In this document: in pieces, positions 1 through 64,000 of the stretch
Layout of the letters: the number at the start of each line of letters is the position of its first letter
How positions within the stretch are numbered: the stretch's first letter is position 1
Origin: Arctopsyche grandis
Taxonomy: Eukaryota > Arthropoda > Insecta > Trichoptera > Hydropsychidae
NCBI RefSeq assembly: GCF_051622035.1
Contig: NC_135365.1
Span: 16,224,001-16,288,000, forward strand
DNA: 64,000 nt
Direction of reading: 5' to 3'
Notes under the pieces: model-generated
Seen by the model: the letters and a program-made list of their open reading frames with translations, nothing else
Databases searched by the model: none
Told to the model about the DNA's origin: nothing
Translations under genes and position numbers: made by a program

Positions 1-37
1 TTGTTTGTATTAATAATATTATATTTATATTTTTCAG

Positions 38-169
38 CTGATGGTCCAATGTGATTTATTGAGTATGAGTTCTTCAGATGTCGATTCAGAAGCTCCCGGC
101 TTGAGACTTAAAAGATCTGCGTCTCCTTTCGAAGCTAGAAACTTTGATAATCGACAAAATCTCGTTTAA
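38..169 (+). CDS. Last coding exon of an unidentified gene
   Basis: A T-rich tract ending in TTTTCAG (to 37) acts as a 3' splice site. The only frame open after it runs 43 codons from CTG at 38 to TAA at 167-169; the other two frames stop at once, so the exon starts in phase 0. The C-terminal peptide is polar, with a serine/aspartate stretch (MSSSDVDSEAPG) followed by a basic patch (LKRSASPFEAR), suggesting a disordered cytoplasmic or nuclear tail. An AATAAA at 285-290 fits its polyadenylation signal. I do not recognise the family, and everything upstream lies outside the window. Confidence 0.6.
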   Translation: MMVQCDLLSMSSSDVDSEAPGLRLKRSASPFEARNFDNRQNLV

Positions 170-284
170 TTTGTTTATAAGATGACATCGGATATGATAA
201 AAAAAAATGTAATGTTATTTTTTCAATTTTAGTTGTATTGGTGTATTTATATTTATGTCAATTTGTGTATCACTAATATTTAAA

Positions 285-290
285 AATAAA
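285..290 (+). terminator. Polyadenylation signal of the upstream gene
   Basis: AATAAA lies 116 bases after the stop codon at 167-169, in AT-rich sequence typical of an insect 3' UTR. It would end the transcript of the partial gene at the left edge. Cleavage was not tested. Confidence 0.45.
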
Positions 291-1362
291 AAGCATTCTA
301 CAATAACATATTATTTACATTCAGTAAAAATCAAACCAATTTACTGTTTTATTATTATATAATAGTATATGTATCATCATCACTCACAATAATTCATTTA
401 AAATTAATCTTTGTAAAGTTGAATTATTATTCAGATTATTTTACTATCAGTATTCAAATATTATATTGTATTTCATAGGAGTATAATAAAAATATACGAA
501 CATTATAAAAAATTACTTTAAAATAATTGATTTGAATGTCCTAAATGAATAATCCGTTCAATACGGGTATTCAAATAAAAATATAAGGAGTTATAAATAT
601 TAATAATATATAATATAAAAGGTATAAAATGAATAAAATGGCTGAATATATATATTTAGTATTTTTATTATATTATAGCTTCACAATACATGAACTTTAA
701 CAACACAGCAAATTTTAGAATAACTATACATACATATATTATATTAAAATTTTAAATTCCTCATATTTATTTAATACAAAAATCGAACAAATTTATGTTC
801 AAATTCTATATAAAATTAAAAAATGAATGAATCCTTGTAAAAATAATAATACTGAAACTTATAATATAATATAACAGTTCTACCATAATCAAAATTATTA
901 CTATAATGCTTTCTAGTAATAATTTATTAATATAATGTTTCATAGTAATAACTTTCCTGTGCTTTCATATGTCTAGTTTTATTTACTATTTGCAAGAGTA
1001 TTAATTTCAAATTTTGCAAGTTTCATAAATGAAGTAAGCATTTGAAGCCATCACAATTAATTTATTCGCAATCACTATACAATTTTATTTGAAAGTTTCA
1101 TTATGGGAAATCACAATTAATCTTTATGACATTACTGATACAACAATCAACAATCGCTTTTAATTTATTGGAGAGTTATAAACGGCTAAAATGGATATAC
1201 AATATACATATGTATATACTAATAGTATACTATTATTAAATTTGGGTAGTAAAGTATAATATATTCATATAAATTTTGGTTTCTCAACTAACAGAACCAA
1301 GTTTTTACAGGTGGCTTCACCATGTCATCCCATTCAACACACTTTTCAGTAGTGCTTCTATG
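291..1362. other. AT-rich intergenic DNA between convergent genes
   Basis: Very AT-rich sequence separates the end of the left-edge gene (+) from the stop codon of the sarcoglycan gene (-). The two genes converge here, so it probably holds both 3' UTRs. I see no coding signal or recognisable repeat; a 101-codon open frame at 1276-1581 is a shadow of sarcoglycan exon 9. Confidence 0.5.
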
Positions 1363-3819
1363 TCAAAAATGGTCATTATTCTTTATAATGCCTCCATTGT
1401 TTACTTTTCCATTTCGCAATCCAATACTGCGTCGCATGTCTTGTTTGATGGGAACATAGTCTTCATCGGTTGCATTGGCTTCGACACCATCGTCCAACAT
1501 TTCATCTCCCAATACGATGCGATCTTGATAAAGATTATTATCCAGACAATATCCAGGATTCAAAATATTAGCTTCGTTTAACATTTGCAATGATTCCTCT
1601 AATGTCCTAGCTTGATTACGTTTCATGGTATAATCTTCATTGCCGATGTTGGGCTTTTGACGGAGAATTAAAGTGTTTGTATTGGATCCGAGATACGGCG
1701 GTGGTTGGGGTCTATTATAATCTATTATCAGATTCGGATTAGATTTAGGACTTGGATTCTTTGAAATGCTGTTATTAGGACTAAAATTGAAAAGAAAATG
1801 TAATAAAAGTTTGATATTATTGACTTTCATTAAATGATGTTACATTACAATTTACCTTACACCTGTATTACTCTTATTGCTCACATTATCATTTAGACAA
1901 GTTTGTAAATTTGGAGCACTATTATTTGGGTTGGTTTCTGTTACAGCAGATGCATCACTATTGTACTGTGATATTTCAACTTTACCATCACTGACGACAT
2001 TCCTTGCCGATCTAAAAATTTAAGAAATGAAAATGAATTCTTTTAATACGTCAATGATTATTTTTATCAGTACGGAACAAACATATTATTAAAAGCGAAA
2101 CGATTAGTAAAAGCTGATAGATGCAATTAGTGTAACCACAATGTTCATAAATAACATTTTTATCAACCATTACTTTTTTTGGGTTAACTAAATAGTTCAC
2201 ACAGTATATTTATACCTTTTATTTTCAGCATATTCTTCACAAATATGAAAAATATTGTTGAAAAAATTATTTGACTCAATATCCTCCCTGAAATGTTTTA
2301 CACTTGAAATAACGTCTAGCCAAATGAAAAGATTATTTTAAATAATCAATAAACCTATTCGATTTGAAATTAAAAACTCAGAGAAATAAAAATAGTGCAT
2401 TAATTCAATTCTAAAGTACTTACATTCCCTCATGGTGGAAGCAAAGTATCATACTTAAAACTGATACTAAAAATATCATAACCAAAGTAGGCACTATAAT
2501 AGTGAACGTAAACTCGTGTATGTAACTTCTATGTGGTACTTCATATTTTGCAGGTGGAAGCCAACGATGCTTTTCATTCATTAAATTAGCATGCTCGTCT
2601 GCTATTTTAGAATCAGTCTTGTTCTCCAATTTATTACGCAAATCTTTCGGAGATATGCTGTTAAATTTACGTTCATTTTTCTTAATGCTGGGATGAGCAG
2701 ATTCGACCTAAAACAAGTGTTCAATACTATCTTAATATGAAATACGTCTTTACTACATTTTTAATTAAGATTTTTGCTATACCAATCTGAACGTACACCA
2801 ATCTAGATTAAATCCAACATCGCGGAACAATCTCTCAACAGTGGTTCTTTTGAAATCTCTCGGACAAGATGCAAGTTTCAATAGAGGCCTGACTTCTTCT
2901 TGGAGTTGTAACAACTCGCTAGAGTACGCTTTGAAACTTCCCAATTTCAATACAACACTATTAAAAATACCCAATAATTATAATGTTATTAATATTTCTA
3001 TAGAAAACAAGTTGAAACGCGAAAATAGGTACCCCTCTCCTTCGTTTGGTTTCAATGGTAATCTCGCACCAAGTTCAATTGCTGATGCTATAAAAGTAGC
3101 GTGCAAATCATGAGCACTTTCTTTCCACAATTTCTTTCTGAATACATCTTTTAAACGTTCCATTCTATAAATCATAAATGAATATGCATACATACAGTGA
3201 TACTCATTTTAACAGGGCAGAATTTTAATACTATAATATAAATAATTAACCTGTATGGATCTAAAACATCCTCAACATTCAAATTATCAATCTTAAGCTG
3301 AACTTGATATGTGGCAATATTTTCTTTCTTTATTATATGCAACGGTATTACAATTTGTCTTGTTTCATAATTTTGTCTGTTAAGGGCTACTATTTGTATC
3401 TGTAACACATTTAATTTTAAGGTAAGCATTTTATATAATTTATGTATTGTGTTATAAACTTTTTATTAATTACCAATAGATTGTCTTGTTTGTATGGAGG
3501 TGTTCCATAAATGAACCCGGATTGGTGTCTTATACTGTATGTGTAGTGCAGCCATTGTGGCAAATCTGGTTTGTCGACGATGGAAGCGTGGTAAGAATAC
3601 TGTTTATCGAATTCTTTAAATGAAAATAATACATTTCAGTTATTATTCCACCGCATCGTATGTAGATAGTGTATAAATTAAAAAAAAATAACCTTCATAC
3701 GTCCAATTGAACATCTTAGGAGTAATTGCTATGGAAAATGATTCCGTTTCGGTAACATTTTCACAATTTGCAACGGTTATGATTGTCGCGAATGCGAAAA
3801 CATTCAAAATCACCTTCAT
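1363..3819 (-). CDS. Alpha/epsilon-sarcoglycan, nine exons, about 550 residues
   Basis: Single-pass glycoprotein of the dystrophin-glycoprotein complex at the muscle and neuronal plasma membrane. Minus-strand exons: 3819-3693, 3613-3474, 3399-3251, 3164-3033, 2957-2783, 2707-2424, 2287-2216, 2011-1856, 1780-1363. All junctions are GT..AG with matching phase, giving 1653 bases including the stop. Residues 1-19 form a signal peptide, followed by an NVT glycosylation site. The ectodomain carries family-like blocks such as DKPDLPQWLHYTYSIR, GTPPYK and EEVRPLLKLASCPRDFKR. A membrane segment (TIIVPTLVMIFLVSVLSMIL) lies near 309-328, followed by CFHHEGM as in epsilon-sarcoglycan. The cytoplasmic tail is long (over 200 residues) and contains PPPY near 438-441. 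Exon 8 uses the second of two adjacent donors (AAG/GTAAAT); the first would bring in a stop. Family assignment is strong; alpha versus epsilon cannot be separated by eye, since insects appear to have one ancestral form. Confidence 0.9.
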
Positions 3820-4730
3820 ATTGTTTTCTGAAAGAGAATCATAACGTAAAATTGGTATGATTTACAATTCGTGTAATTGCAGTGTACTGTAATTTTGTGC
3901 AAATGAAAAGCAACAACGGTTTCCAAGGCTGATATTGTAACAAAATATGAATTTATGCCATGGTTCAATTTATGGAAGATCAATGGCATTCAAATAAATG
4001 TGCCATTAAATTCTTAAATACAAGAATCATTTGAAAACAATTCTTCGTTCAAGTTCGTTTGTTTCTTTAATACAACCCAAACAACTTTTATTGTAGCTGT
4101 TTTTATACAAGTCTTATGATCAATTTAAGTTTATGATACAACGGGCTGGATGTGATCCACATTGAACATCACCCGTAAAGAAAATCAGCTTACCAGGGAT
4201 ATTTAGATACAAATTATTGTAGTAGTATACAATTTCAAAATCTATAATCTGTAACTTGTAATATAATTTCAAGTATTTATATGGTTGCGTCAGGGTAATC
4301 TTAGGTTTTTTGGGTATCTGTCCTGGTAAGTCGTGAGATAAAGCCAGTACACTTTTTTGTGTATTAAATTTTTTTATCTAATAGATGGATTAATATACAA
4401 ATTCTCCTACAAAACATTGGCAAATTAGCCAAATGTTGTTTCCATTTATCAAGAAGAAATGCACCAGCCGAAGGATTTTTTATTTTGATAAACAATATAT
4501 AGTCCAATGATAAAACGATATTGAAATGTTTGCTAACCAATTAGTATAATTTTAACCACTTTTGTGTAGAATTTTACAAGAGCATTCAAGAAAATGAATT
4601 AATTTTTTATTCATAAATGTGCGTCCGTGATTCTTTAATCTTGGCTTTAATAATTAAAGTATTTAGAAGTATGTTTTTGGAAAAAAATGCCTTGGTTTTG
4701 GATTTTGAAAAAACGGTCACCTTACATAGG
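3820..4730. other. Upstream region of the sarcoglycan gene
   Basis: This AT-rich stretch lies upstream of the sarcoglycan start codon and probably holds its promoter and 5' UTR. I see no TATA box I would defend and no CpG-rich island. No coding sequence is evident. Confidence 0.35.
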
Positions 4731-4731
4731 T

Positions 4732-4832
4732 TTTTCATTCCAAATCGACTCTTTTTCATTTCAAATTGACCCTTGTTCATTTCAAATTGACCCTTTTTCA
4801 TTTCAAATTAAACCTTTTTTTATTTCAGATAC
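4732..4832. repeat. Short tandem repeat, TTTCATTTCAAATTGACCC-like unit
   Basis: Four to five degenerate copies of a roughly 20-base unit (core CATTTCAAATTGACCC) follow one another. Open frames crossing it on both strands show the repeat as peptide (SFQIDPFSFQID on plus, KKGQFEMNKGQFEMKK on minus) and are artefacts. Related TTCAAATTCAACC/TTTTGCAAATG units recur at 18430-18555 in intron 1 of the 5-phosphatase gene, suggesting a dispersed element. Confidence 0.6.
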
Positions 4833-5026
4833 AAATTATTGTAGTAGCATGCAATTTCAAAATCTACGATCTATAACTTGTAATAAAAGTTCAAGTATTT
4901 ATATGGCTGCCTATAGACCCAAAATTATTGGATTTAAATTTAATAATAATAATATATTATTTTATCTGAAGTTAATTGAAAAATTATGATAAAAATATAA
5001 ACATATGCATGTTGTATTTATTGTAT

Positions 5027-5150
5027 ACTAGTATTTTTACCCGGCTTCGCTCGGTATTCGTAATATAAACCGCTCTATAGTAAACATTTTATTTTTATTT
5101 CATTTAAATTTATTTGAATATTCATTTGTTCGATGACGTCATGCATTTAC
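5027..5150 (+). repeat. Dispersed repeat with CCCGGCTTCGCTCGG end
   Basis: Starts ACTAGTATTTTTACCCGGCT and continues through CTTCGCTCGGTATTCG and TAATATAAACCGC. An inverted copy lies at 18190-18330. Such ends are common on interspersed elements in insect genomes, but I cannot assign a superfamily. The shared part between the copies is about 120 bases. Confidence 0.6.
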
Positions 5151-5172
5151 GAACCAACAATAGTTACATTTC

Positions 5173-5300
5173 TAAGCCCGCTTTAAAGGTCAAGGAGTTT
5201 GACCCATAAAGCCCTCAACATGAGGCCACCACCCCCCCAACGAATACAGTCTAAGAGACCCTTTCGTCGGAGAACGAGACGGTTGTTCATGAATAATTGT
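5173..5300 (+). repeat. Dispersed repeat (AAGCCCGCTTTAAAGG family), copy 1
   Basis: Begins AAGCCCGCTTTAAAGGTC and continues through AAGCCCTCAACATGAGGCC and CCTTTCGTCGGAGAACGAGA. Other copies lie at 53073-53192 (+) and 25409-25497 (-). The C-run in this copy corresponds to the G-run of the inverted copy. No coding capacity or terminal structure is visible. Confidence 0.65.
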
Positions 5301-5842
5301 AATTGAATGGTTGTTCTAATAAAAAAACCACACTGTACATAACCAAGTACAAAATAAACAACAACGCATGAACACATAAAGCGCGCATGCGTTAGAAAAT
5401 AATACCTGAAATGTGTCGTGCGAATGCACGCACACCTCAAGTAAACATAAACATAAATCAAGTAAGTAAACATAGTTACATATATACATACATACATAGT
5501 TACAAAGTCTATTTCGAAATTATATATTAGATTTATATAAACATGTATTATGTATTATGTCGCTAGTCAATGGGCCCGCCAGAAAATTTTGCTGGTCTGC
5601 AGTAAAATGTGGACAATTATTTGCATTTTTTATACTTTTTAAAAATGAAATGAAAAAGGTAGATTTTAAATGAAAAACGTTCAACCCAGCGTGTACCACC
5701 GGTGGCCACGCGGATAGTGCTATAGCAGACTATAATTTTACGGTTAAACTTCATTGAGCACCCCAACACTAAAATTCCTATAAAATTCTAAAGATTTAGG
5801 GACAACTCATTATATAAAGTGATTTAATGCCGTCACGCGTAA

Positions 5843-6037
5843 AGGTCTGTTCATACCTATCCAGCACGACCCGTATCCTGCAGGTGTCCTGAAAGTGCGG
5901 ACAGTATTCTTTAGTACATTCTATATGGACGCGCATAATTGCGTAAATGCGCATGCGCGAATGGAGCATGAATTTGATGGAGCACTTGCAGGACACCTAC
6001 AGGATACGAGTCGTGCTGGATAGGTATGAACAGACCT
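5843..6037. mobile_element. Foldback MITE, PIF/Harbinger type, complete (copy A)
   Basis: A 195-base non-autonomous DNA transposon. It begins AGGTCTGTTCATACC and ends with the complement, GGTATGAACAGACCT; the arms pair over about 55 bases (CCAGCACGA, GTATCCTG, GGTGTCCTG). It is flanked by a 3-base TAA duplication (5840-5842 and 6038-6040). TWA duplications are the hallmark of PIF/Harbinger elements. Other copies are at 7773-7930 and 16313-16520. Open frames across it are artefacts of the palindrome. Confidence 0.85.
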
Positions 6038-6484
6038 TAATTGGGTGCCGATACGCGTGACAGTGCCGCCACATGGGCAAATGTATGAAATCATGCGCCG
6101 GGCTGAATGTATTAATTTGGAATGAAAAACCTGTATTAGTGGTTCGTAAGTCCTGAAATGCTGGTGACCGCTGATGTTGCATAAGCTGGACGGTTTGACA
6201 AAATGATTTTTTGCATTTTTGAAACCTTTTGTAATGGAAATTGGATGACACTACTGCGTAGAGCGTTTACACACAAATGTCTACAGTCAAATGATTTGTG
6301 CTCGAAATTTTTGAAAATTCACTTCTTTACATAGAGAACTTTCTTCAAGATTTTTTATTATTTATTCTGTCGTTTTGGGTGTGAGCTAGCTTAAGCTCGA
6401 GCACACGCCTGATTGATTGTAAACGCGCATACGAAAATACACGGCGAGTTTACACAGCTTTCCGCCAAATGACACACATAACGT

Positions 6485-6510
6485 GCACACACACACACAC
6501 ACACACACAC
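6485..6510. repeat. (CA)n microsatellite
   Basis: About thirteen CA units. The open frames over it (runs of HTHT, or CVCV on the other strand) come from the repeat and are not genes. Confidence 0.95.
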
Positions 6511-7039
6511 CCGCTGCTGTTGTTGTTGTATCACACACAATCGGGGCGAGTTTTTCGACGTCGAATTACAAAAACAGATGGGTCTATTTGGCGGCCATCG
6601 GCGGCAACATTGCCGACAGAACGACAACAACAAACCGATCAATATCTTCCGGTGGAGACGGGCTGATGGCACTGGTGGTGGCGCGCGCATGTGCGCATCG
6701 TCACTTTCAGAGATGAATTTGCTGAAGTTCTATTTCAGAAATAGTCGATATCTTACTCTGTCTCCCTCTCTGCGTAACGTTACACATTTATCATTTGTTG
6801 CAAGGCTTGTTTGGTTTATGCAGAGAAATGTAATATCAATAGAAGTGGCTTTAGGTGTTCTTTTGTTGTCAAGTGAAATTATATCCACGGACAGATCCAG
6901 TGCCAGTTTTAGGGGGGGCTGGGTCGGGTGGTGCCCGAGGGCGCCAAATAAGTTAGGGCGCCAAAGGCCCTACATTTGTACTCGGCAAATTCGATTCAAA
7001 CAATCTACTGGAGAAATCCAATCTTCAAATGAGCTGTCT

Positions 7040-7350
7040 AGTTTCAAAACCAGATCCATTTTTTTCAATTTTCATTTTATGTTATTTTTGTTAGGTCAAA
7101 ATACGGATCCATATGTTGGCCAAGTAAGAAAGTTCAAAGCAATTTACATCCTATTGAATTACTTAGCTAAATTCGAGGTTTGTTTCAAAATCAGATAAGT
7201 CTCGAAGTTTGCAACAAAACCAGATAGATCGCCCAGTGGAGGTTCCCTCGTGAGCCAAAAACTTATGCAAAAATTCATATAAATCAGATATAGTTTGTTT
7301 CAAAACAAGATAGATCCACAACGTTGGTTGCAAAACCAGATAGATCCAAA
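7040..7350. repeat. Degenerate interspersed CAAAACCAGATAGATC units
   Basis: Five or six irregularly spaced copies of a short unit: TTTCAAAACCAGATCC, TTTCAAAATCAGATAAG, CAACAAAACCAGATAGATC, TTTCAAAACAAGATAGATCC and TTGCAAAACCAGATAGATCC. An inverted unit (CTTATCTGGTTTTGAAAC) lies near 7519-7536. Spacing is about 40-70 bases, so this is not a simple tandem array. Nothing similar was noticed elsewhere in the window. Confidence 0.6.
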
Positions 7351-7772
7351 ATAATATTTTTTTTTTTTTTCAAAAACTAGTTATTGGTCAAAAGTGAAAA
7401 TACAGTCAAGGATGTAAACATCTATGACCAGTTTATATAAAATATGAAAAATAAATTAAAATTCAAATTGAGCTAGTTATAATTTTTTCCTTGTTCCTGA
7501 AAAATTTCTAAAAACTGACTTATCTGGTTTTGAAACTAGACGGCTCAAATTAGGCTCACCGCGAGTATTATTAGCAATGAACTTATCAATTTAAAAGCCT
7601 TTCATTCATTGTATTAAATTTTATAAAACAGCACAATTTATAAGAATTATATCCAAACATTTGGGTTTCTATACTTTTGCTGACACTGCCTGAAACTGTA
7701 GCAAGGTCACAAGGCCGGGAAAAAGGAGCATAGTAATCCAGTTTTTTATAATTTTTTTCTAAGGGTGTTGTG

Positions 7773-7930
7773 TATAGTATTCTTCGGTACATTATATGGA
7801 CGTATTCATACTCCATTCGCGCATGCGCATTTACGCATTCATACGCGTCCATATAGAATGTACCAAAGAATACTATCCGCACTTGCATGGCACCTGCAGG
7901 ATACGGGTCGTGCTGGATAAGTATGAACAG
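7773..7930. mobile_element. Foldback MITE, Harbinger type, left-truncated (copy B)
   Basis: Matches the middle and right part of the copy at 16313-16520, including CATTCGCGCATGCGCATTTA and the right end GGATACGGGTCGTGCTGG. The left terminal repeat is missing and the right end reads GTATGAACAGGACTT. No target duplication remains. Confidence 0.75.
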
Positions 7931-8616
7931 GACTTTTGTCGTATTTGACGCTTGGTGCTCGACGTATGTCCGATAAAAACTTCTCTGTTTGTTTATATTA
8001 CTCGCAAGATGGGCAAGCATCGGTAAAAATTGCACAATACATTCAAAAACACACAATAAACAACATGGGATACATTTTTATAAGTAAATTGATCCGATTG
8101 TATTCCGTGCGATGTAGCGTATTTATAGAGACGTACCGCGTACAATTTACAATTATTTATTCGTAAGGGCCCCTCTATTCTTATTACATCTCTCTGGGTT
8201 TATGTGTGTATGTACATATGTATTATATTTGGTTAAAAATTTAACTGTTGTGCTTTGTGGTTGATGTGGTGCTTCGAGCACTTTTATGGGTGTTGACTCA
8301 AATTGTGTTTCAAATATGAATGGCGTGGCAACAATATCTATGTATGTAAAAAGTTAACACATCTTTCAAAAGACGAAAATTCTTCATCGTCGTATATTAT
8401 TTAAGTTTGGATCATTGTGGCATTACATAAATTCTATAAATTTCTAATGCGCCACAATGGTCGGAAAAAAAACAGAGAGATGAGAAAAATTAAAATATAT
8501 ACATATACACATACGAAAATATGTGCATTTATGTAGAGCAGGGCTGTATAGCCTTAGGTAACTCAAGGACCGCATCAAGAATAAATTTTATCCGCATCCA
8601 GAATAATATAAATATT

Positions 8617-8735
<119 letters not shown>

Positions 8736-9083
8736 TATCGCCATTTTGCGTGTCTGTGTGTATGTGTAAGATAACGCTCGCCGTACTATAATAGTCGTTT
8801 CGATTCGACATACATACATACATATGTACGTCACAGATAAAACACTGCCGACAAAATGTACGAATACAATAATGAAAGAAAAAACTTCTACATATACTGT
8901 TTGCTACCAATGTTACCTCTAGGGAAATAGACGACACTAGGTCTCTGAGCGTTTACCGCCATCTATTGAAAATTTATTTCATTAATTAATTAATTTTTGT
9001 CTTGGTGTTTTATATTGTTTATATGTAGGTGGTAAGTAAGTAGTTTTTACCATTTTTTCATATTAAACAATTATATATAAATA

Positions 9084-9240
9084 CTAGCTGAACCCCGGCA
9101 TGCGTTGCAATGCCACAATAACGCAAGCAATTCCCATTCTCGTTGCCGTTCCCACTCCCGTTCCCATTCCCGTTCTCGTTCTCATTCTCATTCTCGTTCC
9201 CGAAAAACGCAGACATCGAACACATTTGAAATTATAGCGT
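9084..9240 (+). repeat. Dispersed repeat with CCCGTT/CCCATT hexamer array
   Basis: Begins ACTAGCTGAACCCCGGCATG and GCGTTGCAATGCCACAATAA, then holds about ten degenerate hexamers of the CCCGTT, CCCATT and CTCGTT kind. A second copy with the same head and a shorter array is at 57992-58085. Heads of this kind are typical of the ends of dispersed elements; class unknown. Confidence 0.65.
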
Positions 9241-9689
9241 TGCAATAACACACATTCCCGGTTTTCCCGTTTCCGTTCAGTTTTTTCCCGTTTTTTTTCC
9301 ACCGTAATCTTCTCAGACATGCATACAACAAATCCTGAAAGTTCCATCGTAATCGCTTCAGTGGCTTAGGAGCCTATGCGAGACACACACACACGCAGAC
9401 ATTCATTTTTATGTGAATTTTTATATATATATATATATATAGATTAAATATTAAATTAAATATATTTAAAAGGTATTTGGAAAAAATTCAACACATTTCT
9501 TTTAATTTTTTTTATTTAATAGCTTAATATGCCAACACCCATGCAATGACATTTCATCAGGTACAACACAAGTATACATATGTATATTATTGAAACAGAA
9601 GAAATAATAATTGTTTATTTTGTTTTATGAGAATTTACGCTTGAATTTAAATTTAATTTTAATTGAATTATTCTTTCAATGCTTGAAGA

Positions 9690-10065
9690 AAAGATCTTTG
9701 ATCAATGATTTTTGCCAGTATGGATGTGAGATTTGGAAATTGGACGCCAAGATGTTATACAAAGTTCCATGCATTCAAAGAAGTATGCAACGCTGCATGC
9801 TCGGCATAACGAGGATAGATAGGAAACGGAATACATAGGTGCGAAGTATGACAAGGGGTAGTGTATAGAGTGGAGAGTGTGGAGAAAGGCAATGGGTAGG
9901 TCATGTAGCTAGAAGAATGGATAAAAGGTGGACAAAATAAGTGTTGGAATGGTACCCGAGAGAATATTTGAAAAGAAGATTTGTGGACAAAATTAAAAAA
10001 AAAAAGTGTGGGGTGAAATGGATGAGTTACGCGTTGAAGCGCGTTGAAGAGAGGCACATGTTGAT
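9690..10065 (+). pseudogene. Non-LTR retrotransposon relic, RTE-like reverse transcriptase C-terminus
   Basis: Plus-strand reading gives fragments of the conserved region downstream of the reverse transcriptase core: YGCEIWKLDAKMLYKVPCIQ, RSMQRCMLGITRIDRKRN and, after frameshifts, a [13 protein letters not shown]-like block and a final MSYALKR. A better-preserved relative lies in reverse at 30963-31513. The frame is broken by stops and shifts, so this is a dead 5'-truncated copy. Confidence 0.75.
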
Positions 10066-11399
10066 TCTTTCAATTTTAAAAATTCGCTTCTGATGATATT
10101 TTTTTTAAAAATACAATTTTTTTTGCGTTTAGTACTTTGCTTATTAACAATCTTGCTCAATAGTTTCACAGATGTTTCCATTAATTGATTTTGTTGAAAA
10201 TATTTTTTGTAATTAGATTATTTGAAATCCACTGCAGACGGGATTATATATGTAAACTTAGAAAGCTAGAACTTGGCAAAATTAATAAAGGACATGTAGG
10301 TACATACATACTTACATATATCTTAGTTTTCACCTTGAGCAAATAATATACGTATTTCTATTGCTGTTTTTTTTTTATTAGATATAGGTTCATGTATATG
10401 TAGTTGCATGGTTGTAATATTCGTAGGTACCTACATACCTAGATCCATTGTCGTTTTTTATGTGAATATACATACATAATTTAACCAATTTGCCAGGTAA
10501 TTGAAAATTAAGAAAAACACATAAGTATATAAGTACCAAACACCATTAATTAATTTCAATGACGAAATCATCTTATGAATTCCTACAAGTGGAAAAAAAT
10601 TAAATAAGCATACAAATGAGATAATTTTCCAGTTTTACAAAATAGACCCTGACCACGTCTCGATAGTTTGACGTCATACAACTGCTTTAAAACGTGCTCA
10701 GTGTGAAACGTCACTAAATACGATATGGAGTTCTGTTTCCATTGCGTTCAACAATAAATTAGCATTCGGCCATAAATTACATTGCATGTTCAAAATGAAA
10801 GATATATCGTTTGATGGACGTCGCGAATGTCTCCAATTTCAACATACTCGACATAAAAGGTTCAACAGTATAATAAATATACACTTATATCGTTCATTGG
10901 ATATCCATCACAACAGTCATACATTTCCAAAAATAGTATTAAACGATCGTGTAAATATTACTAATGTCAATAATATTTTGACCGACGATGATACATATGA
11001 CCGATTTCGCTACTTAACTATCGCAATGTGTACACATTGTATGAATGTACGTACATACGTGTATGAGATTAAAAGTAAGTACCGCTGGAAAACAATAGCG
11101 ATAACAATGCTAGGAAATTTAATAGTTTGTATTGTCTTTGATTCACGGCAGACGCATGTATAATGCAGAGCAAATTGCAAATTTAACTAATTTATTTGCT
11201 TTATATATTCGCCTAATGCAGCTCTGTCGAGGATGTTTCAATGTTACGTGTGAATTAGTTCAAAACAGGGCTTTCGCAAAGATTGTATGCAATTTTTCGC
11301 TTGCATGAATATTCAATAAGAAATAGAAATGAGGGATATGTCACATTTTAAATTAATAGAATAAGTCATCACAAAAACGGAATGTGCTATCATCTTTTA
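10066..11399. other. Intergenic DNA, no supported gene
   Basis: AT-rich sequence with scattered TACATA/TATGTA motifs. The longest open frame (10786-11163, 125 codons) lacks recognisable domains, low-complexity signature or splice context, and I do not call it. Confidence 0.4.
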
Positions 11400-11400
11400 G

Positions 11401-11560
11401 CAGCGGCGTGGAATAGTGGTTAGCATATTATGCTTTCGAGCAGAGTGGTCACGGATTCGAGTTCCACTTGAGTCCCGCTGCTGGCCAAACCTTGGTTTGT
11501 GACTTCAGGTCGATCGTTTCCTCTCAGTTTGCCAATTTTTCTGATTTTCATTGAAACGGT
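11401..11560 (+). mobile_element. tRNA-derived SINE, copy 1
   Basis: The head resembles a tRNA with RNA polymerase III promoter boxes: box A-like TAGTGGTTAGC at 11414-11424 and box B-like GGATTCGAGTTCC at 11453-11465, about 30 bases apart. It continues with a family body (CTGCTGGCCAAACCTTGG, GACTTCAGGTCGATCGTTTC, CCAATTTTTCTGATTTTCAT). Reverse copies are at 12805-12945, 13424-13566 and 54425-54580, and a fragment at 11775-11815. It is not a tRNA gene: the acceptor stem does not close and it is repetitive. Confidence 0.8.
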
Positions 11561-11880
11561 TCCTGTTTGGCATCTCCTTTTCTATCTCTCTTGCTAATCT
11601 TAAGTTATTCGGCGTCTTGACGTTAACCAATTCGATTATAAAATCTTTATAAAAAATTTCTCCATAGATGTCACTGTGGATGTTTGTATGATTTCGCATT
11701 GTATAAAATGTTTATGTACCTATATATTGATTGCATTGTATCTGTATAAGTGCACTCATCGCTTTGGTGCGATCAGAGTTTGCCAATTTTTCTGATTTTC
11801 ATCGAAACGGTAAAATTGACATCTTCTTTCCTTTTCCTCTTTATTAATCTCAAGTTATGCAGTGTCTTGAGGTTATAAGT

Positions 11881-12030
11881 AGAGGTAGGACCGGAAGCGT
11901 GCCGTTTATTGTTCAATTGTTGTAAATGCTTTGTAAAAAAAGGTTCGGCAAACCTTTAACAATGCATTTACAACATTCGAACAATAAACGGCCCCCTCAG
12001 GGTCCGGGCCGTTTATTGTTCAGGGTCCAC
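11881..12030. mobile_element. Foldback element with ACAATAAACGGC arms, copy 1
   Basis: The arm GCCGTTTATTGTTCAATTG pairs with CGAACAATAAACGGC about 60 bases later, enclosing AACCTTTAACAATGCATTTA. Outer bases AGAGGTAGGACCGG and CCCCCTCAGGGTCCGG are partly complementary. A second copy (41067-41163) sits inside another transposon. It is followed by an extra GCCGTTTATTGTTCAGGGTC segment that repeats the left arm. Confidence 0.65.
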
Positions 12031-12572
12031 AATTCATATGAAATATGAATAAAACATTGGGCTGATTCTCTCCTTGATTGGCCTCTTTGATTGAAGTTTT
12101 GTTTACGTTTCTCTTGTCATAATTATTTGTAAAATCTTTTATTGCACCTCTTTTTACATGGTGTCGTCGAACAACATTGAATGTGACGAGCTATGTTTTT
12201 GCAGTATTTTGTGACTTTTTTTATGTAATTGATGCATTAAAAAAGTCACAGAAATATAGTATTTAATTGACCACATTTAAGTAAATTTTAAAGTAAAGTT
12301 ATATGCGTACTGCTACCGATTACTAATTAATAAGACCATTAAAAGACTGCGATTAATTATTTTCAACATTAAACTAAAATGGTCAACTTTAAGTAAAAAC
12401 TAAGCCAATCAGTGAGGTAACTCCCCTTTTTATTTAAAAGCTTTTATTTATGTGATTTTGGCCTTCTTTTAATCGAGTCATTTCTGATACTGATTCTTCA
12501 TGTCTTTTATTGATTCTTCTGATACTGATTCTTCAATATTTTTTTAATTTCATTTTATCTTTTAATTTACAC

Positions 12573-12660
12573 CAGGAAGGCCTAACAGGGCATAGCCCAA
12601 AGCGCCTTCCTGGCCAGACACATTGCACATTTGATACAAATATTATTACATAGTATTATA
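12573..12660. repeat. Short inverted repeat CCAGGAAGGC/GCCTTCCTGG
   Basis: ACCAGGAAGGCC at 12573 pairs with GCGCCTTCCTGGCC about 30 bases downstream, forming a potential hairpin. It lies just before the reverse SINE copy at 12805 and may belong to the same retroposed unit. No further copy was identified here. Confidence 0.4.
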
Positions 12661-12804
12661 CAAAGCACATAAATACATATCAATTAATATCCACAGACAC
12701 ATCTATGGTCAAATTTGTATATTTGCAGCATTTTATACAATTCAGCGAAATTTGAGATTGCTGAAATCTCAAGATTTTGCGAGAAAATGGGCAAGGTTGC
12801 CAAT

Positions 12805-12945
12805 TTGTAGGAATCGTTTCAATGAAAATCAGATAAATTGGTAAACTCTGATAGGAAACGATCGACCTGGAGTCACAAATCCAAAGTCTGGCCAGCAGAA
12901 ACCAGTGGGATTTTAACCCGTGACCACTCTGTTCAAAGCATTACA
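12805..12945 (-). mobile_element. tRNA-derived SINE, copy 2
   Basis: Reverse complement of the family at 11401. The body (AAATCAGATAAATTGGTAAA, GAAACGATCGACCTGGAGTC, CTGGCCAGCAG) is well kept, and the box B region reads CCCGTGACCACTCTG on the plus strand. The tRNA-like head is partial. Confidence 0.75.
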
Positions 12946-13423
12946 ATACAAAAATTACAATAATATAATTATACAATATTTTCCTAAGATTTCTTTTGGC
13001 ATTGATGTTTTCATGTAGAAACTCATGTAGGTTCGTTTGGATGTTGCATCAACGAAAGAATTTCGAAAACCAGAAGACAAAAAGTTTGCAAATTATTTTA
13101 TTTTATTATTACAATCAATATACACTCGTCATTACAGATCGCTCCAATGCGACGAGTGTACGATAACGGTCAGAAATACAATAATACATATACAATCAGA
13201 ATACATAGCATATAACAATTAATCAGTACAGAAATAATAATCATAGAGACATCTATGGATTATTTTTAGATTTTTTGTGTAGAATTATAATTGCAATTTT
13301 TATACACATAATAAACACGAAATTATAGAGATATCTATAGATTTCAGATTACTGTGCATAATTTTTACAAATTATACACACAGATTTTGTGACAACAGGA
13401 ATAGATCTAATACCAATTTTCAG

Positions 13424-13566
13424 GAACCGTTTCAGCAATGATCAGATAAAATTGGCAAACTCTGATAGAGAAACGATCGATTTGGAGTCACAAAACCCTC
13501 AAACCTAACCAGCAGTTTGACGAGGACTCGAACATTCGACCTCAGTGGTGCTAAATATATACGCTA
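13424..13566 (-). mobile_element. tRNA-derived SINE, copy 3
   Basis: Same family in reverse, more diverged: GGCAAACTCTGATAGAGAAA, CGATCGATTTGGAGTCACAA, ACTCGAACATTCGACC (box B complement) and GTATATATTTAGCACC-type head. A preceding stretch with ACATCTATGG is shared with the sequence before copy 2, so the full element may be 300-400 bases. Confidence 0.7.
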
Positions 13567-13569
13567 CCA

Positions 13570-16312
13570 TTATTATATTCAAAAAGAAAGTAAAAACTAT
13601 ATAAAATATCTGATTTCGATTTAAGATGACTTTCACATAAGTACATTTGTACTACTTGTGTATATACATATGTATGTAGATAGCTACTACAAGATACCAT
13701 TATGTATGTATGAAATATTCAAGGCGTATAATCGTGCCAAGTATTAACTCATTACAAATAACTCGGGTACGTTTTGCGTCACAATACATAGGCAGGTATG
13801 TATGTAAATCGATTAGAATTGATCGAATATAATTTACGTCATGTCAATCTATTTTAATCTGCAGTGTGATTTACCTACTAAATACGCGTGCGCAGGTAAA
13901 GTGGGTCAAGTCTAGCGAGCCGAGTTTGAATATTTACCGTAATAATTACTTAATATTTTTATGATACTCATCTACATAGTATATTCTCTCTTATGATGTA
14001 GATTTTTTTTTGTTTTCAACGTAACTGGTCGTAAAATTTGGCCGAAATGTTTTATTGTCCGAATACATCACACTATCCAAATAAATTATTCCTATGGAGT
14101 TCAAGCATAAGAAAAAAAATTCAGTACTTGTGTAGTTATTATTCGAAATATTTTAAAACGTTTTAAGAATTCTAAAGTTTACACACAACTCATTGGGAAA
14201 AAATTCTAATAATTTTCACATGCAAGACGAATCTAACGAATTAATTGCGGTTCATAGGTTGTCGCATGCATATTCAATTACAATAAGTCTGTTTCAGATG
14301 AATATTTGACAAAATTTGCAATCTTTACTTGTGCGTCGAATAGAATTTCAATATTCAGTACAATACAATCAATAAAAAATGAATTTCAGTTTTCTGAACT
14401 ATTGTAGTTTTCGTCACAAATATCAACGAAATCTTAAAAAATATTTCGAACGAATTTGGTTTTTCCAAAAACATATGTACTTACTTCACCAATGCACCTA
14501 CATATATGTATTATACATACATATGTACATAGTTCTTCATACAATAACATTCTTTCCGTAAGGAAAAAGTTCGATATTTACGTCAGAGAGATTCTTGGAA
14601 AGGTTTGTGAACCTTTAAATACGTACATATGTATGTGTGTTTGAATTCTAATTATGATTTCCTTCGGGATTTCGCTTAGGAAAGAAAATAATTTAAAATT
14701 CGCTTCCAGCGTAGGTATCCAAATTAAAAAAAAGTCCATCTAAAAATAATATTGATTTAGAATTTTGTACATACATATCTTCAATATTTTTTTCAATAGC
14801 GTGTTTAAACTTGTTTCTATTTAGTTTGTTTATAGGCTCATACTTTCTTTATAAACATTTAGTTATTAGATAAGAATATCCGTGAAGAAAAATGTTCCCA
14901 ATATTACGTTAGGTACTTAATCAACATACACATTTAGAAAGGCTTTCAAATGGATACTTTTTTAATATATTGTAATCCTTATCTAGACGTAACATTGATG
15001 GATGGATTTTATTATAATTCGCATTTTTAACTGGCTTCATTCGAATTATACGTATTAAAATGGACGAAACACTATCAGAATGACACTGCTAGGTCATAAA
15101 TCTCATATTATCAATGGATTCGCAAAAATAACAACATTTTTATAAAGACATTTTATTGCATGCGTCCTTTTTCCTTCTAATACATTTTCACTCTTTGTAA
15201 GTTTTAATTTGCATTGGCTTTAAGAGTGTTTATAATCTTTAGAAACTACTTGAAAATTACGCTCACATATGTAGTTATCAAATCATCCTCGAGATTGTCG
15301 CATCTTCAATTCTCGCGTTACAACAAGCAACCTTTCTCAAGAAAAACAATGTTTTTCTTCGTTTTGATCAGGTTCTTCCAGGTGAAACTACATATGTACA
15401 TATGTACTGTATTGATTCTGGAACCTGTTTCCATTTGAATCCTGAACCTTATAAATTGAACTCGTCTAGGTATTTTCTATAATTACTAAATTGCCGATAT
15501 ATTTTATTTATCGGTTCTAAAATCAGGATTTTATTTTGAGTTTTGCTCCATTCAGCTAAATTGCAATTTTTCACTATAAATGGATCTCCTTGCAATCTCT
15601 GGATATTCATATTATTTTGCGCAGCAATAGCGAGGGTTATCTATCGTCTCCATAGCCTGAAACGTATGACAAGATTTTGAAGCAATAAACAAAACAGACA
15701 GTAGAAATGAGCTTGTGCTGTGATCGCCGATAAGTAACTCTTAAGGACCTATGTATGTACATACATAGAAGAATTTATCAAACCTGCTTCCGAATAAACA
15801 GGTAATGTAAATATTGAAACCGTTTAATCAGATATTTCAATATAAACATCAAATTAATTTTTTATTTATTTAAAAAGACAGCTGATTGTTTCCAAGGTGG
15901 ATCCTTTCAAGAAAAAGGATTGAGTTTAAAGGAGACATTCAATATCCATTGAATTAATTTTCATTGTTAAGCCTTATTAGCATTTACAACTTCTCTATCT
16001 ACATATACATATGTATTGTCATTATATGGGTTTGCTGCAAATGATTGCAAACCACCCGGCTGCATGCTCATTTCGATTGCATTTTAACTGTTTGAATTTC
16101 AGCATGTACGAAAGACGAGATATTCATGGGGTTGCGCAGATGACATTTCGATGTACATTAATGATTGGCAATTCTAAAAATTGAGTTGGATCTTTCTGGC
16201 AAGTTTAAAATGGCAAAAGCCGAGATTGCAAACCAAAAGCCCGCTTGGTTTGCAATCGTTTGCAGCGCAGGGTTATTATATAAGTAATTCCAGTTTTATG
16301 TAAGTCTCATTA
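13570..16312. other. Intergenic DNA rich in TACATATGTA motifs
   Basis: I find no gene, RNA or complete transposon. The palindromic motif CATATGTA/TACATATG occurs many times (for example near 13670, 14510, 14625, 15395, 16000), as across the window. It may hold regulatory DNA for the 5-phosphatase gene downstream, but no specific site can be supported. Confidence 0.35.
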
Positions 16313-16520
16313 AGGTATGTTCATACCGATCCAGCACGACCCGTATCCTGCAGGTGTCCTGCAAGTGCGGATAGTATCCTTTGGTACATTATATGTACGT
16401 ATTCATACTCCATTCGCGCATGCGCATTTACGCATTCATGCGCGTCCATATAGAATGTACTAAAGAATACTGTCCGTACTTGCAGGATTCGGATCGTGCT
16501 GGATAGGTATGAACAGACCT
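16313..16520. mobile_element. Foldback MITE, PIF/Harbinger type, complete (copy C)
   Basis: A 208-base copy starting AGGTATGTTCATACC and ending GGTATGAACAGACCT, flanked by TTA duplications (16310-16312 and 16521-16523). The arms contain CCAGCACGACCCGTATCCTG and its near complement. The core has CATGCGCATTTACGCATTCA. It lies about 0.8 kb upstream of the 5-phosphatase start codon. Confidence 0.85.
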
Positions 16521-16819
16521 TTACTCGCGCAATATTTCAAAAACCAAGTCCAAGTACACATCACTGAATTAGTACTTGATATTGCTTTGTAGCTTCAGTA
16601 ATTCCCTTGAAATATCATTTTTTCTGTCAAGACTTTGCTTTTGATCTTCTAACTCTATAGATCAGTACCGTTCGTTGTTTCATTGAGAATGAAATGAAAT
16701 ATAAATCATAAGCGACTTCGTAACGGTACGGTGGCCGACTTCCGCACCAATCAAATTAACATCCTCCACTTCCGATCGTACATGTACTGATATGTACATA
16801 CACATGTAGTATTGCGAAC

Positions 16820-17137
16820 GTCGATTAGCAAAGTTGCAACGCGTGGGCGGCAGAGAGGGAAGTGAAGGAGAGGAGGGGAGTGAGAAGTGGGGAGAGGGAG
16901 ACCCAAACGAGGGCTTCGCAAATCGACACTGAGTTTATCGATTGTCGGTCGTTGGTCGCGTTTCGAGTGTAGTTACGGCCAAAGCGCAGTGTCCGCGCGG
17001 AGAGTCTTGTGTGTCGGTAGCGATGGTGGTGGTGGTGGTGGGGGTTGTGTCGGGGGTGGTGTCGATGACGCTGGACGGGTGATGAGACAGCGCGTGAGGA
17101 TTCGCGAGACGAGTACTCGAACCGTCGAGGAGCCACC
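16820..17137 (+). promoter_or_regulatory. GC-rich promoter/5' UTR of the 5-phosphatase gene
   Basis: Base composition changes abruptly from AT-rich to GC- and CpG-rich about 300 bases before the start codon, with a GGT-rich run at 17023-17060. This fits a CpG-type promoter and 5' UTR. The open frames here on both strands are compositional. No TATA box is seen; the start site is unknown. Confidence 0.55.
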
Positions 17138-17237
17138 ATGTTGAAGTTCAAGAAGATGGGGGCTGAGAAGCTGCCGGTGCTCCTCATCACGGCCAACGTC
17201 GGATCCATATTCGAGTCGGTCAGTCACAACACAACAC

Positions 17238-17278
<41 letters not shown>

Positions 17279-20200
17279 TCCCACTTGTATCAAAACCAAC
17301 AACAAATCAATTACTTAATTCAATTTGAATTTTTTTCTTCCACCTATTTATTTACTTTCATTTGTTTTGTATGCATTTTAAGTTTGTTTTAAAATGGCTC
17401 CTTTGTGACGACGGTGCATAGTCGTTTGATATTTGTATCTATTGTTAAGTTTATGTTTGCAGTGTTGTGTGTTTGTTATACTGAGCAAACAATGTTTATT
17501 GCAGAGATCAAAATATAATAATAAACGATGATGAATATCTTGGCTTTATTTTCTTTCTTTTCGTACTGTTTGTTATTAGAGTTGAAACACTCTTGATGTT
17601 TTTCTTCAACATTCTCTTACCCGACATGGATGATATTTTTATTGGAAAAATGGTGTTTGATATGTTAAAAAGACTCTTAAAACGCTAACTTCTGTTAATA
17701 TGAAAGTAAACATGATAAACACCTGCCGTTCATGTTAGTAATATACCAGGAAAAAAATACGTACACGATAAATATAAGTTTTAAAACTAATATTGTATTT
17801 ATTTTATGTTATATAATACAACTAGCGTTCAGTTAGTGTTTGAAAAAATTTCACGGAAAACACGATTTTTCACGGAAAACACGAAAAAAATTATGTTTCT
17901 ACGATTCAGTTTTCATTTTATTTCATCGTACTAAAGTTAGATAAACAACTAACAATTCAGTTGATTTGTATATATATAAAATCTAATAATACCGAAAGAG
18001 ATCTTTAATCTGATAACTCACTGTCTTCATTCTACTGTCCATTTATTTGGCAGCCATCTTGAAAAAATTCTACCCTCAAGGTATAACGATGTTTATTTTT
18101 GTATGGTTTCTAATCTAATATATAATTTTGAAAGAGACTTTGTATGTATGAAAGTTTTGTTTCGTAGAATCCGTGACGTTAAGTTTAATAAAAAAATAAA
18201 TGAATATTCAAAAAAATATAAATTAATAAAACTATTCAAATAAATTTAATAAAATGTTTACTATTAGATTATCTATGTTTACGCGGTTTATATTACAAAT
18301 ACCGAGCGAAGCCGGGTAAAACCACTAGTTACATATGTAATCTTTTGAATAGAATGTAAATAAATTCGACGTCAACCTATACAAACATTCAATGTCATAC
18401 CATCGATGTTGTATCTAATACAGTTTTTTCACTTCAAATTCAACCTTTTACAAATGAAAGACAAACTTTTGCAAATGAAATCTAACATTTTGCAAAACAA
18501 ATTCAACCTTTTGCAAATTAAATTCAAAATGCAAATGGTTGAATTTGAAGTGTAAAAACTGTATGTATAACATATACAATTTTGTATATTTATTGTTTTA
18601 ATTTCAGTTATACATAATTGTACAATCTATTGAGTATACTTATATATGTACTTATTTATGTTAGATTCTATAATAGATGTTTCTGTTAAGTTTGTAATTG
18701 TATTTTTGAATGGATTTCAGCCGTCGATTATGCTTCCAATGTGGGTGACAGAGTTTTTACAGACTATTACCAAAATGGAGCCTAAATTTATAGGCCTACA
18801 TATGCAAGAAGTTGGCGGAAAAACTTATGAAAAATCTATGCAATATGTACAAGAATTTATACAAAGACTATGCGATAGTCCAGAACTGAGGCTTTTTGAT
18901 AAAATTAGAATATATCTCGACGAAGATTACAGCTCCGCCGAAAAATTTACTGTAAGATTTTAATTATATGTAATAAAAATTTAAATTTTCGTCTGCTCGA
19001 ATTTATAATTAAACTATTTTGATAGCTTTTTAATTTTTTAATTTTAACCTCTTATACGTTTCACATGGTTTTCGTGTAAGCGGTTATTTTTGTATAATAT
19101 TAGTAATAGTATCTGGAAAATTATGACTTGTACTACATCCTGTTATTCAAATATCATCCAAACATTAATTATCACAATTTATTCAGTTCCTGGATGTTAT
19201 ATGTATATGTACATATGATTTTTATCATTATTATTGTATCATCACTGTTTTAGGCCCTCGGTAATGTTTATTTTATTCATTCCTCTTTGAATGATGTTAA
19301 AATCTGGGATTTCTTACTACAAGAATGGACTTTGGTGGAAGGAAAAGAAATCCACACCGGAAATATAGAAAAAGCACCCACAAAAGAGAAGGCAAAATTT
19401 CCACAGCATTTTTTTCCAGAAGTAAGGTTATTTGAAAAGTATTTGAATTATCATTTGCTTTTATACTGTTTTATGCTCCAATTTCAAGATTAAAAGTATG
19501 CACACGATTGATGATATAAAATTTAACTTCCAGTGTAAATGGTCCAGAAAAGGATTCATGAGAGTTCGATGGATGATTCGGAATACTGCTTTTGAACTCG
19601 TTAACATACATCTATTTCATGATGCTTCTAACATGATTGCTGCTGAAGCAACACCTTCTGTCTATTGTCGCAGTCGAAGACGCGCTCTTCGGCATACTTT
19701 ACAACATCTGCATCAAGACCCTCGTCAGCCACCATTTTTCATATTCGGAGATTTTAATTTTCGACTCGATACTGCCGGAATTGTCAAGGTATGACACGTC
19801 ACATTTTGAATTGTTCAGAAATCTTTATTGTATTACATTGAATTTCATTATAGAAACTAACTGACAACTTGAAAGCTACTAGAAGTCATTCGACCAAATC
19901 TGTTGAAAACACGAAACTTCAGTACCGCAGTCAAAAAGACGATAGGGTTATATTGACTGTCGGCAAAAAAGAATTCACTCATGTCGAACATCAGAAAGTA
20001 TTTCGTGAACCGTGGGTGAGATAATATCAATGTTAATTTCAATGAATAAATTAATATTAAGCGGGTGTAACAGTATTTAATTAGTGTTCATTATTTTAGA
20101 TGTTGAAATTTGATAAGGAGTTGGATGCTATGAAACCGCATTTATACGAGTTTCCTATTAAATTTCCTCCATCCTATCCGTTTGAAGAGAATGTTGAACT

Positions 20201-22322
20201 GCCGACCCATTACATGAAGACTAGGTTTATAAATCTTCATGTTTAATATTAGCATTATTTTTAAGTGTCGTAAATTTTTGTTTATTTACATATGTATATA
20301 TTTTTTTCTTCAGATGTCCTTCTTGGTGTGATCGTATTTTGCTTTCACAAACAGCAAGGTTAATAATCAACCATTTGGATGGACAAAAACTAATGCCAAA
20401 AGATCCAGCTGAAAGTCGACGATCTATCGTAGAACAAATGGATGGTGTTTTCAAACATGGATCTCGGTATATTTTATATTATTATAATATACAACTTATT
20501 GTTTCTTCATATTAGATACATTGAATGTATGTGTTTGATCATTGTAGAAAGTCAATTGCTGAATCCACCGATAGTGGTGGTGGAAGTCCTTCTAAAGGCA
20601 GTCATCGATCATCTGGTCAAAATAGTTCATCGGAAAGTAGTCCTGCACGTTCCTCATCTCCTATAAAGTATGGGAACATTTCGCAAATTAATCATGTATG
20701 TTTTCCAGCTTATTTTTACAGACACGTCAACAAATGAGTCGTTGATTGGATTGTCAATTTTTTTGTTGTTGTTATTGTAGAGTCCGGGTAGAAAAGTTGG
20801 TTGCACAGATTTCGACGGGCTCAGTGTGCCCGGCATTGCCCAAAGCAGGAAGAGTATTGCAGATCCGACTAATATTGTACATGCAATGAATGCAAGGTAA
20901 ATTATTTTTGCACATGTATAATTATTATTTTCGTACAAATTTTTCCTTACTACGTTTATGTATGTAATTAGGGTGAGTGAAACATATGATGGGTCTCCAA
21001 CAAAGAGGCGATTGGTTCGCAATCAATCCGAGGGTTCTCCGAAAATGGGAGAACACTTGGACATGAGAAAAATGTCAACGGATGGTGGGAACCCGTCTTT
21101 GCGAAAGAGAGTTGAATACGGAATCATCGGCGATGCCACATGTATGGGAGATCATAAGGTGAAATTCTTGTGTATTTTAAAGAACCTAATCAAACACTTT
21201 TATATGAATTTGAACAAATTTTACCATATGAATTTTTCTAATATTATACTTTTATTATAGCCGGTGTATTTGAGAATTTTACTACAAAGTGATAAAGGTA
21301 CAGTTCGTTGTTGCATGCAAGATGATTCTAATGATTACTGTTATATAGCACCACCAGAAATACATTCTGAAACTTGTTTCCGTCATCCTAGTGCCCAAAA
21401 TTTATCGAAATGTCCTTCTAAGGAATGTTTTGAGCCTTTAAGTTTAACTAGTTGTAGAAGTAGATTAGCTAGTCAAATAAGTAATGACTCTGGTTTTAAA
21501 GGACTGTTGTCAAAGGATCGACCGTCGTCTCTAGTGCGACTCGGTACTGACCCTAGTTTTAATCACATAAATGCAAACCACGAGGACGCTTCAGTAAAGA
21601 CTTTAAACAGTGATAATTTAGATAGTTCTTATATTAAATTGTTAAAATTAAACAAAAATAGTCAATCTTTACAGAAACCATTTGGCAATTCCTTATCGGA
21701 ATGTTTAAATGATAGTTTGACGTTGTCAAATGACAACATTGATCATGCGAATAATGCGTCGATACCAAACGTGCAAATTAACATTACCGGTGCCGACTAC
21801 TCGAGCTACGACGGTATCATAGTCAATCATATTGATACTCATCTGTTATATTGTCCAGTTATACCTCAAGATCCTTATACTCCCGAGAGTATAGAATCTC
21901 ACTCCCCATATCCGGAACTTTGTACGTATGAGGAAATAGAAAAGGGAAATAATGTTAAGATAAATGAAGATATCAATTCTAATATGGGTCCAAATTTAGA
22001 TTCTGTCTACACTGATGATAGTTCAGTGTTTTTTGTTAACAAATCTCAGTCTTTGGATAGATCCGAATATTTGTCGAGCAAAACCAAAAGTGTTTCTCCT
22101 AGACAGCTCAAATCTAGATTAGAAAATATTTTGAAAAAATCCGATTCCAATACGGAATCAGATAGTTGTAATGACGTTGAGTCATGCTCAATAGAAAACG
22201 AAAGATTAGGAAATAAAATAAATGACATGGATGAAAGTTTAGATAGATGTAGTAAAACTAGTGCTAAAATAAAGATTAAAGCTCGTAGTAAATGCAAATG
22301 CTTTGATTGCAAACTCTGCTAA
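17138..22322 (+). CDS. INPP5A: Type I inositol polyphosphate 5-phosphatase, long CaaX isoform
   Basis: Removes the 5-phosphate of soluble Ins(1,4,5)P3 and Ins(1,3,4,5)P4, ending the calcium signal; vertebrate INPP5A is membrane-anchored by farnesyl. Exons: 17138-17218, 18721-18951, 19254-19421, 19534-19788, 19854-20015, 20100-20224, 20314-20466, 20548-20695, 20781-20896, 20972-21158, 21261-22322; all GT..AG and phase-consistent, 895 residues. Diagnostic blocks: LLITANVGSIF near 15-25, NIHLFHDASN at 184-193, GDFNFRLD at 232-239, CPSWCDRIL at 342-350, GDHKPVYL from 539. Between the last two lie about 190 residues, against about 40 in the vertebrate enzyme as I recall it; the extra part (exons 7-10) is serine-rich. 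The long last exon adds an acidic, disordered-looking tail ending in a basic stretch and CKLC, a CaaX box. Intron 1 is 1.5 kb and holds a (CA)n tract and an element fragment. Confidence 0.9.
17236..17273. repeat. (CA)n microsatellite in intron 1 of the 5-phosphatase gene
   Basis: A CA tract starts 18 bases after the donor at 17219. Its closeness to the splice site means length changes could affect exon 1 splicing; that is inference. Confidence 0.95.
18190..18330 (-). repeat. Dispersed repeat with CCCGGCTTCGCTCGG end, reverse copy
   Basis: Inverted relative of 5027-5150: plus-strand sequence reads ACGCGGTTTATATTACAAAT, ACCGAGCGAAGCCGGGTAAA, ACCACTAGT. It lies in intron 1 of the 5-phosphatase gene, directly before the AAATTCAACC-type short repeats at 18430-18555. 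Confidence 0.65.
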
Positions 22323-24113
22323 TTTTTATTATTATTTAGTACCATTAAATTGTGCTATTTTTTTTTATTCACGTACAAGTTTATATACATATGTATGTAA
22401 GTGAATATTAATTGTATGTATTATTCAAATATGAAATACACAAGTCTGTTTTTTTATATGACTGCAAATAACGACGAAAATCGCAAATTTAAAATTAAAC
22501 AAAGTAGTAAGAATAATTTCATACATTCGTGATACATAAAAATGTTGTGTTTTTACATATTTCTAAAGCTCAATTTAATTTTAATTTTATAACAATATAT
22601 TGTTAATACTCAAGTAATATACACATTACCTTACATAATGTGTTTTGTATGTAAAGGGAAGTTCAAACAAAAAATAACGTATCATCAATTATAATTACAT
22701 ACTTTTATGTAATTGTTGAGGATTTTGTAACGATTACGCTTATATTATTCTTTTATATAATAAATAATGTTTGAATTTTATATAATAATTTTCATGAGAT
22801 TATGATGCTTAAAGTTCAATTAAAGACTAATTTCAAAGTACATTAAATGCACTTTGAATTGCACAGTTTCATGATTTTTTTTTATTATTGTTTTTACACA
22901 CAATTTAACTATCCGATTTATATGTGCATTTTATTTAACAAAAAAAGGACTTCAATATTATGTTGTAATTTACATAGTTGATATTAATATAATATCAATT
23001 TAGATTTTTTAGTTCATAGAAAAGTTAAACTAGTCAAGTCAAATAGAAGCACATGAAATAATACTCTTGAGTTACCAAACTAGGAAATTTAATAAGTTGA
23101 AACTAATCAATGTAAACGTTCTCGCATTATTCCAACAGTATCAATATTCCGTTTGTATGACTTCCAGGTCTAAATTTTGATTTTTAAATGGCTTCTTGTA
23201 TATTTTTTTTTAGTATTCTTATGTAAATTTAATTTGATGTGCAATGCTTTGACTGGTTGTTTTTATTATCATGACATTAGAGTTAAGACTAAGTTTTCAG
23301 TTAACATTATATCAGTGTGTTTGCATAAATGCATGTTTGATGTGACCGAAACTGTATATCTCGCAATATTGGAGAGTTTAGTATTTTATTTTAATTGCTC
23401 ATTTGTGAATGTCTCCATCCCAGACGTCGATACCTCATTGTGCTTAATTAATTCGAAAGTGCTTATTTTTATTTACAATTAATTATTTTCATGTCGTCTC
23501 TTATGATTTACTTTAATTTGTAATGTTTTATTCAATGTATGACCCTTTTTTTTACTTATCTGCTCGATTATTAATGTATGTACTGTACGTTTGTACAAGC
23601 GTAATACTTATAATAATTTTAATTTAGTTACTTTATTTTTTGTCCTAATCTAATGTTTTGTTAACTAGTTTTATAATAAATTCTTTTTTTTATATTTATT
23701 TTGTTTTAATTTTTATATTTGCCTTTATTTTCCACCATTATCCATGAGAAATACGGTAAGATTTTTTGAGCATGAATATAAATTATGTATTTAATTTAGT
23801 TTTAATGCTATTTTCACTCAATTTTAATAATAATATGCTGCAAATAATCGCTTATGTATAACACGTATTTTTTGTTAGTTTCAAAAATTGGAAAAATATT
23901 GAATAATTTGTAATTTACTTTGGAGTGCAATAATTCTTTTCAGGTGTTTGCCGGACCGATGCACAAGCTGATGCATTAGGATTGAATATAACTCGAGACT
24001 TAGCCGAGGTTGACATCGATAATGATTACATTTCGCCTGAAAATTGCAATAGTAGATACATACAGATAAAAGGGGAGGATCAGGCCAATCTCTTCAAGGA
24101 ATCCGACATATAA
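21261..24113 (+). CDS. INPP5A: Alternative short C-terminus of the 5-phosphatase
   Basis: Within the last exon, AAAG/GTACAG at 21297/21298 can serve as a donor, giving a 37-base exon 21261-21297 in phase 1. A 3' splice site TTTTCAG ends at 23943; the exon 23944-24113 is open in exactly the required phase for 55 codons to TAA. The joined product is 610 residues and ends FKESDI, with no CaaX box. The new tail starts VCRTDAQADALGLN and is balanced, non-repetitive sequence. Phase fit, a good acceptor and coding-like composition support a real alternative terminal exon; transcripts were not examined. The long form would end before this exon and use a polyadenylation site near 22.76 kb. Confidence 0.65.
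22323..23943 (+). other. 3' UTR of the long isoform / intron of the short isoform
   Basis: AT-rich sequence between the CKLC stop codon and the alternative terminal exon. An AATAAA-like signal near 22760 would end the long transcript. No other coding signal; a 101-codon frame at 23177-23482 looks like chance. Confidence 0.5.
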
Positions 24114-24749
24114 ACACTGAGTGTCCGATCGAAAAACGAAATTTTATAATCTGTTTTTTTTTTTTTTTTTAAAAGAGAGTGGAAGAGTATTCATTTTTCG
24201 ATGACATTTCTAATAAGCATCATCCAACCAGTTGATGTTCCGACTCTCCCAATCATTGGAAGAATAAGTATGTCACGTAACTCGCTCCATACATTTTATT
24301 ATTTTTTAAATGAAATAGATCATAAGCATACACTAGATAGGAAGCATTCAATTGTACAATTTTGAAAGCATATCGTTGTTTAATATTAATTGATTGCAAA
24401 AACAATATATTTTATTTTTCATACTTTCAAAACAAATGAATATTAAATTTAAAATTCCTCACTGAGACTTAAAATTGGTCTCAATCCATCACGGAAATAT
24501 AGAGATGGCCATGAATAATTTTATACATTCATATTTACCAAAAATTATGCAGTCATCCAGCTTCCTAAAACTGATCTTAGAAGTGAAGACTTTGGTATAG
24601 TACTTGATTTTATCGTGATGGCTTGAGTTTGATTCTAAAAATGAGTAATAATTAATTTTTGATAAAAGTTCGATTTATATTAAACGTTTGGCAAACAAAG
24701 ACTTATTTCTTCCATTCGAGTGCATTGTAGATTTTATTGATATTTAAAT
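24114..24749 (+). other. Probable 3' UTR of the short 5-phosphatase transcript
   Basis: Begins at the stop codon of the alternative terminal exon; contains a T-run and no coding signal. The position of polyadenylation is unclear. Confidence 0.35.
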
Positions 24750-24990
24750 GGTAAATGTACTACTAGTCATATGTGAACCAGTCACAGGACAACCGGTCGC
24801 TCTAGATCGGTCACACGTGATCACCCGTCACACCCTAAAACTGGTCACACCCTAAAATCGGTCAATCAGTTTTCTCGTGACCGATTTTAGGGTGTGGCCA
24901 GTTTTCTCGTGACCAGTTTTAGTGTGACGGGTGATCACGTGTGACCGATCTAGAACGACCGGTTCACATTTGACTAGTAATCACCGAACC
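24750..24990. mobile_element. Foldback element of the GGT...CACCGAACC family, 241 bases
   Basis: Ends are GGTAAATGTACTACTAGTCA and ACTAGTAATCACCGAACC, the second matching the ends of the elements at 34139, 34916, 40895 and 60126. It is flanked by ATTTAAAT on both sides (8 bases). Internally it is almost a perfect palindrome: GATCGGTCACACGTGATCAC and TCACGTGTGACCGATC, with repeated CCTAAAACTGGTCAC-type units. It can form a long hairpin if transcribed. Confidence 0.75.
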
Positions 24991-27280
24991 ATTTAAATAT
25001 CGAGTGTTATGTATTTTCAAATATGAAAGTATATTCCTGACTGTTATTAGATCAAATATCTAGAAGAATTTAGATTAAATACACATTTGATTTAAAACAT
25101 TGCATTGGTTCATTCAATTAAAACATATTATTACAAGAAGTGCATACTGAAACAGTTTTAGTTTCCCAAAATACGCAATATAAAGAAATTATGCGGAAAG
25201 CTATATAATAAGTTGTATAAATGCACTTCTTCATTGGTTTTAAAATAAGTTTTATTTATTAGCTGTTTTGAGAAAATCTTATGAATAGACTGAATCATAA
25301 GATCTATTCTATGGGCAAAGAGTGTTTGGATATAAAAAAAGTTTGGGAAACATTGCTATAACTAAAGACATGGATGCTATGGTTTTATTTATTATTACAT
25401 AATATTTTCAGACTGTATTCGTTGGGGGGGGGGGGCGGGGTGGCCTCATGTTGAGGGCTTAAATGGTCGAAGTCTTTGACCTTTAAAGCGGGCTTTAACA
25501 TAATATTTATTTGTATGTATGTTTTAATGCCAAAAATGTGTCATTGCCAAAAAAATCTCTTGATAATTATCAAAAGTTTGGTGTTGATTATAACAGTGTG
25601 CCTAATATTTGGCGTTCTACTGGCTAGCCATTATGGAAATCAAACACCAAGAAACCGTTTTAAATATTATATTAAAATGTTGTAGAGTAGATGAAAACGT
25701 TAATGTGAAGTTTGATAAAAACTTCTTCTATTGTGTGTTAGTATCGTATTATATGTATAGTTAGTGCATGTGTTTACTTTGAAATAATGATAATGACGGC
25801 AAATGATATACAATTCGTGGTGGCGTTTGACAAATTCAGGTAAGATAATAACAAAGTTTCGAGTAGTCTTAATTTGGTCGTGCTTGAGTTTGTCGAGTGC
25901 CACAACGTGTGCCGTGTGCTCTACATCTTAAAATATTTCCATATATTAAAAATCCTAAAATTGTGTAATAAATGTATAACCTTTTAAAACTAAATGTCAA
26001 GGTACATTCCTTTAAAATAATATTAGTATATAATATAATGCTATTTAATAATATTTTATGTGGTATTTGCTATTATATTCGAAGGTAACTCGCAACCAAG
26101 CTGCTAAAGTTCGGCAAAATTTAAAATTTGTTACTTTGGGGTCCAAACAATCGCAATCCGTTTATTTATTTTGTTGATTTATGTTGTGAATTTTTTGATT
26201 TACATAATAAAAATGGGTACATTTTACAGGGAAAATGAATTTATTGTTCATATTATATACATATGTACATGTATAACTTATTTATTATTTTTTTATTTAA
26301 TATTGTATAGCTGAAAAAATATTTATAAATATAAATAATCAAAGCATTGTAAACATTCCTCGGTGTGTATTTTGATATTTATTCAGTGAAGTGTTTGTGT
26401 TTGAGATTATGTTAAGAAGTCAATTTATACTTGTCAGATATGAGTTCGTCTTCAAAATTATACGTATAAATACATAGTTACGTCACGTGTATAAATTGAT
26501 TTTTTAAAGTTGCATTTTGTTTCTGTCCAATTCATAAAATTTGATTAGGTTTGAATTTGGAAATGGTCTGTATTTATTTGGTCAGTTATTTCGTTTCATT
26601 TTGTCAGAAAATAGATGATCAGGGAGTTATATTATCGGTCACTGAGTGTTTGACTATTGCTTGTCAAAAAATACTAAGTCTATTGACCGTTCATTTTTAT
26701 CTATACAGAAACACTATTATCACAAAATTTTCGTAAAAGTTACTGACCTTTTTTTTTTTAAATGACCATTTAATTTTTTGCCGTTGAGATATTTTTTTAT
26801 TATTTTCTCTATTGGAAATTTTGTATATAAAATGCTTTTCATTTTATTGAAATTGTTATTAAAAATGGAAACAGTAAAATCTTAACATGACATAATAGCT
26901 AAATTATTTTATATGGGTCCATAATATTTACAAATTATATTTACTGTTGAACGATTATTAATATTTTTAATTTTATGATAATGATGTTATTGTTTAATTT
27001 TATGATAATGATGTTATTGTTTAGTTTTAAAATTTTAACAAAAATTTGTTCCTTACATATATATATGATAATTGTCTGTCATATTTAGATTTATTTAAGT
27101 GTGTGTTGATTATAAAATTTTTAATAAATGTTAGTAATGTTAAATTATCTTATTTTTGATAAAATTTTAAATCCCCTCAAATTATAAATCACTTTTAGTC
27201 AATTCGTGTATGTATGTAAATTTTTCAGATAATTAAATAAAGTTTACACTACAGTCAGCTTCATAAGAAAAGGAACATTT
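24991..27280. other. AT-rich intergenic DNA with one repeat fragment
   Basis: Contains the reverse copy of the AAGCCCGCTTTAAAGG family at 25409-25497, including a run of 13 G (near 25425). A 34-base direct repeat TTTTATGATAATGATGTTAT near 26971-27020 occurs twice in tandem. No gene is supported. Confidence 0.4.
25409..25497 (-). repeat. Dispersed repeat (AAGCCCGCTTTAAAGG family), reverse copy
   Basis: Plus strand reads CTGTATTCGTTGG, a long G-run, GGCCTCATGTTGAGGGCTTA and CTTTGACCTTTAAAGCGGGCTT, the complement of 5173-5260. The G-run is a possible G-quadruplex and a likely sequencing-length hotspot. Confidence 0.7.
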
Positions 27281-27700
27281 TAATATTGGGGATAAAATAT
27301 ACATATAACAGACATGAATGTGGCTTTATTAAACATGAATATTTTCTTTTAGATGTCGCAAAGAAGCGCAAATACACGAAGACAAGCCTAAAATATGAAA
27401 TCATCTTCAACCGAATAATTTACATCCAAGTAATACGAATCGTACAAAAACCAGGTGTGAAAATACTGTAAATAAAATATTCGCACTAATAAAACTTAAA
27501 ATGCATTGTAGTATATTTTCAAAAATGTGCAAACGCTTAGAATTTAATCAATGATGTTATATTTATATGCAATGTTTTATAATCACAAATTAAATGCATT
27601 TAATAAAAATAAAACAGCAAACAACCATGTTTAAATTCCCAAATCCAAGTTTTTATTCTATAATTCCATTTTAATGAGAGTATAAAGAATGACTGGATTC
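27280..27700 (-). pseudogene. Decayed duplicate of the FAHD gene 3' end
   Basis: Resembles the last codons and 3' flank of the intact FAHD gene (30390-30800) in the same orientation. Shared blocks include AAACATGAATATT/AACATGAACGTATT, GCAAATACACGAAGACAAGC versus GTAAATACAAGTTGAAAAC, TTAAATGCATTTAAT, AAATTCCCAAATCCAA and CTATAATTCCATT, then TATAAAGA. Coding similarity breaks off after about 20 bases of the last exon. With 29648-29830 it suggests an old tandem duplication of the whole gene, later broken up. Confidence 0.6.
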
Positions 27701-27764
27701 GATTGTGATTTCTAGATTTCGATTCATAGTGATTTGATATTTTTCCAATAACATTGTTGCGTAG

Positions 27765-27875
27765 GGGTAGGTGGAGGATCCAAATGAAAGGCCAAAGTCG
27801 CTTCACAGCATTTATTGGATGATTCAGGAGGTCCACGCGCAGCCAGCGCTCGTTCCAGAATAATCTCATGGCCTT
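27765..27875 (-). mobile_element. LTR fragment (GGCCAAAGTCGCTTCACAGC family), copy 1
   Basis: Plus strand GAGGATCCAAATGAAAGGCC, AAAGTCGCTTCACAGCATTT, ATTGGATGATTCAGGAGGTC. On the minus strand this gives AATAAATGCTGTGAAGCGAC, a polyadenylation signal placed as in an LTR. Longer copies are at 28858-29215 and 51228-51480. Confidence 0.6.
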
Positions 27876-27896
27876 TTTGGGTGACCTCAAAAAAGT

Positions 27897-28225
27897 CGAA
27901 AATGTTCGTTTATCATGCATACACATGAAAAACGGTTAGTATATATATCAGTGGCGTGCGATAAAACTCTCCCCCCGTCGTACATCCACACTTAATTTGC
28001 GCGATCAGGATGCAATAGGAACAAGAGGAGCAGGCTTTTCCTCCCGTATCCTGCGCTCGCACATTAAACAAGGCTGTATGACAAAAAGAGAGATAATTTC
28101 ACCGCATGCCACTGATATATATTATATATACATAGTACCGTTTACCATGCACTCTTTTTTTGATCTTTCGATTTTCGATCTTTGCCTTCCGATATTTGCT
28201 TTTTCGACCTTTTCACTTTCGGTGC
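27897..28225 (+). mobile_element. Dispersed repeat, copy 1 (uninterrupted)
   Basis: About 330 bases shared with 60085-60640, including AGTGGCGTGCGATAAAACTC, AGGCTTTTCCTCCCGTATCC, ACAAAAAGAGAGATAATTTC and CTTTGCCTTCCGATATTTGC. In the second copy a 9-bp-duplication element is inserted after CATACATATGAAA; this copy is the empty site. Class unknown; no coding capacity. Confidence 0.7.
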
Positions 28226-28469
28226 TAGATTGATAGATTATTTAGAGTTGACTTTGTATGGAAAATGATGAAGAATTCGATCACTTGCTGCTTCATACAG
28301 AAGTTATCAAAAGGTGTCTGTTTGGATCAGTTTTTAAATAACAAAGACGATTCTTGATTGATTCCAAAAATGACACTGCCTATTTGACAGACGTACATAT
28401 GTGTATAACAAATGTAATTAATCAAATCTGAAGCTTCAAGGCGACTAATTGAATTTAATTAAAACAAAA

Positions 28470-28750
28470 GCTGTTATTTGTGTCAATAACAAAACTGATT
28501 TTTTACATACCTCCTTTACATTTCACTTACGATTACAATTCAGAAAAAGTTTGTCTCTTATCCGATCGTTTTCATACTTTGCCATATTGCTCATTTTGGT
28601 CATCAATATAAGTAAATGGATCCTCCGCCATTACGATGGTGCAAAAATATCGTGTAAAACGCGTTTGATATCTGCCCGGCGAGATAGTCGTTGACGTTTA
28701 CCCATCGTTTGTTTATTAGTTTTTAATATAGATGGCGGTAGTAAAATAAA
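28470..28750 (-). other. Possible small exon, unconfirmed
   Basis: On the minus strand this less AT-rich patch has three short overlapping frames from ATG codons within 100 bases; one (MSNMAKYENDRIRDKLFLNC) runs into an AATC/GTAAGT donor. It could be the first exon of a small gene, but I found no partner exon and recognise no family. Chance is at least as likely. Confidence 0.15.
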
Positions 28751-28857
28751 ATTATTGTTTTTATTCAAAATAATAATTTTATATACAAATTATAGAAGAG
28801 GTATGTTTTTAAAAAACTTTTTTTTATGGCATATTAATTTTTATTATGTATAATACT

Positions 28858-29215
28858 GTTGCGCAGGGGAGGAGTTACGGATCCAAATGAAAGGCCAAAG
28901 TCGCTTCATAGCATTTATTCAACGATTCAAGAGGTCCATAAGGAACCACTGCTCACTAACTCAATAATCTGATCTACCATGTGTACCTCCTTATAAAGGA
29001 CAAGTTGCACAGCACAGCTTCCCGGATTCATTAATGTATCTTTTCTAGGCACGAAAAGGTCTACCCTGGCGACTATATTGTTTATGCACGCATTCGCCCA
29101 GGTCTGTGAGAACTGCAGCGTATCCTTTGTTCGGGCACTTACCGAGGGGTCTCTATTGTTCACGCACGAATACACTTGTGGATACTCTCTTTCGTGTTCC
29201 CACATTACAATACAT
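28858..29215 (-). mobile_element. LTR fragment (GGCCAAAGTCGCTTCACAGC family), copy 2
   Basis: Shares GGATCCAAATGAAAGGCC and AAAGTCGCTTCATAGCATTT with copy 1 and CCTCCTTATAAAGGAC with copy 3. The TATAA box and the AATAAATG signal are ordered as in an LTR read on the minus strand. No internal retroelement region or paired LTR is evident, so a solo LTR or fragment. Confidence 0.6.
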
Positions 29216-29369
29216 ACTAAGCTTAGTGTGAGGGGAATTCAGCCAATTTTGTAATTTATCAATTATGTACCTAATTTACAAACACGATATAGACTTATTT
29301 ATCTGTTGTCAGCACATGGAGACTCTAATTTCTAACTTGAATAAAAGAGTTTGAAGGTGAAGGTGTTTG

Positions 29370-29600
29370 AAGGTGAAAGTTAGTATTAATATCAATAGTC
29401 AGATGTTTTTTCTACAGAATTGTGAGTTTTTATTGCTTTTAAATATTTATAATTAATTATCTAGCGAATATTAAAGGTCAAAAATATACTTTTTTACACA
29501 TTTTTTTTCTTATTACGTATCCATTGAGCCAGTTTTATATTTTACTACGTTTACAAGCATTGGTTTTCAATTACTACATATATATTTTTACTTTTTTTTT
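29370..29600 (+). mobile_element. Fragment of the CACTGAGCAAC foldback element
   Basis: Resembles one arm of the large foldback at 41176-42069: AATATCAATAGTCAGATG, TTTTTATTGCTTTTAAATA, TAATTAATTATCTAGCGAAT and AAAGGTCAAAAATATAC. Both termini are missing. It lies next to the decayed FAHD exon 2. Confidence 0.65.
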
Positions 29601-29647
29601 TATATGAACGCACCGATTCGAATGGCAAATGGTATACCCATTGACGA

Positions 29648-29830
29648 TAATAAAATAATTTTACTCTCGAGAGTGCTATACTTTTATCTTCCCCTTCTTT
29701 TATTCTGAAAAGCAAATATATAAAAATAAAATCAGTATTAAGTGCTCTATAAGTACGTCGATTAAAACTGCTTGCCTTTTTTATACCACTTCCAAAGATA
29801 AGAAGATATTATTTATTTATATATACATAC
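29648..29830 (-). pseudogene. Decayed duplicate of FAHD exon 2 and intron 1
   Basis: Plus strand AATAATTTTACTCTCGAGAG, TGCTATACTTTTATCTTCCC and TTCTTTTATTCTGAAAAGCA closely match the intact exon 2 with its acceptor and intron 1 at 32285-32440. The coding part before TTACTCTCGAG has diverged or been lost. The spacing relative to 27280-27700 fits a former complete gene copy lying 5' to 3' on the minus strand. Confidence 0.65.
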
Positions 29831-29924
29831 ATATGTAATACATCAGGTCAATTTTTCTTTTGATCATGACTTACATCTACCTATGTTGTCATGATTAAAG
29901 AAATTGATTTGATTTTAAATGGTT

Positions 29925-30130
29925 ATTCAATCTTATGTGGAGAGGTTAGTGGTCACTAAAACGCTAGAAGGAAGGCGAACGAGAGGACGATCTCCCAAGA
30001 GATGATCTGACCAAATCAAAGAACTGGCGGGATCGTCCCTTAACACTGCGCAAAGTCCTGGCGGATCGTCCATCAAATTCAAGATGATCACAACGCTCAA
30101 CATTGAGCAAATTAGGAAGAAGAAGAATGT
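29925..30130 (+). pseudogene. RTE/BovB-like retrotransposon 3' end
   Basis: Plus-strand reading gives RTRGRSPKRWSDQIKELAGS then SLNTAQS, and a shifted TTLNIEQIRKKKN at the end, blocks I know from the C-terminus of RTE-class polyproteins. The sequence stops at an AAG-rich tail (AGGAAGAAGAAGAA). Only the last ~200 bases remain. Confidence 0.75.
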
Positions 30131-30771
30131 ATATTAAATAATTGATTGAATAAATATATGTATGTTAATTTTGAGTTGATAAAGTTAATTTTTAAATAAA
30201 ATTTATAAATAATTTTCGATAGAATTTGAAATTCCACCAAAATACAAATCACCTTAAATCAGTGTACATATGTATGCCAATATTTTAGTTTATAAAATAA
30301 AGACGACGATAAATTTTATAATAAATAAAAAAAAGACATTCATAAAAAGATTTTAATGTTGATGATATAGTATATGTATGTATGTACATATATACAATAT
30401 AAGGCACATGAATATGGCTTTAATAACATGAACGTATTTTTTAAAAGTCAACGTAAATACAAGTTGAAAACATGAAATTATCTACAACTAAATAATTAAC
30501 ATTCAAGTTATGCGAATTGTACAAAAATTGGGATCTAAAATACCATAAATACAATGTTCGCACTATACAATGTAATATAATATAAAAATGCATTGTAATA
30601 TATGTACATATGCATTTATTCAAAGTACATATACATACACTTAGAACTAGATCAAGGATATAATATTTTTATGCCAAGTTTTATAGTCACAAATTAAATG
30701 CATTTAATTAAAAATGAAAAGCAAACACCCGTGTATAATTTCCCAAATCCAAATGATTTTCTATAATTCCA

Positions 30772-32999
30772 TTATGATGGAGTATAAAGAGCAACGGGAG
30801 TAGTCATGCTGCCGACGGTTTCTATTTCCGAAAATATCGTGTCTCCCGGTTGGAGGAACTGTGGAGGAGTACGATGAGCTCCTACTCCGCTCGGCGTCCC
30901 CGTCAGAATCACATCTCCAGGCAAAAGTGTGAACATTCTGTAAATAAAAATATATATGCTCAGGTTTAATAAAGCCATTTATCATTATCATTATCATCTA
31001 CAGCCACTCACCATCCACTGCTGGATGAAGGCCTCTCCAACACGCTTCCACTCGTCTCTGTTTTGCACAACTGTCATTCATCTCACATCAAACATTTTCC
31101 TAATTTCATCTACCCATCTTCCCTGCGGTCTTCCTTTTACCCTTTTGCATTCTTTAGGTACCATTCTAGCACTTCTTTTGTCCACCTTTTGTCCATTCTT
31201 CTAGCCACGTGGCCCGCCCATTGCCATTTCAATATTTTTACTCTACCCACTTGTCCACTACCCTTGTCATACTTCTCACCCACGTATTCTGCTTTCTATT
31301 ATTCCTCGTTATGCCGAACATACAGCATTACATACTTCTTTGAGTGCATTGGACTTTGTGTAGGATCTTGGCATTCAATGTCCAAGCTTCACATCCATAC
31401 GTCATCACTGGCAAAACGCATTAATCGAAGATCTTATTCTTCAGGCAGAGTGGCATTTTTGATTTAAAAACAACATTCATTCGTCCAAATGCACTCCATC
31501 CTAATTTCATAAGTTCTTTATTTACTTTGATAAGAACTGTTTTTTACTTACGAAGATAGTCGATGTATGATGTCGTCAATTCTGCAAATGAGTTCATTCG
31601 TGTTTCCCTTTTGCATCAACTGACCATTTATAGAGCATTGGATGGAGAGATTATGTGGATCTGGAACCTCGTGTTTGGTCACCAATGCTGGTCCCAGTGG
31701 ACAAAACGTGTCCATTGACTAAAATTAATGATTATAAAATTTTTGATTTATACAAACTCGATGTCAATTTGTCGTTTATTTCTTAACAATATAATGTTAC
31801 CTTTCCAAGCAAAAATTGTCCGCCGTTTCTTTTCTTTTGCCAATCACGTGCGCTGATATCTTGAGCAACAGTGTATCCTGCAATGAAATCCAAAGCCGAT
31901 TCTCTTGATACATCTCGAGCTTCTTTTCCAATTACCACAGCTAATTCAACTTCCCAATCTACACTCTATAAGGAAAAAATCTGTCATTTTCTTAACATCT
32001 ACACATACATATATGAATCAATTCTTTTTAAATAAAAAAAACCTTAGTTAAATGAGATCTCAACATAACAGAATCGTTGGGTCCAATGATGCATCCTGGA
32101 AACTTACTGAAGAAAATAGGTTCCTCGGGTATAGGCAACTTCTGTTCTGTACAGTGACCTCTAAAATACAAAATCGGTTAATTAAAAAAAATTTCAATGT
32201 TATTACTATATATAGAGATATATTAAAAATACCGATAATTGAGACCGACGCCGATAATCTTGTCACCGCCTGTAATAGGTGGTAATAATTTTACACTCGA
32301 GAGTGGTATACTTTTATCTTCATCTTCTTTTATTCTGAAAAACAAATATATAAAAATTATTTGTATCAAGTGTTATATGTATATATGAGTATGTTGATAA
32401 CAGCCGTATGTCTTTTTTGTACCACTTTCAAAGATAAGGAGAAACTCTGTATTTTTGTACATGTATCAAGGTCAATTTAAAAAAAAAACATGATTATATA
32501 TCGATTGAAATGGTAAATTTTACATAATTACAATAGTATTTCTGAATTTGAGTACACCCTTTAACTTTAAACAAAGTCCAACACGCGTTACATAATTGCC
32601 TAAGCAACATAGTTATTCACAACACGTTTTGTAATCATACAAAATAACTAGTATACACTGTATTTTTCAAAGTGAAATAATTAAAAGTCAATGCGAAATA
32701 TTCCACATATGTATGTATGTATTGATAAAATTCTGGATTCGTGTACAGTTAAAAATATCTATGATACAGAAATATATAAAGTATTAAATCATCAAATTTG
32801 TTGCTAGTTCTACAGTTGTCGATATTAGGAATAAGTATATGGATACAAACTGTTTGGAGATGTCGTCCAGTGTATTTAACTTAAGCAGCTGCAAAAGAGC
32901 ATGAGGTCCTTTGGGTCCCTGGACAGGAATAAGACGAGAAGTTCCACTGAGGACTCCCACGGCTGTTCCACCAGCTCCCATATACTGAACCAAACGCAT
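30772..32999 (-). CDS. Fumarylacetoacetate-hydrolase-domain protein (FAHD2-like), six exons
   Basis: Member of the FAH superfamily, metal-dependent hydrolases or decarboxylases acting on small oxo-acids such as acylpyruvates or oxaloacetate; substrate cannot be told from sequence. Minus-strand exons: 32999-32851, 32334-32233, 32160-32043, 31965-31801, 31718-31552, 30937-30772; phases agree, 288 residues, close to the usual length. Family blocks in order: [55 protein letters not shown] (acidic metal ligands), [14 protein letters not shown] and [13 protein letters not shown] near the end. Exon 1 needs the donor ACA/GTTTGT, a less usual but phase-correct site. No clear mitochondrial leader. The last intron holds an RTE-like relic in the sense orientation. 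A decayed partial copy lies 1-5 kb downstream. Confidence 0.88.
30963..31513 (-). pseudogene. RTE-like retrotransposon relic in the FAHD last intron
   Basis: Minus-strand reading gives [47 protein letters not shown] and [20 protein letters not shown], then a WV.EIRKMF-like end, the C-terminal region of RTE-type reverse transcriptase proteins. Several stops interrupt it. The 3' end is a (GATAAT)n-like tail beside the acceptor of exon 6, so transcription is co-directional with the host gene. Confidence 0.85.
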
Positions 33000-33298
33000 C
33001 TTTACAGTCGATTGATAACTCGTCTAATGATACCGACCAACTGACACTCGAGTGTCAAATTGACATTAATTCAAAACAATCGAATTAACAGCCCTTAGAA
33101 ATTTCCAAAACTGAAAAGTTGATATAGAAATAAAATTACATTTATTTGCCGTTTTGAACGAAAATAATAAATGAACAGTATATTAAATATATTTCTACAG
33201 ATGATACTGAACTAGATGACTATTGAGATCATGAAAAATTATTATGCCTCCTCTTTACGTTGGGTCAACTTTTTTAGAAAAACTTTGTGAATTAAAAT

Positions 33299-33495
33299 TA
33301 TTCGGTGATTATTCCGCAGTGATCTCGCAAGAGTCACTAACATCTCGATCACCTAACATCTAACACCCGAAAATTCTATCACGTGAACTATCGAACTAGC
33401 GAGAACTCGGGTGTCAAATATTTCGGATTCGCGATTTTCGGAGCAACTATTGTCGTATGCGTGATCGCAATGTGCGAAATAATCTGTTTACCCAC
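33299..33495. mobile_element. Diverged copy of the GGTTCGGTGATTA element family
   Basis: TTCGGTGATTATTCC, CAAGAGTCACTAACATCTC, GAGAACTCGGGTGTCAAATA and TTCGCGATTTTCGG correspond in order to the element at 34916-35119. Ends are diverged and no duplication can be shown. Confidence 0.5.
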
Positions 33496-34229
33496 AAAAA
33501 TATGCGTGTGTGGAAAAAAATGTACACTTTTTCGCGTAAAAGCGAAATTTTCGCTCCAGAAAAATGATGAATTTTGGGTTTACCTAAAAAATAAAAATCG
33601 ATTCTGAACTAAGAGGTTAGTAAAAATAAAAACCTTCAATTCCAATCTAAGGGGAATTGATCGGCCTGGAAGAAAATCAATGACATATGTATTGAAAAAG
33701 ACTTTCAGAAATATTGAATTTCAACTGTCTAGATATGAGTAAGGATTACATTTTATGGGAAAAAGAACGTGGAGGATTTTTTTTTATTTCTTAACAAATC
33801 CTATTTTTGATGAAATCCTGAAGAACTGACGTCTGAGCCAATTTTGCAAGGTCGATCCTGCCTGGATGAAAGTACTAGTGGCGGCTCATCCATATAGGCT
33901 GCAGCCCCCTCCTCCTCCCCAGTATAATACATATTCATGCTATTTTTGTCTGCATCTGTGCATCATGCAATAATTACATCTGTGCACATCGAAAGGTCAC
34001 TCGTCATCTGATGTGCAATCTATCATTCGAGAAAACGAGAATTACGTTTAAAGCTGCCGTTCTGTTAATCTGTCGTTCGTTTGTCTGGCGATTTTAGAGC
34101 GGATGCACCAAACCCATAAATAATATATGACATAAATGGTTCGGTGATTCCTGGTCAAAAATTACTCGTCACAAAGTCACTAAAATCTCTATAACGGAAC
34201 ATCTGGCAGCCGAAAAGTCCATCATACTA

Positions 34230-34651
34230 TGGGGACTGATCTAGTTGTGAAGGTGTTCTTCACCACCAGTCCGCCATAGGTTATAGACAGGTTCGTCTGT
34301 GTTTCGGTATTAAATACAGCTATATGTTGGATATGGTATTTATTTTGATATAACAACGTATACACGTGTATGATTAATAGTTGGTAAAAGTATGTCGTTC
34401 AGAGGTCTCTGGATGTGGTAGAGTGTCGCTGGCTCGGCATTCGGCTATGTTCAGCAAGTCTCTGGATACGGCAGTGTGTTGCTGGCTCGTTCGTTGGTGT
34501 TCAGAAGGTCTCTGGATACGGCAGTGTGTTGCTAGCTCGGCGTTCGGCTATGTTCAGAAGGTCTCTGGATGCGGCAGTGTGTTGCTAGAATGTTTGGGAA
34601 TGTATTCTGCGTCGCAGTAAATGTCTTGATGATGGCGACGAGATTCCCACA
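34230..34651. mobile_element. Nested 422-base insertion with 6-base duplication
   Basis: Begins TGGGGACTGATC and ends GATTCCCACA. It is flanked by ATACTA on both sides (34224-34229 and 34652-34657), whereas the intact relative at 34916 has a single ATACTA at that point. TG..CA ends fit an LTR, but no promoter or retroelement part is clear. About half of it is the tandem repeat listed next. Confidence 0.75.
34405..34590. repeat. Tandem repeat, about 50-53-base unit, 3.5 copies
   Basis: Units begin GTCTCTGGAT at 34405, 34458, 34508 and 34561, and contain CGGCAGTGTGTTGCT and CGGCTATGTTCAG. The last unit is partial. A 79-codon frame crosses it and repeats with it; this does not look like a gene. 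Confidence 0.85.
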
Positions 34652-34915
34652 ATACTAACGATAACTATCATAGTAACGAGAACTTGATTGCCAAATATTG
34701 TGTATTCGCGATTTTTATGGCAAAAATTGTCTTTGTGACCACCCCAATGTGACGAATAGTCCAATTACCGACATAAATACAGCATAAAAATGTGTATTCA
34801 AAGAGAATCGTTCTTCCATTAGAGTTTGTACAATGTTTTGTCAGAGTTGTCATAAAATGCCATTAAAAGAAAAGTGTAATGAAAGGATTTACGCGCGTAT
34901 GATGCAGAGGGCGTT

Positions 34916-35119
34916 GGTTCGGTGATTACTGGTCACAAATTACTCGTCACAAAGTCACTAAAATCTCTATAACGGAACATCTGGCAGCCGAAAAGTCCAT
35001 CATACTAACGATAACTATCATAGTAACGAGAACTTGAGTGCCAAATATTGTGTATTCGCGATTTTCATGGCAAAAATTGTCTTTGTGACCACCCCAATGT
35101 AACGAATAGTCCAATTACC
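34916..35119. mobile_element. MULE-like non-autonomous element, intact reference copy
   Basis: Ends GGTTCGGTGATTACTGGTCA and GACGAATAGTCCAATTACC-like (here AACGAATAGTCCAATTACC). Flanks are GAGGGCGTT (34907-34915) and GAGGCCGTT (35120-35128), 8 of 9 identical. Subterminal motifs TCACAAAGTCAC and GTCTTTGTGACC form an imperfect inverted pair. Confidence 0.8.
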
Positions 35120-35128
35120 GAGGCCGTT

Positions 35129-35860
35129 ATACGTCGTTATTCTTCCAAGAGTCGAGTTATGTAGAAACGTGGACTAACCTTGGGATAGTTATGTGGCGGC
35201 TCGCTTATACGACATGGTCGAGTTTGGTTGCCTTCCTGCGAGTGGGGACCAACCCGGCTGGGTTCGGAGAGCTACTACTCACTCTGTCTTCAGCTGTCAT
35301 ATAATAAACACGTGCATTAACATGCCAGTCGTCTCATTCGTTCATCTCTCCATAGTTATATATGTGTATATAGTCGGGAAGGTTCCTGACTGCAAGTCGT
35401 CTGCGTTGATAACAGCTTCCTCGTCGTCTCACGGCTGAGGTTTCTCCGGAAACGGCGTGAGGAATGCAGGGGAGGTTGTGCTGGAACTCAGGGGAGGGAG
35501 TGATGCTACACTCGACCTCGCGGCGGTTCTTCAGCACGGATGGTGATGGATCTCTGGGCCCCGTCTCCCCCTGGAGACGTGCACAGCAGAGATCTTTCAT
35601 CGACGGGAGATCGCATGTGAGAGAGCGCGCGATACATGCGCGTGCGCCTATATGATGGACGATGGGAAAACGTCGCGTTACAAAAGCAAAATATTTTTTT
35701 GAAAGAAGAAGCAAGCGGGATGACTTTCATTTTTGAACCTCCGGTACCCGAGATGGTTGTGCTTAGTAATAAAATCCACGTTTTTCGACGTTTCGCTCCT
35801 TCCCTTGTTCTTTCATGCACGGCTACCTTGCATTCGCAGCGCCCTCAAGTTGAAAGGTCT
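35129..35860. other. Upstream flank of the Rab GDI gene, possible LTR remnant
   Basis: Composition rises in GC. A segment at 35192-35410 (TGTGGCGGCTCGCTTATACG ... AATAAACACG ...) resembles a solo LTR, but no flanking duplication was found. The open frames at 35464-35890 on both strands are compositional. Possible upstream regulatory sequence for Rab GDI. Confidence 0.3.
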
Positions 35861-36230
35861 CACTTTATTTACACAGGTGGAACGCGATAATTTTTCCCCT
35901 TTTACGCCGCTCCCCAATGAGACGCTCGATATCGACAGCCGCCGTTCCCCGATCGACGATGAATAGTTTCGGTGAAAGAGAGGGTCTGCGTCGGCGATTA
36001 ATAATGCAAATCGGCGAAATTGCGAAGCGCCACGAACGGCGAGCACGTAACGGGTCGATGTGCGAGGTGGTAAAGTTGGCAACGCTAGTGTGACGTAGCG
36101 GGGCGACCGTAGTGGCGAGTAGGAGTGCACCGGGTGCCACCCATCTCGATCGTCGTCTTGTCTCAGGAGTCGCCCGTCGTCTCGAAGGAGTCACTGAAGG
36201 AGTGTCAGTCAGCCAGTCGTCGCCGTCGCC
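35861..36230 (+). promoter_or_regulatory. CpG-rich promoter/5' UTR of Rab GDI
   Basis: CpG-rich sequence (TACGCCGC, GACGCTCGATATCGACAGCC, GGCGAGCACGTAACGGGTCG) leads directly to CGTCGCCATGG, a good start context. No TATA box and no 3' splice site that would force an upstream non-coding exon. It is the expected promoter of a constitutively expressed gene. Confidence 0.5.
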
Positions 36231-37562
36231 ATGGATGAAGAATACGACGCCATCGTGTTGGGCACCGGGCTCAAGGAGTGCATCCTCAGCGGCATGCTGT
36301 CGGTGTCGGGCAAGAAGGTGCTCCACATCGACCGCAACAAGTACTACGGGGGCGACTCGGCCTCCATCACTCCACTGGACGAGTTGTTCACGCGTTTCGG
36401 AGCGCCGACGCCCGACGAGACGTACGGCCGCGGCCGCGACTGGAACGTCGACCTCATCCCCAAGTTCCTCATGGCCAACGGCCTGCTCGTCAAGCTGCTC
36501 ATCCACACCGGCGTCACCCGCTACCTGGAGTTCAAATCCGTAGAGGGCAGCTACGTCTACAAGGGGGGCAAGATCTCCAAGGTGCCCGTCGACCAGAAGG
36601 AAGCCCTGGCCTCGGACCTCATGGGCGTCTTCGAGAAGCGTCGCTTCCGCAACTTCCTCATCTACGTCCAAGACGTGCAAGAAGACGACCCCAAAACGTG
36701 GAAAGACTTCGACCCCACCACGGCCAACATGCAAGCGCTCTACGACAAGTTCGGCCTGGATAAAAACACTCAAGACTTCACCGGTCACGCCCTAGCTCTC
36801 TACAGGGACGACGACTACCTCCTTCAACCGGCCCAACAGACGATTCGTCGCATCAAGTTATACTCGGACTCTTTAGCCCGCTACGGGAAATCCCCGTACC
36901 TCTATCCTATGTACGGTTTGGGAGAGTTGCCTCAGGGCTTCGCACGGCTGTCGGCCATCTACGGTGGCACTTACATGCTCGACAAGCCGATCGACGAGAT
37001 TGTCGTCGACGAGGCGGGTAAAGTCGTGGGCGTGCGGTCCGGCTCCGAGGTGGCCAGGTGCAAACAGGTGTACTGCGACCCGAGCTACGTGCCGAACAAA
37101 GTGAAAAAGCAAGGACAGGTGGTGCGGTGCATCTGCTTGTTGGATCACCCGATCGCCCAGACGAAGGACGCTCTGTCGACGCAGATCATCATTCCGCAGA
37201 AGCAAGTTGGCCGACGCTCCGATATCTACGTGTCGCTGATCTCGTACACTCATCAAGTGAGCGCCAACGGGTGGTTCATCGCGATGGTGTCGACCACCGT
37301 CGAGACGAACGATCCCGAGGCTGAGATCCAGCCCGGCATCGAACTGCTGGGATCCATCCGACAGAAGTTCATGTCCGTAGCCGATTACTTAGTTCCGACT
37401 GACAACGGACTGGACAGCCAAATTTTCATATCCGAGTCTTACGACGCGACGACTCACTTCGAAACGACCTGCTTAGACGTATTGGACATATTTAAACGTG
37501 GAACCGGAGAGGAATTCGACTTTTCAAAGATCAAACTCGAACTCGGAGAAGAGGAACAGTAA
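36231..37562 (+). CDS. Gdi: Rab GDP-dissociation inhibitor, intronless, 443 residues
   Basis: Extracts prenylated GDP-bound Rab GTPases from membranes, keeps them soluble and returns them to donor membranes. Complete frame from ATG to TAA at 37560-37562, 443 residues, the standard length. N-terminus [20 protein letters not shown] with the dinucleotide-fold-like GTGL is the first conserved region; RNKYYGG follows. [16 protein letters not shown] near 80 and [20 protein letters not shown] near 226-245 form the Rab-binding platform; CDPSYVP, then [14 protein letters not shown], and the acidic end LELGEEEQ complete the family pattern. The coding region has no intron and high third-position GC, unlike the neighbouring genes. 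There is no frameshift or internal stop, and a CpG-rich promoter precedes it, so it looks functional rather than a dead retrocopy. Confidence 0.97.
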
Positions 37563-37647
37563 TGCAGTAGAAAGCTGTAATATATCATAATCAATATCTG
37601 ATGCGATGGTGCATAGCTTTTACAGGAATTTATTGTATAAACAAAAA

Positions 37648-37653
37648 AATAAA
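37648..37653 (+). terminator. Polyadenylation signal of Rab GDI
   Basis: AATAAA 86 bases after the stop codon at 37560-37562. A further AATAAA near 37759 could give a longer 3' UTR. Confidence 0.6.
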
Positions 37654-37669
37654 AACATCTAGGGCATTG

Positions 37670-38368
37670 GGAATATGTCATACCGCTTAGTTTTCTAGAC
37701 TTCTATTATTCTATAAGTTTATTTGTAAATGTTTTTATGTTATAAAATATGCTTCAAAAATAAATAGTTCATGGTATAGATCAGTGGTGTGCTCGATAAT
37801 AAAAATAATTAAAAGAACATATTGTAGAGCTTAAATGTCATGAGTAATAGATCAGTCCCGACAGTGAACTTAAAACCGGAAGAACTCTACAATCTACTCT
37901 TAATCTCGCCACCAGTATATAGATTAAATGTATGCATGCTGACATGAGATGATATTTGCTTACGTATATATATACATATATACATAATATAAGGTGATTG
38001 AATATTATGTGATTAAAAAACTATAATACCAAAAAATGAAAAAAAATACATAATTAGCCTGACATTCAAGATTCTTGTATTAAGTTTAGGATTAATTTTC
38101 TGAAGAAAATCGGCTTTATTTGCTTACGAGGTGCATTTATTATCAGCACGTGTTAGCAGTTGGCGTGATGAGCACATGCTCCATATTGTACGCTTCATTA
38201 TTATGGAATAGCATTCCATTTTGGTATATATATTATATATAAATTATCTATTAATGATTTTCGTATTTGTATTTTAACTTCGAAACCCACTTTATATGTC
38301 TTTATTGTATCCAGTTTTTTGATGATAATAAAACTACGTCAATTTGATTCATATGCATATTATTTATT
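37670..38368. other. AT-rich spacer between convergent Rab GDI and AASDH
   Basis: AT-rich DNA between the 3' ends of two convergent genes. No gene or full repeat recognised. An ATAATAAA near 38326-38333 and the reverse signals here may serve AASDH. Confidence 0.4.
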
Positions 38369-41300
38369 TTATACTATTTTCAAGCAATAAACGTTATCAT
38401 CTCTACATCCGACGTAGACGAAGTTTCGATCGGCGATCGGCGATGAGAACACTTCTCCCGGCAGCCGATGCTCGGCTACGACCTCACCCGTCGCATTCAT
38501 CAAGTACATGTGTCCGTTTGTTGATGCGGACACAATCGTTGAATCGTCTCGAATGTCAGGAGTTGAATATATTTCGGACGCGTGCTTCGTTTTCCACTCG
38601 ATCGTCGGTTTTTGCATCTTCGCACAGGAGATTTTGTAAGTGTGCCGATCGTGACAGCCGAAAACCACCTCTTCGCTCTCGGCCGATGATCGCACCGAAC
38701 ATGATGAGAATATTAGTCCTTCTACATCGTCGAATATCCAAATCTGCGAAATAAATATGATATATTTAATATTGCTTAATTGTAGGATTCTAGTATGTGG
38801 TACATTCAATTAAAAATTTTATGAATACACAATATTATACATGTTATTTTCATTGCATAAATATATGTTTCCTTACAAACAAATTATCTTTGATTTGAAT
38901 CTCACTACCCCACATCCTTCACGTTTAGACGCAATTCTGCTGAAAGGATCTGAAGGATTCGATGTTAAGTCGACTTGAAATTAAACATTAAACATTCATA
39001 GATAGATCCATATAGTTATACTTACATTGTCGCCAGATTTTGAGTTAAAACAATGGATTTTACGGTTGACTTCACAGAACAAAACAAATTCGCCTCTCTT
39101 CAACAAACAAGGCTTGGCAAAAACTGGGCTTTCCACTTTATTTTTCCACAGTATAGTATGATTATCATTAGCTACTTCAACACAACTGCAAATTCCATCT
39201 AAAGTGGCGACAAATATATAACTTTCATGACAAAGAAGATCAGCTGCAATTCCTTTAGTACTAATTTTAATAGACGACATCAGCTTCCCTGTCTGAAATT
39301 GAACATGCAATACATAAACAACCTTTATGGTTTATTATAATAATATACAGTGGAAATTGATTAACATGAAATAACATTCAGTACTCGAAGAAATGATTTG
39401 ACTATATATTTTTATGATGTTTAAAGGATTTCCAATATTTTGTAGTTAAGAAACATCATCTATTAACCTCTAGCAAAGTCCATTTTTATTATTATTGTAT
39501 TTCTGTTGCTATTTGAAATAAATGCAAAATTATTTGACATGGCATACATTGTCTATCTTTAATTTAAATATGAATGTTTGTGAGATATTCAAACTAGTCA
39601 ATATTGAATTGTGCTTTGCTATTGATCCTAGATATCTTTAAAGGTATAAATACTGTTGCAAGTCTCCAACACTTGTGATGATTGTGGTTGTAACTTGTGG
39701 TAGTAACGAAGGCACTCTTACTAAGCAATTGAGAAAACCAACGTTTATTATTTATTTGCTAGTTCCTGCTCGTCCCGTAACAATTACATGATTGGTTAAT
39801 ATTATTCCTATGAGTGTATAATATACTCTCTGATGGGACTTACTCATGGAATTGTGTTTGCAACCAGTCACTAGTAATTTGTATTTTTATTTCAAGACAT
39901 GTGACTAGAATTTCAAAACTGGTAAATACATAAATATCTACATATTTGGGAATATAAGCATTGAGAAAATTAGCGTTTATATATTTTTAATTAAAGTCGC
40001 TCGTTGTGGTCCAGCATGTATATTCCTTAAATCAGAGCAATGGCATAAAAAATAAGGTTGTAACAAATCGGTGTATAGCTTAAAATTATAAAATGCAGTT
40101 ATTTAAGGCATTCTTAGTTGATTACCCGAATTTACTCCCCCCCCCCCCTCCATTAAATTCAATTAATATCATAATTGAATGTAATAAAAGAATATAAATC
40201 GTTTTTATTCTTTTTGTTTTTTATTGTTTACTTTGGTATTTTTAAAAAAAGATACAGATATTATGTAGAATGTTAGGATTTTACTATTATTCTTTTGTTT
40301 CTACTTATAAGAATCAACAAAAAATAGTTTAATTGGCGAAGTAAAACTTTAAAGCTTTAGCAGAAAATTAATTAATACAATTTATTTTTGTTATAATTAA
40401 ATTTTAGTTTATTTGAAGCACCTAAAATAGTATAAAATATTTGCAAAACATTGCTCTCAAAAATAATTCACATTCGTTAAAAATAAATAAAAACAAAAGA
40501 ATAGTTAATTGATGTGTATAAGAATTATCATTGCTTTAAATATAAGCATGGCAAGCGTAATGTTTTTAAAAATTAAAGGAATTCAATGTAAGATATCATT
40601 ACATATAAAAATTGTAAGAAATGCGTCGCAAGCACATTTTGAAAAAAACTATTTTTCTGTTTTCTTGGTTTACATTTCCATTTTTTGTAATATTACGCAA
40701 CAGACGATTTTTTTTTAAGAATACACAACATTTATATTTTTCACCCATATGGCAAAAAACGAATACTTTTTATTACAAGATTTTTAAAATCCATAGATGA
40801 ACATTCTTTTCAATCATCGTATATATGTATGTATACATATTTGTAATAAGAACAAAATCTACAAACTACAACTTGATTTTTCTCTATTGATCTCGGTAAT
40901 TGGATTATTAGTCACATCACGATCGCCCAAGACAATTTTATCATGAAAATTGCGAATACGGAATATTTGGCACTCGAGTTCTCGTTAGTAAGATGGACTT
41001 TTCGGCTGCCAGATGTTCCGTTATAGAGATTTTAGTGACTTGGGCGCGCGCTTTGTGACTAATAACTAGAGGTAGGATAGTCACAGTGCTATCCATTGTT
41101 CGGAAAACCTTTAACAATGCATTTACAACCTTTGAACAATACATGGCCCCCTCAGGCTCCGGTGACTACTAATAACACTGAGCAACAAAAAATCACGTTT
41201 TTGAGTTACCAGAGCGGAGACTAACCAATCTTTACTAAGTTTGACCCACTGAATTCGAATATGATATTGATTTTTGTTGGTGGGTGATCGTTTACGAGAT

Positions 41301-44300
41301 ATGAGCGTTTAAAAAAATCCGCGATTTTTACAGTTTTTTGGCTTTTGCGGTCTTTAACTCAAAATTTAGGATTGTTACGCTCAAAGTGAGTACTGAAATC
41401 AATAGTCAGATATTTTTCCTATTAATTGTTATATTTCATTGCTTTAAAATACTTCTAATTAATTGTCTAGCGAATTTTAAAAGTCAAAAATATATTTTTT
41501 TTTACGGATTTTTTTTCCGAGCTATTTTTCATTTATTTGGCATCTTACAGAGTACAGCGGTCGGACTACATGCCATCTCGCTTGCCCTAACATATTACGC
41601 GATACAACCATATATACAACGAAAGCATTTAAATTGCAATTACCGCTTTAGTTAGTACGTTTAGATAAAAAAAATATTGAGATAGAAAACCAATCCTTAT
41701 AAACGTGGTGAAATAAAAAATTTGCCAAATAAATGAAAAATAGCACGGAAAAAAAATCCGTAAAAAAATATATTTTTGACTTTTAAAATTCGCTAGACAA
41801 TTAATTAGAAGTATTTTAAAGCAATGAAATATAACAATTAATATCTGACTATTGATTCCAATACTCACTTTGAGCGTAACAATCCTAAATGTTGAGTTAA
41901 AGACCGCAAAAGCCAAAAAACTGTAAAAATCGCGGATTTTTTTAAACGCTCATATCTCGTAAACGATCACCCACCAACAAAAATCAATATCATATTCGAA
42001 TTCAGTGGGTCAAACTTAGTAAAGGTTGGTTAGTCTCCGCTCTGGTATTTTTTTTTTTGTTGCTCAGTGTAATCACCCAACCATTGATCACGTGGGATGC
42101 GTGAATATTTCGATTCATATTCGTCACATGCATATCTCAAGAAAACTTTTGAAATGAAGATTTCGGGTGCATTTTGTATTCCATTTCTAAAATGCAGTAT
42201 AACCGTTGCTATGATAGATATGGTAAACGGACAATTTCGTACACGACAATCGTTGCCACGAAAATCACGAATACGGAATATCTGGCACTCGGATTCTCAT
42301 TACCGTGATATTTCGCGTGTGTTACTCGATGGATGGCATTTGTGAGTGCCAGATATTCCGTATTTGTGATTTTCAGGGGCACCGATTATCGTGTGCGAGA
42401 TCGCCATGTGCGAAATTGCCACCGAATCGATAGATATATGTATTGGTTAAAGTTGAAACCCCTATATACAGAGAGATGTAATAAGAATAGAGGGCCCTTT
42501 ACGAATAAATAATTGTTGTCAATTGTACGCGGCACGTCTCTATAAATACGCTACATCGCACGGAATACAATCGGATCAATTTACTTATAAAAATGTATCC
42601 CATGTTTATTGTGTGTTTTTGAATGTATTGTGCAATTTTTACCGATGCTTGCCCATCTTGCGAGTAATATAAACAAACAGAGAAGTTTTTATCGGACATA
42701 CGTCGAGCACCAAGTGTCAAATACGACTGATGCTAAAATTATTTAGATTTGTCCGTGGACAGAATGTCACTTGACAACAAAAGAACACCTAAAGCCACTT
42801 CTATTAATATTACATTTCTCTGCCCATATACATTTAAACAAAAAAGTATGTCTCTCAGGTAGAAACTGGTGTATTAACGAGAATTTAATTAATATTGTAA
42901 CGTAGAGATTAGGTGGGTGGCACTCATGGACCGATGGCTTACGAGCGCTAATCACCTGATCTCTCGTTCGCGCCTAAAATGTCCTCGCCGAATGAATAAG
43001 CCATATGTAACGGCCAATGGGATCGCCCCATTCATCGACCAATAGTTTACATGTGTATGTATGTATGTGTGATGTGCCCAACGGGTATAAATTTGGGGCG
43101 CTCTCGGTCTTGAAACCATTCCGACTTGGAGCGCCGACGAGAGCAGACCAATAAACCGCTACTACAATGCTCCTGCGTCTTTCTCTCCGATTCTGGAAAC
43201 CCCCACTTCACGTCCACGCAACAATATTATTTTTTTACTTGATTGTCCCCAGATCAACTAAAATTTACCTAAAGAAAGTTCCGCCAGCCCCACCCTCTCT
43301 TTAGTATGATTAGATAGAAGGATTTTTGTGAAACAAATATTTGTGAAAAGTTCAAAATTAAGTTTTTGCTGTATAATTTTACTAACAAAAAAATATTTAG
43401 TTTCCTATTCTTTCATGTTAAACGATTTCCACTGTTTTTTTTAATGATATGTATCAACATACGTTCATGCATATTGTATGAAGATTGCTGTCGTATGATG
43501 CGACAAATATTTTCGATTCATAATGACAAGCTTGGCTTTTGATCATAGATTCGAGTGATATTTGCCATTGAATTCTAGAATTTTCTATGGAGACACACCA
43601 GAAGGAACCATTGTAGCAGCCCACTACTGCACTCGGTCCAAAATCGTTTGCAAAACAATAAAACGGGGCTTCTATCCGAGATTGCAGATTTTGTGAAAAA
43701 TGTGGTTGTCCAGAGCAGGAATTTAAAATGACAGCTATTCCAGAATGACTGCCGATTAAGACATAACCTTGTCCACTTGAAACAAAACATTGAAGCATTA
43801 TTATACGGATAAAACACCTTACAAATGTTCCACATGATTCATTCATACCTTTTGTTTGTATAAAAAATTGTCTTGGCATCTACACATTTTCCAGTATTAA
43901 AACTCCAAACTAGCTCAAAATTTAATTTGGTTTTAGCATGACATTGTTTTTTGAGCGATTCTACAGGTAATTCTATTGTGTTTAAATTTCTTTTGATACT
44001 TTTATTCTCCGTATGATTAAGAATGCTGAAGCTTTTTAAAAAATCTAGTACAGTAACTAAAGGACATTCTACATCAAGTAAATAAGTATATAGTTCGGGG
44101 AAGGTTGTATTATAATTATTTTCAAGTTGATTTGTCATTTGAACAGCGGCTATCGAAGTGCCACCGAGGTTAATAAACGATTTGTTTTTAATATCTTCAA
44201 AGTTCAACACATTTGAAATGTATCTATTAATCATTGTTAGTAAAATATGTTTATCGTTTAATGTATTGATCCTATTCTCTATTAAATTTTTATATAGTTC

Positions 44301-45952
44301 TTCAGTCTTATACAGAGATATTTTCCCATGATTATTCATCGGCAAGGCATCAACTTTAATCAAATCATCTGGCATAGAATATGCATTCAAATTCTCACTG
44401 AGATACTTCCAAAAAGAATGTTTGATATTTTCATTCGAAATGTAAAAAAGTATAAGCATACTATTCGTTTCACGCCAAAAACAAAAACATTGGTCAATGC
44501 CTTTAAATTTAAAAGCGACACTTTCAATTTCTAAAATGTTAACTTTATGACCAAATCTCTTTACTAATCTATCACTGCGGCCTTTGAAATAAATACAACC
44601 ATCAACTTCTTTTCCGAGGTCACCCGTATTCCGCCAAATCAAATTGCTTTCCTTTTTTAAAGATTTAAAGGTATGATATGAACTTTCTTCACCAACTAAG
44701 CATATTCTTGAATTACTTCCTAAAATGTGACATAAATTTTCAATGTGAATATATTTTAAACTATGCGATTCATAAATCAATAACTTTTCATACCTATGAA
44801 TATGTTTCCGACTTCATCGATGACCCGTTTATTGCTATCATTCCAAATTTGTATTGATGTTTCTGTGAGAGTATCTCCGATGCACAATCCATTTTCAGTC
44901 ATATAGTCTTCTAATCTGTTCATTCTTTTGACCGAAGCCCAACACGATACTTCAGTTATTCCATACAAATTGTAAATCTCAGTTTGATTCTGTCGGCTTT
45001 TAATTCCAAAAATATCAAAAGTCAAATGTTCTCCGCCCAAAGCTAATATTCGTAGAGGTGATGTTTTATTTAAAACGTTATCTTTTACTTCATTCATTCC
45101 GAGCATCATAAAGAGTGACGGTGTGGTCTGCCATATTGTTATATTATATTTGGAATCATTTCCTTTGCCAAATAATACTTTTGTCAGTGGCGGCGCTATC
45201 ATCAAAGCTGCTCCATTTTCAGCCGCCAAATATAATTCAATCATTGAGGGATCGAAGGTTAGCGGTGTTGAAAAATAAATTATATCACTTGGGCTCACTT
45301 TGAATATGGCTTTGAAATCATTCACATTGGAAAGAATAGAGTTATGTGACACAAAAACGTTTTTAGACACTCCTGTGGAACCTGAAGTTTTGATTAAATA
45401 AGCAAGTTCATTTTGAAACTTGGTTTCAATTTCAGTCGTTCTTTCAATGTTCTCAATCCACATATATAATTTGCAATTAAATTTAATTGTAAAATTTGAT
45501 AAATCAACACAGGAAAATTCACATAGTTTTATTTCTTTATCGATAATAAATATTTTACGGACTTTCATATCACTTATAACTTGTTTTATAGAAGTTTCAT
45601 TTAAATTCAAATCAAAAAACATGAAGCCACAATTACACTTGTGTATTCTAAAAAAAGGAAAAAAAACATTGCTTAAATTTTTGAACTGTTTTGCTTTTAT
45701 CAGTTGTGAAAAAGTTATCAAATTGTCTTACATATTTATGATTGCTGGTAGTATAACACTATGAGTAGAGAATATTCCTACTATTTCTCCTTCTTTAAAA
45801 TTAACGGAAATTTTATTATAAAGTGTTTGAGACGCTTCTTGTAATTGGTTATATGTATAAACATCATAGGAACCATTGTTGTATTTAATTATCGCATTAT
45901 TATTGTTAAAACTATTTACTGCATTTTCAAATATATCTGAATACGATATCAT
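38369..45952 (-). CDS. AASDH: AASDH-type adenylating enzyme with beta-propeller, 966 residues
   Basis: Acyl-CoA-synthetase family member 4. The vertebrate protein adenylates beta-alanine and carries it on a phosphopantetheine-type domain; its physiological role is unsettled. Minus-strand exons: 45952-45732, 45647-44794, 44719-43849, 43775-43463, 39292-39026, 38743-38369; all GT..AG and phase-consistent. Adenylation motifs: LIKTSGSTGVSKN near 158-170 (ATP-binding loop), YNLYGITEVSCWA, NTGDL near 389-393, GRSDRLVKRFGHKVN near 405-419, and NNHGKISL with the catalytic lysine near 491. LGGTSIAA near 543-550 is the carrier site with its phosphopantetheine serine at about 547. The C-terminal ~330 residues have repeating VGCYNGSFWCVS, ASYDSNLHTI, FGCHDRHTYK and VGCRDDNVYCLKIV blocks, a PQQ/WD-like propeller. 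Introns 1-3 are 73-85 bases; intron 4 is 4.2 kb and full of transposons. Somewhat shorter than human AASDH (about 1,100). Confidence 0.92.
41067..41163. mobile_element. Foldback element with ACAATGCATTTACAAC core, copy 2
   Basis: Starts AGAGGTAGGATAG and ends CCCCCTCAGGCTCC, with AAAACCTTTAACAATGCATT and TACAACCTTTGAACAAT, as in 11881-12030. The left arm is shorter than in copy 1. It lies inside the element at 40895-42082. Confidence 0.65.
41176..42069. mobile_element. Large foldback element, ends CACTGAGCAAC, 894 bases
   Basis: The two halves are near-perfect inverted repeats of over 330 bases: ends CACTGAGCAACAAAAA and TTTTGTTGCTCAGTG, then ACCAGAGCGGAGACTAACC, GACCCACTGAATTCGAATAT, TTACGAGATATGAGCG. 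Matching frames on opposite strands (MAFAVFNSKFRIVTLK and MAFAVFNSTFRIVTLK) come from the symmetry and are not genes. Flanks TAATAA and TAATCA suggest an imperfect short duplication. A second copy is at 49480-49989 and a fragment at 29370-29600. The centre (about 41540-41710) is unpaired. Confidence 0.85.
42242..42430. mobile_element. Foldback related to the MULE-like family
   Basis: GCCACGAAAATCACGAATAC and GGAATATCTGGCACTC reappear inverted as GAGTGCCAGATATTCCGTAT and TTGTGATTTTCAGGGGCACC. The words match the body of the GGTTCGG family (GCGAATACGGAATATTTGGCACTCGAG). No duplication identified. Confidence 0.55.
42468..42840 (-). mobile_element. LTR-like dispersed element, copy 2 (compact)
   Basis: Inverted relative of 6815-8206. 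On the plus strand it starts TGTAATAAGAATAGAGGGCC (after CAGAGAGA), includes CTCTATAAATACGCTACATC (TATA-like) and AAATACGACT, then GACAACAAAAGAACACCTAA and AGCCACTTCTATTAATATTA. The two segments are about 15-30 bases apart here against about 1 kb in copy 1. Confidence 0.6.
42896..43223 (+). mobile_element. Solo LTR, 328 bases
   Basis: Starts TGTAACG and ends CGCAACA (TG..CA), flanked by ATAT on both sides (42892-42895 and 43224-43227). Promoter GGGTATAAATTTGGGG at 43083-43098 is followed 65 bases on by CCAATAAACCGC, a polyadenylation signal at 43150. This order (U3, TATA, R, AATAAA, U5) is that of an LTR; a 4-base duplication fits a gypsy-type element. It lies antisense in AASDH intron 4. Confidence 0.8.
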
Positions 45953-46304
45953 ATTTTATATATATACAGTATATTTCATGAAATATTTTATTTCATTATA
46001 TTGTGCACAAAGTAACTAAAAAGGCTGAAGACTGCGTATAACCTACAACTGTCAACTTGACAGTCCAATATTTTTCTTAAATGTTGCCGTAACAACAAAA
46101 ACCACTACCAAGTATCAAAATATTAGGAACCAAAAATAGAGAGTGGATTTTGCCCTTAAGCTGTATTATTTTGCCAGCAGAGTTTCCACTTAAAATTCCA
46201 ATGAACATTTTTATTTTACTTTATAAAGATAAATATTTACTTGTCTTGTATACCTGTACAATAGTTTATAATTTAGTATCTTCAAATTCGGTATACAGTA
46301 TACT
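45953..46304. other. Upstream region of AASDH
   Basis: AT-rich; probable promoter and 5' UTR of AASDH (-), without a CpG island or clear TATA box. Nothing else seen. Confidence 0.35.
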
Positions 46305-46510
46305 CTTATTAAATTTCTGAAATAGGTTTTTGAGCTCTTTTTCCTATTATGCTTTAGATTAACATTAGAATAATATAATACTGTGATTAATAACCAAATT
46401 AAATTAAATTGTAAAATAGAAAATGATCAGTAGATCAGTAGCTATTAAAATAGATATAAGATGTATTGTGAACATAATTTCGTAATAATAAAAAGCATTT
46501 AAAAATCAAA
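46305..46510 (+). mobile_element. Non-LTR retrotransposon 3' UTR fragment, copy 1
   Basis: AGGTTTTTGAGCTC, TTAACATTAGAATAATATAA, AACCAAATTAAATTAAATTG, ATAAGATGTATTGTGAACAT and TTTCGTAATAATAAAAAGCA match, inverted, 56995-57180, which lies directly downstream of reverse transcriptase coding sequence. A shorter copy is at 59895-60025. Confidence 0.7.
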
Positions 46511-49479
46511 AAACAAATTCTGAAAAAAAATTTTTTTTTCTATCTTTATCCGCCTGAGCTACATTAAGCAATTCGTCTAGTAATAAATATATTTAAAAAT
46601 GACTAAATACACATGTGATACATTAGAATTTTTATCGATACATACTTTTCAATTCAATCAGAAAACTGAAGAAAAATTCGGATGTGACAAACCTATGACT
46701 TTATCTATGTATTTGAGGAATATAAAAAGGTCACAAAACAAAATAAGATATTGAACCGTACAGCATTATGAAATACTAATAGCTATGACAGCATTTTCGA
46801 TACAAATTGAGTGCAAATGTATGGAAACTTGCACAAGACTTTCGGCTGTCGGATTTTGTTCAAATTTTTTTTATTAATTAAAATCACTATTATTATTATA
46901 CACAGTAAATATTAAGAAGATTAAAATAATTTACTAATTTAAAAATACTACTTTTGGCTTACGGATTCTGACCAAAGCCTTATCAGCTCTAAGTTAGTAA
47001 ATAAAAAATACCAATATAAATTTTCAGCTAGATACGTTCAGAGGTGTGGACAGAGTCGTGGCTACAACATTTTTAACCTTTCTAAGAGGAAAAAATCCCA
47101 CTTCCGGTTTATAAAATTTTGTGATTTTTTTTATTTTCATTAAATTAATACAAGAATTTAACTTGAATTTTTTCGTGAAGAGCACACATGTTTAAGGAGT
47201 CGAAAAAAATAGTGGAAGAAAAATCGAACAAGAGTAAACTGCCACTTCCGGTTGACGGATGCTTACCAAATTTTATACATAACTTGGTATTAAGCTGAAA
47301 CTTCTAGATATGAAATTTCAGTTTAATTAACTAAGATGTTTTTGAGGAAAACTTAAAAAATTCTTAATTAACTGATTCTCTAGAGTAAAAGTAGTACTTC
47401 CGGTTCAGATAAAAGTATTTTAAAAATATTAAGTTATAAAATTTATAATTTCTATTTCATGTAACAAAATTTTCAGTTCGATTAAGTTAGCGGTTTGCGA
47501 GATAATTGAATTCAAAAACTTAAAAGAAAGCGGACACCTGTATAAAGGGAGGTACCATTTTTGGTTAACTTAAAAATTTACTTCGTATTGATAAGAATTT
47601 CAGTAACTAATACTAAGTTTCAGTTCGATAGGACTGACGGTGTTCAAAAAATCCCCAAAATACACAGACACAGAAACAAACCTTTTTTCTATATCATGAA
47701 TCCGTGATCAGTCAAAATCTCGAGTTCGAATTTTTGCATGATCACCAAACTTCATCTATTGTTACTACGTACATATGTAGATAAGGTAAAAATATAGCAA
47801 TTGGATTTCTTTCATCTTTTATGGACTGAGCATTTCTCTGACAAGTGCATAAACTTGGGCATAACATGTGTACATACACAGAGCCGGCTCGTGGCGTGTG
47901 CGAAGTATTTGGCACACACAGGCGCCTAAAATATTTCGAAAAATGCTATAAATTTTTCGATATATAAAAATTCTTATAAACCATCATGTTTTCGACTTAC
48001 ATGAGAATAACGATTTTAAAAATCAACAAGCTGACTGTACATACATATATGTATCAGAAATTTATCTTTATTATTTTTTATTTTAGACATGTCAAATCTA
48101 AAACTCAACAAAATTTATGATTATTATTTTATTTTTATTTTAGACAAATCAAATCTAAAACTAAACAAACAAATAAAAATATACAACTAATGACTAAATG
48201 TAAAATAAAATGGTAAAAATATCATATAATTCAATAAATAAAGTTGATAGAGATTTCCAAAGTTTTGCCAAATTCTCAAATGGCAAGTGGTCTGTGGCTG
48301 AATGTCTTATTATGATTGACGTATTTTGAAGGATCGAAAAGTGTCAAAGGTAATCCCACGAGTTTGATGATCATCAACTTGTACCGATATTTCGATATTT
48401 TCTGTTGTCGTTTCTGTTATTGTTTCCGGCTTTTTATTAAGGGAATCGGCAGCAGCGTTTGAGAAGTATCAAGAGATTTTTTTCATTTTTAAACTTCGGG
48501 TTAAACTTATATGCTGAATTCCACCGCGTTACATGAAAAAAAACGCCCTGTATGTATGTATTTGAAATACATTTCAAGATCAAAAATAAAATTATTTATT
48601 ATTTAAAAAAAATTAAAAATATTAAAAATATCTTTCTATAATTGTTATGATTATGAAAAAATATTCGTTTTAACTATTTTTACTTTATTTTTCTTTAGAG
48701 GGCGGCATTTTGAACTCTACCTAAGGGCGGCACATACATATTATAGTTTCGGGACGTCACTGTTAATAGTGAACATAATTATTTACATCGATCATGTAGT
48801 GCAAGACAACCAACAACGTTTCGAAATTTTTTTGCTGTAATAGCGAAAAGAAGAATTTTTTAAATATTTTTTATGAAAAAAAAAACATCTTAAAGCCTTA
48901 TTTCAGCACTTGTGGTCTTTTGACAGATGTGTCGATTTTGCACAACAAAGATATGAGATACACGGGGATTTTTGCGCTCTCAACCCAAAATCACCATTTT
49001 TGCACTCAAGGTCCTTTTGCATTACATGTTCGACATATGCACCATCTACATATGTACATATATACTTGTGGTTAACATTAACGTTAGTCATTTTTATTTT
49101 ATTTTTTACAAGGCTGTTATTAGCTTCACTTTGCCTATCAGTCTGACAATATTTCCTACATTCTTCTGATCGCTTTTTAAACTTGGCCATTTTACGAGGT
49201 TTGGCAGCCAATTGAGATTTCAATTGTTTCCGTTAGTTCCATGGTGAAAAATAATCGTAATAAGCACGTTTACGAATCCAAAAATGTTTTAAATTAAAAT
49301 GTCTATTGGGCTAAGTACTGTTGTCTCTAACTTTTTTTTTTACAAGTTCTTATCAATTTGAATTTCAATTATTAAATTATCGAATTGGATATATTTCAAT
49401 TAAACCATTTTTACTAATTTCCAATACGATGGAAATTTTAACTAAAGAGATTCAAGAATTTCTGAAATCTCTCTTATTG
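46511..49479. other. Gene-poor DNA with an ACTTCCGGTT-containing repeat
   Basis: Between 47030 and 47730 the words CACTTCCGGTTTATAAAA, CACTTCCGGTTGACGG and AGTACTTCCGGTTCAG recur about every 140-200 bases, with AAATTTCAGTTT/AAGTTTCAGTTCGATA between. This looks like the 3' region of an unclassified retroposon. Frames at 48903-49223 on both strands overlap and are not convincing genes. Confidence 0.4.
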
Positions 49480-49989
49480 CACTGAGCAACAAAAAAATCA
49501 CGTTTTTGAGTTACCAGAGCGGAGACTAACCAATCTTTATTAAGTTTGACCCACTGAATTCGAATAAGATAATGATTTTTGTTGATTAGTGGTTGTTTAC
49601 GAGATATGAGCGTTTAAAAAATGCGTGATTTTTACAGTTTTTTGGTGGTTTTTAACTCAAAATCTAGTATTGCTGTGCTCATATTGAGTATTATAATCAA
49701 TAATCAGAAGCTTTTTCTATTGATTACGATTTTTTATTGTTTTGAAATACTTATAATTAATTGTCTAGCGAATTTTAAAAGTCAAAAATATATATTTTTT
49801 TACGGATTTTTTCTTCGTACTATGTTGCATTTATGTATTTGGCCAGTTTTTTATTTCATCACCTTTATAAGGATTGGTTTTCTATCTCAATATTTTTTTT
49901 CTTATCCTAACGTACTAACTCTAACTACTACTACTAAATGGTAAAGATTGGTTTGTCTCCGCTCTGGTAATTTTTTTTGTTGCTCAGTG
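49480..49989. mobile_element. CACTGAGCAAC foldback, shorter copy, 510 bases
   Basis: Left arm matches 41176 onward (ACCAGAGCGGAGACTAACC, TTTACGAGATATGAGCG, AATTGTCTAGCGAATTTTAA); the right end is only GGTTTGTCTCCGCTCTGGTA and TTGTTGCTCAGTG. Most of the second arm is therefore missing. Flanks TTATTG and TTATTA suggest a short duplication. Confidence 0.8.
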
Positions 49990-50638
49990 TTATTAATCGA
50001 TGATTTTATCAATATGACATTACCAAATCTCGCATTAGTTAAATTATTAATTTAAACGGTTTTGTATTAAATATATAATAATTTAAAGGCAATTCCCATT
50101 CCCAAGTCAACTGGAAGTTTATTAAGCATTAGCTTTTATATCCAAGCGAGGGTCGCGCGATATTAAGCAAGTAGCAGAATGGTACCGAGGGTTCCCATCA
50201 AAGGGAGCACATGACACAACAAACGGGAGGGTAGCAGGTGTTGTTGCCACTGTGTGGTGGATATGAGCTAATTTTTACCCCCCAAAAGTAAATAAGCGCG
50301 ACCGTGGGTTAATAGCACTGGGTCCATTATTGCTCACCATTTCAATGCTAATATCTTCCGTGCGGTGGATTATTTATATTGAAAACATAATTCATATATC
50401 GATTCATATGCATATGACGTAAGTCGCCTGTCCTTGCTTTAATCACATTGAATATAAAAATTGCTCCCGAACATTTGTCATTTAAAATTGATCATAGTAC
50501 ATTATATTAGAACATTATATTAGATTAGAACACGGCCATGTAGGAATATTTTAAGTATGTATGTAGTATCGGAAATTGAAGAATATGGTTATCATGTATT
50601 TATAGATTCTTTTTATTTGTTCAAAAATCGGCCGCCAC

Positions 50639-51870
50639 ACAGAGTGGTATTTGGCCTCAAAAGCTGATTAAAAATCAAAAATTTAAAACTTTCACAAATT
50701 GAATTTATGTTGGGATCCCAAATCAGGTAGATAGATATGACGATACACTGTGGAGTCCTTACCTGGACTAAGCTTACTAGCCAAATGTAGTCGCAGTTGA
50801 ATCCTGTCATTTGTGTAATACGCTTGATTTTGTTCGTGGTATTTTGTTGTTTAACAACCTTTCCTTGTGATTATTTTTTTGTTAAAAGTGTTTTTGGTGG
50901 AAAAACTTAGTTAAAGAATTCAGTTTAAAGATTAAACTAAGTTTCATTCATTTTAAAATTTTATTCTACATGTTTCGACCTGTCAACAAACCCTACTATT
51001 TTAACTTAGGTTTTCTTTACTTTTTTATACAAATTAATCTTTTTAAACGTATTGCGCTTATTGTAGCCGAATAAAATTTATGTAAGCTGAAACTTTAAGC
51101 TCTCTTCTTTTATCCTATTAAAACACTGTTTGCCCGAATTCGCCCATTAAAAAATAATCAATAATAATTAAGCGTATTTTGGTACTCCAATATTTTACTT
51201 ATTTTCATTTTTTATTTATACTCTAGTTTCTGAGGATTCTGTGGGTGGAGCATCCAAGTAAAAGGCCAAAGTCGTTTCACAGCATTTATTGGTGATTAAG
51301 GAGATACACACACTGGCAATGCTCCGTCCAGAATGTCTTGATATGGTCTAAGTACCTCCTTATAAAGGACACGTCGCTCAGGGCATCGTCGACGTCCGGT
51401 TACTTCCCTATTGTTTAGGCATGTACCCGAATATGTATACCCACGACACTCAGTCCCACGCTATCACTGTCACTTCTGAGAAGGGACCGGGTGCCGTTAC
51501 TACGTCAATTTGGTGGTCATCGTTTAGGCTACTTACTTTATCTGGAGATAATCCTTGAAACCAATTATAACGGTCACACAGTCTCTGGGACGCTACTCGG
51601 CCTAATCCGATTGCACTTACTCAGCGGCGTACTTAGCAATATAATAAGAGGAAGCACCGAAAGAATTTTTATTCAAAAATTCAAAGATTTAGAAGAAAAA
51701 AACTAATAACTGTTACAAAGTGCCCTCCTGCGAAACTTGAGGAATTTAAAAAAATTATCAACTGTTTATAATTGTCAATAGCTCGCATGTAATAGTACAG
51801 AAAGCTATTTTCTAGTAAAAAACATAAAAAAATATTTTTGTCCAGGTTTTCAGGCCAAATACCACTCTGT
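50639..51870. mobile_element. Putative DNA transposon with 19-base terminal inverted repeats
   Basis: ACAGAGTGGTATTTGGCCT at 50639-50657 is exactly complementary to AGGCCAAATACCACTCTGT at 51852-51870. CAGAGTGG-type ends resemble hAT elements. The flanks (CCGCCACA, GCGCCGGC) are similar in composition but not a clean 8-base duplication. No transposase frame remains; an LTR fragment (51228-51480) is inserted or captured inside. Confidence 0.6.
51228..51480 (-). mobile_element. LTR fragment (GGCCAAAGTCGCTTCACAGC family), copy 3
   Basis: AAAAGGCCAAAGTCGTTTCA, CAGCATTTATTGGTGATTAA and GTACCTCCTTATAAAGGACA match copies at 27765 and 28858. It lies within the putative transposon at 50639-51870. No second LTR seen. 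Confidence 0.6.
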
Positions 51871-53072
51871 GCGCCGGCCATATTCTGGTCCACGGGCTTT
51901 AGTTTGTAGACCCTTATATACTCGGGCTGAGTTGTATTGAATTAGTGTTACTAAACATATTAAATTTAAATGTACGTCGAAAGGAACAGTGTATAAAAGT
52001 GAACCGCGTTGATTGATCACTGAAACGCACGCGAAGGCATGCGCCGAATTATTAATGTGAGAGAGAATGATTTCAGGAAAGTGTTTAAAATCTGGCGCAG
52101 CTATCATTCAAATTTTTCTTACATAAATTTTCATTTGTTTCACGAATTTACATCTGCATATAGTTTGTTTACATCGAGAGGGTATAGAAGAAAAAATGGC
52201 TTCTCGTCATTGGTTAATTTTAGTCGTGGCACTTTTTATTGACACCATATCCAATAATTTGATTTTAAAAGTTTTGAATTTTTAAATTTATAAAATTAAA
52301 ATTAATTTTATATATTTTTTAAATGGTTTAATTTCAAATATTGCCTCTTCAATTTAATAAATGTGTTCATATTAAAATCGGCACATTTAAAATTTCTTTA
52401 ACGCGGTACTAATGTCGATTGAATTCCTTAGCATCATTATTATTATCATCATAATTATCAACCTTTTATTATTAACTAATGGATGAAATGCTCTTCAGGT
52501 GTTTCCAATTCCAACCAACATACATACATTACCAACCGTTATCAATATGAATTGCAAATTTTGTAATAAAAAATTAAATTACCGGAAATTTTATATAAAA
52601 AACGCGGAAAATTCGACAATTTCTATAAAAAAGTGGAAAACCTAACCGACCATTTCAGCATTTCGGTCTGCAAATACTATGATGTCTAAATCAAATTTTT
52701 TTTAGAAGCTTTTTATTAGTTTCACTGACTATGCACGTGGTGAAATATTTGTGAGCTGATTTTGACCACTTTCATTCTTCCGATCGCTTTGATATTTTAC
52801 AGACATACAAAGGCTAGCTCTAATTAAAGTCAGCAAATATCTCCGACTTAATGCTAGAAAAATTCACTAACTAAATCATCAAAATCGACTGTCAGATCGA
52901 CGCGATGACAGCTAGATCAGATAGGCCTGCTTTGTAGTTCAAAGCTAGAGAGCAAAAAAAAAAGGTTCACCATAAAAATTAAAGATGCACGGCGAAAAAT
53001 GAATAACGAACGGCGCAAAGTGGCTCCGGTATCTAGTTATAACAGTTACTTTTTCTACACTATCTCATATAC
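51871..53072. other. Intergenic DNA, no supported gene
   Basis: AT-rich. Small open frames only. Nothing recognised as RNA or complete repeat. Confidence 0.35.
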
Positions 53073-53192
53073 TAAGCCCGCTTTAAAGGTTAATAAATTC
53101 GACCCATTAAGCCCTCAACATGACGCCACCCTCCCATCGAATACAGTCCTATATGGAGACCCTTTCGTCGGAGAACGAGATGATTGTCTCAT
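53073..53192 (+). repeat. Dispersed repeat (AAGCCCGCTTTAAAGG family), copy 3
   Basis: AAGCCCGCTTTAAAGGTTA, AAGCCCTCAACATGACGCC and CCCTTTCGTCGGAGAACGAG as in 5173-5300. A 135-codon frame (52999-53406) runs through it; since its first third is repeat sequence shared with two non-coding copies, I do not call it. Confidence 0.65.
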
Positions 53193-54119
53193 TAAATATT
53201 ATACTACAGGCTTTCATTATGTCCCGAAAGGTTATACCAGCCATGTTGATATCTGTCCATTGCCTGCATTGAATAATCTATTATCCTTCGACCAAATCAT
53301 CCCCCTTTTTTGTACAGTTTTAATTGATTATTTCCTTTATGCTCGGCTTTCTCATATGACAACCATTGAAGAAGAACTATTCCCAAAAGACTTTGAACTG
53401 CATTGAAGGGAGTTCAAATATTTACTATAAGTAATTATGTTTGATCAAAAGCAACTATAGGGCTCGGAGTGCTGTCTTTCCTTGTAACTCAAGCTTTAGC
53501 TGTTGACGATTTCCACGCAATTGCAATTAGCGATTCGAATGACTGTCACTCGCTGCTAGGTTTTAAGTGTATTTTAATGTGATTGTCGTTTTCGGTACGC
53601 CATTCAATGATGAAAGTTTTCCATCGTTTCGGCAGGTACCACCCAGTTGGAAAATGTTCGGAAAAGTATAGCACGCGACATTTTCCGCGTCTGGCCTCGC
53701 ATGTGCGCCAATCGATCCTGTTACGTAAGTGTCGGAAAACGCACACACAACCTCCACAAATAGTTACTAATTAATTAATTAATCGATTCACATCCAAAAC
53801 TCCATCCGTCTTATCGGTTCGAATTTATATAGAGTCTGCTAACTGTAATTCATTGCGTATGATATTAAACTTTATTTATATAAATTAGAGCACAAGAAGA
53901 GATCCGCAAGGGAAGGTACCGCTAACTGTAAGCATTTCATTGACCAATACAAAAATAGTGTTCGAATTATTTCCAAAATATATGCAGGAATATTAACAAA
54001 CATTTAAAAAATAAACCATAAAAACTTGAGCAGGGAACGGTAAACATTAATTTGTATTTTTTTTTTTATAATTTATTTCAATATTTAACGAAAACCAATC
54101 CGAAACGAATTACATATAC
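53193..54119. other. Intergenic DNA with no recognised feature
   Basis: A patch at 53560-53760 is less AT-rich and has overlapping short frames on both strands, but no splice-consistent coding structure or known domain. The rest is AT-rich. Confidence 0.3.
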
Positions 54120-54345
54120 GTTCTTTGTTTTATATCATCAACATCATCATCATCATTTACATCCATTCACTATCCACTGCTGAATGAAGTCCTCTCTAAC
54201 ACGCTTTGACTCATCCACTCATACCACAAATTTAGCTAATTTCTTCTACCTATCTTCCCTGCGGTTTTCCTTTTACCTTTTTGCATTCTCACGGGTACCA
54301 TTATAGCACTTATTTTAACCACCTTTGACAAACTTTCGCCTATTA
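54120..54345 (-). pseudogene. RTE-like retrotransposon 3' end fragment
   Basis: ATCATCATCATCATTTACAT, then CACTATCCACTGCTGAATGA, CTCTAACACGCTTTGACTC, CTGCGGTTTTCCTTTTACC and GGGTACCATTATAGCACTT are near matches to 30990-31200 in the FAHD intron. It is the same family, same strand, truncated further. A similar fragment is at 55325-55460. Confidence 0.75.
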
Positions 54346-54424
54346 TATATTAAAGATTATAAATTTGAAACTACATTCAAATAATGGTGACGAATGAGGG
54401 TAAGTGGTCAGTTTGGTAGAAACC

Positions 54425-54580
54425 ATTTGAAAAATGAAATCGGACAAATTTAAAAACTCTGATTGGATATGAGTGTCCTGGAGTCACATATATCCAAGGT
54501 CTGGCCAGCAACACTAGATCAGAGCTCGAACCCGTGACCCCCTCAGTTGCTAGCGTTATACGCTAGCCACCGAACTATCT
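54425..54580 (-). mobile_element. tRNA-derived SINE, copy 4
   Basis: Reverse strand reads GGTGGCTAGCGTATAACG (box A region) and CACGGGTTCGAGCTCTGA (box B region), then GTGTTGCTGGCCAGACCTTG and GACTCCAGGACACTC, the SINE body. The tRNA-like head is best preserved here. Confidence 0.8.
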
Positions 54581-55324
54581 ATGTATGTATGTATGCTGTT
54601 GGTTTTATTTTAAATGTAATAAAAAAACACGTTCATTTTCTTTAATTTTCAATAAATTGTCCTACATTTGACCCATATTTTCAACTCCAACGTCCTATAT
54701 GTATATATTTATCCAAAAAATAACATGGTAGCCCTACATCGACACGAAGTTCAAACATTTGAAATCAGATTTCAAACTTTCCGTAGGGTTCTGCGGTTTG
54801 TTTCCGGTTTTGACATAAATTCAAACTATCCGACCTTGTAAATTAGTATTGCGTGTATTAAACCGGTATGCTAGTGTAGATAGATTGAGACATTAACAAA
54901 ATAATATCGATTTAAAATTTCCATACGTTTGTTCAGTCCAATTTTTCTATAGATAATCATGCGATATTTCTATTTCACTCTTACACATTTTCTTTCAGAC
55001 ATTTTACATCACGCTAGATTAGGGCTGCCATAATTCCCGGTAGACCGGGACATCTCTCAGTTTATATATATGTACATACATATATCTGTGTCTCCATGTC
55101 CCGGTCAATGAGTTAGTTGTCCCAGTTTTCTATCTAGCAGTCAGTTAATCATAATGTAGTCAAATAAATATGTACAACTAAAGAATTAAATAAATATGAG
55201 AATGAAGCAGGGGCTCAATAATCGTGTTACCAATTCACCGGGTGACCTGCAATTACTTAATTTTATACACAGAGCCGTGCGAAGAGAGCGACGCTCCTGG
55301 GTTTCAAAATCTGGTGGCGCCAAA

Positions 55325-55460
55325 ATTGTCATAACATATTTGCGCAACTCTCATCCATCTCACATTTTTATAATTTTGTCCACCCATCTTCCTTTCATTC
55401 TTTTATGTTCTATCGGGTAGCATTCCAGCACTCGTTTTGTCCACCTCCTTTTCCTATAAT
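55325..55460 (-). pseudogene. RTE-like retrotransposon fragment
   Basis: CATCCATCTCACATTTTTAT, TTTTGTCCACCCATCTTCC, TATCGGGTAGCATTCCAGCA and CTCGTTTTGTCCACCTCC match the 31075-31190 part of the FAHD-intron copy. Short and diverged. Confidence 0.65.
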
Positions 55461-56994
55461 ACCAAAATGAAAATACAAAAAGGGCTCCCATAATTTAGTC
55501 TAAATAACTCGCGAGCTAAGAATATTGAAATAAAGCTGCAAGTTTGTTGATTGTAGTTAAAAACATGAGTTTTTCCATTCTACCTTCTATTAGGGTGAAA
55601 ACACACAGCGATGAACGTGGCACATGGTTTATTTGAGATAATGCGGTATGTCTTGTATATATTCATGGATTGTATCCTTGCTTGACGTGTATCTCGTATT
55701 TGAAGAAATGTAGGAGACCCCCTACAGCGGGGAGCCAAGCACACAACGTGCCGTTCTTCCCTGTGTGATTTCACCCTTATTCAATTTCTGAACGGTCGGC
55801 ATCTTGACAATTATGGTAGCACTACGCTAGATATATAAAAAAAAACAAAAACAATCGAGTTCATTCATTCAATATGAACATATATAACCCATGTACATAT
55901 ACATATATGTATGTACATGGATCAATTTTTAATTTTGTAACTTAGTGGAGGAATGCACGCGAAATCATAATAATCGCTAGTTTTCGCCCAAAGCAACGTG
56001 TAAAACTTTTTCATTTTTTTAAAACTCAAATCAATATATCACCGAAAATAAAAATTTATTACAGCACCTTTTCACTTCTTCTTTGGTTTTGAAGTATGTA
56101 GATAAGGTTGCGGCAAACGTTTATGAATTTTGGAACGTATTTTTGAATGGCATAACTTGACTCGTATAATTTATTATTAAAACTCTTCATGAATATATAT
56201 TATATATATAATTTGGAATAAATTTACGTGTAAAACGTTCATTTCTCATGGCAAATCGTGAAAATAGCTTAATCGCTACTATTTCATCAATTTACGCCTC
56301 TCTCAGCTATTATCATTTTCGAACCGATCACGCACAATTTTTGTCTATCTAAATATAAATTGATGATACATTCTCATATCGAATAAGTTTTTTTTTTTGT
56401 TAATTTCGATCAAGATGGCTTAGGTACAATTTCATGAAACCATACATACGATGATCACTTTTAACGCTAATAAATATTGACGAAATTCGATCGCATTTAT
56501 TATTAGTCATAAGGTTTGAATTTCATCACCTCCCCTCTGTCCGAATTGAATAAGATGCTCTTTATTTCACGTATCATCACCCTTATTATAAATATAATTA
56601 GGGGATTGCGTTTCACCGCGCCTTCCCTCGCTCTGGACATCAAAAATACATACTTATATGTTTTCGTGTGTACTTTGTTCTTATAGTATATTTACTGAAT
56701 CATCGCGATATTTGAGTAGAACTTATAATTTCAAAATCATTGGCAACTGGTGCCAAATAAAGACTAGAAGGCATTTATGAGATATGCTTTAAAAATTATT
56801 GATGAAAAATATTTGCAAAAGTAATGGCTTATTATTCAAAACCAATGTTGCACCTCTATATAGAATATACAACACTACGAAATATATGTAGAAGTAAATG
56901 TATCGTTTTTAGAAGTATTAAATCGTAAAATGTTAACATATAAAAATATTTTAGATAGCGCTACGGCGTAGAACTAACCTAAACCATATTTTTG
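55461..56994. other. AT-rich intergenic DNA, no recognised feature
   Basis: No gene, RNA or defined repeat. The palindromic CATATATGTATGTACATG near 55900-55918 is the common TACATA motif of the window. Confidence 0.35.
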
Positions 56995-57565
56995 ATTTTT
57001 AAATGCTTTTTATTATTACGAAATTATGTTCACAATACATCTTATATCTATTTTAATAGCTACTGATTTACTAATCATTTTATATTTTACAATTTAATTT
57101 AATTTGGTTAGTAATCATAGTATTATATTATTCTAATGTTAATGTACAGCATAAAAGGAAAAATAGCTCAAAAACCTATTTACAATTCTTATAAATGCTC
57201 ATAATACATCTAATACAAAATATTAATTAAAGTCTCTCTAAAGTCGATGACCTAAAGCAGATTGTGTTCAGGTAATCTGTGTTTAAACCTGAAGGGTATA
57301 GACATTTTGTTGTAATCACCGAGACTCTTAACAAGTGTGTTAGTATGGTTATTCGTGATTCTGTCATAGAATCTACTGGTTAGTTTGTTAGTAATGTCTG
57401 TAACAAACGGAATATTATATATGGCATGCAGTTTTTTCAAGTTAGTATATATGTATGGGCGTATTATAAATTATTTTTAGGGATTTATTTTGTATTACTT
57501 GGAGCTTGGAAAGGTTAGTATTCGAGGCGTTATTCCATACAGATGAAGCATAGGTTAATAATGAG
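56995..57565 (-). pseudogene. Jockey/R1-like non-LTR retrotransposon relic
   Basis: Minus-strand reading from 57565: YASSVWNNASNTNLSKLQVI, QNKSLKIIYNTP, then after a shift at an AT-rich run TNLKKLHAIYNIPFVTDITN, KLTSRFYDRITNNHTNTLVK and a stop at 57252. This LQ..QN..LR.I..P...R.......I..L...I...... pattern is the C-terminal part of Jockey-type reverse transcriptases. The 3' UTR (57180-56995) is shared with 46305-46510. Confidence 0.8.
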
Positions 57566-57991
57566 CGCGCGATATAACTTTATTTTATTTTGAGTTGATA
57601 AAGAACTATGGCGATTAAATATTGGATATATTGAGGATATACCCCGCATCGCCTTGTCAACTTACATAGATTCGACCAAAAAATGATATAATTTTAACTT
57701 TCAGTTTCGAAGCCTTTTTATTGCATCTACACACATATGTACATATTAAAAAGGTTATATCAAGTCATTCGGATGTTGCATAAAGGTCAATGCACTCAGA
57801 GATATATGTACATACATACATATGCCACGTTATCTACTTAATATAACGAGGAGACAGTAATACGACTAAAGGGTTAGAGATACTGAAATGGTAACATACG
57901 TCACATACATATGTATAAAATTGTCAAGATATTTGAATATTATCCAAAATAATGTAAATAATAAAAATAAACGTAGTTGATTTTATCAATT

Positions 57992-58085
57992 ACTAGCTGA
58001 ACCCGGCATGCGATGCAATGCCACAATAATGCATGCAATTCCCGTTCCCGTTCCCGTTTTCATACTCATTCCCGTTCCCATTTGA
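57992..58085 (+). repeat. Dispersed repeat with CCCGTT hexamers, copy 2
   Basis: ACTAGCTGAACCCGGCATGC, GATGCAATGCCACAATAATG and several CCCGTT units match 9084-9240. Following sequence differs. Confidence 0.65.
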
Positions 58086-58234
58086 AATTATTCAATTGTT
58101 TGTTTATTTTACCCTAACAACGTAGGTAGCAACGCGAAAACATTTGAAATTATGATATGTCTATAATCTCGGAAAAGAAGAATAAACGTGTTACAGGCCA
58201 CCAGTATTCAATGTCTTTAGTGGATTGAGCAGTG

Positions 58235-58740
58235 ATAAACTACATATATAAAGTGCAAAATTGGGCAATGCGTGCAATTTTGAATGTGAGGAAACGTAAG
58301 AATGTTAATTATATATTAGTAGAGTATATTAGAAATAGTCTTAAATTAAGCACTTTAAAATTTGTATGTAAGCTTGATAGTAATCTATAACCTATATATT
58401 TTAAAAATTATATAGTTAGGAATAGAGATAGATATGCATAATCATAAAACTAGAAATATGAATAAATTTACTATAGGTAGAGTAAAGAAAGCAAGAACTG
58501 CAGGAGGTGTTTTCTACAGAAGTGTTCAAATCTATACTACCCTTCCTGAAAATATTACAGGTGCTAATAACATTGGTGCCTTCTTGAAGGGTGTTAATGG
58601 ATACCTCTGTGGAAGATGTAATTATGTAAGCTAAAATGCAATGTTCGATCTATATATGTATTATGTTATAGTTATTAATTTTAGTTTGTTATTTTGTTTA
58701 CTTGTTTTAATTAGCAACTTTCTATAAAATGAATAAATAA
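58235..58740 (+). pseudogene. Jockey/CR1-like retrotransposon C-terminus relic
   Basis: Reading KVQNWAMRAILNVRKRKNVN, SLKLSTLKFVCKL, YFKNYIVRNRDRYA, then in the next frame HNHKTRNMNKFTIGRVKKAR, TAGGVFYRSVQIYTTLPENI and NNIGAFLKGVNGYL. The order (LQNRAMR..., HNTRN..., G...YN.LP..I, FK..L) is that of non-LTR reverse transcriptase C-termini. Stops and at least one frameshift. The 66-codon frame at 58434 is its last part, not a host gene. Confidence 0.75.
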
Positions 58741-59079
58741 CTAGTATTTTCAAATAGTGTTAAACGCAAAACATTAGATGTATTTAATGTTTTGCGAGAT
58801 ATTTGTCGAAATGGAGAAAAATGGACTCATGCCACTTCCAACATATAGCGGCTCATATTTTCGCGTACTAAATGTTTCATTTGTTTTCATTTGAATAAAG
58901 GATTAAATTTGAGAAGTATGCTACGAAAGAAAAAACCGGTATATTTCGATATTTGAAATTTTTTCCGAATATCTATTATTATTTTGGAATAATATCATAA
59001 TACGGACAACTTTTTAAAAAGCGGCAACAACGTGGTGGAAAGAGTCAATAATTTCAAAATCTTGGGTGCCATTTGGTTG

Positions 59080-59545
59080 AAACGTGTGAAAGTAATCAGT
59101 TAATTGGCGTTCGATGGAGCAAGCAAGAGCTGCATTCTTAAAAATGAAAAATGTCCTAACCACACGTGATCTCAGCGTAGCACTCAGACTTTGACTCCTA
59201 CAATGTTACATTTTCAGCATCCTTCTTTATGAGACAGAAGCATGGACCCTGACAGATGCCATGTGTAAAAAGCTACAGGCCTTTGAGATGTGGACATACT
59301 ATGTATGTATGTATTTACAGAAGGATGCTGAGAATCTCATGGATGGCGCGTCGAACTAATGACAAGGTGCTGGCCCTGATGGGAAAACATGTCAAAGTAC
59401 TCAAAAATAAGAAAAGGCGCAATTGGACGTGTGATGCGGAACTAGAAATACGATCTCCTGCGTCTAAGCATCCAGAGAAAAGCCAACACAGTCGGGGCAT
59501 CTTGGTTAAAGAATCTTCGGCAGTGGTACGGCCTCAGCACCGAGT
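59080..59545 (+). pseudogene. RTE/BovB-like reverse transcriptase relic
   Basis: Plus strand: IEQARAAFLKMKNVLTTRDL, a stop, LLQCYIFSILLYETEAWTLT and DAMCKKLQAFEMW, then, after a TATG-repeat insertion (59300-59320), RRMLRISWMARRTNDKVLAL and KVLKNKKR. This is the thumb region after the catalytic core in RTE-type proteins. It probably belongs to the same clade as the 3' end at 29925-30130. Confidence 0.85.
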
Positions 59546-59894
59546 TCGAGGGTGCTAACTTTTTTTCGTGGAATTCTATTGCGTATGTTATTTTTGAGAG
59601 CCTTTGAAAATTCAGACTTGTCGAAACTGCCTTACTATTCAGGGATCCCAAATCCGAATATTCGAATAGTTTTTACACGAAATTATCTTTTTATTTTCAA
59701 TCTACAGCATATTTAGTTCTACATATTTGATGTTCCGGATAATGATTCTCTTAAAATTTTAATAATGTATTGAACTTCTTAAAACTACAAATAAATAATT
59801 TAAAGCTACTATTCAATATTCAATATTCGAATATTTGGGATCCCTACGTACCACTCATACCAACCTTACATTACGTACCACTCATAACAATCCC

Positions 59895-60025
59895 ACACTA
59901 TGATTATTAACAAAATCAAATTAAAATTGCAAAATAGAAAATTATCAGTAGATCAATCAGATAAATAGATTATATAAGATGTGTTGTGAACATAATTTAG
60001 TAATAATAAAAATCAAATTAAACAA
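59895..60025 (+). mobile_element. Non-LTR retrotransposon 3' UTR fragment, copy 3
   Basis: ATGATTATTAACAAAATCAA, AATTATCAGTAGATCAATCA, ATAAGATGTGTTGTGAACAT and TTAGTAATAATAAAAATC parallel 46360-46510. It ends near an A-rich stretch. Confidence 0.6.
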
Positions 60026-60084
60026 ATGAAAATACCTGTTGAATAATCAAATTCGGCGGGTGACCGTAAAAAAGTCGACAGTGA

Positions 60085-60640
60085 AAAAGTCGAAAATATT
60101 CGTTTACCATGCATACATATGAAAGGTAATTGGACTATTCGTCACATTGGGGTGGTCACAAAGACAATTTTTGCCATGAAAATCGCGAATACACAATATT
60201 TGGCACTCAAGTTCTCGTTACTATGATAGTTATCGTTAGTATGATGGACTTTTCGGCTGCCAGATGTTCCGTTATAGAGATTTTGGTGACTTTGTGACGA
60301 GTAATTTGTGACCAGTAATCACCGAACCCACATGAAAAACGGTTAGTATATATATATCAGTGGCGTGCGGTAAAACTGTCTCTCCCCCCGTCATACATCC
60401 TCACTAAATTTGCGCGAGCAGGATACAACAGGAACAAGAGGAACAGGCTTTTCCTCCCGTATCCTGCGCGCGCACATTAAACAAAGCTGTATGACAAAAA
60501 GAGAGATAATTTTACAGCATGCCACTCATATATATATATTATATATACATAGTACCGTTTACCATGCACCCTTTTTTTTTGATTTTCGATCTTTGCCTTC
60601 CGATATTTGCTTTTTTCGACCTTTTCACTTTCGGTGCCGT
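60085..60640 (+). mobile_element. Dispersed repeat, copy 2, carrying an inserted element
   Basis: Both flanks of the insert match 27897-28225: AAAAAGTCGAAAATATTCG and CATGCATACATATGAAA before it, ACATGAAAAACGGTTAGTAT and AGTGGCGTGCGGTAAAACTG after it. The insert is the element at 60126-60328. Confidence 0.75.
60126..60328. mobile_element. MULE-like non-autonomous element inside another repeat
   Basis: Reverse orientation relative to 34916: GGTAATTGGACTATTCGTCA to AGTAATCACCGAACC, about 203 bases. Flanks CATATGAAA and CACATGAAA are 8/9 identical. The empty site is preserved in the related repeat at about 27925-27935. Confidence 0.85.
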
Positions 60641-60691
60641 GAGGTAGACCCACATTCGGCATATCAATAGATACAGATAATAATAAACTAG

Positions 60692-61708
60692 ATTTCTCTG
60701 AACATACATATTTCTTTTATTACCAACAAAGCATTTAAGTCTCTTGGATTCCTACTCCGCTCAACAAAACCCTTTAATGATCCTTATGTACTAAAATTAC
60801 TTTATTTTTCCTTTGTAAGGTCTCACCTTGAATTTGCCTCAATTATCTGGTCACCTTTTTATTTATCCCATATTAATTGTACTGAGGAAGTTCAACTTAA
60901 ATTTATTAAATCCTTACGCTACCTTTTTCCTACCTATACCCATTCTACTGTTTCCGACATTTTAAAAATCATTTCTTTTAACAACCTTTCTGTCAGGCGA
61001 CGACATACTGATGCTATATTCTTATTTAAGCTCATAAATGGTTTCCTTGATTGTTCTGATTTACTGAATAAGGTTAATTTCAGAATCCCAGTTCGGTTCT
61101 CTAGACGCGTTGCACTCTTTTCACTTGATCCTTTCAATACTAATTCCCAAAAATATTTTTATTTGCAGCGCGTTTATCGTATGTTTAACGGAGAGCTGAA
61201 TGAGGTTGATCTATTTGGTATTTCCCTACATCAATTCAGGTCTAACATCAAGAGAATCTTGACCGATTGATTCATTTCTTCTCCTATTCTATTTTTCCAA
61301 TATTTCCAATATTTTTATACTTTAGTTTAGTTATGTAATGTGCTATTTAATCATATTATAGCTTTCATTCTTTTCCTTTTCATTTGTTTATTTTGTATTT
61401 ACCTTTTTCATTTGTTTATATTTGTAAATTTCAATTTCTTCTTATATTCTATCTTATAACCTTTTCCAAATATTTTAATACTATAGTTTAATTATGCAAT
61501 GTTCTACATATTTTGTCATGCCTTTATTCTTTACTTTTTAATTTGTTTTCCTTATATTTATCTTTTTCATTTTTGTAAAAATCTATTATTGGACTCGCAT
61601 GTTACATTTATTATTTATTTACTATTTGTTTTTTTTATACATATCTATGTACATCCTGTCTGTTGATTTTTCAATTAATAAAATAAAAATAAAAATAAAA
61701 TAAAAATA
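60692..61708 (+). pseudogene. Jockey/CR1-like retrotransposon 3' end with open frame
   Basis: An uninterrupted frame runs from 60692 to TGA at 61268-61270 (192 codons), with no start codon in the expected place because the copy is 5'-truncated. It encodes ITNKAFKSLGFLLRSTKPFN, LKLLYFSFVRSHLEFASIIW, SPFYLSHINCTEEVQLKFIK and SVRRRHTDAIFLFKLINGF, the thumb and C-terminal region of a non-LTR reverse transcriptase. A 400-base T-rich 3' UTR follows, ending in an (AAAAT)n tail at about 61676-61708. Lack of stops over 190 codons implies recent insertion. Confidence 0.88.
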
Positions 61709-61739
61709 CAGTATTGTTTTCCTCTATGGTGGGGGAGTG

Positions 61740-62035
61740 ACAAAATTGAAAAAAATGAAGCGGAAATCGAAGGGAGCATGGTCGAAGTGGCGGTTGTTAA
61801 GTCGTCTGCGGTGGGGGCAAGGGGTGAGGCGATGGGGGGGGAGGGGGTGGGGGTTGCGCGCGTGTAGCGGTGGCGATCGCGATCGGGTGGCGGCCGTATC
61901 GACGGCGCTCAGTCGGCCGCGCCGGGCCGTGGCGCGCGCTCGTGTCGCGCGCTCATGCCGCGCTAGGCATGCGCGCCCGACCCGCGCTCGCCGCGCTCGC
62001 GCTCGCGCTCCTGGCCGCGCTGCGACCCGCACTCG
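61740..62035 (+). promoter_or_regulatory. CpG-rich island at the start of the right-edge gene
   Basis: Composition jumps from about 25% to well over 70% G+C, dense in CpG, immediately after the retrotransposon tail. It surrounds the first coding exon at 61969-62035. Overlapping frames on both strands here are compositional. Confidence 0.6.
61969..62035 (+). CDS. First coding exon of a secreted or membrane protein (partial)
   Basis: ATG at 61969 opens MRARPALAALALALLAALRP then AL and one base, followed by the strong donor G/GTGAGT at 62036. Positive residues, a leucine/alanine core and small residues near the end are a signal peptide. The exon ends in phase 1, usual for signal-peptide exons of extracellular proteins. 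The mature protein lies beyond 64000 or in an unseen exon; no family can be named. An in-frame upstream ATG at 61870 would add 33 basic residues before the hydrophobic core, which fits less well. Confidence 0.6.
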
Positions 62036-64000
62036 GTGAGTACCACCCCCCGCCCACCCGCCCGCCCGCCCACCCCCGACCCGCACTCGCTCGCCTACCC
62101 CACGTATCGATCTACACACACCCCCACACCCTTCCGCCACCCACCCACCCGCCTCCAACACTTACACCCCGACGACGACGGCGCCCCCTGCGACGCCTTC
62201 GCCCCCTGACCGTTACGTCGTCTGAAATTCGCTCGCATTTGAATTTCACTCGAGAGACGATTTTCACCGCCGGAAAAGTCGGAAAATTCCCTGCACGTTT
62301 ACGACCACTTTTCAATTACACGACGAGTTTTATTTGAACTGATCGGTCAACGTGCCGATTCGCTACAACGATTCGACCCTCAAATTAAACAAACTTTTAA
62401 TACGAGGGGGATAGTTTACAAACCCGCTGGGCGTTGAACTCTCCCAAACTATTCTATGAAATTATACAATTTTCCTCATTTTTTTAACGCTGCCTAAATC
62501 AAATCTAACCATTACATTTTAATCTGTCGTCTTAGTTTTTAATGTTCATGTAATAATATATACGAATTGCAAAAAAAAAAACATAACTTAAAGAAACCAA
62601 GAGAATATTGCGCAACTAATTCAAACTAACTAAATCGCTATATATCATATATATGAACATAATATAATGTAAAATGTATCGTTATTGACTGTTATTTTAT
62701 ATACAATCCTATTCGTTTCTATCGGTATTGTACTTTATTGAAATTCCGATAAAGTTTTGCCTATAGAATTAATATGCCGTTAACAGATTTGGCACTGTCC
62801 GGAAATTAAATGGAAACATACAACAGTTTAAACTTTGGCCGATATTGTATTATATAAATATGTATAAAATATAATATATAATAAGAATTATGTAACCTTG
62901 CGAAAGAGTTACAGTGGCAGACGATTTGTACAGGTCAGCTTTACGCGCGTACAAATGCAACGTTTTATAATTTGCTGTCGAAAAAAATAGTATACTCACG
63001 CTAATTGACAAATATACACATGCCAATATATACAAATTAAAAAGTTACATTGGCGTTTATTCACACATGGATTCGTCCGATTGTATCGTCAGTTGCGTAC
63101 GGAGTTTTGTCGAAAAAAAAGGTGTCCGGTCGATATCCGGCGCGAATGGGAAAGCTCATTTTCCGGGCGAACTCTGTAGATTTTCCGAAGATCGTTCGAA
63201 CTGAGGAGGCTGCAAAGCCTATTACGCTTGATGCGACTATTTTACTACGTACTATCAGACCTGTAGATCAGAATTTTCCACTTGAAAGACTTTTTTTATG
63301 TTTTTAGATACTCTTTTTAAAATAAGTTTCATCATTGAAAAATAATTCAAAGAGAGTTGATTACTTCAATGTAAAAAAAATCACCCATAGAAACATACAT
63401 ATTTACGTATTATACATACTTTGATTACGTTTTCAACACACAAGATTCAATTGGAAGATACTTATAAAACTTGTATGGGAGATGGATGCTGAGCTGAACA
63501 ATTTAGACGAATTGAAAAGTCCTCATACATTTTCACAAACTCATATTATCATTACATATAGTTGCATAGCGTCGACACGATTTCAAAGAAAGATGCTATC
63601 GAGTTTTGGGTTGCCAATCACATGTATGGCCCTTTCAGCATCGTAAAAAATGAAAATGTCGACTCGTTTCCTGAAAAACTACCCGTCAACCTCGGCAGGT
63701 GGTGTTTATGTTCTCGTGTTATTATTTGATCGATAGCTGATGACGTGCACCGGTTTCCTGTACTTGTGATGATTTGTGAAATGTTAAATCAATCCGCATG
63801 TCGAATTCGAACAACCCCTAATTTCGGCCATCGATTCCATTCGTTGCAAAGGAAACCGGCACGTTTTAGATTCTCCCCAAAATTGAACTATTAGATTTTA
63901 TCGTTTAATGCGGCGGATATCTAAAAATACATCAATCAAAAATTTTCTATGTATGGAGTGGGTTAAATTTTTGATGAAATCGTTTCCTGGTAGTACCAAT
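62036..64000 (+). other. Intron 1 of the right-edge gene (inferred)
   Basis: GC-rich at first (CCCGCC runs to about 62220), then AT-rich. I find no second exon with matching phase, no transposon and no RNA gene. Short frames near 63050-63300 lack any recognisable domain. Confidence 0.4.

What the first reader, a model, noticed from the sequence alone, without database searches (positions are those of the whole stretch)
21261..24113. Two C-termini for the type I 5-phosphatase: one with a CaaX box, one without
Seen: the long last exon ends in CKLC, preceded by basic residues, a CaaX box whose last residue suits farnesyltransferase. A GTACAG donor 37 bases into the same exon joins, in phase, to an exon at 23944-24113 giving FKESDI instead. 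Known: vertebrate INPP5A is farnesylated and membrane-bound through such a box. Inference: splicing would switch the enzyme between membrane-anchored and soluble forms, tuning where Ins(1,4,5)P3 is removed.
Basis: partly seen in the sequence, partly recalled or inferred. Interest (0 to 1): 0.7.

Follow-up and report, generated by a model that had tools for sequence, protein, structure and literature searches.

The report
Enzyme tail switch: lipid or scaffold
One gene for the enzyme that removes the calcium-releasing messenger IP3 appears to have two alternative endings, one made to take a lipid anchor and one that looks like a plug for synapse scaffold proteins, so neurons may be able to choose where the signal is switched off.

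Summary
The window carries an INPP5A (type I InsP3 5-phosphatase) gene whose last exon can be read two ways: through to a 341-residue tail ending KCKCFDCKLC (a CaaX box), or spliced at an internal donor (21297) to an in-phase exon (23944-24113) ending NLFKESDI. Both look coding, the distal exon with less certainty.

The interpretation needs two changes. (1) The second tail is probably not simply 'soluble': -ESDI is a type-I PDZ ligand with Glu at -3, the preference of mammalian Dlg proteins, close to the NMDA-receptor tail -IESDV. Only 1 of 2037 ORF ends in the window has that form. (2) It looks like an alternative last exon set by poly(A)-site choice. Fly 5PtaseI (orthology recalled) is in print as a strong ELAV-regulated case, with ELAV binding RNA past its cleavage site; ELAV pushes neurons to distal last exons. 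Best reading: lipid-anchored form in most tissues, PDZ-tethered form in neurons.

No RNA or orthologue sequence could be reached, so expression, conservation, farnesylation and PDZ binding are untested. New variant of a known kind.

The parts
17138..21158 (+). Shared INPP5A coding exons 1-10 (17138-17218, 18721-18951, 19254-19421, 19534-19788, 19854-20015, 20100-20224, 20314-20466, 20548-20695, 20781-20896, 20972-21158)
   Evidence: Closed in-frame gene model; Pfam PF22669 E 5.7e-13, 49.5 bits over a cut-off of 27; OCRL chain 4cmn E 1.7e-4
21261..21297 (+). Shared first 37 bases of the last exon (PVYLRILLQSDK + first base of a Gly codon)
21297..21303 (+). Internal 5' splice site AAAG|GTACAG (last exon base 21297)
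   Evidence: rank 2 of 68 GTs in the exon, score 1.0 within the -5.4 to 4.0 range of the gene's ten other donors
21298..22322 (+). Proximal (composite) terminal-exon extension, 341 residues, Ser/Asn/Leu/Asp-rich, ending in the CaaX box CKLC*
   Evidence: 0 of 1000 shuffles open; period-3 0 of 1000 against two nulls; only its own place in the genome; strict CaaX at 11 of 2037 ORF ends in the window, this one included; kinase-trained models do not call it coding
22248..22319 (+). Basic, Cys-rich last 24 residues CSKTSAKIKIKARSKCKCFDCKLC (8 K/R, 1 D/E): prenylation and possible palmitoylation segment
   Evidence: motif reading, not tested
23675..23810 (+). Candidate proximal poly(A) signal AATAAA (23675-23680) with U-rich downstream region, candidate ELAV-type site
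   Evidence: in the 120 bases from 23691, T content ranks 3 and T4+ runs rank 2 among 526 AATAAA/ATTAAA sites on both strands of the window; 1 of 500 shuffles of 22323-23943 has as T-rich a 100-base stretch; no exact U5N2U3, where shuffles average 1.7 in their best 100 bases
23944..24113 (+). Distal terminal exon (56 residues, first codon split across the junction) ending NLFKESDI*
24099..24110 (+). C-terminal ESDI: type-I PDZ ligand with Glu at -3
   Evidence: E[ST][DE][VI] end: 1 of 2037 ORF ends in the window, this one; Dlg-family preference for Glu at -3 and NR2B -IESDV from PMC3138430

Best explanation
The gene is INPP5A with two alternative last exons that swap the targeting device on an unchanged InsP3 5-phosphatase. 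If the middling internal donor at 21297 is passed over and cleavage occurs at a poly(A) site in 22323-23943 (AATAAA at 23675 is the best candidate), the protein gains a long tail ending in a CaaX box with nearby cysteines and basic residues, is farnesylated and sits on membranes. If that poly(A) site is suppressed, as ELAV does in fly neurons for 5PtaseI, transcription runs on, 21297 is spliced to 23944, and the protein ends in -KESDI, a type-I PDZ ligand of the Dlg/PSD-95 kind. InsP3 removal would then be placed on lipid membranes generally and at a PDZ scaffold in neurons. Shown here: gene, both frames, splice signals, both end motifs, the U-rich site. From print: ELAV regulation of fly 5PtaseI, lipidation of human INPP5A. 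Inferred: that both mRNAs exist in this species, farnesylation, PDZ binding, neuronal use.
For: Gene model and phase. Coding signals of the tails. End motifs rare among window ORF ends: 11 of 2037 strict CaaX, 1 of 2037 E[ST][DE][VI]. CKLC allowed at a2 and X by published FTase rules. Fly 5PtaseI in the strong ELAV poly(A)-choice class; ELAV binds the 100 nt past its cleavage site with Kd 24 nM. ELAV/Hu proteins shift fly neurons to distal last exons, on available evidence by suppressing the proximal poly(A) site (PMC8904962, passages). U-rich stretch after AATAAA 23675. Lipidation sets human INPP5A location and Ca2+ control. Mammalian Dlg-family preference for Glu at -3 (PMC3138430, passages).
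Against: No transcript evidence and no orthologue sequence at all. The PDZ pattern was chosen after seeing the tail, so 1 of 2037 is not a clean P value; the loose type-I pattern occurs at 84 of 2037 ends, and PMC3138430 itself says the loose motif is no strong predictor. Lys at a1 of CKLC is a negative in the Ras-reporter data of PMC10320760. No exact U5N2U3 ELAV motif between 22323 and 23943, fewer than shuffles give, and U-rich sequence downstream is normal for poly(A) sites (the latter recalled). In the first 1.3 kb past the distal stop there is no AATAAA, only ATTAAA at 24442, 24679, 25074 and 25117. Kinase-trained coding models do not pick out the extension. Whether the fly gene's tails resemble these is unknown to me.
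Confidence: 0.5

Rival explanations
1. Real alternative last exons: the CaaX form is membrane-bound and the FKESDI form is simply soluble; the ESDI end is chance.
For: Same coding evidence for both exons; the loose type-I pattern is common by chance (84 of 2037 ORF ends); human INPP5A that cannot be farnesylated still strongly lowers Ca2+ oscillations at the lowest agonist dose, so a soluble form could work.
Against: The full E-S-D-I pattern is rare (1 of 2037) and matches the Dlg-family preference.
Confidence: 0.27
2. The long CaaX exon is the only coding terminal exon; the distal exon is a chance ORF or a rare splice product without function.
For: The distal exon is short; 147 of 5000 shuffles stay open, its period-3 signal alone is modest (37 of 1000) and its codon-usage score is just under the 95th percentile of open non-coding windows.
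Against: 0 of 189 comparable acceptors gives an equally coding-like phase-fitting ORF; fly 5PtaseI does have regulated alternative last exons.
Confidence: 0.13
3. The distal tail is the main product and the long extension is an unspliced read-through with little use.
For: The extension is not called coding by kinase-trained models and has no Pfam match up to E 1.
Against: 353 open codons with strong period-3, 0 of 1000 in two nulls, and a CaaX end that fits the family.
Confidence: 0.1

Closest known systems
Drosophila 5PtaseI, strong ELAV-regulated alternative last exon / poly(A)-site target (PMC11551757: abstract, passages and section 14 seen)
   Same: Same gene (orthology recalled, not tested); last-exon choice set by poly(A)-site use; ELAV-binding RNA just past the cleavage site
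   Different: The parts seen give no protein tails, so whether the fly tails are CaaX and PDZ ligand is not known to me; ELAV control in this species is inferred
Human INPP5A, C408 palmitoylated and C409 (CVVQ) farnesylated (PMC12450637, abstract and passages)
   Same: Catalytic core and a CaaX C-terminus; lipid sets where InsP3 is removed
   Different: Human CaaX follows the core almost directly (recalled sequence); here it lies 341 residues on, RCCMQ lies inside the frame near the place of the human Cys pair, and there is a second tail
Cdc42 brain-specific and ubiquitous alternative last exons (PMC6411841, passages)
   Same: Alternative last exons change the C-terminal lipid signal, with different location and function in neurons
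   Different: Both Cdc42 forms are prenylated, one also palmitoylated; here lipid signal against PDZ ligand
Fly ewg and nrg, ELAV-controlled alternative last exons (PMC8904962, passages)
   Same: Proximal poly(A) site used outside neurons, bypassed in neurons
   Different: Different genes and tails

Membership tests
INPP5A (type I InsP3 5-phosphatase) | Sequence match along the catalytic domain | tested here: met
   tblastn with recalled human INPP5A matches exons 1-7 and 10; PF22669 over its cut-off, residues 161-355
INPP5A (type I InsP3 5-phosphatase) | 5-phosphatase catalytic motifs (GDFNFRL, PSWCDRI, GDHKPV) | tested here: met
   read in the translation; the first two aligned to SHIP2 and OCRL chains; motif names recalled
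INPP5A (type I InsP3 5-phosphatase) | C-terminal CaaX box | tested here: met
   CKLC* on the long form, absent on the distal form
Farnesylated CaaX protein | No D/E/K/R at a2, no K/P/R at X | tested here: met
   CKLC against the rules in PMC10320760; Lys at a1 is a Ras-reporter negative there
Farnesylated CaaX protein | Prenyl group on the protein | not testable with these tools
   needs biochemistry
Type-I PDZ ligand of Dlg/PSD-95 type | S/T-x-I/L/V at the C-terminus with Glu at -3 | tested here: met
   -ESDI against PMC3138430
Type-I PDZ ligand of Dlg/PSD-95 type | Binds a PDZ domain | not testable with these tools
   needs a binding assay
ELAV-regulated alternative last exon | Poly(A) signal followed by U-rich sequence, upstream of a distal in-phase terminal exon | tested here: met
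   AATAAA 23675, ranks 3 and 2 of 526, distal exon
ELAV-regulated alternative last exon | U5N2U3 core motif past the cleavage site | tested here: not met
   no exact U5N2U3 in 22323-23943; so it is said to work like one, not filed as an ELAV target in this species
ELAV-regulated alternative last exon | Distal exon use depends on ELAV or neurons | not testable with these tools
   needs RNA; reported for fly 5PtaseI

The most novel reading that the evidence does not exclude
Neurons of this species, and perhaps insects generally, use an ELAV-controlled last exon to exchange the lipid anchor of the InsP3 5-phosphatase for a PDZ ligand, docking InsP3 removal onto the synaptic Dlg scaffold; the long form meanwhile carries a new CaaX box after the ancestral CC-x-Q terminus was buried by loss of its stop.
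Probability: 0.3. Interest if true: 0.72.

Novelty: new variant of a known kind. Interest (0 to 1): 0.52.

Why it matters
InsP3 is a diffusible messenger, so where it is destroyed shapes local Ca2+ signals. A lipid-to-scaffold exchange chosen by a neuronal RNA-binding protein would give a direct, genetically testable reason why 5PtaseI is in the strong class of ELAV poly(A)-choice targets in flies, and a handle on local Ca2+ control at synapses.

Tried and rejected
Transposon or repeat origin of the extension: only its own place matched in the genome. Domain in either tail: 0 Pfam families up to E 1. Another gene copy: one match to the exon-4 peptide in the genome. Relatives elsewhere, exon-4 peptide only: 0 of 19 pattern matches confirmed in viral contigs and 0 of 183 in genome contigs. 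Kinase codon-usage model: negative on known INPP5A exons 2 and 4, so given little weight; its gc3 lines for the two tails were out of phase and are not used. A first acceptor scan had a one-base offset and was redone. Exact ELAV core motif: none. Structure prediction was not attempted, since no alignment of relatives was available. RCCMQ as the working CaaX of a shorter protein: rejected because the frame runs on past it.

Papers: 10 of 10 searches used; 13 papers opened, none in full. One search found four papers with both '5PtaseI' and 'Drosophila', one of them (PMC11551757) on its RNA processing. Two fly papers on ELAV and poly(A)-site choice do not name the gene in the main text (PMC8055025, PMC9470587). 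I saw no paper that describes INPP5A or 5PtaseI tails as CaaX versus PDZ ligand in the listings (15 of 23 listed; 25 of 445 listed); supplements could not be read. No paper with 'CKLC' was among the 12 of 1,308 listed, and 'ESDI' occurred in none of the 10 of 743 listed.

Full report
What is there. The window (C11:16224001-16288000 of a 475.7 Mb assembly) carries on its + strand an INPP5A gene. The catalytic motifs GDFNFRL, PSWCDRI and GDHKPV are present; Pfam PF22669 is over its cut-off and the best solved relatives, OCRL and SHIP2, match weakly.

The two ends. The terminal exon starts at 21261. Read through, it is open for 353 codons and ends KCKCFDCKLC, stop ending at 22322. Spliced at 21297 to 23944, it ends NLFKESDI, stop ending at 24113. 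The last shared residues lie after GDHKPVYLRIL, which corresponds to the end of the human catalytic domain as I recall it, so the core should be the same in both.

Are they coding? For the extension, 0 of 1000 shuffles stay open, and its period-3 signal exceeds all 1000 shuffles and all 1000 stop-free Markov sequences. Against this, kinase-trained models do not favour its frame; they also fail on known INPP5A exons (exons 2 and 4, exon 4), so I weigh them little. For the distal exon, the position-specific coding signal is reached by 10 of 5000 shuffles and 1 of 191 overlapping open non-coding windows; the generic period-3 test is weaker, 37 of 1000, and codon usage puts it just under the 95th percentile of open non-coding windows. 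In 76,202 bases (both strands added) of regions taken as non-coding, of which 45001-64000 was not cleared of exons, 189 acceptors score at least as well, 7 open a phase-fitting ORF of 55 codons or more, and 0 reach its coding score.

What the ends look like. CKLC passes the published a2 and X rules for yeast farnesyltransferase, though Lys at a1 is a negative in the Ras-reporter data of the same paper. Human INPP5A is farnesylated and palmitoylated, with consequences for membrane location and Ca2+ oscillations. ESDI fits the type-I PDZ ligand; mammalian Dlg-family proteins prefer Glu at -3, and NR2B ends IESDV. In the window, 84 of 2037 ORF ends fit the loose type-I pattern, 3 have Glu at -3 as well, and 1, this one, fits E[ST][DE][VI]. 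The narrow pattern was chosen after seeing the sequence.

How the choice is made. Fly 5PtaseI, which I recall to be the INPP5A orthologue, belongs to the strong class of ELAV-regulated poly(A)-site genes, classed by change in alternative last exon use; the 100-nt RNA past its cleavage site binds ELAV with Kd 24 nM. ELAV/Hu proteins move fly neurons to distal last exons, on available evidence by suppressing the proximal site. Here, between the long frame's stop and the distal exon, the last canonical signal (AATAAA 23675) is followed by one of the most U-rich stretches in the window (rank 3 by T content and rank 2 by T runs, of 526 signals). No exact U5N2U3 is present, fewer than shuffles give, and past the distal stop only ATTAAA signals occur up to 25400. 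So the layout suits the same mechanism; regulation in this species is inferred.

The alternative form is more likely scaffold-tethered than merely soluble, and the switch is likely made by 3'-end choice. I give the combined reading 0.5 and the plain 'anchored or soluble' reading 0.27.

An unexplained point. Just past the shared core the long frame reads KGTVRCCMQDDSN. Human INPP5A ends near that place in C408-CVVQ (the residue before it is recalled). The Cys pair may be a buried ancestral terminus. Orthologues would decide.

Limits. No RNA and no insect sequences were reachable; scans of viral and prokaryote collections with the exon-4 peptide confirmed nothing, and 21 whole-genome searches did not complete.

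Noticed in passing
window 21306-21320: Internal RCCMQ just past the catalytic core, near the place where human INPP5A ends in C408-CVVQ; possible buried ancestral CaaX terminus.
   Followed up: partly
window 20380-21120: Ser-rich insert of about 160 residues (end of exon 7 to exon 10) inside the catalytic domain between CPSWCDRIL and CMGDHKP, relative to recalled human INPP5A; exons 8 and 9 together are 264 nt, so frame-neutral if skipped as a pair.
   Followed up: no
window 24739-25001: Fold-back element with long inverted arms (57 nt 89%, 45 nt 80%) past the distal exon, MITE-like.
   Followed up: partly
window 36225-37562: Intact Rab GDI reading frame without introns, 445 aa, PF00996 E 1.4e-228, GC3 0.79; it may be a retrocopy, other copies not searched for.
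   Followed up: no
window 38369-39331: Minus-strand exons of an ACSF4-type beta-propeller gene (PF13570; each below the whole-protein cut-off).
   Followed up: no
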